Part shown: piece after piece, positions 1 through 64,000 of the stretch
Position numbering within the stretch: the stretch's first letter is position 1
Layout: each line of letters starts with the position of its first letter
Origin: Onchidella celtica
Lineage: Eukaryota; Mollusca; Gastropoda; Systellommatophora; Onchidiidae
DNA length: 64,000 nt
Reading direction: 5' to 3'
Assembly: GCA_963931925.1 (NCBI GenBank)
Contig: OZ007569.1
Coordinates: 4,636,007 to 4,700,006 of the forward strand
Made by a program: the position numbers and the translations under genes
Notes under the pieces: generated by a model
What the model was told of the DNA's origin: nothing
Databases searched by the model: none
The model's input: the letters and a program-made list of their open reading frames with translations, nothing else

Positions 1-764
1 ATTGGAATGTCATTTATACATAATGAAATTAGGAGTGAGAGCACCACACTTTCATAACAAAAACTAAAAATCGGCAAAATATCACATACAACAATATTTA
101 TCACGGTCCAGATGTCAACTTTCCATTATTCATGAACACAGTAGCCGACCTTTCAATCTGCCATTTCGTCGAGCCTCAATGATTCTGTGGGATAGAAAAC
201 ATTACTTGTTTATCAAAATCACCAGCTCACGTTCTTAAATAATCCATAACTTGATCGGCTTAAAACATGAATTCTTTGAGAGCCAGCATGTTTCCGTCAA
301 CTGGCAGTCAAATGTGGCAACAGCTCCTACTGTTGCACCCATACTTAACTTTACCGGGATTTCATTCCGTTCTGATCCTATGAGTACTCTTACCATTGTT
401 CCGGTTTACTTTCTAGGCACTTTACAAAACGAACCTCTACCACTGAACTGTTTGGGCTGCGTGTGCAACCTCTAGACTACAACCACGATACAGAAGTTAT
501 TTGTGTGTGATTTCTCTATTTGAATTTTACGCCATCATGTCAGAATGTATCAAAGCAGATCTGTCACAAAATAATGCCAATGTTGAACTCTGCACTTTCC
601 AGAAAGAGATCAAACCATTAGCGTAGGTTTTCTGCCAGCACACTGTGGGGTCAGTTGAGCTGCTGCTACAACTAGCACATGTGATACTGTGTCCACCATT
701 TACTGCCATATAATGTACAAGGTTGTACCCTTACATCCATAGCACCAGGTGTGTTGAAGGAACC
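1..764. other. Upstream region of the receptor gene
   Basis: AT-rich sequence with no coding region I can support. It should hold the promoter and 5' UTR of the receptor at 765, but I see no clear TATA box, upstream exon or repeat. A frame open from a TTG at 723 is only the upstream extension of the receptor frame. Confidence 0.5.
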
Positions 765-3700
765 ATGGCTTTCTCTACACCAGTCAGACAACGCATTGGC
801 TTTTGGCTGCTTGTAGTTTTACACTTTGTGCTAAGCGGACTGAGCCAGCGGATCAGACCTTTCCCATTAGAGCCTGAGGAATGCCAACAACAAGACATTG
901 ACCTTTTGCTTATCGCAGATGCCAGGGGAGACCTCTCAGTTGCTTCTCAAAAACTGCGAACGCAAATATTATTTTTTCAAGAACTCATGGATCTGTTTCT
1001 CGCCGACCCAGAGGAGCCAGTGAGCAGATTACAAGTGGCTGTAGCTGTCAATACCAACTCGGCTCCGCTAATGCAAATTTCCTTTGGAGAGTACCGTGAT
1101 TGGTGGGAATTTCACAGTCTCGTGTCGAATTTAACCATTTCTGACGAAATCTCTGGCGATCCTGGGAATAAAAGTAATGACATTGTTGAGTTTCTGCAGC
1201 AGTCCTTTGACTCTTTGCCCAAGCACAGAAAAAATGCGATAGACCGTGTGATAATGGTGCTGGCCGGTGATATTTCCACTAACCTCGTGCGTGACATCGG
1301 ACAATTCCATCAACACTGGGATGTTGGTATCTTTGTGGCCATGGTCGGGTCTGGGACAGCTGTGGAGAAGAGAAATGTTGCAGCAATCAGACATAAGGTT
1401 ATGGTTACATCTTTCGACGATCTTCTGGAGAACCCATATGTTCCCATGGCTATTTGCAAACGGTGTCATGGTCAATATTTTGACGAGCAACTGTTACTAA
1501 GTGCTGGGTTTGAAAGCCGATCCGGCTACAGCTGTTATAAACTGTATCGTTTAGAGACAATAGTGTCTTGGTCCAAAGCTAGACATTGGTGTCTGAAGAG
1601 GAAAGCTGAGCTGGCTGCGTTTGAAAGCCGCAGTAAATATGAGTTTGTAGATCAGTTCTTAAAACGCTGGAAGTATTATTTAGATGTTCCTGACGATTCA
1701 GGCGAGTATGTATACACTGGCCTAAATCGAATTACAGATTCACTGGGTCGAAGATTTCGATGGATGAATAGACGACCTGTGTTCGAGAAAGAAGTTTACC
1801 TTCCAAGTATAAATGTGTGGAATGGGGAATGCGGTGCCATACAGAATCATTTCCAGACTACCTATTGGCCTACCCTGCTCAAAGTAGGTTGTGGTGTTGC
1901 CTTGACTGATATAGTTTTGTGTGAACTGTCTCTTGATTATCCTTTGGACGACAGAGGTGAGTTGTTCAGACCAGCTCCAAACAGATTCCGCAGTTTCACT
2001 TCCGCTCTTTCCCGTGGCGATTTTGTGGAAATTGATGGGGAAATTGTGTCAGTGTCAGCCGCCGTACGAGACAGCTCACATTTAGGAATGCTGCAAAAGG
2101 CAGGGCGGAACATGCCCTTGTTCACGTGTGATGGAGGAAATCAGGTCCAGCAACTTGCCTACACCAATGTGTGTGATTACGTTCGGGACTGTGAGAATGG
2201 CCAAGATGAGCAGATATGTCAATACAGAGTGTGTGATCCTCAGCGGGAACTTACATGCCCCACTGGTCATTGCATACCCCTGGAGGCACGCTGTGATCTA
2301 TACAAAGATTGTCCAGATGGCAGTGACGAAGTCGACTGTCAGGAATGCATAGGACGCCGCTGTTGTGACGGGATTTGTATTCCTTCATACTGGTTTGGTG
2401 ACGGCACAATTGACTGTAACGTGTGCAGTTTTGGATATGAATTCAATAATTCATTGGCACATGATGAACTTGTATTCGCGGGTCTTGTGCCAAGCTCCAA
2501 CGAGGACTGTGTTTTCATCTGCAACAGAACACAGTGTGTTTCACGGTCACAACTGAATGATGGTATAATTGATTGTAGAGGTCCAGAGGGACATTTGGAT
2601 GAAACCATAGGGAAACTTAAACCTGCCAACTGTTTGTCTCGCATTGCTCCCAAATGCGTGTACATCAAAGATAGGTATGATCATGTTTTAGGGTGCCGGG
2701 GTGCCACTCATTTATATGATTGCCAAGAATTTGAGTGTTCTGAAGGCTATGTCAAATGTCCCGATTCATACTGTATACCTCTTCATTATCTTCAAGACGG
2801 CAATCCCGATTGTCAATTGGGCGAGGACGAGATGTACATTGAGCATCACAACTGTTCTGGCAATTTTGCCTGTTGGAATAGTTCTGTATGTGTCCATCCT
2901 GACTTAGTTTGTGACGGCCATAATGACTGTCCATCGAGTGATGACGAGCTGTCTTGTTACGTAACCTGCATGCCAGGTTTCTTCTGTTCTGGAGGATCTG
3001 TCACTGTATCTGAATTTAACACTTCCCAACCTCTTCAAAGTTTGGCTTTCATAGATCCGGAAACACGTTACCTTGATCTTTCCAGAGTTGACCTTTCCTC
3101 AGAATTTTCTCACCAAGAACGTGGTAATTTCCTTCACTTGTTACACTTGCGTCTCTCACACTGCAGTTTGAAGGATGCACTAGGTCACTTTGCCCAAAAT
3201 ATTGATGGCCTGGCTACCGTTCACTGGATGGATTTGAGCTACAATCTTATCATAGAAGTCACAAAGGACAGCATGTTTATTCACATGACAAATCTAAAAT
3301 ATCTAAATCTGTCTCACAACAAACACTTGTCCATAATTCATAAAGACGGTCTGCACCCTGTCTCCCAATCTTCGCACCTTCAAAGTCTGGATCTCTCCCA
3401 TACCAGCATCACCTGCCTAAGTGGATACTTTTTCCATGGCACCGGAAGTTTACAGTATCTGAACCTGAGTCAAACATCCATAAACACTTTAAATGATATT
3501 TCCTTCCCAGCAAACTTTGTTCTTCTCGAATTGGATCTGCGAGAGACCAGCATTGAAACATTCCAGCCTGGTGCCCTCGAGAAACTTCAAATCAGAGACA
3601 GTCTGTACTCAGACAGTTACCAGATATGCTGTCCACAGGTGAGAGGATCACATATTCCAGAACATACCTGCCATGCCACAGAAGACACCATCTCTTCCTG

Positions 3701-4616
3701 CAGCCACTTGGTGGGGAGACAACGCCTGCGGGGTACTATGTGGTTGATGGCAGTTGTTTCCTTTGTCGGCAATGTCATGCTGCTTGTCTGCAGATGCACG
3801 ACTGTTGAAATCTTCACGAGAGAAACTGGCAAGATATTGAGGTCCAATCTGTGTATATCTAATATGATTATGGGCGTGTACATGTTCATTATTCTGGGTG
3901 CTGATGTTTACTATACAGATACATATGTACTTAACGAATACTGGTGGAGACACAGCGAGTTATGCCAAACTGCAGGCGTCCTGGCTACTGTCTCCATTCA
4001 GACCTCGCTCTTGTTCATTTTTCTGATGATCATTCACAGATACAGAAACGTAAGGCTTTCTCCGCACGACAGAAAAGATTCCAAAGTGGTATTAGTTGTG
4101 ACATGTTGCATAGTGGTCTGGCTCATTTGCTTCCTGCTCGGTGTCCTGCCCGTCCTACCGACCTTTAAACATTGGAAAGTCTACTCTTCCAGTGGAATGT
4201 GCTTGGAGTTACCACTCACTACACAGCGATCGCCTGGAAGTATTAAAATTTACTCTCTGGCAGTTTTTACAGTTTTCAATTTGGTGATTTCCTTGAGCAT
4301 AGCTGCCGGTCAGTATCTAATCTACAGAGCCGACTCTACTGCGAGAAAGGAAACATCGGCCGAGGGGCCCGGTGGACAAGAAAATATTAGTGTTGCTAGG
4401 CAACTGTCCTGGATGGCAATAACCAACATTCTGGGTTGGCTGTCCATAGGAACTATGGGATGCCTGTCACTGATTGGATCAGAGATCGGCTCTGATGCCA
4501 TCGCCTGGTCCACTGTTATCCTGGTACCCATTCATTCTGTGCTCAATCCCATCATTCAGCTCCTACCCATCATCTGGAACAAATGGGAGGCATTTAAACA
4601 TGGGACGTCCTCCTAA
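765..4616 (+). CDS. Intronless LGR-type GPCR with vWA, C-type lectin, LDLa and LRR ectodomain (GRL101-like)
   Basis: This is a 1283-residue plasma-membrane receptor in one open frame. The start is the ATG at 765, in a strong Kozak context (aaccATGg) and followed by a signal peptide (about 1-28); the frame also runs back to a TTG at 723. Domains in order: vWA-like fold (about 45-230), C-type-lectin-like domain (about 256-388, with WNGEC and a C-terminal LCEL), LDLa modules (about 455-485, 490-525 and 697-731), degenerate Cys-rich modules between them, leucine-rich repeats (about 765-940, LDLS and LNLS repeats), a Cys-rich hinge (about 955-980) and seven helices (about 990-1270). The 7TM part shows class A LGR features: GN in TM1, HRY in place of DRY after TM3, and NPIIQ in place of NPxxY in TM7. 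Known family: LDLa-plus-LRR receptors are type C LGRs (relaxin receptors, Lymnaea GRL101). The ligand is unknown. The vWA metal site is degenerate (DARGD instead of DxSxS), and the lectin domain lacks an obvious EPN/QPD motif. The tail is very short. Confidence 0.9.
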   Translation: MAFSTPVRQRIGFWLLVVLHFVLSGLSQRIRPFPLEPEECQQQDIDLLLIADARGDLSVASQKLRTQILFFQELMDLFLADPEEPVSRLQVAVAVNTNSAPLMQISFGEYRDWWEFHSLVSNLTISDEISGDPGNKSNDIVEFLQQSFDSLPKHRKNAIDRVIMVLAGDISTNLVRDIGQFHQHWDVGIFVAMVGSGTAVEKRNVAAIRHKVMVTSFDDLLENPYVPMAICKRCHGQYFDEQLLLSAGFESRSGYSCYKLYRLETIVSWSKARHWCLKRKAELAAFESRSKYEFVDQFLKRWKYYLDVPDDSGEYVYTGLNRITDSLGRRFRWMNRRPVFEKEVYLPSINVWNGECGAIQNHFQTTYWPTLLKVGCGVALTDIVLCELSLDYPLDDRGELFRPAPNRFRSFTSALSRGDFVEIDGEIVSVSAAVRDSSHLGMLQKAGRNMPLFTCDGGNQVQQLAYTNVCDYVRDCENGQDEQICQYRVCDPQRELTCPTGHCIPLEARCDLYKDCPDGSDEVDCQECIGRRCCDGICIPSYWFGDGTIDCNVCSFGYEFNNSLAHDELVFAGLVPSSNEDCVFICNRTQCVSRSQLNDGIIDCRGPEGHLDETIGKLKPANCLSRIAPKCVYIKDRYDHVLGCRGATHLYDCQEFECSEGYVKCPDSYCIPLHYLQDGNPDCQLGEDEMYIEHHNCSGNFACWNSSVCVHPDLVCDGHNDCPSSDDELSCYVTCMPGFFCSGGSVTVSEFNTSQPLQSLAFIDPETRYLDLSRVDLSSEFSHQERGNFLHLLHLRLSHCSLKDALGHFAQNIDGLATVHWMDLSYNLIIEVTKDSMFIHMTNLKYLNLSHNKHLSIIHKDGLHPVSQSSHLQSLDLSHTSITCLSGYFFHGTGSLQYLNLSQTSINTLNDISFPANFVLLELDLRETSIETFQPGALEKLQIRDSLYSDSYQICCPQVRGSHIPEHTCHATEDTISSCSHLVGRQRLRGTMWLMAVVSFVGNVMLLVCRCTTVEIFTRETGKILRSNLCISNMIMGVYMFIILGADVYYTDTYVLNEYWWRHSELCQTAGVLATVSIQTSLLFIFLMIIHRYRNVRLSPHDRKDSKVVLVVTCCIVVWLICFLLGVLPVLPTFKHWKVYSSSGMCLELPLTTQRSPGSIKIYSLAVFTVFNLVISLSIAAGQYLIYRADSTARKETSAEGPGGQENISVARQLSWMAITNILGWLSIGTMGCLSLIGSEIGSDAIAWSTVILVPIHSVLNPIIQLLPIIWNKWEAFKHGTSS

Positions 4617-7100
4617 CTTCTTGTTTTACCGTCTCCTGGACAGGGTAAAATGCTAGCAGACCATTTAATTTTCTTCTCATGAGTATAGCTCATTTTTTCA
4701 ACTTGTCTAGGTCTACATCGCTTGACTTTTATAGTCATTTGTACGATTGGAGAGGAATATCACAATTGTACATCCCAAACTGAATCACATATGCCTGAAA
4801 TGAGTTATCGTACTTGTTGTGTCAGACAAACAGAGACTTGTCATGTATTCAAGAGGACGGGGATCCGGGAGTTCATGACAATTTGGTCATTCCATCGGAG
4901 CAACAGAACATTTGATCCAGAAGGAGAATTTCTGTGAGTTCCAGTCATGATTTTGTGTCCAAGCCACCCAAGCGCGATCGACGTGATTCCTTCACACCCG
5001 TCCAAGAGAATCTTTTCCCGTTCTTGGGTGTACTAATGTGTGTGTCATGACTCAATTTTAAGGTTTAATATGGCACGCGCTAGATAATGGGAACATGCGT
5101 GCCGCGTCAGCCGTGGCCTAGTATCTAAGGTCAAGGAGGCAGACGATGACTGTGGTTTTTGTGACGTCAGGTTAATCAAGGAGGGGCGGTGGATTGACAG
5201 GATAGCGGAGGCAGAAACAGAGTAAATAAGATATCGCTGATTTTTTAATGAATAGGTTAGAAAAGGTCAGCAAGAATATATACTAGGGTAGATGGTGGAT
5301 ATTTAGATAAAAAGATAATAGGGCATTAATGATAATTTTATTAACGCCCCGGGTTAGACTAGGGGGAGGAATTATATTTTGGACGGTTAAATTGACAACC
5401 AATCAGGGCAGGCGTACTGATATTGTTATTAGTGGTCTACCGGCGGCGGGAGAACTAATTCTTCAGTTCTAGACGGATGCTCAAACAACCAGCCGTGTGG
5501 GAACTCAGGCTTTAAACTTTTCTCCTAGAACGAAAAGCAGTGGACTAGATCTACCCATGCAATCTTGTGCATAACGTAGGAGCTAACAGAATGCTCATGT
5601 TCTTTGCACAATGTGCTGAAAGCTTGGAATGGACTGTTCTCAACCCATCAGTTGAGAATCAATGGTAAATGTCAAAGTTATGCCACCATAACGTCTAAAT
5701 CCCAGGAACAGATCTAGAGCAGGACGTCGCTGCGGATATCTATCTTTTGAACGAATGGAATTTACCTGTAGCCTTTACATTTAACAATGTGGAACAGTGA
5801 TTTTGAAAGAATGAACTCTACGATTAATGTATCTCTTTGAGATCTAACTAGATCTGGCTATTTTGTATTTAAACTGAAACTGTCTTGGATTTGGTGAGAC
5901 TGGGAATTACCAGCTCATCACAGCTCTAGAAGACCTAGATTCTAGATCTATGCCATATAACGTTTTATTTTGATGGTATGAGTGTCATTTGAATGTAGAT
6001 CTAATATCCTACCTGTAGGATTTGTAGTTAAGTAAATATTCATATGCCTATGTCTCCGTAGTGAGTTAGGCAAGTCTGTAGAATTACTTAAGTAACATTG
6101 TTCAGCCTTGGACATAATGATAGATATAAAATAATTAGAGGGTTAGTGTTTTAGTGGGGGATTATAAGGATGAAAGCATTGAAAGGAATTGATTTAGAAT
6201 TAGTTTAGATATTTAAGATAGAATGACATTATAGAATGGTTCCAGACATAGAACTGATATAAATTTCTATGACCATTGTTGTTCATCATAGTTCACATTC
6301 ACATACAATGTGTTGTAACTTATGTCAGTAAACGGTTTATGGCCCTGCAGGTCTGCCTAAAAGTTACCCAATATGTTATTTAGTAATTAGTATTGTTGTG
6401 CGTGAGTTTAATTCATTTACACATACAAAAATGCAGTCGAAAACATATCTTCACACAACATAGTAAATGCTAAGCACACCCCATTCAGAACATCAAGAGG
6501 GGATCGTAACAGTATGGAAAGTTAAGTTAAAAGTGTTAGGTGCAGGGATGAAGAAAAATCAAAAGAAAAGCCAAAGTACAACTTGGAGGAACAAAGATGG
6601 TCTACACTTCCGTATAAATGGTAGTCCCAAGAAATGTTACAAAATTACAATGAAGAAAACTGAAGTGTGTAATTTTTTTTCCCTACACAGAACAAATAAG
6701 TACCGTAAATTCATCAAGCTAGACATAAATACAGTGTATAATGAATTGATTTGATTTCAGTTCTTCAAGTTCCCGTGTAACTTTACATTTGGACTAAAGT
6801 GGTTGTGGATCTCCGGTGCAAATACTACAGTACAGAAGTACCCGCTGTCGGAATGTAATGTTACAGAAGTATCCATGGACCAAATTTCAATTAACAATGG
6901 ACTCGCATCAGTGTATTTGAACCCCCCCCCCCCTCCCCCTAACAACGTATTTAAACTACTGTACATTTATTGTAACAAAAATAATTTGTAAATTTCACCA
7001 AGATTCCCAGCTGCTCGATCTTGATTCTTTAATTAAATGTCTCTTTTGTAGACAGTCGTTGTTTATGTTTTCTTTTCTTTTCTGTCAGATTTGAGATGTC
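4617..7100. other. Intergenic region downstream of the receptor
   Basis: No coding region is supported. The start presumably contains the receptor 3' UTR, but I found no convincing AATAAA close to the stop. Between about 5480 and 6010 the sequence is rich in overlapping AGATCT and TCTAGA palindromes. A C-run lies at about 6921-6940. Short open frames here (for example 6467-6754) have no recognisable domain. Confidence 0.5.
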
Positions 7101-7109
7101 GATGTTTTA

Positions 7110-7275
7110 ATCAATAACCAACCAACCAACCAACTAATCAACCAACCAACCAACCAACCAACCAACCAACCAAAGAACCAACCAACATAACAACCAACCA
7201 ACCAACCAACTAACCAATCAACCAATTAACCAAATATCCGATCAACCAACCCATCAACCAACAATCCACCAACTA
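7110..7275. repeat. ACCA/CCAA tetranucleotide array, left part
   Basis: A degenerate array of ACCA (CCAA) units with frequent CAAT and CTAA variants. It continues with the same composition at 8482-9058, because an LTR has inserted into it. The last five bases (AACTA, 7271-7275) are the left target-site duplication of that LTR. Confidence 0.9.
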
Positions 7276-8481
7276 TGTCACGAGCAGAGTTAGGGTCTTG
7301 GGGATGTTACGACTGCACGAGAGGCAGCTAACTCACACTCGGACACAACCACACAAGAAACGTATTAAATAACTAGAGCGTATATATGTCAGGCCGGTCA
7401 GGCCATAGTTTACATAAATATTAATAACAAAACAAAAGACAATAGGGGTATATATTCAAACGAAAAAAACTCTAATTAATAACTTAACCAATGATATTCA
7501 TGTAACTATGGAGATAGTGCAATCAATAGCAAATAGGTATATTATACGAAACTAGATATCAATTTAAAGTGACAGTTGAGTCGACACTGGCCATAAATCA
7601 TATGGGCTTGAATGTTAGGAGAGCCCAGTACGTTCAAAGCCTACAGAAGCACTCTTCGGCTTGTAGGTAATTTAAGCAGTTGCCAAAAGACTATATTTTA
7701 TGCACAATCACTATTCAATTCATCAACAATGTGCTATATTATTCCAATCATACTATGGCAATAGATCTATGATACAGGACACTCGTGGTCGAGTGCCAGC
7801 TGGGGTTTCCTTAGTCTTCCTATGAGGCTGTAGTTCTCTCTCTATCTCCGATCTCTATTATGCTTGAACAAATAAGATATATTACCATTGGTCACGCCTA
7901 CTGGTAGGCGCGAACATCAATATAGCGCAGCGTGGGCTTTCAAAGGTCAGCCCACTCAGACCTTTCTTTCTAGAGCACAGTCAGTCCGTTAGCAAGGACT
8001 TCTTGTCTTCAAAGCACACAGTTCAGGTACTGGTCAACCGGAGATACTTCACGACACGATGCTTCTGCTCGTCTGTATTCACCAAATCTGAACGTTACAC
8101 GATGTTTTATACTATCTAACTACCCAGCGTGCTAGTCCGCTGGCCCAATTAGTTCAGCTATCTCATAGGTCGAAACCTCCCACCATTTTAATTGTAGTAA
8201 TACGTCTGCACTATTCTACCAGCCAGTTAACGTGCAAAAACTTGTCTAGTCATACTTAACAATGTCAACTATCCCCACCTTGTTTCACCCCTACTCCATT
8301 ACTTATTAATCACGAACATTAAAACCGACAAGCGTGACTCTAAGTTTAACTTTACATTTATTTACTCACCAACTATAATTCGCGAGGGCCGTTCAAGGCC
8401 ACCAGCCAATTTCTCATGGCCCTGGTAAAACAACAACAACTCACTCTCTGCGTGAGTTTTAACAACATCTGAATCATGACA
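7276..8481 (-). mobile_element. Solo LTR of a retrotransposon (1206 bp) inserted in the ACCA array
   Basis: The element begins TGTCACGA and ends TCATGACA, giving TG...CA termini with an 8-base inverted match at 7 of 8 positions. It is flanked by the perfect 5-bp duplication AACTA (7271-7275 and 8482-8486). There is no coding sequence inside. Length, termini and duplication fit a solitary LTR left by recombination between two LTRs. Orientation is inferred as minus from a TATA-like box on that strand at 8105-8111. A Ty3/Gypsy or BEL origin is likely; without internal sequence the superfamily is not certain. Confidence 0.8.
8105..8111 (-). promoter_or_regulatory. TATA-like box of the solo LTR
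   Basis: TATAAAA read on the minus strand, about 370 bp inside the minus-strand start of the LTR, as expected for a U3 promoter. It was used to infer the orientation of the element. Confidence 0.4.
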
Positions 8482-9058
8482 AACTAACCAATAAAACTAC
8501 CAACCAACCAACATATCAACCAACCAACCAACCCACCAATCAACCAGCGCACCAACCAACCAATCAATCAACCAACCAACTAACCAATCAACCAACTAAC
8601 CAAACACCCGACCAACCAACTCATCAATGAACCAGTCAAAAAAAAAGTCAACCAGCCAGATAACCACCGAAAGAACCGACCGACTTACCAATCAATCAAC
8701 CAACCAACCAACAACCAATTAACCAACTATCCAACCAACCAACCAATTGACCAACCAGCCAAATAACCATCCAACCAATACCCCGACTAACTAACCAATC
8801 AACTAAACAACCAACTGACCAACTAACGATTCAACTAAGTAATCGACTGACCAACCAACCAACTAACCAAACAAGCAATCCACCAACTGACCAACCAACC
8901 ATTCAAACGACAGACTAACCAATCAAACAACCAGCCAATCAACCAATCAACTATCCAGACAACCAACCAACCAACAAACCTACCAGCCAAAAAAATAGCC
9001 AACCAATCAAACAATTAACGATCAAAACAACCAACTGACCAAGCAACCTTTCAAGTGA
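8482..9058. repeat. ACCA/CCAA tetranucleotide array, right part
   Basis: Continuation of the array interrupted at 7275. Units are mostly ACCA and CCAA with CAAT, CTAA and GACC variants, fading into unique sequence near 9058. No coding content. Confidence 0.9.
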
Positions 9059-9309
9059 CGTGGGCGGGCGCTGCATTCCTCTTTGTTATTACACAGGTTA
9101 CTATAGCAACATTCTGAACAGGCTGTCTTCGTTGGATGTAGACCGTCGTCCAATGATCATGTCGGAGAAGAAGGAACTCGTCTGTGGAGTAAATAGGGAT
9201 CTATGACTATTGTTTTTATATATAAACATTTTCTATTTACATAAAGATATATGTGAATGAGAGATCAAGCGTAACGGAGAGGAAAATAAGCTCATTACCT
9301 ACACCGACA

Positions 9310-9674
9310 CACAGACTAATAAATTAACCAGACTGGATGATCCCATTGTGTGACGTCACAAAACAGCGAAAAGTCATGAACCATCCGCCATATTAGGTTT
9401 ACGGTAGCGACCGACGCTTCAGCATAGCTACAATTTTGAATGACACCATTTTGACGCGCCTACTGAACGCGGAAGTTTGGTTCCGCACCAAGAAATTAAT
9501 ACATGTACAACCAATCTTGACAAATGAAAAGAAATTTCTACTGCAGATAGAACTAGAATCGGGATTTCCCGAGCGGCGGCCATGTTGGTTATACAGTCGT
9601 CGCTCGGGAAATTCCGTAAAAAACGACACAGCCCGAAGCTCGTGTTTCCATTCTGGTTAATTTATTAGTCTGTG
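9310..9674 (+). mobile_element. MITE family M, copy A (365 bp, 8-bp TSD)
   Basis: Terminal inverted repeats of about 28 bp begin CACAGACTAATAAATTAACC and match at 27 of 28 positions. The element is flanked by a perfect 8-bp duplication, CACCGACA (9302-9309 and 9675-9682). Eight-bp duplications suggest the hAT or P superfamilies. It carries a full CRE octamer TGACGTCA (9351-9358) and an internal inverted repeat around the TTTCCCGAGCG motif. An open frame of about 76 codons on the minus strand is shared with other copies but has no recognised domain. Confidence 0.9.
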
Positions 9675-9719
9675 CACCGACAGGCTTTTGATAAGATTCT
9701 TCACTTTGCTATTCCTACA

Positions 9720-10190
9720 ATAAGTGCTGAAATTCCTGGGGGAAAGGGATTTTCACTTGTTTTTAAAAAACGTCCAATATAATTATTTTGGCCATTTTGA
9801 ATACCAAAAAAGATGGATTGTGACCGAGGGATAAAGGGATATCGATGACAATAATAAATTATTGATATTTTGACGGTGATTATTTTGAGAACTTTTTGAC
9901 TAGCTAAAACGTATGTTCGGGGAACAGAAAGGGATCGATTCTATTTATTTCTAAAACGTTATGATTTTGAAAAATTCTAGAATATCGAAAGTGGCATAAC
10001 CGAGGAGCAAAGAGGGATCGATTACTATTTTTGTTGAGTTTTTTTTTTGTTTTGTTTTGCCATCTCTTCAATATCGAAACAGAGGGAACATGACTTGGAA
10101 AGAAAGAGGAATCGAGTACTACTTTTTAAAGTAATTTTTATTTACAAATTCTTAAATATCGAAGAATGAGTAGGACTGGAGAGCATTTTC
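9720..10190. repeat. Degenerate tandem repeat, unit about 100 bp
   Basis: Loose repetition of segments containing AATATCGAA, then GAGGG/AAAGAGG, then GGATCGATTACTATTTTT. About four diverged units are visible around 9830, 9920, 10000 and 10085. No coding capacity. The boundaries are approximate. Confidence 0.4.
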
Positions 10191-10192
10191 TC

Positions 10193-10240
10193 TATTTGGT
10201 TCTGTAATTGGAGTACGGTCCCCTAACAAAACATCTCAGG
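10193..10240 (+). repeat. Fragment of dispersed repeat R
   Basis: TCTATTTGG...TACGGTCCCCTAAC resembles the repeat R segments at 13310-13430, 45720-45800 and 48341-48488. Short and diverged. Confidence 0.4.
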
Positions 10241-10486
10241 TTTGTTTATTTCAAAGAAATGTTGGGTAATCAGAGGATTAGTTGATTTTTAAAAAATTAA
10301 TTGTTGTGTGACATCTGTGATGTGTGTGTGGTTGCAGCTGTAAATCGAAGTCGTACGAATCTAACCATCCTTGTGTTCAAAGGCAGGTGAAGAAAAAGAA
10401 GATGACCCAAGAAACTTTTCCTTTGAGTGATTATTTCGAAAACAATATGCACTTCATGAATCTGAAGTCACAAATTGGCAAACAGA

Positions 10487-10640
10487 AAAAGTTGTATGTA
10501 GCAAAGCCTCGGGTAAGAAATAATACCCACACAATACAATAAAACGCAAAGGAAAAAGGAAGACAAAAAAAATTGCACAAATACCTGTTTCTTATTGTAT
10601 CGTTTGTTAATTATTTCTTACGCCAGGCTTTGCTAAATAT
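10487..10640. repeat. Foldback (inverted repeat) element
   Basis: The left arm (about 10487-10550, containing TAGCAAAGCCTCGGGTAAGA) is the approximate reverse complement of the right arm (about 10597-10640, containing TTTCTTACGCCAGGCTTTGC). A related left arm recurs at about 10675-10790, and a related foldback lies in intron 1 of the dehydrogenase gene (19560-19987). Probably a non-autonomous DNA element; no target duplication was identified. Confidence 0.5.
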
Positions 10641-10816
10641 CATAAAAACCACAGAAAAACTGTGGGGTCGTAGCAGGGCGAAAGGCAAAATCAAAATTGG
10701 GCAAAAAGAAAAGGTCGTATGTTGCAAAACCCTGCGTGAGAAATAAAACCCAAACAATACAAAGCAAACTAAAGAGAAGACAGAAAATACACAAAATTTT
10801 CGGCTTTCGCCTTTTT

Positions 10817-10962
10817 CAACATATGTCTCGGCCCTAGTTAGTTGTGTTTCGGTAGTCGTGGGGGCCAACATATGTCTCGGCCCTAGTGAGTTGTGTTTCG
10901 GTAGTCGTGAGGGCCAACATATGTCTCGGTCCTAGTGAGTTGTGTTTCGGTAGTCGAAGTTG
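10817..10962. repeat. Three tandem 49-bp units
   Basis: Units start at 10817, 10866 and 10915, each opening with CAACATATGTCTCGG and containing GTTGTGTTTCGGTAGTCG. They are nearly identical, so the amplification is recent. No coding content. Confidence 0.85.
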
Positions 10963-12576
10963 AAATACGGCATCGACTTTCTAGGCATTCAGCATGGACG
11001 TATCAATATGGTAAGGTCAAGCTGTCCGCGCCGTGCGCAAGCCGTATTTCCACGCGTCAGGTCGCTGTACTTTTTGAGACGTAAATACCGTCTTATTGCT
11101 CACTGTATCATTCTCTTCTAAATCGAAGGCATTGGGACAAGGACGCGTTAACCAGTGAACCACTGGTCGGATTCACAAAGACTAACCTTTCTGAAGCTCT
11201 CCCCACACTATCAAAAGGTGTAACATCGACGTGCGAAATGTTGCTTAATAAATTTGCAATATTATCTCATTTTCTCACAAGCTGACCATCATCTAGTATC
11301 TTAGAGCCAATCAGAAACAAACTCTTTGCCCCAAATGCCCACATTGGTTCAGTAGCATGTGTCAATCAGGATGAAACCATTTGTTTAGGGCTTGGGGTAG
11401 GGGGGTTGGGGTTGGGGGTGGGTGGATAGTTATCATGCTTCGTTCTCAAGAAAATTACAGCTGTCAGTCTGGTATCATAAGTCAGATCATTGACTTACAG
11501 ACAAAGGTTTCACTGGTTAATTCATTATCAAGCCCGATAGGGCATAGCAGCGAATGTTTTCATACTTATCAAATACAAACCGAACCACGTAGATAGCAGT
11601 AGTGTGGTCATCGTACATCGGCAAGGGTCAGCGCGACCCAGATAAGATTCCCCGTGAGTAAGGTCATTGACCAGACAGCGTAGCAAGCAGGGCGTGGGCC
11701 AATACCAAATGGGGTCTTGGGTGTGGGTTGCACCGTCTTGGAATACTGTCTTGGGGTCCGATGGCCTAGCGGCGTGACAGCTTATATGGGGTGTAAATGG
11801 TCGTTCTGACGCCATAAACCCGGCTCGGTACAGCTTGTGTGGAAATGAATATTGTTCTTTCCTGTGTGGTATCGCAGCAATGGATCCTATTGTGTTATGA
11901 CTGTGGAAACGAAGGTGGGCGAGAAAAGGAGTTAGTGAATATTATAATATTATTGAAAATATAAAGAATGGCAACGAGTAATTTTTTGGTTATGCAAAAA
12001 TGACCCCTATCACCATTTAAGGAACTGCTTTGCCCCGTGGAGGAGGCAGGCGCTTTCTCTTACAAATCTTATCAGCGATATGTTAGTGGCTTCTGAGCCT
12101 GTATAATCTTCTTCTTCTAAAGAAAGTATTGATTGAGTTTCACTATAACGCATTGTTGGTCTTCGGCAATCAAGTCTTAGATCTACTCGATAAAGAAGTA
12201 ATAATACACAGTACAAGTACAGTGTGTTAATGGAGAGAAGAATTTCGTATAAGCGCAGGAAAAAGATCATTTCGGTTCAAGTCGTCTTGACAAGGATGTG
12301 TGACATCATAAAGCGATGTGATCCAACTCATCCGTGTCGTTACCATGCCTCTCTGACAACTTGCCACCTTTGTAAACAGTTTCTCTAATTTAATAATTGT
12401 CATTCCCCTCAAGGCGCCACGGTACAGCTTGGCCTAGCCTGTTTAATTCGAGCATAAGGGGGCGAAGTAGAGAACCCGCGACTTCACAGAAAAGCTTGAA
12501 TTTCGACTCAGCAGACCTTAATCTGTCTCTTAGTTTTGTTTTGATCGGTAATGTTGTGAGTTGGATCGTAGTAGTT
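10963..12576. other. Intergenic region without recognisable gene
   Basis: Mixed sequence with no supported coding region, RNA gene or clear repeat. A short inverted pair (GAAATACGG near 10975, CCGTATTTC near 11042) and a G-rich run at about 11390-11430 are the only structures noticed. Confidence 0.4.
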
Positions 12577-12970
12577 TACATCGTTCGCATGCCAGACTAC
12601 CGGCTCCCCAAAAAACTGCTGTACGGCGAACTCCCATGGAGGCCAAAAGAAGCGCTTCAAAGACACCCTGAAAGCTTCTCTGAAGGCCTTCAACATCAGC
12701 CACGACACGTGGGAGGTCACTGCAATGGACAGATCAAAATGGCGCTCAGCTGTCCACAAAGGCGCCAGATTCAGTGAGGCCAACAGAACCGCTGCAGCAG
12801 AGCAACGCAGACAGGCCAGGAAATGTGCCAGCAAGTCCCCGACATCCTTCACCATCCCATGCCCACACTGCGTCAGAACATTTCAGGCACTAATTGGTCT
12901 GATTAGTCATCTGCGCACCCACAGAACGCAATCCACCTACCCCCCCCCCCCCCGCCCCCAGGATGACTAG
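12577..12970 (+). pseudogene. 3' coding tail of a LINE (C2H2-tailed family)
   Basis: The sequence encodes a diverged copy of the C-terminus of the LINE at 50714-54796. VRMPDYRLPK is followed, after a frameshift near 12655, by RYKDTLKASLKAF, then MDRSKWRSAV, and finally a C2H2 finger (CPHC...LISHLRTH) with a stop at 12968-12970. In the intact relative this part follows the reverse transcriptase. It is a 5'-truncated dead fragment. The proline-rich end comes from a C-run after the finger. Confidence 0.75.
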
Positions 12971-15530
12971 ATGGTCCTGGTCGATTCCGACGGACGAAAC
13001 ACACACAGTATTTTACATAGAAAGCTATGCCACTACGAATTATTGTCTCTCTGACAAATTTTAATTTCTTGACACACCAAACTGAGCCCAAGGCCCTATA
13101 AAAAAATCTAGCTTAAGCCTAAACGGCCAAACCTCTAAGTGAAAGGTCAAAGGCTTCCCCAAAACGCCAAGTATCAGGAACCCTGGCCTGGAATCGCTAC
13201 ATGAGGCGTGAGGATTGTAAGGTGTAACGCATTACATAGTAATATCCTGGGTAGACTGTCATGTGACCCAGTTACTGCAAATTGCTCCAGCCAACCACCA
13301 TCCGGTGTTTGTTTTTTTTATAGGACCGTGGTATTTTCCATAGTAAGCTCTAGCTGAACAGTGCACACAACGCATTGTTTTCTCTATTTGGCTTTGTAAC
13401 CAGACTACGGCCCCCTAACAACAGGTCTTTGAAAAGATTGTCCCGAACCATGGCACAACCTGTCAGCCGGGAACCATGGCACAACCTGGCACTGTCAGCC
13501 AGCAAACATGGTCAGATTTCTCTGCAATGGAAGTGCAGGCGTCATTGACCTTGGAAAGCCATCTATTGTCACACTATAAAGCTAGTTTTTCCTACTTTGG
13601 ACTGTCCACTGATACGCTCAGGGGTAAGATGTCGCGACTTTGGTTCTTGTTTATTCTGTCTCCATTCTCTGAAAAACTGGAGATTTTTTAGTGTGTAGAA
13701 AAGGTGTAACATAATGCTCACATTGACAGTTGTTTTAAAGGCACACTTATCCAGCTGTTTCACAGTTCCGATTTATTCCAGCTCTTTATCCTAATAATAC
13801 TAAAGCCGCAAACGTTTCACGTGGAATTTCTCAGTTGTACAAAAAGTGAAATTGGAACAAACAAGAGCGGAGGTCACGATATGTATGTATTATGGTGACC
13901 GTGTTTGTAGTTTGTGAATTAACGAGAGAAATTTCACCGTTTTCGTATCAGGTTATCGCTTAAATAAGTTTTGACCACACAGTCTTACTTTTTCTTTTTC
14001 TTGTTCAAATAATAACATTAAAAAAGTACTCCGCTCCTTTAGGTATAACATAATTGCATCAGTTTCCTAATTTGAAAAGCGTTAACTCTTAAACACTCTT
14101 TTTGTCTTCTAGATATGCGAAGAAACTTGGTGCACTTCTTAGCAAAATGGCCACTTTAATAGATTTTAAAAAATACATCAGTAGTGTGTTGTTGAAAATG
14201 TGAAGAAAATCAATTATTTTGTAAGAACCGCAGGTCTGTAAATAAAATGCTTCAACGTTTGTGAAAATGATCTCTGCTGCGGGGAGTTAAGATACGAAAA
14301 CGGAGCCGACGGCGCGCAACCCTGACCCACAAAGAGTAGTTATTTGGAGCAATCATGAGTGAATTTATGCACACGCAATCTTCCACGTTCTCCGGGCTAG
14401 TCTCCCAGGCCGTGACACGGAGGAAGGCACGCTTTGCAGCGGGTGCTTTTTGGTGAATCATACATTGCATTCTTACCGTCAGACAGCATCAATATTTTTC
14501 CATCTATAAACTGATAGGACATTACTGTGTATTCGGTAAGTAGTACATTACTAAAGCAAGTGAAAACGCCAGTCCAACACCGATGAAGAGACTTATTCTT
14601 TGTTATACATTGCATCGCTGGCGTAATAAATTTGAATTTCACTCGATTCCCAGCCCCATCCTCTCTGCTTTTTGCTGTTATTACATTTTCACTTGTATCA
14701 GTGCCCAAGTTTCGGTTTACTGGATTATTAAGTTAATTTAAACGGACGATGTAGGCAGCATGAGCAGTGTAAGCTTACTGGAGTGTTGCTCTGAACTAAT
14801 CACCTAGACGATTACACAGAAACACAGTGCTTTCTTCACCAGGCCAGGACGATGGTGTTTAAACAAAAACTATTTATTGATGATAAATCTGAAGAGTGAC
14901 TGACACAAAAAACTGCACACAGGCAACATCTGCACGTTCGTTTACAATGTTAAAAGTCGGGAAAAAGATTAAAAATCGTTTGGTCACTGATACATACAGT
15001 TTAAAATTGTGAATACACTTCTTTCATTCTTTTTGAAGCATGAAATCGCGAAGACAAGCACGGCCGAGGCAAAGTTGTATTGTGGAAAGGGAGGGGTCGG
15101 GAAAGGTGGGGGGAGGGGGGGGGGCGGGAGAATCTAGCTGAGGGGATGGGGAGGAGCTGAGTCGAAAAATTTGTCTTAAGCTGTTTCGGTTCTTAGTTGT
15201 TTTTTTTCTTAACAGGTGAGCAGCTACATTCACGACAGAACTAATTCTTAAAAAATGTGTATGATAAAATGCATTCCTAATCATGTTGCCATAGACTACA
15301 AATTTCATTCAAATTGTTGCCCCCCCCCCTCCCCCCACACACACACCCCTCCAAATCCGGAGCCCCTGTTCAGCCGTGGCTTCCTAATTACGAAGGCCAC
15401 GGTTCGGCTGCTGACTTGCCTGACTGAGAGGTCTGAGATAAAAATAGTGTGCATGTTTAAACAATGTTTTCTCCACTTACAACTGATCAAACTTTAGCCT
15501 ACTTTCTCTCTTTCTGCCCCCCCCCCCCAA
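12971..15530. other. Intergenic region
   Basis: No gene supported. It contains a diverged repeat R fragment (about 13310-13430), a small direct duplication around ATGGCACAACCTG (13449 and 13477), a G-run near 15105-15125 and a C-run near 15320-15335. Small open frames lack recognisable domains. Confidence 0.4.
13310..13430 (+). repeat. Dispersed repeat R, diverged copy
   Basis: TAGGACCGTGG, then AACAGTGCACAC, then CTCTATTTGGCTTTGTAA, then AGACTACGGCCCCCTAAC occur in the same order as in the repeat R copies flanking the LINE at 45806-48340. Confidence 0.5.
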
Positions 15531-15533
15531 CTC

Positions 15534-15539
15534 TCTCTG

Positions 15540-15570
<31 letters not shown>

Positions 15571-15571
15571 G

Positions 15572-15630
<59 letters not shown>
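15534..15630. repeat. (TC)n microsatellite
   Basis: A nearly pure CT dinucleotide run after a C-run at about 15518-15528. Confidence 0.95.
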
Positions 15631-15632
<2 letters not shown>

Positions 15633-15844
15633 CAGCTCTTTCTCCGTGTATCCGGGTCTATAGTTAGAGAGTTGCGAAAGTTAGTCTTGGAGCATTAACT
15701 TGTTGAGTTAAAGAATAATGATACTGCATTAATACTTTAATAATAATGGTCTTAGTTCATTAAACTATATTAATTAGAGAATGGAACTGTACTAGTTTTA
15801 GTATAGCATTGATTTCGTAAATTTACTAACCTACTGATGTGTGT

Positions 15845-15960
15845 ACCCATGCGAATGTCTGAAGAATGTGATAGCTTGGTTGCCTGAAGAATGTGATAAT
15901 TTGGTTGTCTGAAGAATGTGATAATTTGGTTGTCTGAAGAATGTGATAATTTGTTTGTCT
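15845..15960. repeat. 25-bp minisatellite, left part
   Basis: Units of TTGGTTGTCTGAAGAATGTG plus ATAAT repeat with a 25-bp period, about four to five copies. The same unit resumes at 18746, on the far side of the LINE. Confidence 0.85.
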
Positions 15961-18745
15961 TCTTCTTCTTCTTCTGCGTTCTTCGTGTCAGACTATTTAT
16001 ATCAGGAGGCCGGTAGCCTTTATGAAGGATGCTGTGCTCCTGAGTTCCTCTGCTGTCCCATATAGCTTGGTGTGTAGTGCCGCACCTCGGGGCCAGCTGT
16101 TTTCCCTCAGTCTGTTCTCTGTATAGGGGGCATTGTTGGAGGACATGTTCTGCATTCTCTGGGCAGTTTCCACATGGGCATGTCTCAGTTTCTCCAACCC
16201 TGAATTTTTTGTAAAGGTGCTGCCGGAGTCTGTTATGTCCTGTTCTCAGCCTAAAAATGATACTTTGCTCCTTTCTGCTGAGCAAGTGTATCGCATCGTC
16301 TGTTACATGGCTTGGATGACTTTGTTTCCACTTGGATTTCAAGGCTGCCTTAATGTGACTTTTAGCTTCTGAGACTGTTATGTTTTCTCTGTCTTGGGGG
16401 AAGTTTGCGCCATTTTTTGCCAGAGTGTCTGCCTTATCATTTCCGATGATGTTACAGTGACCAGGGATCCACTGGAGAACCACGTTGCTTGCTGTGTGGC
16501 ATAACTGCACTAAGGCAGAGGTGAGTTTGTTTTGATGATAATCATGTGAACTTTGAAGGGCCTGCAGGACTGACCTAGCATCTGTGAGAATAACTATTTT
16601 TTTGTTGTATATGTCTCGGTTTTGTAAGTTTAGCGCAGCTTCTAGTATGGCTTCTGTTTCAGCTCTGTAGTTGGTAGAATATTTCCCTGTGGGTACTGAC
16701 AGCTCTGATTCTTCCCCATTAGTCCATTAGATATGTATACTACCTCCTCCATCTCTTACGGCTTCTTGTGCTGACCCGTCCGTGAATACCCGGATCCAGC
16801 TGTTTTGTGGATAGGAGCTGTCCAGCATTTCCTGTGTGAGTGATTGCAGCTCTGCCGTGGACTGATTGGTCTTGGAGGTGATGCCGTAAATGGTGTCTTT
16901 GATTAGGGGAAAGTGTTGTCTTTCCCATGGAGGGCAGCAGGCAACCTCTGTAAGGTCCTCGTCTTCATCTATGGGTGGGATTTTAAGGTTGTTTAACTGT
17001 TGTCTAGCTGATTTTATAAAGCTGGTTCTTTTTAGTCTGCTTTTTGTTGGTTTCTTTACTCTATCATTCATCGGGTGATTTCGAAGGTTTTGAAACTTTG
17101 TTAGCTGTGAGGTTAGTTTTCCATTTTTTCTGTCCTCCAGTGGTTGTAAACCAGTGATGCTCTCCATCTCTACAATAGGTGTGGATTTCATTCCCCCGGT
17201 GATAGTTCGAAGGCTCTGGTTTTGGATGCGTTCCACTCTCTGGAAATTGCTCTTTGCTGCTGCTCCCCATGCTGAGATACCATACTCCAGAACCGGACGT
17301 ATGTATCCGGTGTAGGTTTTCTTAAGTATGTTTTGTGCTGCACCCCAGTCTGTGCCTGCCAACTTTTTTAGGAGCGCAATCCGCTGCATTGCTTTAGTTT
17401 GGGTCTTTTCCAGATGGGCTTTCCATGTCAGTCGTTGGTCAAATGTCACTCCGAGGTATGAGGGTGAGTCGTCTTTGATGAGAAGCTCGTTGTTGATTTT
17501 GAGTTTAGGTGCCTGCATTCTGGTGGAGAGACTAAAGACTGTGTGAGTTGTTTTCTTGGCATTCAGCTTCATGTTCCATGTTGTTGTCCATTGTTGTAGG
17601 TTGTTTAGGGTAGACTGAAGACGCATCTGAGCTGTGCCAAGGCTTGTCTCCGAACAGAGTAGTGCCGGATCATCAGCATACATTACCGCTTTCACTCTTG
17701 GAGTTAGAATTTCTTTTATGTCATTCATGAAGAGGTTGAAGAGTGTGGGGGATATCACTCCTCCCTGAGGGACTCCATGTTTCAGTTGTGCAGTGCTACT
17801 TTGTTTACCTTGTAACCTTACTTTTGCTTTCCTGTCGGTGATGTATTGTTTTATCCACTGGTACATACGGTTGGACACTTTCGCTTTTAGGAGTTTAAGA
17901 AGGAGACCATTCTTCCATACGCGGTCGAGGGCTTTCTCCATATCTACCCATACTGCGATGGTCACTTTCTTTTCCTGGAAACCGTCTTCTACGACTTGTG
18001 ATATGTAGGTTATCTGGTCCTCTGTTGATCTACATTTTCTGAAACCGGCTTGTTCGTCCATGATGAGCCTTTCCTTCTCGATGAACCAGGTTAGTCTACT
18101 GTTTATGATCCTCTCCATTACCTTACACAGGCAGCTTGTAAGGCTGATTGGGCGGTAGCTATCCACTCTATTTCTTGGCTTGCCTGGCTTGTGAATTGGG
18201 ATGAGTGTGGCTTTTTTCCAGGTTCCAGGAATCCTGCCATATTTCCAACTGGAGTTGCAGAGGGCCAGCAGTTTCTTCTTAGCATTCTGTCCAAGGTGAA
18301 TTAACATATCATTTGTTACTTCGTCTGGACCAGGGGCTTGTTTTGGTTTCAGTTTCTGGAGGGCAGTGTTCAGTTCCTCCATGGTGAGTGAGCTGGTCAT
18401 TGTGTTCTCCTCCGGCTGTTCTGGTTGGCTGTCTTCCAAGTCCTGTATGTTTGCTTGTACTTCCTGTTCTTTATCATCGTCTACATCTGCGTTGCCAACA
18501 GACTGGAACTGTTTCAAGAGTTCTTGTGCAGCTGCCTTTCCAGATAGGAGGTTGCCTTCTTTTTCAATAGTTATCGGGGCATATCTGTTGGGTTCTTTGT
18601 TGAGGGACTTTGTTAGCTTCCATAGTTTGGACCCATCCTTCTCAAAGTTCAGACTCTCTGTTTTTTCATGCCAACTGTTTCTTATTTCAGCCAGTGTGTT
18701 CCTTCTTAGTTTTGCTGTGAGTGCTTTGAGTTTGATGTTGTTATT
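15961..18745 (-). mobile_element. RNase H-bearing LINE, 5'-truncated, inserted in a 25-bp minisatellite
   Basis: A minus-strand non-LTR retrotransposon. The 3' end is an (AAG)n tail, read on the plus strand as TCTTCTTCTTCTTCT at about 15959-15975. The 5' end stops abruptly at 18745, where the minisatellite resumes. Reverse transcriptase, RNase H and a C-terminal Cys-rich zinc-knuckle region are present; the endonuclease and ORF1 are missing. Apurinic-endonuclease LINEs with RNase H include the I/Nimb group known from snails, but the clade is not proven here. A related fragment lies at 24046-24360. Confidence 0.85.
15975..18745 (-). pseudogene. LINE pol: reverse transcriptase plus RNase H with one nonsense codon
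   Basis: One reading frame covers the whole fragment, interrupted only by TAA at 16727-16729. Reverse transcriptase motifs: VWVDMEKALDRVW, GVPQGGVISPTLFNLF and the catalytic VMYADD. RNase H follows, with FTDGSAQEA, AETEA, LTDARS and PGHCNIIGND supplying the acidic residues and histidine. A Cys/His cluster (CPCGNC...EHVLQQC) lies near the end. The in-frame stop is within RNase H. The frame continues in phase on both sides of it, so the copy is young. The N-terminal endonuclease is absent through 5' truncation. Confidence 0.85.
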
Positions 18746-19112
18746 TGGTTGTCTGAGGAATGTGATAATTTGGTTGTCTGAAGAATGTGATAATGATAAT
18801 TTGGTTGTCTGAAGAATGTGATAATTTGGTTGTCTGAAGAATATGGTAATTTGGTTGTCTGAAGAATGTGATAATGATAATTTGGTTGTCTGAAGAATGT
18901 GATAGCTTGGTTGTCTGAAGAATGTGGTAGCTTGGTTGTCTGAAGAATGTGGTAGCTTGGTTGTCTGAAGAATATGGTAGCTTGGTTGTCTGAAGAAGGT
19001 GGTAGCTTGGTTGTCTGAAGAATGTGGTAGCTTGGTTGTCTGAAGAATGTAGTAGCTTGGTTGTATGAAGAATGTGATAGCTTGGTTGTCTGATGAATGT
19101 GATGTATTGGTT
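18746..19112. repeat. 25-bp minisatellite, right part
   Basis: About 14 copies of TTGGTTGTCTGAAGAATGTG plus ATAAT or GTAGC. Some units carry an extra GATAAT (31 bp). Variants cluster: ATAAT-type units lie near the LINE and GTAGC-type units lie distally. Confidence 0.9.
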
Positions 19113-19412
19113 GGGAGTGAGTTAAGGATCCGAGTTAAGTAAAAGTTGAAAATTTATTGCTGCAGCCAATAAAAAATTTCATTTCCCTGAGTGTCCATAA
19201 CTTTCTGGGCTGACACTTTATGGAATCCACTGTCTGGATGTCAGAGCAGGTCTCAACACGCTGTTTTGGGCTTGATAGGGTGAGCATTAGCAGCTAGAAC
19301 ATCGTGTACAGAATGAACTGCTCATTCGGAAGTGAGTAATAGCGCATCTTTTGTTTTTGACTTGCTGACGAGGAAATCATTATAATAATATTATACCCCG
19401 TGTAGATCTGTC
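19113..19412. other. Upstream region of the dehydrogenase gene
   Basis: About 300 bp between the minisatellite and the start codon. It probably holds the promoter and 5' UTR. No TATA box or upstream exon could be assigned with confidence. Confidence 0.4.
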
Positions 19413-21476
19413 ATGGAGCTGAAGGGTAAAGCGGCTTTTATCACTGGCGGAGCACAGGGTATCGGCAGAGGAATGGCTGAGGCGCTGCTACAGAACGGAG
19501 TCAAAGTGAGTGGTTGGCGTAATTTTTTATGTTTGTTTCGGACAAAATATTATATAAAACACACACACACATACACACAGCAAATCTGTGGGGTCGCAGC
19601 AAAACTTGAAGCAGGGTCAAAATGTGGCAAAATGAAAAAGTTGTATGGTACAAAGCCTCGCTTAGGAAAATACGAAATAATACAGAAACGATACAATCAA
19701 AAGCAAAGGAAAAGGAAAGACAACCGCCCCACCACACCCTGGGGGGTCGATCTGTGCTCCCAGAATCCAAGTCTGGACCTCGCAGAACGATACGTTTTCG
19801 TATTAAAATTTGTGAAAATTTTACGATTTTCTTTATATTTGTTTTATTTCATTTTTATACTGTAAGAAGTTTTGGCGTGAGGAAGATCTGTTGGCTGTAA
19901 GCTCGATCTGTCTTCCCCTTCCCTCTGCGTTTTATTGTACTGTTTCTGCATTATTTCTTACGCGAGACTTTGCTAAATATACGGCCTTTTCTTTTTGCAG
20001 TGTTTTTGGTGTATTTTGTTGTTATTTTCCCCCCATTATTTCTTATCTCACATGAAGCAAGAGGTGGCGGGCCTTGATCTAATGCACATGTGTTTAGGAG
20101 TACGGATTGAGACGCAAATGAAGTAAACTTAAAGTACACAATTTATAATTATGTCACATATACCGGTACAATAAACCATGTGTTGTAAGTTATTAATTTT
20201 GGTCTTCCATGTGTTGTAAGTTATTAATTTTGGTCTTCCTTGTGAGTTTTATGTATGGTAATTACATCAGCTGGCTGCACAGGCATGTGTAACACGATCT
20301 CTTTACGTATTTGGGCAATAGGCCTGTCAGTCTAGATGAGCAGAATGGCAGAGAACAGAATTATCTGGAAGTGGAACACCTTTGTAAGATAGACTTTCAA
20401 ATGCTAACTTGTTAATTAATTAATAACTGTGGAGACTGAATTCTTATGATAGTGTACAAGGCGGGCGACAGAAATGAAATAAAAATGATAATGAGGAAAA
20501 TTTTAAAAAACAGAGAATAGCACATGGAGTTTAGAGGAATAAAAGAAGAGAGAAATGAAGACCCGGCAAAATCTGAAAAAAAGAAAGAGGCATAAAGAGA
20601 GACGGGGAGTGACAGAAGAGATCATCGGCTGTGTTACAATACAAGATAGCGAGTTATTTACACGTCCTGTTAATAACGTTAATCTCCAACCCTTTACGAA
20701 AACCTCAAGCCAAACTGATGATTTTTCTCTCCATTCATGATCAGGTATTTATTGCTGACATGAATACAAGTGTGGGTGAAACCGCGGCTAAGGAACTGGC
20801 AGAAAAGTTTGGGCAGGAAAACATCAGATTTGCCACTCTTGATGTTACTGATCATCAAAACTTTGCAGGTCTGTTGCTACACCCTTTCCCAACTTTGTCA
20901 TTATGTCCTCTTTGTTTCAAGGTTGCAAATAAACAAAGAAAATGACAAAAATGGCATTTTTATGTGGTCATATCATAGGAAGTGAACAGATAAAAGAGAT
21001 TAACTGATTTGGCACATTCACCGACATTTTGTTTCCTCCTGGTCCATAGCTTTCAACAACATCATCCTGTCATGGTAGAAACATGCCATTTTGGACAGAT
21101 CTGCATCTACCACCAGAAAAAATGTTGGCCAAATCTGGATCCGTCAGATATTCCTGTGATACAATTTTTAACAATTGTCACGCTCTTGCAAAATTCCTTG
21201 CGAATTATTCGTAATTCGCCCACTGAAGAACTCAATTTTGGTGTGCCACAGAAAAGATTGTAAAGATCGCTTTAGCTATAGTGAGACCATTTTAAGGATC
21301 CCCCTTTGCCATTTCTCTGCTTCAGTTTCATACCAGTTTCTGAGTTTCTGAAAACTGCAGACTGCCTCTTATTTTCATCATGTCGCATTTCCCAATTGAA
21401 TCTGATTCTTATCACACTATGGCATTTTGAGAGATAGATTATAGAAAGAAAGAGAGCGCGAGAGAAAGAGAAAGAG

Positions 21477-21516
<40 letters not shown>

Positions 21517-24500
21517 AAGAAAAGCTCTCACACAACACATAAACAACCAAATTTACACAAATTTTCTGATGCTTTTTATCAATAATGTAAGTAAACAACA
21601 GCAACAAAGAGTCTATCTGACTTCCATAAGCATGTTGATCTCTGACAAATAATGTACCTCTATGTATGTCTTTCTTTGGGTGTGTTTAAACCACAAGCTG
21701 TACCATAATTTATGTCTTTCTCTGAATGTGTTTCCACAAGCTGTAACAGAATTTGTGTCTTTCTCCACGTGTGTTTCCACAAGCTGTAACAGAATCTGTG
21801 TCTTTCTCCGAGTGTTTCCACAAGCTGTAACAGAATTTGTGTCTTTCTCCGCGTGTGTTTCCAGAAGCTGTAACAGAATTTGTGTCTTCCCCCTGTTGTG
21901 TTTCGACAACCTCTAACAGAATCTATGTCTGTCTTTTTCTCCAGATGTGTACAAACAAGCTGTATCAGAATTTGGTGGCGTGGACATCATGGTCAACAAT
22001 GCTGGGATTGTCCGTGAAGCTCTCTGGGAGAAAACTATAGATATCAACTTGGTAACTGAAATGTTTAGGGCCATTTAATTGTTAGCTGCTTATCAGTTTA
22101 CACATGATAATCTGTAGTATCCTGTATAGATGACAAAGTTCGTCTCAGTCTGACCATTCTTCAGAAAACATCTATGTATCCACCCATCCATCCATACATC
22201 CATCCATCTTTTCCCCATCTATCCTCTCCCCATCTATCCACCCATCCATCCATCCATCCATCCATCCATATCCTATCCATCCATATCCTATCCATCCATC
22301 CATCCATTCATCCATCCACCCATACACAACCATCCATCCACCCACCCATCCACTTTTCCCCATCTATTTATCCATCCTTCCCCCATCTAGCCATCCATCC
22401 ATCCATCCATCCATCCTTTCCCCATCTATCCATTCATTCATCCATAGAAAGCTGTAGTACATGGTACACTACTGGCTACAGAACACATGAGGAAAGACCA
22501 AAATGGACGTGGAGGTCGTATTGTCAACATCAGCTCACTAGCAGGTAAGTGGCTTGATAACTTATATCATGGATGCAGACAAAAGAAATGCATAGGAGAG
22601 GTTTTAGAAATACGTTGCATGGCTCAACACCACTGAGATATGGAATTTGGTTGAGCCATAACATCTTAATGTTATCAGACAACTTCAAATACATCCTAAC
22701 TTGTGATCTTTCAAATCAGTTGTCAGCATCTGACCACAAGAAAGTACCTTCACTGTGTACACTGTAATTATATTTCTGCATTAACACTGCACAGCGTACA
22801 GGTTTACCCATTTATACTTTAAAATGAATTCTGTTGGTTGGGTTTACCTTTGACAATGATTTAAGAGTCATGACCAAGTCAATCCTAGATATATAGTGCA
22901 GCTGGATTTTCACGTTCTCTGTTGCATCAACAGACCAAGAAATCTGAGAAGCTTTTCATTATTTATTACCTGTCATATCAGTCGCAAACATTATCAGCCT
23001 GGAGAGAGGTTACAAAATTTTCTTCCCTTCCCATCATGAGATTATTACATGCAAATTGATTGGCAGTTGTTTGTTGTGTTTATCAATCAAGAGACCTATT
23101 TGAGTGGCAGTTCTATTATTATGATCAAATTAAAGTCAATAAAACACATGTATTTAATTTGTATTTGTCATTTTACCAGGCCTGAAGATTTTCCATCCAG
23201 CCCCGGTGTACAGCTGTACTAAACATGCAGTGAGAGTCTACACAGCAGCCTTGGCTGTGAGTTGTCGTGACTTAAAATTGGTCTAAGGGAGGTATCATAC
23301 TAAGTCTGGCCGGACACAGTCAGTTGCTGCCAGCAAAATGTACACCAAAGACACAGTGGCAGAAGCTGACAGTGTCTGACCGGGCTTAGTATGATAGCAT
23401 GCTAAAGGTGTGTTTCCTTTGGCGTGCTGCAAGGGCAGAACCACTGCTGAGAGAATTGCCAATGAATGGGATGCCTCGGGCACACAAGCATGTTTCATTA
23501 TGAGCAGTTTAACTTTACCATTACAACTCTGCCAAGGTGTTGAATATGAATGCAAAATACGGATCTGAGACAGAGGAGAGGAACCTTGAAAAGTTTTTGA
23601 AGAAAATATTTAAGCAATTGTTATTAGATAAAGGGTCATCTCCTTAAATGAACATCTTCCTGTCACGGCTTTGATACAGCACCTACCCGTCTTACACTTT
23701 GGTACATTAAAATATAACAGGAGGGCATTCATGGTTTTGATATCTGGTGGGTGTAAATGGCAGCTACTAGGACCATTTTTCCTTTAAACAATGATCCGGA
23801 CAAAAAATCTTGAAAATAATATTAAAAATAAGTGAAAAATCAAATATATGGAAGATTGTAAGAAAGAAACAATTGGCAAGATGCAATGGAGGACTTGAAC
23901 TCATGGAAAAAAGCTTTTGCAAGCTAACACTCTACCAATTGAGCCCCGAATTGTACTTCTGGCATGTTATGTAAATGTACTATTTATAAACAAATTCTCC
24001 TGGCCCTGGTTTTTGTCCAGCAAACTTTTCCTCCATATAGTGATCACTTCTTCTTCTTCTTCTTTCGTTCACCAATCTAAATCTGCAGTTTTGTTCTTTT
24101 AAGAAAATCTACAGTTTTCTGCAGTTCTGGCAGAGCACCATAGAGTTTGATATTCAGGTTGGTGGGTTGGGGCCAATACATTTCTCGCAGTGCTGAGAAG
24201 AGTGTGCAGTTCTGCAATATTTGCTCCGTGTTTTGAGGAGACTGGCTGCACTCACATATGGCAGATGTTCCTATTTTAAACTTGGTCAACATATGGTGGT
24301 GGAGCTTATTGTGACCAGTTCTTAGTCTGAACAATATTATTTGATCCTCTCTGTTCAGGAGATGATATTTATCCTGTTATAGTGTTCACAGATGTTTTGA
24401 CTTTCAGCGTGACCCTAACAATGCTGGGAGTGGTGTCCAGTATGCAGTGATCTGCCCAGGTGCCGTGGAGACACCCCTGTTTTCTGGATGGTCAGAAGGC

Positions 24501-26979
24501 AAAAAAGATAAAGCTTCAAAGGACACTCCAGTGGTCATTCCATTGTCGTGAGTATCTTTATTATTATTATTATTATTATTATTTTATATAGCGCATATCC
24601 ATTTTTAAGATAGTCTATGCGCTTTACAGAAGAAACCTGTCAACCATGGAGCGCTGGCGAAGCGCTCAACACACTGCACTGCTTCTTTCTCTCTCCCTTT
24701 CTCGCTCACTCTCTCTCTCTATCTCAGAGCAACTTGTAATGCAGCCTGTTAGGCGCAGTTCACAATTCACAACAGTTCACAACTCACAACTCACAATACA
24801 AATAATATTTGAATATTTATTAATAATAATATATATTTAATAATGAATAATAAATTTTGTTGTTGCTGGTGGGGAGATGATATGGATACATTTTAATCTA
24901 TTAATTTCAATTTTGCCCGAGCAGTGGCCTGTTCGGCCTGCTCTTTACGATTTCCAACTGCCAAGGTGTCTTTAAGTAACGTGAGCCCTCCGAACGGGCC
25001 CTCCGAATTTTTTCGTCCTTATCCGAGAAGACTAGGTACTCGATCCTAGAATCAGGGACTTGAAAATATGAGAAAAATCCCCATTTCCAACATGCCTGCA
25101 CTGCCCGGGTTTAGAACCCGGGATCCTTGGCATGAGAGGCGAGCACCTTGCCTCTAGACCTTATCGTTCCACATGACAGGTTGAAAGTGTTTAGGTCTTT
25201 AGGTTCGCTGCCGTTAGCATTTACACCTCAATATCTTTGTTTTTATTTTATTGTTTTTTTTTCTGTGTGTTTTTCTGGTAAGGATTCGATTTTTAGAAGT
25301 TTGCACAGGCAGTCGCTTTGTTCTGCTTGCTCTTCTCGACTTTCAACTGCCAAGGTATCTTTAACATGCGCAACGTGCACACGGGGCCTCCGAGTTTCTT
25401 GTTCTTATCCAAGAAGACCAAGTGCTCAATCCTACCTACCACAGGTTAGAAACAGGAATTCCCCCCCCCCCCCCCCCCCCCCAAAGTCCAACATGCCTGC
25501 ACTGACCGGGATCAAACCCGATACCTTCGGTATGATAGGCAAGCACCTTGCTTCTTGACCAGCTTGTCCCCTCAAGACAGGTTGAATAACTGGGTATAGA
25601 CTTCTGATGTACTTTTTCATTGTTGCAGCTGTTTATAAACGGTTGCCAGATACCAAAGCAAAAATTTGTAATTTGTATACTTCTTAATCCTATTTGGGAA
25701 ATTTGCCTTTGTGCCATTGCAGCCCAGTTACAACTGAATCAGGCACGTCGTCGCCATAGTGCAGCGCCAGTCGGCAAATATTTTTTTTTGGGGGGGGGGG
25801 GATGACGGGGGAGGGGGAGGGAATGGTAGGGGCGAATTCTATTTAATTTTGCCCTGGCAGCGGCCTGTTCGGCCTGCTCTTTTCGATTTCCAACTGCCAA
25901 GGTATCTTTAACGTGCGCAACGTGCACACGGGCCCTCCGAATTTTTTCGTCTTTATCCGAGAAGACTAGGCACTCGATTGTACCCCCTAATAGGATCAGG
26001 GACATGAAAATATGAGAAAAATCCCAAATTTCCAACATGCCTGCACCGGCCGGGTTTTGAACCCGGGATCCTTGGCATGAGAGGCGAGCACCTTGCCTCT
26101 AGACCACCTTGTCCCCATGGTTGTCCAGACAAGCTGGGGGAGAGAGGCAAGATTTGAAGCTGTAGTTGTCTGAGCAACGATGCAACAAGATGGGAAAGCT
26201 GGGACATTTTTTTTTTTTTCAGGGCTTCGCTAACACCATTTATGGTCCATGGGTGACCTAATAAATAACGGCACTTAACTTAAACATGCTGTTTTATTGT
26301 GAGACAAACATGAAATCGATTTGGCAGGGAGTGTTTTGGTGGTGGGGAAGTTGCCCACATTTGTGGAAAACAAGTGAAAAAATAGCTTGGTATGTTTGTT
26401 GGCTAGAGCCAGTGTGTCCACATGCCTCTTATTCCTTGTCATTCCTTCACTTTTGTTCAAGTCTTTCCAGGAGCAAACCACTTAGAAAAGTACTGAAATA
26501 TGGCCAGGGAGAGAAAACACATTGATTTTGTAAAGCTCTAGGCTGGCCACAATACAACAACAAAAATTTTACATGATAAACAATAATTTGCCAGTTTTCC
26601 TCAAGCTGAACAAAATATTCAAAAGTTTGAGCAAATTTTGAAATGATCTGAAGAAACCAATATACTATCTTAGAAGCTATTTAGTGATACAGTTCCACAG
26701 TTTAAAAAACTGTCACACTGAATGAATTGAGCTGTGTATTCTGTTTTCCCACTGTATGTAATAATCCTATCCAAAACTAGTCCACAATGTAAATTAATAT
26801 GTTTGTTTTAATTTCTGCTTGTTTGTGTCTATCTCTGAAACAGTGTCTCTAGAGTGGCGGAGTGTTTGCTAGAATTATTGCGCCTGGAGAACATGAATGG
26901 ATGTACGCTTCATGTGGAGAACGACACCAAACAGTACGTCACAATGGAGTACAGACCAGTGGAAACACAGCCTAAGTAA
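19413..26979 (+). CDS. 15-hydroxyprostaglandin dehydrogenase-like SDR, seven exons, 257 aa
   Basis: Exons: 19413-19505, 20745-20868, 21945-22051, 22448-22544, 23180-23256, 24408-24547 and 26844-26979. They total 774 nt, all introns are GT-AG, and phases are compatible throughout. The protein is a classical short-chain dehydrogenase. It has the TGGAQGIG nucleotide-binding loop, VFIADMN with the Asp expected for NAD rather than NADP, LDVTD, NNAG, NISSLAG with the catalytic Ser, YSCTK with the Tyr and Lys, and CPGAVETP. The length is close to the 266 residues of human HPGD, and [12 protein letters not shown] resembles its N-terminus. Expected role: cytosolic NAD-dependent oxidation of 15-hydroxy eicosanoids or a similar secondary alcohol; the substrate is inferred, not shown. 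Introns carry a foldback, two tandem arrays, a MITE, a LINE tail and three SINEs. The 43-bp array in intron 2 resembles the exon 3 acceptor. Another cytosolic SDR is the main alternative. Confidence 0.92.
19560..19987. repeat. Foldback element in intron 1 of the dehydrogenase gene
   Basis: The left arm (about 19636-19710, GTACAAAGCCTCGCTTAGG) is the approximate inverse of the right arm (about 19925-19985, TTCTTACGCGAGACTTTGC). It belongs to the same family as 10487-10640. Confidence 0.5.
21441..21523. repeat. (GA)n microsatellite in intron 2
   Basis: A GA-rich run with a few A insertions, about 80 bp, inside intron 2 of the dehydrogenase gene. Confidence 0.9.
21668..21926 (+). repeat. 43-bp minisatellite resembling the exon 3 splice acceptor
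   Basis: About six units of 41-45 bp, each of the form GTCTTTCTCC.CGTGTGTTT followed by CCACAAGCTGTAACAGAATT. The next segment in register (21927-21975) is the true branch/acceptor region and first 31 nt of exon 3: TTTCTCCAG, then ATGTGTACAAACAAGCTGTA, then TCAGAATTTGG. The array therefore looks like serial copies of the intron-exon junction. Most units have lost the acceptor AG; one unit keeps CTCCGAG. Confidence 0.8.
22172..22447. repeat. (CATC)n microsatellite abutting the exon 4 acceptor
   Basis: CATC/ATCC units with CTAT and TTCC variants run directly into the acceptor CATTCATCCATAG at 22447. The array itself forms the pyrimidine-containing tract of intron 3. Confidence 0.9.
23293..23394. 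mobile_element. Palindromic MITE in intron 5
   Basis: The left arm begins TATCATACTAAGTCTGG and the right arm ends CTTAGTATGATA. About 30 bp of the arms match at 26 positions, and the complementarity extends to about 42 bp. The outermost TA on each side could be a Tc1/mariner-type TA target duplication. No coding sequence. Confidence 0.6.
23878..23950 (-). other. tRNA-like sequence (SINE head or tRNA pseudogene)
   Basis: The minus strand reads GGGGCTCAATTGGTAGAGTG, which resembles a tRNA D-arm/A box, followed about 30 nt later by GAGTTCAAGTCC, which resembles a B box. The anticodon stem and acceptor stem do not fold properly. Not called as a functional tRNA. Confidence 0.35.
24046..24360 (-). 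mobile_element. 5'-truncated LINE tail in intron 5
   Basis: The minus strand encodes [20 protein letters not shown] followed by a Cys/His cluster (CECSQS...EQILQNC), then an (AAG)n tail (plus strand TTCTTCTTCTTCTTC at about 24049-24064). It matches the C-terminal region of the LINE at 15961-18745 ([20 protein letters not shown]), so it is a second, older insertion of the same lineage inside the host gene. Confidence 0.8.
24556..24630 (-). repeat. CR1/L2-like 3' tail in intron 6
   Basis: A (TTA)n run is followed by TATATAGCGCATATCC and TATGCGCTTTACAG, a small hairpin. The same layout, a TAA-type run then TATATAGCGCC...GGCGCTGTACA, ends the LINE at 45806-48340, so this is probably a short tail of a related element. 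Confidence 0.5.
24903..25170 (-). mobile_element. tRNA-derived SINE S, copy 1 (intron 6)
   Basis: On the minus strand a tRNA-like head (GGTCTAGAGGCAAGGTGCTC, then GGGTTCTAAACCCGGG as B-box region) is followed by a central domain containing CTTCTCGGATAAGGACG and CCTTGGCAGTTGGAAAT. It is one of seven related copies in the window. Confidence 0.8.
25197..25574 (-). mobile_element. tRNA-derived SINE S, copy 2 (intron 6)
   Basis: Head and central domain as in copy 1 but more diverged, with a C-run of about 24 bp at 25459-25482. The distal part (GGTTCGCTGCCGTTAGCATT on the plus strand) is shared with the fragment at 40072-40262, suggesting a longer subfamily. Confidence 0.7.
25690..26118 (-). mobile_element. 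tRNA-derived SINE S, copy 3, full length (intron 6)
   Basis: About 430 bp. Head at 26030-26118 with B box GGGTTCAAAACCCGG, central domain, then a distal tail (TTTGGGAAATTTGCCTTTGT on the plus strand at about 25694). The same extent and order occur at 34722-35149, which defines the full-length element. Confidence 0.85.
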
Positions 26980-26981
26980 AG

Positions 26982-26987
26982 AATAAA
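26982..26987 (+). promoter_or_regulatory. Candidate polyadenylation signal
   Basis: AATAAA lies 2 nt after the dehydrogenase stop codon. It is unusually close to the stop; a site further downstream may be used instead. Confidence 0.35.
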
Positions 26988-27775
26988 CAATAAGAAGTTG
27001 CCATGGAGAGAAAAACTATACAGATATTAAGGGGAAAAAAAAGAAGACAGAAGACAGAGGATAAATGCTATCCCTTCTTTCACTCAATATAACATAAATG
27101 TATGTGTTATTGTGTAAGTGTAGGCTTTAATGTCAGGTTATCCTATGACGGACTTTTGGTTCTAATAATTAATACAAAAGACGATAATTCATTGGTATGA
27201 TCATTGGCATGGCTATGGTTTAGATGCTTTTTGATATGATGCTCAATACATGTACAGACACATAATATACAGGACTACTACTGAAATGTCTGATGTCCAA
27301 CAAAAAAAATTTATCTCATCTGAATGCTGTTGTTGTGAGGATTTGTTTCTGTCTTTTGTCATTCAACCCCAAGCTGTTTGTCTGTCTATCAGTTTGTTGG
27401 TCTTTGCATGTAGGTCTCTCTGTTGACTCGCCTATTAAACTTGGATTTGTACATTTTATTTGCTCTGGACTTGAAGATCCATACTGTTGGCTTTTTGTCA
27501 CTCTGAGCAAACCTGAATGAAGCATTCATTCTTTACTACAAAATTTAATGATACTAAATGAAAGTTTCTCATCTTACATTACCACCAAAGAGCTCACGCC
27601 AGTGAAAAATCTAGTAATTTCTGAGAACAGCCTAAACAAATGGCACTGTGAAGCTGGCGTATCAGATAAACAGAAACTAGTGATGGAATAGCTGAAGGAG
27701 TCAGAAGCCAGAAATCAGACTGGAGGCAAATAGTCAAATGCACTTCAAGATCAAACACAAAACATTTAACTACCA
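26988..27775. other. Region downstream of the dehydrogenase gene
   Basis: Probable 3' UTR and intergenic sequence. No other gene or repeat was recognised. Confidence 0.4.
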
Positions 27776-28140
27776 ATAGGTAGAATGCGCATATCCACCA
27801 TCTTGTCTGTCCGGACCCACTTAAGGCGTCGCGAACCATTCGGCGGGGAGTTTTTAAAAAGTTCACTACTGTAAACAATGACACGTGTGTATACGCACAT
27901 GGGAGACGTTCGGTCAATTCTTTTACTTCCTTTCTCTTGTTTACACGGATGGTAGGGAATCTGACCAGCTTGGATCCATCCTTTCCACCCCTGTCACAAC
28001 AGTCAACTGCAATGCAACCAGCAGGCATTTTAACCACTTAGACACATCTCGAAGTTACACTCATCAGCTGATCCACCGGCCATCTTGTTTGGCGGAAGTA
28101 CAAAACAAAAACTCTGTGACGTCATGCGCATTCTACCTAT
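27776..28140 (-). mobile_element. P-like element with THAP-domain fragment, copy 1 (365 bp)
   Basis: Inverted ends read ATAGGTAGAATGCGCAT on both sides (17 bp). A CRE octamer TGACGTCA lies at 28117-28124, just inside the right end. The element encodes a THAP-like N-terminus on the minus strand. No convincing target-site duplication was found, so the exact ends could be off by a base or two. A second copy is at 35660-36093. Confidence 0.75.
27924..28028 (-). pseudogene. THAP zinc-finger N-terminal fragment
   Basis: From a Met at 28026-28028 the frame reads MPAGCIAVDCCDRGGKDGSK, then LVRFPTIRVNKRKE. This fits the start of a THAP domain: a C-x4-C pair within the first ten residues, then an FP motif. 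The expected downstream Cys-x2-His is not in the same frame. A GTAAAAG at about 27927 could be a splice donor, as THAP exons are often split here. THAP domains bind DNA at the N-terminus of P-element transposases and host THAP proteins. With inverted ends and no transposase core, this is a deletion derivative. Confidence 0.6.
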
Positions 28141-29916
28141 AGACTGTTGTTATAATCGCGGACACATCCCAAGCATTTTGCGCTAGGGGCACATACGTGT
28201 GCGTAATATCCCTAACCCCATCCATATCTTCAACCCTAAATCTTATCGAATCCCTAACCCTGACCTCTACCCTTTCAATAAAAAAACTGGAGGGAAACAA
28301 AAAGAAGATCTGAAAGAATGATTAATTAAGGCTGTTATAAGGAGTATTTTGTGAGGAGCTCTGAAGTCACAAAACACTTTAAAATATGTATCCATAGGGC
28401 AAAAAACTTTGTAACAATTTATATAGCAATATGTAACAAAACATGTACCAATAAGTAACAAAACAAAATATTTCATTTGTGTCTATGACTTGCTGAATAG
28501 TGCACTGGGATAATTCAGTATCAACAAGGATCTGAATACACGACACGGCCACGCTTTTCTCCGCTAAACCTTCAAGACTTTCCTATTAATAGCCTGAACT
28601 TTGTAATCATAATTATGTACCAATATGTAAAAAAAAAAAAACTTATGTACCGGCGCTGTATGCAATAAACCCAAACGTATATTTGAACGTGTATTTGAGT
28701 ACATTTTTTTTCATGTTTACTTTGTCCTACCCGTGATCATAATTAGTGGTGATTAATACAAAAGTGATACGCTACGCACGATAGTCACACTGAAGTACTT
28801 ACGTGTAACCAGTGGATCAAAGGAAACAACTCACCCAAAATGTGTGTCGGCGGATAATTTTTATGATTATTGCCCTTAGAACACTCGCCTCCTGGATCCT
28901 CCAGCGCGCCTTGGTCTCAGGCGAATGAAAGAACAAAATACTCGTCAGACTGAGAAAAGAAGTAATGAATGGCTTTTTTTTTGGGGGGGGGGGGGGGGGG
29001 TCAGCAAAAAAAAATATATATATATAATAGACAGGTCAGCATCTGAGGAGAAGAATTGTAAGTGATGCTTTGTTTTAGAACATGATTCATCGTAAATAAC
29101 TGCAGCAGGTTTTATTTTATTTATATTTTATTATCTTGTTGCAGTGTTTCCACATAAGGTTCATATCTTGTAGCAATGTTTCCCCACACACAGAGATAAG
29201 GTGATGCATTACTGGAGAAATTCATATGGTCAATGAACGCCGTACGACAGGGAGTCCAGATGGGTAGAAAAGCTGCAAACCACCCACACTTTTCAAGACA
29301 TTTTGAGGAGCAGCTTTGATCTGTCCTGTGACAGGACACTCGTCAATTCTTTACATTATTTTGTGTTCGTGATTTACATTGGTTTACAGTTTAGAGTACA
29401 AATGTATGATGTTTTCCTTGAAGCCTGGCGTAACCTTTTTAGGTACTTTATGGCTGGAATTCATGATTTGAATTCGATCATTTGGCGTTTTACGTGTAAA
29501 GACATCATAGGACATCCTGGGCTAAATCTAATTTTTAGCATCGTTAAAATATCTTTTTTTCTTCTCTGGGATATATATAAATATTTTATTTTTTTTTACT
29601 TACAAATAGTTTTATTTGGTTATGACAAATTTAATGGAACTGGATAAGGAATTAATCGGGGGGCGGCACACGCGCTGAATGTTGAAAACTGTACAAATTT
29701 GTTTTTGGGCACTTCCGGCATTTTCACATAGCACGACAGACTTGTTCTTGCATGTTCAGTAATTCATTGTGTTGTCTGGGGCGTTTTTCACTCACATGGC
29801 CGGGTGGTTGGTGGACGCTCCTGATACAGTGGTAGGCTCTCCTTCTGTCCTGTCATTCTGTAATATTCTGTCTATAGATGGTCTTGTTACTTCCTAGCAC
29901 AACATGGCCGTTATCG
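28141..29916. other. Intergenic region
   Basis: No gene supported. It includes CCCTAACCC-type motifs at about 28212-28275, an A-run near 28630 and a G-run at about 28983-29000 followed by (TA)n. Confidence 0.4.
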
Positions 29917-29924
29917 TGTCGACG

Positions 29925-30440
29925 CACAGACTAATAAATCAACCAGACTGGAAACACAAGCTTCGGGCTGTGTCGTTTTTTACGGAAGTTAATGAGATGC
30001 GGCTGTACAACCAACATGGCCGCCGCTCGGGAAATTTCTATTCTAGTTCTATCTGCAGTAGAAATTTCTTTTTATTTGTCAAGATTGGTTGTACATGTAT
30101 TAATTTCTTGGTGCGGAACCAAACTTCCGCGTTCAGTAGGCGCGTCAAAATGGTATCATTCAAAATTGTAGCTATGCTGAAGCGTCGGTCGCAACCGTAA
30201 ACCTAATGTGTATTAATAATGCATTATCTTGCCTATCCTTTCATTTTATTGTCTACAGCTGCCTTTTTTTTTATTGTTATAAATGATGACCGTCTGGACT
30301 TTTAACGACCGCTGCATTGTAGCTATGCTGAAGCGTCGGTCGCAACCGTAAACCTAATGTGGCGGATGGTTCATGACCTTTCGCTGTTTTGTGACGTCAC
30401 ACAATAGGCTCATCCAGTCTGGGTATTTTATTAGTCTGTG
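29925..30440 (-). mobile_element. MITE family M, copy B (516 bp, perfect 8-bp TSD)
   Basis: Ends are CACAGACTAATAAATCAACC and ...TTATTAGTCTGTG, flanked by TGTCGACG on both sides (29917-29924 and 30441-30448). It is longer than copy A because the segment TAGCTATGCTGAAGCGTCGG occurs twice, separated by an AT-rich insert with TGTCTACAG. It represents a longer subfamily shared with copies C and E. Confidence 0.9.
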
Positions 30441-30448
30441 TGTCGACG

Positions 30449-32915
30449 TACTTTTTACAAACCCAAACTCAAACCAGAACTCCCACTTAGACTCCGCCTA
30501 CTTGGGTAGCCATGACGTCATGAAATAGATCTACTCTCCGTAACCTCGTGGGTGGGCTACATTCATGAACACTGAGAGTAAGTTAGGCAGTAACGCGTAG
30601 CGGAAAAAGGTTAATTAATGTTATACCAACTTTTGAAAAATATGAAAAGCCCAGTAGCCTTGATGCTTTTTTCTTCCTGAAAATGTCAGTGACGCCAGTT
30701 TGTGCAAATTGCAGACTCAGATGGTTACAACGCCAGTGAATTTGAGCGAAAGTGGAACAAATATTCATGTCTTGTTTGTGAAATGCCCGTTTCCAATCTT
30801 ATTCTTAACCCTGGAAAACTTGATGCATAGCAATTAGCATGTAACATTTTCAAAACGAACAAATACACAAACTCTCTTGTTTTATATTGTTGAGTTAATG
30901 TTATAACACGCTTAGCAGTACAGGAAAGTGTCGTTTTATTTATATTTATATAAGTGCTATCAGTTACTGCTGACTCTCCGACAACCTGTACATTTTCAGT
31001 CAAACATACAGCGAGCAAACAGCCGATCTACTTCACAAGCTGTGTCTACTGAATTCTGTGTGAATGACCAGAGCATTAGCAGGTTACAGATCACGGTTAC
31101 TTAAGACCATCAAAACATGTCGTTGGGCATCTCACAATCTGGGGGATCGATGTCAAGTGTTGGTTGTGGGCTACAGCGCCTTGTCACTGCCCGTGATAAG
31201 ATCTTTACTCTCAGAAAGTGACACATCGATATTAATAGTTTTGAACTTATAAGCCGAAACGTTACTGCCACATGCGTATCTACATTATAAAAAGAATTCG
31301 CTCGATTTTCTACATCTGCCGCCGCTCACACAGCTCTGATTGGCCCAGAATTTTACAGGTGCATTCTTTTTTTACCTGCAGAAAGTTTTGTTTAAATGAG
31401 AAGACTTGAAATAGTTTGCACACATGCTAGTATTTGTGTGGGCTGGACAACACGGCTGTCTAAGGGAACAATTTCAATACAGATTTAATACATGATACGA
31501 GTGATTATAAAGGAGATGCTTCGCGAAGGACAGTTCGCGAGGATTATTATAGTATCGTTTTTTTTGTTTTTTTTAAAGGCGAAAGACTATTTTTTTTTCC
31601 CGGAAGGCAAGGAAAAATGACCCTACAGCATTTTACTGTCCCTAACGAAGCGTTTCCAGTTATAATTATGAAGTCGCTTCGATACGTGACAGGGCTGATT
31701 TTTCAATGCCAACGATATGTGGATGTTTGAGTATATATATATGGCCTACGCCTTTTAGGTGGTCGAGGGGCCAAGCTCTCAGATGGCCGAAAACCTTGCA
31801 CAAAAAAAATAATCTCCTGAATTTGCTGTAAATGTTAAAAAAAGCACTTTGGGAATCTGAAAATGTCGACAGCCTTCAGTTGCATGACAGATTAGGCCTC
31901 TTTTCAGCGAAAACTATGATAAAATCTTAACTCGTATCCAGCCAAATATCAAAGAGATCTCATTTCTTAATATTCATCAAATGAATTGGGGCAAAGATTG
32001 TTAAGCTTACCACACTCCATATTAATTGATTTTGTATCATCCATTCGATCATTTATTTTTTTATGCAAATACTTTCTATCGTTTTGTTCTCTCCAACATT
32101 TCTCTATATTTTCTTGCCACATTGTACAAGGATACAAATAATCGCCCATCATTCTGTTTTTTGGATGTTTGGCACAGGACAGGTACCGGTATCAAGTGTC
32201 ATGATATCAAACACAAACACGTTCTGCGACACGGATGAGGGTTAAAGAAAAAGAAACGTGAAACCGTGAGCTCTGGCTATTGAAATATGATAGGCGTTTG
32301 CCTCAGAACTAAGTACATCTTAGTGGAAGAGAATTATTGCCTAAATTTGAAAGCAATCGGTTTTGGCTTGTTTTGATTCTTACTGAAGATAAATGATTTA
32401 TGTTTTTATCGGGCCATTCTTTTGATTGCATCTGAACTGCCACTTGTCACAAACGAAAGATGAGAAAAACAATAACATAAGAAATCAGGTCATAATAAGA
32501 ATTGAGGACTGCAGGTAAGCTTGATTTAATTCAGCCTGACTTCAAGAGAGAAGCAGGTGTGTGATTTGTTTACCTAGCGTGTTTCAGACGGAGAGAAAAG
32601 ATCAGTTTGCCCTGGTGGAGTGACAGAGATGGTTCAGACAAAACATTCAGGGCAGCTTTGTACTGCAATTTGTCTGTGTGCATGTTCCATGTCTGGACTC
32701 TCTCACACAAACCTCTGGCAAAGGAAGTGCCACATTCAGTGACAAAAAGCCTTATAAAACAGATTTTTTTGCCCAGTGTAAGAATATTCAGTGTCCTTAA
32801 TATTTACAGTATAACATAATGCCCCCTGAGGAATTCAAGCTCTTTTAGTCGCTGGACGGCAAGGAATGGATCAGTGACTGCAAAATGGAAATATGTTTAT
32901 AGTGTGAAAAGATAC
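30449..32915. other. Intergenic region without recognisable gene
   Basis: AT-rich unique-looking sequence. Short open frames (for example 30725-31018 minus and 32607-32819 plus) have no domain I recognise and no splice context. No clear repeat family. Confidence 0.4.
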
Positions 32916-32919
32916 TCAT

Positions 32920-33145
32920 ACACACGCGCTTACACACACACACCCGCCCCCTCTCTCTATCTCTCTCCCTCTCTCTCTCTCGTTCTCTCCTCTCTCTCAC
33001 ATAAACACACACGCAGACACATCCACAAACACAGGCTCTCACCCACGTTTTTTTATACACACGTGCATGTGTGCGAGCGCATACACACACACGCATATGC
33101 ACGAGAACACCTACGTGCCCACATACATACATACTCACGAACGAT
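32920..33145. repeat. Compound CA / CT / CATA microsatellite
   Basis: CACACA stretches, then CTCTCT stretches, then more CACA and CATACATA, all imperfect. Frames read through it on both strands are artefacts of low complexity. Confidence 0.85.
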
Positions 33146-34721
33146 AAACGTAAAACAGAGATTTCTTACAGAATTGTTAAAACAGCAACATATGGCATCA
33201 GTAGAGCCAAAGTACTGAGAACCTCTGGCACAGCCGAGTTCACTTACATCTGTTAGTCACAGTATTGATGATCAAATTCCTGAGTTCAGAGGTGGCAAAT
33301 GAACTATTGTTATATTTGGCACATATTGCTATCTGTCATTGCTTTCTTCTCTTGCATCAACTCACTGCAAACATTTCAAGGTAGATACTTCCTATCTACT
33401 TGTCTCCCTGTGAGTTTGGGCTCTTAAAGACTGACAAAATATTTTGACGTCCTTTATCCTTGTACCTTACATTTGTGGAGAGAGATTGCTGCAATCTGCG
33501 TTTGGCGGCAGGAGCTTCCTCCGCCGAGACTGGATCTGTGCTGAGCATTCCGTCAGAAAGTGGGACAAGGTCTTTGGTCTAGATTGCCATCTATTCGTCT
33601 GTGGGCGTTCAATTTCTGATCCATGTGTTCGACATTTAGGAGGAGCACACAGGGCTTGTCTCTGGTTTGCTGGAGCTTTCTTGAATAAATCTGCATACGG
33701 TGCAAATGTTCAGCCAGCAGGAATAGAGCTGGCTAAAAAAATCCAGTTACTCAAAAGAAAGAACTGAGTCAGTCTTTATTCTTTATTTGGTTTTCAAGGG
33801 AATCCGGTAAATATCCATCATGAGGTTTTCATATGAATAGAACCATAAACAGTTCAGGTGGTCTTAGCGTTTGTATGTAATTTATTTTACAACTACCTTT
33901 TTATGGGTAAAAACTTTGAGACTTATAACTGAGATGTGACTTTTTTTTTTTCAGTGGCCTGTCTGATACGTTTGCGGTGCAAGGGCTGGGAAAGTTCTGA
34001 GAGGCCCAATGTTTAAATAATGCAGAGGTGAAGTTCAGAAAGTGAAAGGGAAGAGGCGGAAACCTTGTATCAGAACGAAGATTCCTGGTCTACATGAGGA
34101 GCGCGTGATCACGAGGCAAAATTAATGTGCAATCATGTAATAATGGTTGTATGATTTGAATTAACCCAAGTCGCAATATTCCCATTCTCTACCGAGCTTA
34201 ATCGCTTTATAAATGACCCCTGCTTTTCTCAGCTGGCAAGCCAGCCTCCTTGACCTGTCCACATTAATTTTACGGTTCCTGCACACATGTGCCAGTTTGT
34301 CGTGGATTCGGTTTCCCGGCTTGCCGGTTATTTATCCCCATCTCCCTGCCAAATGTACTCTGAGGTAAGCCAAATCACACTAATATCGAAGTAAGGAAAA
34401 CACACTTGAATGTTCAAAATTCTACTTACATGTGCAACCACTGCATTGTAACTGTGCTTGCTGGCTAATTAATAGTGTAGCCTGCTCGGACAGGTGAAGC
34501 CTGTCTAAGTTTTCTCTTCATTGCAATAAGACCACAGATCAGCGCTCGCTTAGAGAGGGGAAAATGTAAAGGAAGAACTACTGGCGGCAGGTCGGAGTAA
34601 AACTCTATCCCTGCAAAGTCATTTAAAGCAATTTAAATAGTATCTCAACTTCAAGAAATCTTTGCCACACATGACTGCTTTATTTTGTATTTTTAATTTT
34701 TATTTGTATAACTCTTTAATC
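33146..34721. other. Intergenic region
   Basis: No supported gene. A 100-codon open frame at about 33444-33767 begins at a TTG, has no recognised domain and is not counted. Confidence 0.4.
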
Positions 34722-35149
34722 CCATTTGGGAAATTTGCCTTTGTGCCATTGCAGCCCCGTTATAACTGGAGCAGGCACGTCGTCGCCACAGTGCAGCGCC
34801 GGTCGACGGGTTGTTTTTTTTTGGGGGGGAGGGGGTGAGGGAGGAGGGGGGTGGTAGGGATGAATTTTATTTAATTTTGCCCGGGCAGTGGCCTGTTCGG
34901 CCTGCTCTTTTCGATTTCCAACTGCCAAGGTATCTTTAACGTGCGCAACGTGCACACGGGCCCTCCGAATTTTTTCGTCCTTATCCGAGAAGACTAGGTA
35001 CTCGATCCTACCCCCCAATAGGATCAGGGACACGAAAATATGAGAAAAATCCCAAACTTCCAACATGCCTGCACCGGCCGGGTTTTGAACCCGGAACCCT
35101 TGGCATGAGACGCGAGCATCTTGCCTCTACTCTAGACCACCTTGCCCCC
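34722..35149 (-). mobile_element. tRNA-derived SINE S, copy 4, full length
   Basis: About 428 bp, collinear with copy 3. It has a tRNA-like head with B box GGGTTCAAAACCCGG, a central domain with CTTCTCGGATAAGGACG, a G-rich stretch, and a distal tail (TTTGGGAAATTTGCCTTTGT on the plus strand). It lies outside any gene. Confidence 0.85.
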
Positions 35150-35659
35150 TTGATTGCTTTATGGAACTTAACAATTAAGTTATAGTTTGTTGAATGTGTC
35201 CCAGTGTTTCAATTACTGTAGGCAGCAAGGAGCGGGGGCAGTGGATGGCCGGGTGTGTTTCTTCCTGTCAAGTTTATTTGGCAGATCGTGTATCTTTCTT
35301 GTGCATGGTTTGAATAATAAACTTAAAACTTGAAACTTGTACTAGTAATTTTTTATTTTAAATACCCATTTCAACGGGTATCCTGCAGTGACTCTCAAAC
35401 GCTTTGAATGGTTCTCCAAGGTCACGTTCCTGTTCTGTCGCCTATGGGGACACTTGGGCCGTATTTTTTTTTATCATTTTGATATCCAGACCACATTTTG
35501 TTTTCCTTCCCGAAGTCACCTGAATCTCACGTCAAATTCCATGGACCTTTCTCTGTAAGTCATGACCCGCAGCTTAGAAACCATTCCAGTGGTTGGTTGT
35601 CTGGGAAACAGTGCGTGTAATTACTTTTCAGTGGTATCAATTGATTAATTAATGGGACT
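35150..35659. other. Intergenic region
   Basis: No gene or clear repeat recognised; includes two AT-rich runs. Confidence 0.35.
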
Positions 35660-36093
35660 ATAGGTTGAATGCGCATATCCGCCATCTTGGCTGTCCGGAC
35701 CCACACTTCCCCATGGCGATGATGGGATTGATTTTGATTCGTTAGCTGATTTGCACTGTGAGCACTTAAGGCGTCGCGAACCAATCGGAGACGAGATAAA
35801 AATATATGTAGTTAGCTGAAGTAAACAACGGCACGTGTGTTCATGCACATGGGAGGCGTTCGGTCAATTCTTTCACTTCCCTTCCCTTGTTTACACGGAT
35901 GGTAGACTATCTAACCAGCTTGGATCCATCCTTTCCACCCCTGTCATAACAATCAGCTACAATGCAACCAGCAGTCATTTTAACCGCTTAGACATTATCT
36001 CGAAGTTACACTCATCAGCTGATCCACCCGCCATCTTGTTTGGCGGAAGAACAAAACAAAAACACTCTGTGACGTCATGCGCATTCTACCTAT
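35660..36093 (-). mobile_element. P-like element with THAP-domain fragment, copy 2 (434 bp)
   Basis: Ends are ATAGGTTGAATGCGCAT and, inverted, ATAGGTAGAATGCGCAT, with a CRE octamer at 36070-36077. The THAP-like frame is present on the minus strand (MTAGCIVADCYDRGGKDGSK), but the FP position is replaced by a stop codon. It contains about 70 bp absent from copy 1 (around 35710-35765). Confidence 0.7.
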
Positions 36094-38088
36094 TGTTCTG
36101 TATCGTACTCAAGTCACAAAGAGCTGAGAACTCATATATTGAGCAAAACTGTGCCTGTGCACATTATGACTACAAAATCTTCATGCAAGTTCTTTCAGCA
36201 TGCACTACTCCAATAATAACAGTTCTGGGTTTAATGTACTTTGCACAAAATACAATACAATTATTTGCTGATCTTTAGGCAGAACTCTATTGTTTGTTTC
36301 AGTATTCAAGTGGACTTTCGGCATGGTCTAGAACTTGTCCTTTCAACTCCTCCTTGTTTGACTTGCACTGTGTTTTGTCAGTGCATAGTCTGTGGCGGTC
36401 CACCAGTAATTTTGTCTTCATGCCAAACTATCCCCTCGTTCATCAGTGTCTAGGAAGAGCAGATTTGAACTTAGGGACAGTTATATTTTCTTGCGCCATT
36501 GTGATTGGCGTGACAGCAGTGAAATAAAATGGTGAACAGGTTTCTTAATTGCTCACTTCGAATGTGTATTCTCGCCTATAACTCGTGATGAACTCCTGGA
36601 GGTATGTGAGGATGGCCAAACGAAAGACGGAAAGATATAATTATTTTGTACGTTTTGCCCATCATTAAAAAAGTACATGTATTTATTTGTTCAGTTATTC
36701 ACATGAGCTACGTACACACCGTTGGCCAGGATAAATCAACCCCTGCATCCGCGCCCTCCCCCCCCCCCACTCTCTCTATACCCCTTTCCGCCCCCTTTAC
36801 TTTTTCTCTTTCTTACTCTCTGTCTCTCTCTCCCCTCCCCCTCTTTCCCATTTCCCCCTGTCTCCCCCTCTCCCCCCATCTCCCACCCTCCCCTCAATGT
36901 GACTGAGAGCTTTTGCGAGTGAGAGGGGACTGGTTTATGTAAAAAAAAAAATGTGCGGGGTTTTGTATAGATATTATTTTGTTTTGTTTTGTTTAAACTT
37001 GGCTGTGAGTCCAAAATAATGATCAAAGTCATTGCAGTTTATCAGTGGAACTACAAGTCAAGATTTTAAAAACAGAACAAACAAAAAAACTTTCGCAACA
37101 TGTGGAAACACAAAATCGATAAAAGAATCATGTTCAAGACAGTATCTTGAAATAGTTCCCATGTTCTTGGCATTGAAATTGCATCACACTTGACATTGTC
37201 AAATGTGTCCCATGCGCACCAACGCCTGCAGATTCCCTTCCGGAGAAGTGCACCAAATTGAACTCTCTTGAAAGCAATAAAATGTTTATAACTGTGATTG
37301 TATTCTTTACCAAGTCCCCAAATTTGTATATATTATATAAATTTATTTGTTTACTTATTTATTTGACTAACTTTCTCTTTTGCACCTCAGATGCCTCCTC
37401 GTTGTCCCAGCGTGCTAAGAATCTTCCCTACTTCACAGGGTGCGTATTATTCTTTCTGCTTGAATGTTTGTCCATAAGTATGCTGTAACTGTGGTAGGCA
37501 CAGACAAAGTGGTAAACAAACTTATGTTGACATCAAGATGGCTGCTTTTTTCGAGGGCCTGAGATGAGGAGGGGAATAACATAATAGGAATCTCTTCAGT
37601 CATGTTCTTCTCCGCCCCTGCCTTAAAAATACAGTGGGGTGGGGGGGGGGGCAAGGTGGAGGTGGGGGTGGGTAGAGTAGGGGATGGAGGGTTGATACCC
37701 TATCGATCTTTATGATAACTTTTTCAGTAGAGTTTATACAGTAGCGGCTTCAAGAAACTCTGCAGGCACTTCTTATTGCCTCTCATGTAATGTAAACATT
37801 CTGATTTTTCATTCAACATTCATGAATTAAATTAACCACCCATCATTGCATGTCAAGCCAGACATTAATATAGAAAGTCTGGATGTTAATTATGAATATA
37901 GTGTCTGCCTTCCAGTAAACATGCCCACAGAAATAGCTGGCCAGACAAGTTCTGGTCTCATCATGCCATGTTCTGGAAAATAAAAGTAGAGCAGTGACAT
38001 AAGAATATCTGGCAATTTAATAATGTATCTGGTATATCTCTGTACAGTAGTATTCCATATCATAGCAGTAAAGAAAGTGGAGAAAATA
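36094..38088. other. Intergenic region with CT-rich stretch
   Basis: No gene supported. It holds a C-run (36761-36770), a C/T-rich tract (about 36770-36895), an A-run near 36941 and a G-run near 37640. Open frames across these are low-complexity artefacts. Confidence 0.4.
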
Positions 38089-38091
38089 AGA

Positions 38092-38152
<61 letters not shown>

Positions 38153-38161
38153 GTCTATCTG

Positions 38162-38234
<73 letters not shown>

Positions 38235-38257
38235 ATATCTATTTATCTATTTGTCTG

Positions 38258-38336
<79 letters not shown>

Positions 38337-38393
38337 CTCTATCTATCTATCTATCTACCTATCTATCTATCTACCTGTCTGTCTGCCTGTCTG

Positions 38394-38458
<65 letters not shown>

Positions 38459-38493
38459 TTACCTATCTGTCTGTCTGTCAGTCTGCCTGTCTC

Positions 38494-38576
<83 letters not shown>

Positions 38577-38617
38577 GTGTGTGTATTATGTCTATCTATC
38601 TATCTATCTATCTATCC

Positions 38618-38693
<76 letters not shown>

Positions 38694-38770
38694 GTCTGTC
38701 TGTCTATCTATCTGTCTATCTATCTATCTATCTATCCCTCCGTTAGACCGCCTGTCTATCTGTCTGTCCT
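38089..38770. repeat. (TCTA)n array, about 680 bp
   Basis: Very long, highly regular TCTA/ATCT array with sparse TGTC, CCTG and TTTA interruptions. It creates a long open frame of alternating Tyr/Leu/Ser/Ile that is not a gene. Confidence 0.97.
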
Positions 38771-39095
38771 TTTTATTTATTCATCTCTTTATTTATTAAC
38801 TTTAAAGGAGAACTGGCTCTGACATTGCGGCACGAGTTAACTGCCATGTCATCCCGACCTTAATCCAAACATCCTGAAGTGTAAGACGATTTCAAAACCT
38901 CTCTCGAGGATCAGTTGGATCATCTTTACACTCTGACTTGGATGTCCTGGCGAGGCGGTCTGAGTATGGGCAGAATCACTATTGTTTTCTATCTGGGTGA
39001 CTCTACCAGTGCACACACAAAGTTATTATGTTCACTACAGAGATGGTCTGGAGAATATTTCCTAGCCTAACAATGAGTTGGTATCCATGTAACAG
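38771..39095. other. Intergenic spacer
   Basis: About 325 bp with no recognisable gene or repeat. The last 8 bp (TGTAACAG) form one target-site duplication of the next MITE. Confidence 0.4.
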
Positions 39096-39496
39096 CACAG
39101 ACTAATAAATCAACCAGACTGGAAACACGAGCTTCGGGCTGTGTCGTTTTTTTACGGAAGTTAATGAGATGTGGCCGTATAACCAACGTGGCCGCCGCTC
39201 GGGAAATTCCGAGTCTAGTTCTATCTGCAGTAGAAATTTCTTTTTATGTGTCAAGATTGGTTGTACATGTATTAATAATGCATTAACTTGCATATCTTAC
39301 ATTTTATTGTCTACAGCTATCTTTTTTTATTGTTATAAATGATGACCGTATGGACTTTTAGCGACCGCTGCATTGTAGCTATGCTGAAGCGTCGGTCGCA
39401 ACCGTAAACCTAATGTGGCGGATGGTTCATGACCTTTCGCTGTTTTGTGACGTCACACAACGGGATCATCCAGTCTGGGTATTTTATTAGTCTGTG
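39096..39496 (-). mobile_element. MITE family M, copy C (401 bp)
   Basis: The terminal repeats are as in the other copies. The flanks are TGTAACAG (39088-39095) and TGTCACAG (39497-39504), a 7/8 duplication. It lacks the part of copy B with the AACTTCCGCG motif but keeps the insert with TGTCTACAG. Confidence 0.85.
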
Positions 39497-39504
39497 TGTC
39501 ACAG

Positions 39505-40071
39505 TGGATTACATTCATTTTTTTTTTTTTTTTATTGAAAGAAGTGATCAAATTAATTTCGATTGTTCATTGATGTCCTGTACCATTCATGTCAATGAAT
39601 TCAACTCAATCATTCCCTATTAATCTCCACCGACTTAATTGGTACTGTCTGAAACTCGCATTGTGTTACAGTAAGACTTTCGATGTTTCAGTGGGAAAAT
39701 TGGATAAAAGTGGTTTCTGCTTGACTCACTTAACTCGCTAGGCACCAGAGTAGAGAAACAAGTCAAATGAATGTTCTCTCATGCCTGAACTTGAGCCATG
39801 CTCTTATGTATCGTTTCAACGACATGTCCTGCGTTTTTTACGGGCACTTAGCAAATTAAGTGGAAATGGTAGGGAAACATTGGTAGCCGTTGAAACAAAT
39901 GTGTAGACTTTCATAGGCAACTGACACGCATTTAATTAAATGTGACCACAGCAACTCAGGGTGAACTCCACAAACACAACGTGTTATTAGATTGCCAGTC
40001 CTACACAGAATAAGTAATAGCTCTTTAAAATCAAGTAGTACAAAATTATTTTAGGTGTTATTTTAGGAGGT
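39505..40071. other. Intergenic spacer
   Basis: AT-rich sequence; one T-run near 39518-39532. Nothing else recognised. Confidence 0.35.
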
Positions 40072-40262
40072 TCGCTGCTCTTGGCATTTACACCTCAACT
40101 TTCTTGTCTTGCTGTTTCTTGTTCATGTTTCTGTGAGTTTTTGTGGTCGGGATTAGTTGTTGTTATTGTTGTTATTTTTATTTTGCCCTGGCAGCAGCCT
40201 TGTTAAGCTTGCTTTTCTGGAGTTCCTACTGCCACCTTATCTTTAAGGAAGTGTGTTCGCAG
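40072..40262 (-). mobile_element. SINE S fragment, copy 5 (interrupted by a minisatellite)
   Basis: GGTTCGCTGCTCTTGGCATT and TTTTGCCCTGGCAGCAGCC match the distal and central parts of SINE copy 2. Similarity ends at about CTTATCTTTAAG, where the 37-bp array begins; the tRNA-like head is absent. Confidence 0.65.
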
Positions 40263-40465
40263 TCGACCTGTCGACCACGAATGTGGTGTGCATTCGTGGT
40301 CGACCTGTCGACCAGGAATATAGTGTGCGTTCGTAATCGACCTGTCGACCACGAATGTGGTGTGCATTCGCAGTCGACCTGTCGACCACGAATATAGTGT
40401 GCGTCCGTAATCGACCTGTCGACTACAAATGCATGCGCATTCTTGGTAGACCTGTCGAATAGCAC
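40251..40465. repeat. 37-bp palindromic minisatellite with alternating unit types
   Basis: Five complete units start at 40263, 40300, 40337, 40374 and 40411, each opening with TCGACCTGTCGA, plus partial units at both ends. Units 1 and 3 carry GTGGTGTGCATTCG; units 2 and 4 carry ATAGTGTGCGTTCG or a close variant. The array is therefore a 74-bp dimer repeat. Each unit holds two small inverted repeats: TCGAC/GTCGA and, in units 1 and 3, CGAATG/CATTCG. It looks CRISPR-like by eye but has no spacers. Confidence 0.9.
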
Positions 40466-41344
40466 GCATAGTATTTGGTTAATTATTTATTTTGTTTGAA
40501 TGTAGGGAGTTCTGAAAAAGCACCCAATTTAGTGTTTGATGTATGGCCATTCTTTCACTTCCCCACCTTTTCACCTGATAGTGATGCACCGTACTTTGTC
40601 CGCCCATGATGGTATTGATAATTGTATATTTATTATTATGCTGAGTCTGTTGAAAGCCTATTCATTTGAAGTGAATTATTTCCACGTCTGGCGTCTGCTT
40701 TTGTTTCAGTCCTTGTCTGTAATTAGCTTTGTGGGAGAAACACAATTTTACTACATGTACCTCTCAGTCTGTTGTATTTCAACATTTTGTCATCAATCAG
40801 ATGATATATATTATATGTTAATTAGAGTTTTGGTACAATGGACTGTATGAATGAAGAATAATACATGACATGTAATTAAGAATTTGGTATGTCAATGTCA
40901 GGGATCTAGGTAGTTTTACTAATCTAGTGTAGTATGTTCTCCATGTAGTTGAAAAGAACAGAATGCAAAGCTTCAAAGGGAAATTTAATGTGTTATATGG
41001 TTAATGAAGAATAGACTCATCCCCATCCAAGTTTATAAATTATTAAATGTCAGCTTGTATGGAAGCCAGTACAAAAGACGGTGGACACCAAAGACAGCAC
41101 ACAAGAAGAAACGATCTGGTTATGTTACCCGGTGCATCAACGCTAAGTTGTGCCCAGAAATTTTATTAATGAAACATGAAAATTCAGAGATGGGAACTAC
41201 TGAAAGAAAAATTTCTTGAACTTTTGATGCAGTGCGCCACTGCATACTGCAGTACACACATACACTAAGGCCAATTCATAATGGACAACAAACAATATGG
41301 TGTCTACGAAAAAAAAAAAAACACTTTTAAAAATCCGGAATTCA
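40466..41344. other. Intergenic region
   Basis: AT-rich, no gene supported. Short open frames (40536-40850 and 41004-41219, plus) lack recognisable domains. Confidence 0.35.
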
Positions 41345-41797
41345 GGAAATTTCCTGAGAATTCCCACGTGCACACCGGCCGTCCGAGTTTTCTGTCCTTA
41401 GCCGAGGATAGCCTTCCATAGGTTCAAGGACAGGAATTTTCCCCCAAATTCCATCATGCCCTCACCGGCCGGCCCGAACCCGGTACCTTCGGCATGAGAG
41501 GGGAGCATCTTGCCTCCAGACCAGGGGTCACCAAACTACGGCCCGCGGGCCGAATCCGGTCCGCGACGTCAGGTCGTCCGGCCCGCCATGATACTTGATT
41601 TTCTTTCATAAGTCCAGGGATATCTAGAGCTACAGGATGGACAAGCTTCCCCAAACCAAGACTCCTGGAGAGTTTTTCTTCTGCCTTGCAAGTATTGAAC
41701 AGATTGCTTATGCGGCCCGCGCTTGTAAGTCTGTCAGTTATCCGGGCCCTGTGAAAAAAGTTTGGTGGTCCCTGCTCCAGACCAACATGTCCCCGTG
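41345..41797 (-). mobile_element. SINE S, copy 6, split by a hAT-like MITE
   Basis: The central domain and tRNA-like head (CCGAACCCGGTACCTTCGGC on the plus strand) match other SINE S copies up to CTTGCCTCCAGAC at 41521. The remaining head (CAACATGTCCCC) resumes at 41783, after a 253-bp insertion and an 8-bp duplication. Confidence 0.75.
41522..41774. mobile_element. hAT-like MITE (253 bp, perfect 8-bp TSD) nested in a SINE
   Basis: Ends are CAGGGGTCACCAAACT and, inverted, CAGGGACCACCAAACT (14 of 16 matching). They are flanked by a perfect CTCCAGAC duplication (41514-41521 and 41775-41782). The CAGGG ends, 8-bp duplication and internal CGGCCCGCGGGCC palindrome are typical of widespread non-autonomous hAT elements. 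No coding sequence. Confidence 0.9.
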
Positions 41798-44441
41798 TAT
41801 GAATTTGTATAAAATGTTGCTTTGAAGGATTTAAATGACGCTTCCGATTTCTCAATGATACGTTTCTGGGAGTAAATATCAGGCTATTGTTGTTAAAGTT
41901 TGCATACCGAGCGCTGTATTCTGTAAACGTGTGTAGAAGAATTCTTTGATCCTACGAACAGCCTGGAACCGTTACCGCATGCCGGGGTCACAATCCTGAC
42001 TTAGTTAATAGTCAGCCGTGATTTTTTTTTTTCCTGCTCCTGCCGCACGGATCACATCCAGAAAGGTCAATAAAGATTTACCCTTGGCAAATAAAAAGAA
42101 GACCTCGGCACGATTTTCGATCAACTCTGGTTACTAAACTCGCCCCGTACCAAATCGAACTTTGTGATAGCAAGGCCTTGTGGGAATCGAACCCCCATAG
42201 ATTAGTCATGGAAACTTCCCGCAGCATACTGAAGATAGCTGTGGTGTGAGAAGTTCAGGGACTGCACCAAGTCACACAATTGCCAGTTACGTTCTTTAAG
42301 ATGGGAGTCAAAGTTGTTTTTTTTTTAATGCAAAGTGGCAATTTTAAATGACACACGGAAAGAAAATAAAAAAGCTTTGTGCAGTTGCATAAATCAGGGC
42401 TAGAAGTTCAGAAACAACAAACTAGTGAATACTGTTTCCTGTATTTTCATCCATATGTCTCGGGGATGCTACAGATAACTGTCGACACGATCAATAAAGC
42501 AAGTATCCTGCTGTGTAAATGGTTATTTAGTGTAACATTCATATTAACATGACATAAACATGTCAGTTTCTGAAATCAGCTGGAACTTTGTTATTTATTC
42601 CACCACTACCGCAGACTCTTGAAAACAGTGCAGACATTTAGGTGCACTACTGATCTATCTGACGCGCATGAGTGCAGTTTCAACAAAAAGAGACATGAGG
42701 TATGCGATACACAAATACGCCAGATGTAACACTACATGCGTCTCTAAATACCGCCTATTCTTGAAGTATCAGCTGCTACACAGCTGACATACAGATCTGT
42801 GGTACGTGTCCTGTATTTGGAACTGTTATATACGCCAGGCTTAAATTTACGTTTGAACGTGAATTTTAGGACAAACCAGTTTTATAGTGGCTTCATTGTA
42901 TCTCGCATGGTTCATTGATGATGTCTTTTGAGTAACACAAAAATGTGTGTAGTTGACAGTGAAGATCGAATCTTTACAACGATACCCGTATGTGCACGTA
43001 GCTAAAAACATTGTCCTCGAAGAAATAAAACAGAACAATGTAAGAAAGTTCAATACAGCAATAAAATTGACTGAGATGAGGAGAGATGCAACACCTGTCA
43101 TTGTTACGTTCAAACAGAGCAATTAGATCCAGTGTTCTTTAAAGAGTGTTAATGTTGGGTGAGATCTGGCGAAGACAAGCGGCTCCCCTACCCTGCAAAA
43201 TGCCATTGACTAAAAACTAAAATTATGCACATCTCAGCAATGTCTGTACACTCAAAGATGTGCAGATGTCATCAGCTGATACACAAATTAGGAGATCTCT
43301 CTCTCCCTCTCTCTCCATAAAAGGCTGGGACTTGGCAATGTGAGGATTTCCCTGAGATATTACAGAGACCACTGTTTGTATTCCATATTTGATCAGAAAT
43401 ATATTTTGTCACGTCACCCGCTGACTGTCCCCGTGTAAAAAAAAAAGTGAGTTTCAATAGCATACTGGGTCAGAATACACGAGGAATACAAAGCCGTAAG
43501 TTTGTCCATATTTAAGAAATGAAAAGATATGTTTTCCTTCCATGTCACAAGTGCAAGGAGAATTTTTCTGTAAGCATTATTACCTAAACTGTTACGAAAA
43601 CAGATTGGATTTCACGGGTTGGTGTTTACCGGATTTGGCCTTTGATTTTCTCGGTACCAAAATATTTGATATATCCAAATGATCACGGTTGTTTTCACTA
43701 TTGAGACAGTTCGTCTTGAAAAGGTACTCAAAAACCGTGTACTTGTTTCATGCTGGGAACATTCATCATATCAGTAATCTACAGGTGATAACTGATGGTT
43801 TTCTGGCTTGACTCAAGCTAATAATGCATTCTTTCATGGAACATTTCCTCTACTGCTGCTATCTAAACCAACACCAATGAAGATTAACTTTGCACTGCAA
43901 GTGGCCAGAGCATGTTTGGCAACGTCAGCTGTAAATGCTGACCATGTAGAAACTAGTCATTGGCAGTCTCCAGCAGCTGGCTAAATGCCATTACGTGTAA
44001 GCCTACATTATGGTCGTGAAAAGTGCCTGACCCTACCTCCAGCCGCTACCACCAGCTCCACCGCTGGGCTCTTTCCTCGACTACTAATTCAATTTCCACT
44101 ACAGACCTCACTGGAGGCATTCGAGTAATGGGTACTGCTGTGTAAAAGAAGCAGACGAGGGGTGTAAACTCGAGTGAAGTTGTCGGTATTTGAACATAAT
44201 GTCACGTTAAAAATTTCCGTAATGTTTCGCCGTTGTTGTTTTTAATGATACCAATATCAAAGACAAGAAACCGAATTATGCACGCAAAGAGCGACAAAGC
44301 CAAACACCGACTGTTGATTGAGAAAATAAAACAACAGAGCATAACACCAATCAGAGGCAAAAGATGATAGAAATACTGACCTGATCACCAGCTATTCTCT
44401 CAGTTCTATCCCAGCCTTTCTAGGTAGAATACTCTCTTGTT
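41798..44441. other. Intergenic region without recognisable gene
   Basis: About 2.6 kb of mostly unique-looking sequence. A B-box-like GGGTTCGATTCCC on the minus strand near 42183-42197 does not extend to a foldable tRNA. Short open frames (42847-43122 minus) have no recognised domain. Confidence 0.4.
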
Positions 44442-44571
44442 CACTGACCAGTGTTCCCGCCACTGACCAGTGTTCCCGCCACTGACCAGTGTTCCCGCCA
44501 CTGACCACTGTTCCCGCCATTGACCACTGTTCCCGCCACTGACCACTGTTCCCACCACCGCCACTGACCAT
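44442..44571. repeat. 19-bp tandem repeat
   Basis: About seven copies of CACTGACCAGTGTTCCCGC. The first three have CCAGTG, the later ones CCACTG. The CACTGACCAGTG core is itself an interrupted palindrome. Confidence 0.9.
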
Positions 44572-45047
44572 TGCGCACGTCCTGTCTTCTGTTGGAAATT
44601 AAGCTTTATTTTTATTTCGAGCTGTTGACTGATATAAATTAACTACCTGAATCTGTTTAGTGATGAAATCTTTCCAGATAATGCATTTCTTGTAAAGATA
44701 ATCAGCCTTTTCTGAAACGAAAAGTAGATGGAGACCTCAAGAAAACAAGTGGGGGGGGGGGGGGGAGCAACGCGTGTGATTAATGTGCTGTGTGATAACT
44801 CTTGAACTATTTTGCACATCAGAACTTATCGTGGTGTAACCAACAGATACAGTGAAACAGTGGAAGTCCTGACACAGATCAATGTACCCACAATGTTTCC
44901 CTTGGCCAGTCAGACGAAGAAAAGCACGTTCTTGTATGCATAGGTCTATGAAATGACTGGGTACAAATCATGTATTCGTATTGAAGAAGAAACAGTAACT
45001 GATCTAGCTCCCAAACTGCTGGAGAAATGGAAAGCAAAAACATGCCA
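44572..45047. other. Intergenic spacer
   Basis: No gene recognised; a G-run lies at about 44752-44765. Confidence 0.35.
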
Positions 45048-45055
45048 TGTCCACT

Positions 45056-45378
45056 CACAGACTAATAAAATACCCAGACTGGATGATCCCATTGTGTGAC
45101 GTCACAAAACAGCGAAAGGTCATGAACCATCCGCCACATTAGCTTTACGCTAACGACCGACGCTTCAGCATAGCTACAATTTTGAATGATACCATTTTGA
45201 CGCGCCTACTGAACGCGGAAGTTTGGTTCCGCACCAAGAAATTAATACATGTACAACCAATCTTGACAAATAAAAAGAAATTTCTACTGCAGATAGAACT
45301 AGAATGGGAATTTCCCGAGTGGCGGCCATGTTGATTATACGGCTCGTGTTTCCAGTCTGGTTAATTTATTAGTCTGTG
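45056..45378 (+). mobile_element. MITE family M, copy D (323 bp)
   Basis: Ends are CACAGACTAATAAAATACCC and ...TTATTAGTCTGTG. The flanks TGTCCACT (45048-45055) and TGTCTACT (45379-45386) are a 7/8 target duplication. A short deletion near the right end removes part of the internal palindrome. CRE octamer present. Confidence 0.88.
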
Positions 45379-45489
45379 TGTCTACTACACTATGACAAAC
45401 AACTGAAGACGCTCAATACCTTTCTGAAGATCACATAGGCTTTACCTCTACCAGAGATTGCCAATGAAGACCGCAGGAGGACAACCATG

Positions 45490-45805
45490 GTCACGAAAAG
45501 TGATTTTCGCCCTCATCTTTTCTATGTACAAGTTTGGTTCATCAGCCTCGACTCTGCGAAAGCTTATTTTGAAAAAAAAAAAAAGCTGGAATCACAAAAT
45601 ATTTGAAACGGTATTTTCAGTTCAAGAACTAAATGTGAGTGTGCATGAGAAAACTCACAATAAGTCGGCAAAGCTGATTTTGAGAAAAACGGCTTTGAAG
45701 TGAAAATATGGGTCCGACACAAACTTCCAACTTGGCTGTTGTTTAGGGGACCGTGCATGTTACAGGGTAAACTGTAGTCGAGCAGTGAACACTACTCACT
45801 ATGAT
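45490..45805 (+). repeat. Dispersed repeat R, copy 1 (left of the LINE)
   Basis: Contains CTTGGCTGTTGTTTAGGGGA, then CCGTG..., GGTAAACTGTAG and GAACACTACTCACTATGAT. The same string order occurs at 48401-48480. The upstream half (about 45490-45620, AAAGTGATTTTCGCCCTC) resembles 55560-55690. The last bases, TATGAT (45800-45805), are the left duplication of the LINE. Confidence 0.65.
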
Positions 45806-45967
45806 AATAATAATAATAATAATATATACATTTATATAGCGCCAGGACTAAAACATTAAAAGCTCTAGGCGCTGTACACAGTAAAAAATCATAAAAGCAC
45901 ATTCAAATAAACTTACACACACACAGACAAACTAGTTTTATACATCCAAAATAGCAAGCTATAAAAT

Positions 45968-48340
45968 TCAGTTTTTAAAAAGAAATGTTTTTAACCTGTT
46001 TTTAAATATGTTTAGAGAGGCAGAATTTCGAACCTCTTGTGGTAAAGAATTCCACACACAGGGACCAAAACAACTAAAAGCTCTATCTCCATAATTTGAT
46101 GTTTTACACCTGGGAACAACCAGTTTGTTTTCTGTAGTAGATCTTAAAAATCTATCAGACTCATGTTTTTTCAAAAGTTCCGAAAGATAGGAGGGAGCTG
46201 AACCTTCAAGACATTTGTAAACCAAAACTGCAGCTTTAAATTTTATTCTGTTTTCAACAGTAAGCCAGTGAAGTTGGTCAATAAGGCTTGAGGCAGATTC
46301 TCTTTTTGATTTTCTAAAAATCAGTCTAGCTGCATTATTCTGAATTATCTGAAGGCGTTTTATTTTGTTGCTCGGAATTCCAAAGAGCAGAGAGTTACAA
46401 TAATCAAGCTTTGAAAACATAAGTGAAGTGATAAGTATTCGAGTTGCCTCTTGGGATATGAATGGACGAATAGAGCTGATGTTTTTTAATTGAAACATTA
46501 ATGATCGACATAATGAACTTATTTGATTTTCCATGCTGAGATCTGATTCTAAAATTGTGCCTAAGTTTTTAACTTTATTCACGTTTGCTACAGTGCTTTC
46601 ACCAAGATTTAATTTTACATTTTTAATTGCAGTAATTTGTCTTTTCTTTCCAATAATCATAACTTCTGTTTTGTCTTCATTTAGCTTTAGTTTGTTTTGG
46701 TTCATCCTGTCACGAGTGGAGTGAGTGCAATTAAGGGGATTGCTACAGAGCGGGTGTAGAGTAAGAATGACTCACAGTAGACAGCAAGTTAAGCGTGCTG
46801 TTGTGAGTAGTGGGAGGAAGTCTGAAGGAGGCGAAAGCGCTGTATAACTATCACTGCAAGTTAGAAGGTCCTAGGGAGCGGATCTGTGAATAATAGCCCA
46901 TCGGGCAGAGATAAAAGGAAGCAGTCGAGAAGACTAGTGAGAGTCTTTCCAGTTATGACTGGTATGTAGAATGTTGATTGATTATTATGATTGATGTATT
47001 ATATTATATTCGTCTATTACCATGATGTGAATAAGTATATGTGAGGAATGTGGAAGTCCTTGATATTGGATATAGCAATGTGCGCCATGAGCGATAGATG
47101 AAAGTGAGTTCATGGATTTGTAGCGCGAGTGAGTAGTGTGTACTCCGATGGAAGTGTGTTACCGTAAGATGTGTGGTGAGTGAAAGGTGAACTAGTGTGT
47201 GTACGCTTCATGGATTGTAAGGAGAGGTGGAGTGAATAGAAATGGTAGGGTATTATACCAATGTAATGTTATTCTTGTAGGTGTCGGGGACGGGCCGCAG
47301 AGCCACCTCGATGAGCACAGGGGATAGGCCAGCATAGGGCCGGAGGCCACACATAGGCCAGAAGTGAGGCTGTCAGTGCAGGACAGTAGAGGCACATAAA
47401 GTCGTGGCAGTCAGGCCACGGACAGGGACGTAGATATGAGAGTGAATGAGATACTATGTTGTTGCCATGTTGATAGGCTAGTGAACTGATATTATGTTGT
47501 TGCCATGTTGATGGCTATGGAAATAATAATGTGTTATTGCCCTGCGGAGGTGCTAGGGGAGTGCTAAGGTGTATGACAATAGGAAGGTGATATTGAGAGA
47601 CTGCGGTGCCAGTGAATCATTAATGTACTATTAAGACCCTGAGGGGAGAGGCTGAGGCCGAAGTGCCTTTAGGAGTAACTACCGGATTGTGGATCCGAGG
47701 GAGCGTGTGTGTGAGAATAAGGCCGTTGTACGGCAGTCATTTCAATAATATAATATATGTAATTGCGCTATTATATGTATAAGTATGTTTAATAAATGTG
47801 TGAGTCTGATGGGTTGTTTTGTTAAGTGTTAAACTTGTTTGTTCGTGATTGTCGTCCTGTCATAAACTATTACATTTCCCAGTCTGGGATTTGTGACACA
47901 TCCATTCTTTTGTGTCCATAATACACTTTTCACTATCTTTTATAACATTGTCAACATGACCTAAAGTCGTACCAGGGTGATATAGTTGGACATCATCAGC
48001 ATACTGATGGTAATAAAAACCATGATCTTTAAAAATATTAGACAGGGGCCCAATGTACATAATAAAGAGAGTGGGGCCTAAAACTGAGCCTTGTGGAACA
48101 CCATATGGCAGTATGTATTCTTTTGATTTTATGTTATCTGTTACAACAATTTGTTTTCGGTCACATAGATAGGACCTGAACCATTTCAGAGCTATACCAG
48201 AGATCCCATAGGTTGCTTCTAATCTGCAAAGCATAATTTCATGATCTATAGTGTCGAAGGCAGCTGATAGATCAAGAATGTTTAAACACGAAACCAAGCC
48301 CTTGTCCAGTAATCCAAACAAATCATTAACAATCTCTTTA
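45968..48340 (-). pseudogene. LINE reverse transcriptase C-terminal half, interrupted by the LTR
   Basis: The upstream segment (48340-47896) encodes the RT palm: LDLSAAFDTIDH, GVPQGSVLGPTLF and the catalytic YADDVQLY. The downstream segment (46705-45968) encodes the thumb and C-terminus: NKLKLNEDKTEVM, KNLGTILESDLSM, LDYCNSLLFG and FGPCVWNSLP. The frames join exactly across the insertion (EWM then NQNKLKL). Apart from the LTR the coding part is open. The N-terminus, including any endonuclease, is lost by 5' truncation at 48340. Confidence 0.85.
46708..47898 (+). mobile_element. Solo LTR (1191 bp) inserted in the LINE coding region
   Basis: Begins TGTCACGAG and ends TTGTGACA, with inverted TGTCAC/GTGACA termini. 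It is flanked by perfect 5-bp duplications CATCC (46703-46707 and 47899-47903) inside a LINE codon series. A GATAAAAGG box lies at about 46910 and AATAAA at about 47790, consistent with plus orientation. No internal coding region, so this is a solitary LTR from an LTR retrotransposon, most likely Ty3/Gypsy. Confidence 0.9.
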
Positions 48341-48488
48341 TATGATCTCTATAAAGGCTTTGTAAATAGACTACGGTCTCCTAACAAGATCCAAAAACTT
48401 CCGACTTGGCTGTTGTTTAGGGGACCGTGGAATGTTACAAGGTAAACTGTAGATGAGCAGTGAACACTACTCACTATGATCTCTATAA
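48341..48488 (+). repeat. Dispersed repeat R, remainder of copy 1 and copy 2
   Basis: TATGATCTCTATAAAGGC, TAGACTACGGTCTCCTAAC, CTTGGCTGTTGTTTAGGGGA, GGTAAACTGTAGATGAGCAG and again TATGATCTCTATAA. The second TATGATCTCTATAA shows a tandem unit of about 140 bp. The LINE lies within the first unit and a Harbinger element within the next. Confidence 0.65.
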
Positions 48489-49162
48489 GGGCCGGTTCAG
48501 ACAGGGCGGTTTAAACCGCGCGGTTGGAAACGCGCAGTTGCATTTTCAATGATAGCCTATGGAATCGTTCACACGTAACCGCAGCGTTTCCTCAACCGCC
48601 GCGGTTGTGAGTTTCCCCTCGCAACCGCGCGGTCGGCCAGCGGGTCGAGATACCTACACACATAGGCATCGTACACACACGGCTGGTCTCCCGCTCGGTT
48701 TGCAGTACGCCAGCCAATGAGAGAACAGGATGTGTGATGTAAACAAAAGCTTTCTGGGCTGATGCAATCCCTCATCGGGGTCTTGGTTGAGGACAGGTCG
48801 TCCTTGACTAGTTGCAGCAAGTCGTCAAATGATTTCCTGGACATTCTCAAATAATTGAAAAACTTTTCTTCATGCGCCCTTAAGGAAGGATACAGGGTGG
48901 TAAACATGCCGTGCGTTAGTCTATCACGTAGAATGGGATGAATCCAATATTATCTTTGTCTCTGTTTGCGTCGTTTTAAGCGGCGATGTAACAACCAAAC
49001 GCATGTTATTTCCTCCACATCCATCCTGACACTGCTTAAAATTTCCAGTTCTTGAGTCAACCGCTGTGGTTACGTCGCGTTGCAAACCGCCTTGTCTGAA
49101 CGATACCAGCGGGAAATGCGCGGTAGCCGTCGCGGTTGAAACCGCCCTGTCTGAACCGGCTG
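48489..49162 (-). mobile_element. PIF/Harbinger element, internally deleted (674 bp)
   Basis: The inverted ends share GCCGGTTCAGACAGGGCGGT and are flanked by the 3-bp duplication TAA (48486-48488 and 49163-49165), as usual for PIF/Harbinger. Sub-terminal sequence is rich in AACCGC/GCGGTT palindromes. It retains the start of the transposase gene on the minus strand, fused to the opposite end by an internal deletion. Confidence 0.88.
48790..48970 (-). pseudogene. Harbinger (HARBI1-like) transposase N-terminal fragment
   Basis: The minus strand encodes YWIHPILRDRLTHGMF, then LRAHEEKFFNYLRMSRKSF, then TKTPMRDCISPE, the conserved N-terminal region of Harbinger DDE transposases (WxHP, DEEKFFNYFRM, MRxxISPE patterns). 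A stop codon precedes YWIHP and similarity ends after ISPE, so the DDE catalytic core is deleted. The open frame continues to 48569 through terminal sequence that is not transposase. Confidence 0.8.
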
Positions 49163-49165
49163 TAA

Positions 49166-49819
49166 CTACAGTCTCCTGACAGCAATCACTTCAATATTAC
49201 TTGATCAATCAGCTATTGCCACTTTTAGGATTAAATGCAATTTTCTCAAAATCTTGTCTCGGGGGGTTACTGACTTCAATTTATCAGAAATGTCTTGTCT
49301 TTTATTATATGTACAGAACTCAAAATGTCATGTTGCCGACATATTGTGGGTTTTCCCATGCACACTCACAAATGGTGGGACCTTCAGTCTTTACAGATAG
49401 ATTTTCTCAGTTTCACATTTTTGTGACTGTCACTGTTTTCTCCCTGTAGTCTCCAGATATTTTCATCCATGGTTTAAAACATGATAGATTATTTCCAATC
49501 AAGCTTTTCACAAAACACAGCTGTTTGTTTTTTCTTTGCTTTTACTCTGCTAATCAGAAACATTTGGTCTTGAATTTCTCTTGATCCTCTAGGGTAAACA
49601 AGCTTGGCCTATACGCCTTCCGTTCATGGGTAAGTTGACCTGTGTAGACGGAAACAGACGCAGTCTAATTGACTGAGGTGATTATTAATTATCGCTCTAT
49701 TTTTTAACGAATGAATCATTCAAGCGTGACGACTGTGCAAAATAAATAGCAACGTTACCAAATCTCTACCTGAGTGGGATTCCAGAGATAAAATCAGCCG
49801 ATCTATCTAAATCCAGTCA

Positions 49820-49820
<1 letters not shown>
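49166..49820. other. Intergenic region
   Basis: The start (ACTACAGTCTCCTGACAG) may continue repeat R. Otherwise nothing is recognised. Confidence 0.35.
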
Positions 49821-49821
<1 letters not shown>

Positions 49822-49884
<63 letters not shown>

Positions 49885-49945
49885 TCTCTCTATCCCTCTC
49901 TCTCCCTCTCTCTCTCTCTCAATTTCTCTCTCTCTCTCTCTTTCC

Positions 49946-50032
<87 letters not shown>

Positions 50033-50045
50033 CCTCCCTCTCTCT
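49822..50045. repeat. (TC)n microsatellite
   Basis: About 220 bp of CT dinucleotides with CCCT and TTTC interruptions. Confidence 0.95.
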
Positions 50046-50491
50046 CGCTCCCGGGGTCTCAGAACACTTTGCAACCAGCGTCCTCTATTCCTCCCGGTTC
50101 TCAAACGCTCTTAGGCAGTTGCTGAGTGTGAAACCAGCCCATTCACTGATGTTGTCCTCCGATCTCTTTCTCTGTCTTCCTCTCCTCCTGCCTCCTCGCA
50201 CTGTTCCTTGTAGAATGGTTTTTGGCAAGTCCTGTTGATCTTGATACATGACCACACCATCTCATTTTCCTTCTTTTCACTGTGGACGACTGATCTTCGT
50301 ATGGGGTCCAATGGCTTGCCTTACTCTGGTCTGGACCAAGTTGGTAACGTGATCTTTGTATGAGATGCCAAGGATCTCGAGGAAACATCTCATCTCTAAT
50401 ACCTGAATCCTTCGCTCAAGTTCAGCCCGTTAGACTAGGCGTAAATAATTTCATTTTCATAATTTCAGCCTTGCCCAGTGTAGCATAAACA
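50046..50491. other. Intergenic spacer, possible LINE remnant
   Basis: The minus strand shows short stretches such as RRKMRWCGHV and RRQEERKTEKEIG in different frames, reminiscent of LINE C-termini (the RWxGHV motif), but too broken to assign. Confidence 0.35.
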
Positions 50492-50713
50492 GTCTTCACC
50501 ACAGGCTAATAAAATACCCAGACTGGATGATCCCATTGTGTGACGTCACAAAATAGCGAAAGCTCATGGACCGTCCGCCACATTAGGTTTAGGCTTACGA
50601 CCGACGCTTCAGCATAGCTACAATGCAGCGGTCGCTAAAACTCCATACGGTCATCATTTATAACAATAACAAAAGGCAGATGTAGACAATAAAATAAAAG
50701 GATGGGCAAGTTA

Positions 50714-53700
50714 TAATAGTTCGTCCATCAGGTATGATGATGACCTTAACAACACCAGAGGAATAAAGAACAGAAATTGTTGAGAATTTCAACACGTGGA
50801 CAATGAAGAGAACTAAAGGACACAGAGGACAGAATGGAAAGACTGTTCTTTCATGACTTATGGCTTCTCATGTGACTGATAAGTCCTATTTTTGCCCTGC
50901 AGACCCTTCCGCATAAATGACAAGAGTGCTCCGTTGGTTCAGTACCACTGGGCCTTTTCTTGCGCCGTTCTCTTTTTTTGATAGCCTGCTGGACTCTGTC
51001 AGCTTCCCATGCTTTGCTGCCTCTGGTAAGGGCCGCCCTCCAATTTGCACGATCAAGCGAGAGCTTTTCCCACTCACTCACATCAATGGCAAAGGCCTTC
51101 AGTGATTGCTTGAGAGTGTCTTTGTAACGTCTCTTTGGGGCCCCAACATTCCTCGTTCCATTGGAGAGCTCAGAGAAGAAGATTTGCTTAGGGAGTCTGG
51201 AGTCGGGCATTCTGACAACATGTCCTGCCCAACGTAGCTGAATTTTTTTCAGGTGGCAGAAGATGCTCAATTCCTTGGCACGATTGAGGACCTCAGTGTC
51301 TGGAATTTTATCCTGCCATTTGATCCTTAGGATCTTTCTAAGGCAGGCCAGATGAAAGTGATTTAGCTTTCTGGCATGCGATTGGTACACTGTCCAGGTT
51401 TCAGCCCCATAGAGTAGGGTGGGAAGGACCACAGCATTGTACACTTTCAGCTTAGTGTCTGTGCGAATGCCGGCAACATCCCACACTCTCTTTCGAAGCC
51501 TGCCAAATGCAGAGCTGGCTTTGCTGATTCTTGAGAGAATTTCAGTATCAACACGAGCCGTGGAAGACAGTGTACTGCCAAGATAGGTGAAGTTCTCCGA
51601 CACCTTCAGAAGACTGTCATGGACTTTGATATTTGGGGTCACAGGATACTTGTCGTCTGGAGTAGGCTGATGGAGCACTTTCGTCTTCTTTGTGCTTACT
51701 GTGAGGCCAAAGTTGTCACAGGCACTAGAGAACTTATCAACACAGTTTTGCATGCTATCCTCATCGTGTGCCAGAAGTGCACAATCATCAGCAAATAGTA
51801 GGTCACAGTCTTGAGTACTTTTGGTTTTGGTTTTTGCCTGAAGTCTCCTGAGGTTGAATAGACTGCCATCAGTTCGGTACTTGATGCTTACCCCTTGAGG
51901 AGGAGAGCTAAAGGCTTCTTGTAGCATTGCAGAGAACATGATGCTGAAGAGAGTTGGGGCTAAGACACAACCCTGTTTTACCCCATTTGTGACAGCAAAG
52001 GGCTCTGAAACACTGCCGTTGCTTTTGACTGCAGCTTGCATGCCATCATGAAACTGGCGCACTATTGTGATGAATTCGGGTGGACACCCAAACTTCGCCA
52101 AGATTTTCCAGAGGCCTTCACGACACACTGTGTCAAATGCTTTTGTGAGGTCAACAAATGTGATATACAGCGCTTTATTTTGTTCCATGCATTTTTCCTG
52201 AATCTGTCTGGCAGCAAAAATAATATCCGCCGTTCCCCTCTCTTTACGAAAGCCACATTGGCTCTCGGGAAGCAAGTCATTTGACGAGAGGTGATCAAGA
52301 AGGCGATTCAGAAGCATTCTTGCCAATATTTTGCCAGCAATTGAAAGTAAAGAGATTCCCCGATGGTTGTCACAGACTTGGCTGTCCCCTTTGTTTTTGT
52401 ACAGATGGATGATTGAAGCATCTTTGAAGTCCTGTGGCAGCTTCCCTGCTTTCAACATATGATTGAACAACTCGGCAACCTTTCAATAAGCTTTTCTCCA
52501 CCGAAGGCATACACCTCAGCAGGAATTGAATCCACGCCTGGTGATTGGTTAAAGGCCATCTGATTTGTGGCAGTTCGGGTCTCATTTGCTGTGAATGGCT
52601 TGGCAAGAGCTGCATTAATAGGAGTCTGAGGGAGGCGGTCAATGGACTCAGTATTTATATTTGATGGCCGATTTAGCACACCTTCGAAATGTTCTGCCCA
52701 ATGCTGAATTATGGCATTCAATTCAACAATGCGTGTTGAACCATCTGACGCAAGAAGTGGCGTCGTGCCAGAGCGGGATGGTCCAAACACAGCTCGGAGG
52801 CTCTCAAAGAACTTTCTAGTGTTGTTTGTGTCGGCATATTTCTGAGTTTCTCTTACTCGCTCTTCAAGCCAGTCATTTTTCATTTTCCTCAGCTTCTTCT
52901 GGAGTACACCCTTACATGCACGCAGTGCATCAGCTTTTGCTGTGGAAGAGGGGTCACTGCAGTGAGCTTGGATGAGACTATTTTTTTCTTTGATGAGCAC
53001 TTTGATTTCATTATCATTATCATTGAACCAGTCCTGGTGCTTGCGGACAGGAAAACCAACTGTGCTGCTGGCGCAAGAGTGTACAGTCGTTTTTAGGTCA
53101 GTCCAGCTCTGTTCAATGTTCTCAGGATCAAAAGTCACGCAATCCAATTTTGAGGAGAGTTCTGATGAGAGCTCGCTCTGTTTCTCAGCTGAGCAGAGTT
53201 TTGAAACATTTAGGCGTTTAGGTGGCGCTTTCCCTTGAGGGCGTCTATTGCGCCTCAATGTTAGTCTGAGCTTGCAAACAATGAGTCTGTGGTCAGTTCC
53301 ACACTCGGCACCACACATCGCCTTTGTTACAAGGACATCCTTTCTGTCAGTCTCCCTCACAATGACATAGTCTATGAGATGCCAATGCTTTGAGCCTGGA
53401 TGCATCCATGACGTTCTGTTTCTCACGGGGAGACTAAAATTTGTGTTGGTAATGAACAGGCCAAATTCAGCGCACAAAGTAAGTAAGCGCAACCCATTGT
53501 TATTGCATGAACCAACTCCATGAGGGCCCAAAACATTTGGCCACGCTGAGATTTCGGAGCCAACCCTAGAATTGAAGTCCCCCAAGAGAATCAGCTTATC
53601 AGCTGCCGGGACAGAGCATATGACAGATTCTAGATCAGAATAGAACTTGTATTTGGCTTGATCTGGGTTTGTCATGATGGGCGCATATGCGCTAATGAGG

Positions 53701-54796
53701 GTGGCTGACTGGCTTTTCCCAACTGGGATCCTGAGTGCCATTAGCCTGTCATTTATTTCAATTGGCATGGACTGCAAGTTTCTGACAAGGTCATTTTTAA
53801 TTGCAAACCCAACACCATGCTGTCTCGGTTCGACTGCACCCTTGCCTTTCCAGAAGAAGGTGTATCCACCACTGAGCTCTTTGAGTTGGCCACTATCAGG
53901 GAGTCTGGTCTCACTGAGTGCCACTATGTCCAGGTTTTACCTGCTGAGCTCAATGGCAATAAGTGCAGTGCGTCTTTCCGGGTTGTTTGAGTTGTCCTGT
54001 AGTGTGCGTATATTCCAGGCTCCTAGCCTGAGTAAGCTGAATTTCTTTTTGTTTCGACCGCAAAAAGGGATCCCCACCGGTCGCGGTATACCAGTCAGGG
54101 TGATGTGAAGTGGGCTTTCTTTAGGGCACCTTTTCTAGCCCCTTCCTCAGTTGAGGTGAGCAGTGCTATCCTTAAACAAGGCTGCTCAGCTACTGTGGGT
54201 GCTGCCTCCCCACGCCTCCACTTCAATCGACGATAAGCGACCATAGCCCACAGCCACCAACGTGTAGGTCTGTGCTAACAGCTTCCAGTCTATCCAAACC
54301 TGCTGCCACCGCACTCGCCCATCGCCGTTGGAATTTTGAGAGGAAAGAAGACGAGACAAAGATGAAAGAAGACGAGGTGAGTGTTAAGACTGGTGCAAAG
54401 AATTTGTTTTTAGTGAGAAAGAGCTGCGCAAACATCAGACTCACTCGCCTGGACACAACTTATCCAAGTGGCAAGACAGGGTCAAGACGACTGGAAATGT
54501 ATCCAGGTGCAGGAGGATGCCAGAGGGAGAGTCATATTGCCTGACCGGCTGCCTGTAGGCTACTCCACAGCCTCGCAGTCCCAACTGACTAGGGTGAAAG
54601 ACCCAAACCAAAGAACACCAATACTGGTGGATGCTCTGTGTCACGATATCCAGGCCAGAGTGACGGTATATTGCCATCTGCCCTATCAATCAACCACTGG
54701 CCTGCTGCCGCCAGCTTCGAAGCTGCGTCCGGTAAGTTTGCTCAATTCTTCGTCTGTGATTTAGGCAAACAAGCCTATGACCACACCGCTACCGGG
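50714..54796 (-). mobile_element. Near full-length LINE with C2H2 finger tail (4083 bp)
   Basis: Inserted in MITE copy E with a 6-bp duplication AAGTTA (50708-50713 and 54797-54802). Minus strand: about 0.7 kb 5' region, endonuclease, reverse transcriptase, C2H2 finger and a 3' UTR. The 3' end lacks a clear poly(A), ending with GGTCATCATCATACCTGATG a short way before the junction. Only one long coding region is evident. The clade is uncertain (RTE-like single-ORF layout; the finger tail is distinctive). Confidence 0.9.
50851..54120 (-). pseudogene. LINE endonuclease-reverse transcriptase, one stop and one frameshift
   Basis: The frame opens near 54120. APE-type endonuclease: LGAWNIRTLQDN, LDIVALSETRLP, LLGDFNSRVG and GTDHRLIVCKL. 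Reverse transcriptase: PQDFKDASIIHLYKNKGD, TFVDLTKAFDTV, GVKQGCVLAPTLFSIMF and the catalytic LLFADD. After the thumb (LPTLLYGAETWT) comes RWAGHVVRMPDSRLPKQ and a C-terminal C2H2 finger (CHLCG...LISHMRSH) ending at 50851. Two defects are seen: TAA at 53937-53939 in the endonuclease (LSR then NLDIV) and a one-base deletion near 52480 between the domains. Otherwise open, so the copy is fairly recent. A diverged tail of the same family is at 12577-12970. Confidence 0.9.
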
Positions 54797-55183
54797 AAGT
54801 TAATGTATTATTAATACATGTACAACCAATCTTGACAAATAAAAAGAAATTTCTACTGCAGATAGAACTAGAATCGGAATTTCCCGAGCGGCGGCCATGT
54901 TGGTTATGCAGTCGTCGCTCGGGAAATTCCGTAAAAAACGACACAGCCCGAAGCTCGTGTTTCCAGTCTGGTTAATTTATTAGTCTGTGGGTCTTCACTG
55001 AAAAAGAAACGGATGTTAAAATAATGTCTCAAGCAAGTCTGACGTTTTCCTCCTACTTCATTGACCTGGTTTGCCAAGTCAAAGCCCCAAATCATAAAAC
55101 GCTCTGGCATATAGGTTGTTTACAGTGGACACGTTATAATTATTTATAGATGAAGACCACATGCCGAAAAAACTACAATAACA

Positions 55184-55548
55184 CACAGGCTAATAAATTA
55201 ACCAGACTGGAAACACGAGCTTCGGGCTGTGTCGTTTTTTACGAAATTTCCTGAGCGACGACTGTATAACCAACATGGCCGCCGCCCGGGAAATTCCGAT
55301 TCTAGTTCTATCTGCAGTAGAAATTTCTTTTCATTTGTCAAGATTGGTTGTACATGTATTAATTTCTTGGTGCGGAACCAAACTTCCGCGTTCAGTAGGC
55401 GCGTCAAAATGGTGTCATTCAAAATTGTAGCTATGCTGAAGCGTCGGTCGTTACCGTAAACCTAATGTGGAGGATGGTTCATGACCTTTCGCTGTTTTGT
55501 GACGTCACACAATGGGATCATCCAGTCTGGGTATTTTATTAGTCTGTG
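55184..55548 (-). mobile_element. MITE family M, copy F (365 bp)
   Basis: Ends are CACAGGCTAATAAATTAACC and ...TTATTAGTCTGTG. The flanks CAATAACA (55176-55183) and CCATAACC (55549-55556) match at 6 of 8 positions. It is almost collinear with copy A in inverse orientation and keeps the shared 76-codon open frame and the CRE octamer. Confidence 0.88.
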
Positions 55549-55556
55549 CCATAACC

Positions 55557-57717
55557 ACAGAATGTGATTTTTGCCCTTGTCCCCCCTCTCGTATGTACCC
55601 GTTTCAATCATCAGCCAAGTCGCGGAGAAGAAACAAAAGTTTCAAAAGAAGAGTTGAAATAACAAAATATTCAAAATCACCATTTCAGTTGCTAGGCTGT
55701 AACTGAGGACGTCCAAACTTTAAAAACCGCTTATCTCAGTGACACTTTTAACAATGGTGGTTTTTCCCTTCTGATCTTCCAATGCTACAGAGAATACACA
55801 TACTATAGAAAAAGCCACTTTGGTTACTAAAAAAAAGGTTTTTTGTTTACCTTTTTTTTTAACGAAGAGCTTGAAATGACCCAGGGTGGTGACAATACTT
55901 ACTTTGTTATGGAACAAAAATAATTGCCTTGACTGAAATAGGCCAAATATGGTGAAAACAGACCATGGACAATTTTAATAATGCCTCAGAACGATATGAC
56001 AAGACGGTTGTCATTGTCAAAATTCAAGTCCTTCCTGAACTTCAGTAGTCTTTCAGAATAAAAACACGTGTCTGTAAAGGAACGAAAAAAAAAAAAATCC
56101 CTTCATTTCTCGGCAACAGCTATAGCCGTGTGCACAATCCAAAACTGAATGTGTTGTAGGTTACCTGTGTTAACTAGCCGCTGAGAGCATCCAAAGTCAG
56201 GCACAAAAGATGCAGAAAACAAGAGAAAGAGATGAAGCAGAGAAAGGAAAACACAGGAAAGACGAAGTTGATGAAGATGAAGGTTAAACAATCAACAGTG
56301 TCGTTGTCTTTTTTCTCTTCTACTACTCAAACTTCTTCTATCTACTCATCGATGTCGCTGTGTGAGAAGACTTCTGGCAGATTCATAACTTAGGCACACG
56401 TCTTAATATTTTGATATTGAAAACTACACTACCTTTTTCAGGAATGTTCTAATTTAAACTAACAAGCTATATAATAGTAACACACAAACTGTGAATTAAC
56501 TCTCCAAGTCCTGTTACCTACTGATACACAGATACATCGAGTCTTTCAGATTTTTCATGGAACAAGTTTAGAATTCAGTCAGGTTTAGCTTGATAACTAA
56601 AAGCCGTGAGTCCTTTCAGTTAGTTTGACTCCGTTCTGAATGTTCAAAACCAAAGCATTCTAGTTTTTCTGGAATGTTATGAACCAATGTTAGCCTTAAA
56701 TCTGGAACCAGAATTTCGAAACGAAAGGGTTAAGGTATAATGAAGAGTGAATCCTTGCCTTATCACGGGTCCCACATGTGGTGAGTGTATGGCATTAGTT
56801 GCAGCTGAGCTGATAGTTGCTGTAACAAGGATCAACCCCCAGGTCTGGCCCGGGGAACAGCGCAAAGATCAAACTCAAGATGCCATCAAACATTGCGCAA
56901 TCGACAAGGTTGTGTTTGTGAATCTTTGCATTTTAAGAAGAGTACATAGGGCACGTGTGAGCCTTAATGCAGGGCCGTAGGAATATCCTTCCCTATTCTC
57001 AACTCTTTGCAGATATTATCGTGCAATCCTTTATATATTGAGGTCTTTGTTTTATGAGGATCTCTGGTCTGGGCATTTATACCTCCCTTTATTCTTCCTA
57101 TTGTTCTTGCTGCTTCTTTTCTTATTTTCTGTTGTTGTCTTCCCTGGCTTTCCTAGCCCTCAAAAGGGCTCCCATTTGGGTTTCTCTGTCCTGTTCTCGG
57201 TGCTGTTTCTTTTCTTTCTTTCTGGCTTGCTTTCTTGCTTACTAGCTCTCAAAACGGCTCCCCATCGGGCTGCTTTTTTCTTTAGTACAGTCCTCTGAGA
57301 TACAAGTTCACCTAGTACCACTCCACTGCCCCTCCCCCCCCCCCCAGGCGATGTAAAAGATTCTTGGTGCAGCAGTTCAGCCCCCTGGTGAGGACTCTGC
57401 ATGCCCACACTTGGCCAGCTCAATTTCCACACACAAAATCCTAGCCAGGCTACTGCACGATCTTGCATTAGCAAGGAATTCTTTGACAGAATACAGAAAG
57501 ATGATATTCACGACTTCTTATCTTCTGAGTGAGAGCCACTCTTGTCATTAAGTCCAACTTTAACGAGGGATGGTTTCAACGTGTACACTGATTTGTAGAC
57601 TTGAATCCACGGATTATCTGTTACAAGTGCCACTAAGTTTACCCACTGGAGAAATTTTAAGTTCGTTATGAACAACCCAACACATCCGCAGATTTAGTTG
57701 ATTCTGTGTGTAGGTCT
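55557..57717. other. Intergenic region with repeat R-related start
   Basis: About 55560-55690 resembles 45490-45620 (GTGATTTTTGCCCTTG versus GTGATTTTCGCCCTCA, both followed by CATCAGCC). The rest shows no gene. A C-run lies at about 57333-57345, and a possible SINE-like TGGGCATTTATACCTC near 57070. Confidence 0.4.
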
Positions 57718-57900
57718 TTATTTCAGGAGTTTTTCGTCATTAACCGAGAAGACTAGGTGTTCGATCCTACCTGCCATAGGATCAGGGACAGGATTTTTTT
57801 CCCCCGAAAAAAAATCCCAACATGCCTGCACCGCCTGGGGTTCGAACCCGGTGCTTTCGGCATGAGAGGCAAGCACCTTGCCTCTAGACCACTGTGCCTT
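57718..57900 (-). mobile_element. SINE S, copy 7 (partial)
   Basis: tRNA-like head with B box GGGTTCGAACCCC (minus strand reads GGTTCGAACCCCAGG) and central domain (TAACCGAGAAGACTAGGTG on the plus strand). The distal half is missing. Confidence 0.75.
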
Positions 57901-59193
57901 CATTTTAGTTGATTCTCTTAACATTCCTGCTAGGCTGTGAAATTATTTTTTAAGTCTTCGTAATTCTAACGACTAGGCAGTGAATTCCCTACTCCCCGGC
58001 AGTTCTCCCCTTCTCTATTCTTGTTCCCGTCTTTCCTCTGTTTTCTGTGTGGAAACAAATTCCTATTTTACATTATGTTTATCCGTCTGCGTCAAACAAG
58101 AATTACTATATAGCGACAAAAAAATTATATCGTTAACAGGAAACAGCAAACGAAAGAAGAAATCCATTAACTTTTGATGATAGCAGAAAGCCAAGAAATA
58201 CTCCCTAACTCAAGTTAATTCAAACAGTGTTGTGTAAAATACTTTTTGGGTCAGTTGGTTTAGGCACACTGCGCAAATTGCCAAATCAGGCCAGAGAATA
58301 CATTGTTATGTTGGCCAAAAGAATTTTGATTGGTTGTTTGGCTGCGCTATTAACACTTCATATCACACGGAGCACCGACGTATGCTTATTATATAACAAA
58401 CAGGCGTAAATGCCGCCCAGCTGAATTATCCGACTGTTTTCTTACTTACCTTTCGGGCAGTTCTGTGACTAAACGCAGTGAAAGCCAAAATATAAAAAAA
58501 ATATTTAAAAATTCCAAGTCGGCACAGTTCTTGTGATAATTGGTTTATGTTCCAGTGAAGCCGAAAAAAGTAACAGAAAGAAGAAGCGCCCCACTCTCTT
58601 TGGACCTCCCCCCTTTTCCTGTTTTTTTTTTTTTTAGTTTTGGGGGCCAAAGACTGGGGCCCCAGAGAAACAAAATGATAGTTGGACGGAGAGGTCATTA
58701 ACCTGAATACTACTTAACTGATGATTTTTTGGTCTACTTTGGCGAACTATGACTTTCTTCTTGCATTGTACGGTGTTTTGTCAGGGACTCCTGCAATAAC
58801 TGATCTCTCCCAATTTATCGTGTTAGCCCCTCTCGTCGACTTGGCCCTTATGTTATTCGTTCCTCATATTAGTTTACTGTGTGATGCAATATTGTCCGGG
58901 ATTTCTAGAACTTTCTTATGTTTGGCTGTTTGTCCTGACCCCTACCCTCAATTTACTCCCTCCACCCCCCCCCTCGCCCCACCCTCCCGCTACATACGGG
59001 CACGCACGCACGCACCATTAGTTTGCTGCGTGTTATATAAGTCATTGAATTTTCAGCTTGAATGGGTCACTTCGGCGCGCTCTTTGCATGAACCTGTCGG
59101 AGGGTTGGAAAGAGAGTTCCAGAGCAATCAGTTTGTAGACTGCAGGTCATTCAAAGGCTTTTAACTCTTTGTATGCCAATCACCAATACATCG
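57901..59193. other. Intergenic region
   Basis: No gene supported. Runs of T (58621-58635) and C (58966-58975) are present. An open frame at 58721-59164 has no recognisable domain. Confidence 0.35.
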
Positions 59194-59201
59194 GTTCTTC
59201 C

Positions 59202-59567
59202 GACAGACTAATAAATCAACCAGACTGGAAACACCAGCTTCGGGCTATGTCGTTTTTTACGGAATTTCCCGAGCGACGACTGTATAACCAACATGGCCGC
59301 CGCTCGGGAAATTCCCATTCTAGTTATATCTGCAGTAGAAATTTCTTTTCATTTGTCAAGATTGGTTGTACATGTATTAATTTCTTGCTGCGGAACCAAA
59401 CTTCCGCGTTCAGTAGGCGCGTCAAAATGGTGTCATTCAAAATTGTAGCTATGCTGAAGCGTCGATTCGCTACCTTAGACCTAATTTGGCGGATGATTCA
59501 TGACCTTTCGCTGTTTTGTGACGTCACACAATGGGATCATCCAGTCTGGGTACTTTATTAGTCTGTG
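59202..59567 (-). mobile_element. MITE family M, copy G (366 bp, perfect 8-bp TSD)
   Basis: Ends are GACAGACTAATAAATCAACC and ...TTATTAGTCTGTG, flanked by GTTCTTCC on both sides (59194-59201 and 59568-59575). The shared open frame runs through nearly the whole element in this copy. Confidence 0.9.
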
Positions 59568-59575
59568 GTTCTTCC

Positions 59576-60360
59576 ACTGCTCATGTGCGTGCCAATCACC
59601 GGTGTATCGGTGCACAAGAATGCTAGGTTATTTTGTTTTTGGGAAGAAAGAAAGACGACTTTCTATTAGTAGATGTTGCTGTAGTTAGTCTTTATTCATC
59701 CCCCCCCCCCTCCATTATTTTCCTCCTGTGTCAGCAAACATGGGAAAATTCATGGCACACAAAAAGTTATGCTGTTCCTTTGAAGCGACTTTTTGTAATT
59801 AAGTTTTTGATGAGAGCATTTTTTTTCGAAGTATTTACATTTCTATTACATCTTCCATGGCGACACCTACAATACAAATAGAAAGATTTATATTTATAAA
59901 ACACGAGCGTGTTCACTGAGCGCAAAAGACGCGCAGAAAGACCTGAAAACACCTTTCATGGGAACAAGCTTTTATAAGAAGTGACTGTTGTTTTTCTACT
60001 GCAAATAGTTTGGTTCCTTTTGCATCTATACATTTACATTTATTTGCAAGCAAAACTATACAGCACAGGTTTACAACCCCCTGCCCCCCCCCCCTCTCCT
60101 CACCCTTTCTAGTAACATTTCACAAAGGTTCTTTACCATGTCACTTCCTGTATACCTGTTATGGAGTTATTGATTTGTAGTATGTTTGTGTAATGATACG
60201 TAAGATATGTGTACCATGTCATGTGCTGTTAAACGCTCTGTGATGGAGAATTTCCTTCGTGGGATAGTAATATAATTCTTGTCTTATCTCAACTGTAAAA
60301 GCCCCTCTCCTTTCATTTCTTTATTTATGTATTTATTTAGGTTTTTATGTATTCATATAT
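59576..60360. other. Intergenic region
   Basis: No gene supported; C-runs at about 59700 and 60083. Confidence 0.35.
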
Positions 60361-60466
60361 GTATTTATGTATGTATGTATGTATGTATGTATGTATGTAT
60401 GTATGTATGTATGTATGTATGTATGTATGTATGTATGTATGTATGTATGTATGTATGTATGTATGT
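60361..60466. repeat. (TATG)n microsatellite, first block
   Basis: About 26 TATG units. Further blocks lie at 60556-60617, 60991-61010, 61089-61108, about 61187-61250 and 62397-62448, each separating LINE fragments. Confidence 0.97.
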
Positions 60467-60556
60467 GTTGTACAGCTGAAGATGGTTGAATATGTGATTA
60501 TGTAAATGGATGTATTCATTGCATGTAAAATCATATAGTCAATAAAGTTCTTGAAG
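60467..60556 (+). mobile_element. LINE 3' tail, subtype A, in the TATG array
   Basis: AATATGTGATTATG, then CATATAGTCAATAAAGTTCT and TGAAG directly joined to (TATG)n. It matches the 3' end of the element at 61251-62397, so it is a severely 5'-truncated copy with AATAAA just before the microsatellite tail. Confidence 0.75.
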
Positions 60557-60617
60557 TATGTATGTATGTATGTATGTATGTATCTATGTATATATGTATG
60601 TATGTATGTATGTATGT

Positions 60618-61010
60618 GAAATAATTCTTTTGATCTTTAGTTCATTAGGTCACGTCCACAAGAGAGTAAAAAGTGGACTATGTAAACTTGGCCTCAGTAA
60701 AATTGAAGCAAAATTTATAGCAAAATACTGCAGTGTTAGCAGTGGCATAGGCTCTTTTAATGTATGGAAGCTGAGAGCAAGAAAGTAGGACAGAGGTAGT
60801 TTAGCATAAAGTGAAATAATATTGTATCAACTCTAATATTTTACCAGAGAAGAAGATTTGGAGAGCAAGAATGAAAAGGGACCATAGCATGTATTTCCGC
60901 TTCTGTACAATGTGAAGTTTTGTTTTTTCCAATAGGATATTGTACGGGTACATTTGACATGTAATTCATGGAAATAAACAAATTTGATCTGTATGTATGT
61001 ATGTATGTAT
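60618..61010 (+). mobile_element. RLE-type LINE fragment, subtype B, with 3' UTR and TATG tail
   Basis: It begins directly after (TATG)n with coding sequence EIILLIFSSLGHVHKRVKSG...SGIGSFNVWKLRARK and a stop at 60786-60788. This is the C-terminus of the restriction-like endonuclease region also seen at 61251-62069 (KIIVFIVGSLGTVHNK...VIGSHRVWKKR). The 3' UTR ends TGGAAATAAACAAATTTGAT followed by CTG(TATG)n. Confidence 0.75.
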
Positions 61011-61250
61011 GTGAAGTATTGTTTTTCCAATAAGATATTGTACGGGTACATTTGACATGTATTTCATGGAAATAAACAAATTTGATCTGTATGTATGTAT
61101 GTATGTATGTGAAGTATTGTTTTTCCAATAAGATATTGTACGGGTACATTTGACATGTATTTCATGGAAATAAACAAATTTGATCTGTATGTTTGTATGT
61201 ATGTATGTATGTATGTATGTATGTATGTATGTATGTATGTATGTATGTAT
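61011..61250 (+). mobile_element. Two further tandem LINE 3' tails, subtype B (98-bp period)
   Basis: Segments starting GTGAAGTATTG at 61011 and 61109 repeat the last about 98 bp of the previous element (CAATAAGATATTGTACGGGT, then AAATAAACAAATTTGATCTG and TATG units). They are either tandem duplicates or successive truncated insertions into the TATG tail. Confidence 0.75.
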
Positions 61251-62069
61251 GATTGTTACACCTTATCGATAAATGACGGCAATGGTTCTATAATTCATAC
61301 CAGTGATATAAATAAAGTGTCTAAATTTCTAAAAAGTCAAAGAATACAAGATGATATCAATTACTGGCATAATCTAGAGCAACAAGGACAAATTGTTAAC
61401 AAAGTACATGCAAACATTCACTCATCATCCAGTACTGTTTTTAAAAATGCAAATATCATTAAATTTGCTATGAAAGGGAGATTACAATTGTTAGAAACAA
61501 ACGCAAACATGAACAAATACTACCCACTGTCCTTTCAAAGATCATGTCCCTTGTGTAATCAGCCTTATGACACCAACTCACATATACTTAATAGTTGCCA
61601 GAGATTTAAAGGTTTCTACACAGAGAGACACGACAAAATTGTAGACTTTTTATTTGAAAATATCAACAAAAAACTTGCAAGTGATCAGTGCATTATCAGT
61701 ACCAACAAATGTGTCAATGTTGAAAACAACATCCCCAACAAACCTGATATATTGATTATTGATGAGAAAGAGAAAATTGTGTTTATAGTGGAAGTCTCTG
61801 TTCCCTTTGATAGGTTTATTGATATTTGTTTTAATGAAAAATTTCTGAAGTATTTACCACTACATAATCATTTCAATGATATGGGATACACAAGTAAAAT
61901 CATTGTCTTTATTGTGGGTTCACTGGGGACAGTGCACAATAAGTCAGCATCAGGTTTGAAGTTGTTGGGTTTCACTAACAGTGAAATAAACCAGTTTTGT
62001 AAATTCATGAGTATCAGTGCTGTTATTGGGTCACACAGGGTCTGGAAGAAAAGATATCATTTAATCTAA
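61251..62069 (+). pseudogene. LINE C-terminus: zinc knuckle and restriction-like endonuclease
   Basis: An open frame of about 272 residues after the microsatellite. It has a zinc knuckle CPLCNQPYDTNSHILNSC (C-x2-C-x8-H-x4-C), then RHDKIVDFLFENI. The PD-(D/E)xK-type nuclease follows: KPDILIIDEKEKI, then VEVSVPFDRF. This combination characterises LINEs of the R2/R4/NeSL type that use a restriction-like endonuclease at the C-terminus. The reverse transcriptase is missing through 5' truncation; the retained part has no stop or frameshift until TAA at 62067-62069. The clade (R4/Dong-like is my guess) is not proven. Any Met in the upstream TATG-encoded stretch is not a true start. Confidence 0.85.
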
Positions 62070-62397
62070 TTCATCTCTAACAATATTTTGTCATATACAG
62101 CAGCTTTCAGTGGTGCATTCACTCCCTTTTTTCTTCGTTTTTTATCAGTCAAAAGGCTTTTATCAATGCAATGCATGTTGGTTATTCCATACACTATATT
62201 ACTACTATGCATTCTCATTACAATGCATGTTGGTTACTCCATACACTATATTAGTATTATACAGTTTCATTGTATTACACTATTTAAGTTGTTGGTATGC
62301 TTGTAAGCTGATATATTATGTTGAATATGTGATTATGCAATTGGATTGTTCATTGCATGTGAAAAATCATATAGTCAATAAAATTCTCGAAGTATGA
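61251..62397 (+). mobile_element. RLE-type LINE, 5'-truncated, subtype A
   Basis: A plus-strand element starting directly at the TATG block and ending AATAAAATTCTCGAAG at about 62396, followed by another TATG block. It retains the C-terminal zinc knuckle and endonuclease coding region and about 330 bp of 3' UTR. Microsatellite on both sides suggests insertion into TATG repeats. Confidence 0.85.
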
Positions 62398-62448
62398 ATG
62401 TATGTATGTATGTATGTATGTATGTATGTATGTATGTATGTATGTATG
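62398..62448. repeat. (TATG)n microsatellite at the LINE-LTR junction
   Basis: About 12 TATG units between the LINE 3' end and the LTR that starts TGTGATG. Confidence 0.95.
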
Positions 62449-63829
62449 TGTGATGTTTCCACTTTCTCTCACTAACTTTCTTCTGACACCAGCCGTGATG
62501 GGCACGGCACAAACACACTAAATAATCGACTATCTCTCTTCTATAAGTTATAACAAACGATATCTGTATTGCTTACATATATACAATAATTATTAATTCA
62601 TTCAATAATAATAGGAACATAGGTCATACAATTTCATGTGAATTTCGATGGAATGAAGTGATGCAAATCAGTACATGCTAATTAAATGGCTTCGTAATAT
62701 TCAATCTCTAGCACATTTTATAAAACACATGGGAACATTCAGCATAAGGAAACCTCTCCTTTAGGGGTGTATGGCGCTATCTGGGCACTGGTTCTTCCTC
62801 TCTACCCTGGCTTGACTGCGCAGTTAGATCAACAGGTATCGGCAGGTACCAATAGGTCGGGAAGCCAAGAAGCCACGATGTCGTTAATCAAAGTACAAGA
62901 AGTTGAGAAGCCAAGAAGGTGTTGTTCTTCCTCCTCTGTAGAAAAACAATCGCAAAGTCCTAATCTACTGCTGGAAGGCATGACTTCCATACTTACTCCA
63001 TGACGGATATTCATCATTAACACTTTTAACCGCTGACACTGTTATAAGTCAGGCTGCAGCTCCCATACTCCATAGGCTCCCATATAGGGAATAGAATAAA
63101 CGATCAATACAGTTTTAATGATATTTACACGTTCCCCACGAAGAATAACGCTCTCTCTAACGGACCCCATCCTATAAGGTTTCGTAACATATATATAACG
63201 GCGTTTCCGTGACTCTCTCAGAGGCAGTAGTTATACCAAAGTAAACCCACTAGATTTAGGTTCTACAATCATGAACATTAAGTAAAATACACATACATCG
63301 TACAATTAACTTACCACTCAGCAACAGCTCAAATGCCGACAAGATACCAAAGATACCACGCTCTGACAAAGGATGTTTGCGGGTTCCCTGACCTTCCCCA
63401 CTCACAAGACTAGTACAAAGTTACAGTTGCAGTTGTGGTCTCCTCTTCGGCACGAAGCTGGTGAGTGCTCTCAGCGGTCTGAAGTTGGAAGGAGCGTTCG
63501 GGGATTTATACCCAGTCAGGTAGCGTCCCAAGACGCCCACCGAGTGTGCATTAGTTATCCTAATAGCCACCCCCGTCGGCTCCACGTCAAATACTATTGA
63601 AACAGCTCTACCCCCCAAGCAATTCCCAGGTGATCTGATCGACAAGTACGGCGGTCAAGTAAACACCACCCTTTTCGGGTGTCAAAGCGCCACAGTCGCA
63701 TCCCATACTTTCCCCCTCTGGCCCACAACGACTCTGTCTCCCCGCCGTTAACTATCTTCCCACGCCAGTCATAGGCACAACATTATTATAACTACTAGTC
63801 ACACCTTGCCAATCCATCACCCTGTTACA
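62449..63829 (-). mobile_element. 3' LTR of a Ty3/Gypsy element (about 1381 bp)
   Basis: On the minus strand it starts TGTAACAGGGTG directly after a purine-rich tract and ends ...CATCACA at 62449, with TG...CA termini. A TATAAAT box is at 63504-63510. Internal coding sequence continues beyond it on the minus strand. The other LTR and the target duplication lie outside the window, so only the inner border is firm. Confidence 0.8.
63504..63510 (-). promoter_or_regulatory. TATA-like box of the Gypsy LTR
   Basis: TATAAAT on the minus strand (GGGTATAAATCCCC), about 320 bp into the LTR, consistent with the U3 promoter. Confidence 0.45.
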
Positions 63830-63842
63830 ATCGCCCCCACTT
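63830..63842 (-). promoter_or_regulatory. Polypurine tract of the Gypsy element
   Basis: The minus strand reads AAGTGGGGGCGAT immediately before the LTR start TGTAACA, the usual plus-strand priming site position. Confidence 0.7.
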
Positions 63843-63880
63843 AAGTCGATTTTCCCTGGCAAAATCGGCTAATAAAATTA

Positions 63881-64000
63881 TTAATCTACTGGTAATCTAG
63901 ATAGAGTGTCGGCCCATAGAGCGTCTCGCCCCCTGATGTTGCTGACTCGAAAGTTATATGGTTGCAGCGCCAGGTTCCATCTAGTTACCCTCGCGTTCTT
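63881..64000 (-). CDS. Ty3/Gypsy pol, C-terminal end of RNase H (partial)
   Basis: The last 39 codons of a frame entering from the window edge. They contain TRWNLALQPYNFRV and ADTLSRLPVD followed by TAA. This is the canonical end of Gypsy RNase H (the ADxLSR motif with the final catalytic Asp). In most Ty3/Gypsy elements the integrase follows here; in this element the frame stops and the polypurine tract begins 38 bp further on. Either integrase lies upstream of the reverse transcriptase, as in Gmr1-like elements, or it has been deleted. Confidence 0.85.
   Translation of the reverse strand, partial: KNARVTRWNLALQPYNFRVSNIRGRDALWADTLSRLPVD

Follow-up and report, generated by a model that had tools for sequence, protein, structure and literature searches.

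A type C LGR of Onchidella celtica with a C-type lectin-like domain and a putative vWA-type domain ahead of its LDLa and LRR modules

A single uninterrupted gene of the gastropod Onchidella celtica encodes a receptor that, judged by its sequence, belongs to the type C LGRs and carries, ahead of its LDLa and LRR modules, a C-type lectin-like domain (CTLD) and a putative vWA-type domain. The gene lies in the 64,000-nucleotide stretch of DNA analysed here, referred to below as the window and numbered from its first letter. A preliminary description of this DNA, based on motif reading, had proposed a type C LGR with vWA-like and lectin-like folds in front of the LDLa and LRR parts, and the results of Pfam, phmmer and Foldseek agree with that arrangement.

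Gene structure and genomic setting

The reading frame of the receptor occupies positions 765-4616 of the forward strand and runs for 1283 residues to a stop codon without an internal stop, which bears out the earlier proposal of a single LGR-type GPCR frame at 765..4616. The start codon is an ATG in a good context (ACCATGG), the nearest in-frame stop on its 5' side is at position 711, and the translation, read by eye, opens with a signal-peptide-like hydrophobic N-terminus (residues 1-28; 765..848, forward strand). At the base composition of the window, the probability of 1283 codons without a stop is about 1e-34, and the remaining five frames over the same stretch contain 48 to 80 stops each; together with the upstream stop, these figures rule out a chance open reading frame. 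The receptor is encoded by one complete, uninterrupted, single-exon gene. That the whole receptor is contained in one such frame suggests that a retrocopied transcript was the likely ancestor of the gene. A search for direct repeats of at least 14 nucleotides within window positions 1-6500 yielded no clear pair that would represent a flanking duplication, and no A-run of at least 8 was found within 2 kb past the stop codon, the first A- or T-run of at least 8 beyond the gene being located at 6673, so any retrocopy event would be old.

The gene sits at the left edge of the 64-kb window, within which tblastn detected no second copy of the receptor. Relatives were also sought in a collection of bacterial and archaeal contigs, where three stretches were matched by pattern, and, for the LRR-7TM part, in viral contigs, where two stretches were matched; none of these proved to be a true relative.

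By reading, the longest remaining frames of the window include those of mobile elements, as well as simple repeats. Frames resembling the reverse transcriptase and endonuclease of non-LTR retrotransposons were recognized, by reading only, on the reverse strand at 15770-19153, 45968-48348 and 50851-53936. Similar translated pieces define an interspersed repeat with four copies (9397-9660, 29898-30200, 55198-55461 and 59139-59561), the first of which is oriented opposite to the others. The translation of a long tandem array on the forward strand (37990-38822) displays YLSI-type repeats in all three frames, and that of a reverse-strand fragment at 48569-48949 reads as a putative transposase start, which we take to be of the Harbinger type. 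On the forward strand, positions 19413-19511 contain the start of a short-chain dehydrogenase gene (Pfam adh_short, 26.2 bits, just below the cut-off of 26.6), which resembles 15-hydroxyprostaglandin dehydrogenase. A further exon of this gene is possible near 20703-20879, where the Pfam support is unconvincing; the dehydrogenase gene may contain introns, unlike the receptor gene.

LDLa, LRR and transmembrane parts

The LDLa array spans residues 451-745 (2115..2999, forward strand) and was recognized by Pfam as Ldl_recept_a with 75.6 bits on the whole protein (cut-off 24.1), in five stretches when the corresponding slice was searched and in four on the whole protein. One of the repeats (490-525) is fully canonical and the others carry inserts; the array holds 36 cysteines, and a phmmer search of this part against the PDB returned chains of the LDL-receptor family. 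The array is followed by about seven LRRs, as counted by eye, at residues about 755-950 (3027..3614, forward strand), which are supported by Pfam LRR_8 (58.4 bits on the whole protein and 66.0 on the slice, cut-off 27) and by the phmmer alignment to RXFP1. A cysteine-containing hinge (residues 951-989; 3615..3731, forward strand), which aligns with the hinge of RXFP1, connects the LRRs to a rhodopsin-type 7TM domain with a very short tail (residues 990-1283; 3732..4613, forward strand), identified by Pfam 7tm_1 (50.5 bits on the whole protein, cut-off 30.5), by the alignment with 7tmw_R and by hydropathy. Since 7tm_1 was listed and neither GPS nor GAIN was present among the nine Pfam families reported at an E-value of at most 1, an adhesion GPCR (class B2) was rejected.

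Among solved structures, the closest relative of the LRR-hinge-7TM part in a phmmer search of the PDB is human RXFP1 (7tmw; E 3.8e-36), which aligns over the LRRs, hinge and 7TM at positions 72-522 of the 538-residue slice; the next match is an unnamed family-1 receptor (8w1z), behind which come the thyrotropin receptor and LGR4. It is on the basis of this nearest solved relative that the receptor is classified as a type C LGR. RXFP1 has a single LDLa module and is not known to carry a CTLD or a vWA domain, whereas the Onchidella celtica receptor has about five LDLa modules plus the CTLD and the vWA-type domain, and the two also differ in residues of the activation motifs. Within the type C LGRs, for which a scheme of types C1 and C2 is laid out in PMC4079206 and PMC11863921, the presence of several LDLa repeats makes the receptor appear most like GRL101, that is, type C2. 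GRL101 and the type C2 LGRs are likewise described as having multiple LDLa modules, LRRs and a relaxin-receptor-like 7TM domain (PMC8286064). According to the same source, GRL101 of Lymnaea stagnalis has twelve LDLa modules and six LRRs, compared with about five LDLa modules plus a CTLD and a vWA-type domain in the Onchidella celtica receptor.

Several activation-motif residues of the 7TM domain are changed. In the alignment with RXFP1, residues N1033, H1091, N1221, S1227 and Q1265 stand in place of D, E, D, P and Y, at positions that we take to be 2.50, 3.49, 6.44, 6.50 and 7.53, and R1092 in TM3 is aligned with a K of RXFP1. A motif scan of the protein found neither D/E-R-Y in TM3 nor NPxxY, while TM3 keeps R1092, TM7 keeps its NP, and W1225 is likewise present. 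These features suggest that G-protein coupling may be altered, with the reservation that motifs alone are not decisive on this point. The five replacements, the lack of the TM3 D/E-R-Y and NPxxY motifs and the very short tail would also be compatible with an adhesion or decoy receptor that either does not signal or signals constitutively, and in which the 7TM domain is mainly an anchor; given the retention of R1092, W1225 and the TM7 NP, and the limited weight that motifs carry with regard to coupling, we regard such a role as quite unlikely. The same residues have a bearing on a hormonal function. The receptor could respond to an insulin/IGF/relaxin-like peptide hormone bound by the LRRs, with the vWA-CTLD head serving as an accessory or docking module, as might be expected from the match of the LRR-7TM part to RXFP1, its nearest relative among solved structures, with aligned LRRs and hinge, and from the proposal that GRL101 is a second IGF receptor (PMC8286064). 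We nevertheless consider a hormone receptor unlikely, because the activation-motif residues are changed relative to RXFP1 and because plain type C LGRs, as described in PMC8286064 and PMC11863921, manage without a vWA domain or a CTLD.

The outer domains

The CTLD comprises residues about 248-388 (1506..1928, forward strand). Pfam Lectin_C passed its cut-off of 22.6 both on the whole protein (28.2 bits) and on the slice (32.4 bits), and a phmmer search of the lectin part against the PDB returned C-type lectin chains, the best with an E-value of 0.0028. Cys276, 356, 376 and 386 are located where we take the canonical CTLD pairs to have their cysteines. The lectin half of the two-domain structure model was poorly modelled, with no C-type lectin chain among the best 50 Foldseek matches of that model and with VIA-align alignments mostly covering model residues 13-207, so the CTLD assignment rests on Pfam and phmmer.

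The only doubtful domain call is that of the vWA-type fold at residues 38-234 (876..1466, forward strand), a region bracketed by Cys40 and Cys231/234. Pfam VWA was not listed for the whole protein at an E-value of at most 1. On the slice 28-234 it scored 15.0 bits, below the cut-off of 23.8 (E 0.029 with 24736 models), the match covering residues 62-208 and profile positions 15-150 of 174; if counted for a single model named beforehand, this score would by our arithmetic correspond to about 1e-6. With an E-value of 0.012, the unrelated family HTH_70 scored slightly above VWA on this slice, and the vWA assignment is therefore left unsettled by sequence comparison alone. When the slice was shuffled, VWA was matched in none of nine cases at an E-value of at most 1, and one other weak family appeared once. 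A phmmer search of the slice against the PDB found no vWA chain and gave a single non-significant match, 4nof (E 1.1), a chain of the polymeric immunoglobulin receptor; NCBIfam returned nothing for the slice and one far-sub-threshold match for the whole protein.

The call is therefore one of fold matching by weak models. Two AlphaFold2 single-sequence models that include the vWA region have low confidence, with mean pLDDT values of 39.8 and 49.7. The first, which comprises both domains, has an order of strands and helices that fits vWA, and the second has only four strands of at least three residues, which falls short of the number in a complete vWA sheet. For each of the two models, the best 50 Foldseek matches are vWA-type chains, as judged by title or, for part of them, by the proteins that we take them to be. 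VIA-align also matches the model to vWA chains; in the matches listed by the two programs, identity to the vWA structures is 6-17%. An alternative is that residues 38-234 represent some other α/β fold or a fast-evolving stretch, in keeping with the sub-threshold VWA score and the slightly better HTH_70 match, the lack of a vWA chain in the phmmer results, and the low confidence of the models, the second with its four strands only. The vWA-type nature of the best 50 Foldseek matches of each model, the strand-helix order of the first model and the failure of all nine shuffled slices to match VWA argue against this alternative, which we consider very improbable. Thus, both a CTLD and a probable vWA fold were found within residues 45-390, the part of the protein where the preliminary description had placed them.

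According to the Foldseek and VIA-align matches, the vWA-type domain would share its fold with the vWA domains of vWF A1/A3, collagen VI, ANTXR2 and factor B/C2, but the DxSxS motif is missing in the Onchidella celtica receptor. A motif scan found no DxSxS anywhere in the 1283-residue protein; by eye, D52-A-R-G-D56 takes its place where the first strand ends, and A167-G168-D169 occupies the usual T-D-G place of vWA domains. As far as these motifs indicate, a normal MIDAS is absent from the vWA-type domain and the site is degenerate, and metal-dependent vWA adhesion is unsupported given the absence of DxSxS. Likewise, neither an EPN/QPD-type nor a WND motif was found by the scan in the whole protein, which leaves classical calcium-dependent sugar binding by the CTLD unsupported and makes it unlikely that the domain binds sugar in this manner. 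The absence of both the MIDAS and the sugar-binding motifs of the CTLD suggests that the ligands are proteins or other macromolecules. Of the functions suggested beforehand, glycan recognition thus loses ground, as does adhesion of the metal-dependent vWA kind. Adhesion or protein recognition in general, rather than the sensing of a small hormone, remains plausible, even though a peptide-hormone receptor is the nearest match of the LRR-hinge-7TM part among solved structures.

Relation to known receptors and proposed function

Lectin-bearing receptors of the GRL101 type are known from Biomphalaria sudanica. The SudRes2 region, which is associated with resistance to Schistosoma mansoni, is reported to contain ten genes for GRL101-like receptors that combine LRR and LDL class A domains with an N-terminal C-type lectin domain, and two further GRL101-like genes lacking a domain, making up a cluster of 12; the validated SudRes2 variant is situated in the neighbouring Zn-RING-IAP gene, and six genes elsewhere in the genome are annotated with GRL101, CTL and LDL domains (PMC12297450). 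As described there, the SudRes2 receptors share with the Onchidella celtica receptor the 7TM domain, the extracellular LRRs, the LDL class A modules and the N-terminal CTLD, a lectin domain that the source calls unique to them in comparison with Lymnaea GRL101. They differ in belonging to a 12-gene cluster, compared with one copy in the window, and in that their description does not mention a vWA domain: the term "von Willebrand" is absent from the available text of PMC12297450, and both "von Willebrand" and "VWA" are absent from that of the preprint PMC11722531. Our literature search found 20 papers that mention GRL101, none of them combining it with "von Willebrand factor", and no report of a vWA domain on a receptor with CTLD, LDLa, LRR and 7TM parts. 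The terms VWA, GPCR, LDLa and LRR occur together in a sponge paper, in the available text of which VWA and LDLa appear only in the domain list of a figure legend. The architecture had been presumed rare or undescribed; this does not apply to the combination of CTLD, LDLa, LRR and 7TM, which has been published (PMC12297450), but stands, as far as our search extends, for the addition of the vWA domain. The claim to novelty accordingly shrinks to the vWA domain, the lectin-bearing receptor type being already known.

The explanation that we favour, tentatively and with a little less than even confidence, is that of a GRL101-like type C LGR with a vWA-CTLD head, acting as a recognition receptor. 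A vWA domain devoid of a normal metal site and a CTLD would together form a distal recognition head on a single-exon type C LGR. These outer domains would bind a macromolecular, probably protein, ligand derived from a pathogen, a symbiont or the matrix, and would depend little on a MIDAS metal or on the calcium-sugar chemistry of classical lectins. The binding event would then be relayed through the LDLa, LRR and hinge parts to the relaxin-receptor-type 7TM domain. This domain would act on a G protein, to which its coupling may be altered or constitutive in view of the changes in several activation-motif residues. By analogy with the SudRes2 receptors, innate recognition appears to be the single most likely use of the receptor. 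A point against this explanation is that no SudRes2-like cluster is seen in the window, at the edge of which the gene lies. Alternatively, the receptor could be chemosensory and respond to dissolved or surface-bound cues, as a GRL101-like gene is enriched in the sensory tentacles of the crown-of-thorns starfish (PMC6267866). Those data concern only differential expression, in an animal of a different phylum whose other tissues express the gene too, and the starfish protein is described as having six LDLa motifs, with no lectin or vWA domain mentioned in that description (PMC6267866); a chemosensory role is, in our estimate, improbable.

The complete single-exon frame would ease cloning of the gene. 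It is possible, if doubtful, that all lectin-bearing GRL101 receptors, including those of the schistosome-resistance region, have a hidden vWA domain at the N-terminus, one that escapes InterPro-type searches through the loss of its metal site. In that case, a two-domain vWA-CTLD sensor head on a relaxin-receptor chassis would constitute a new GPCR architecture for invertebrate immune recognition. Should the head be limited to this one receptor, it would represent a curious domain shuffle. If it is common to the lectin-bearing GRL101 receptors, it would show which piece to express and assay against parasite, bacterial and host-matrix proteins, and would provide an example of a hormone receptor of the LGR family that has been converted to a role in recognition.
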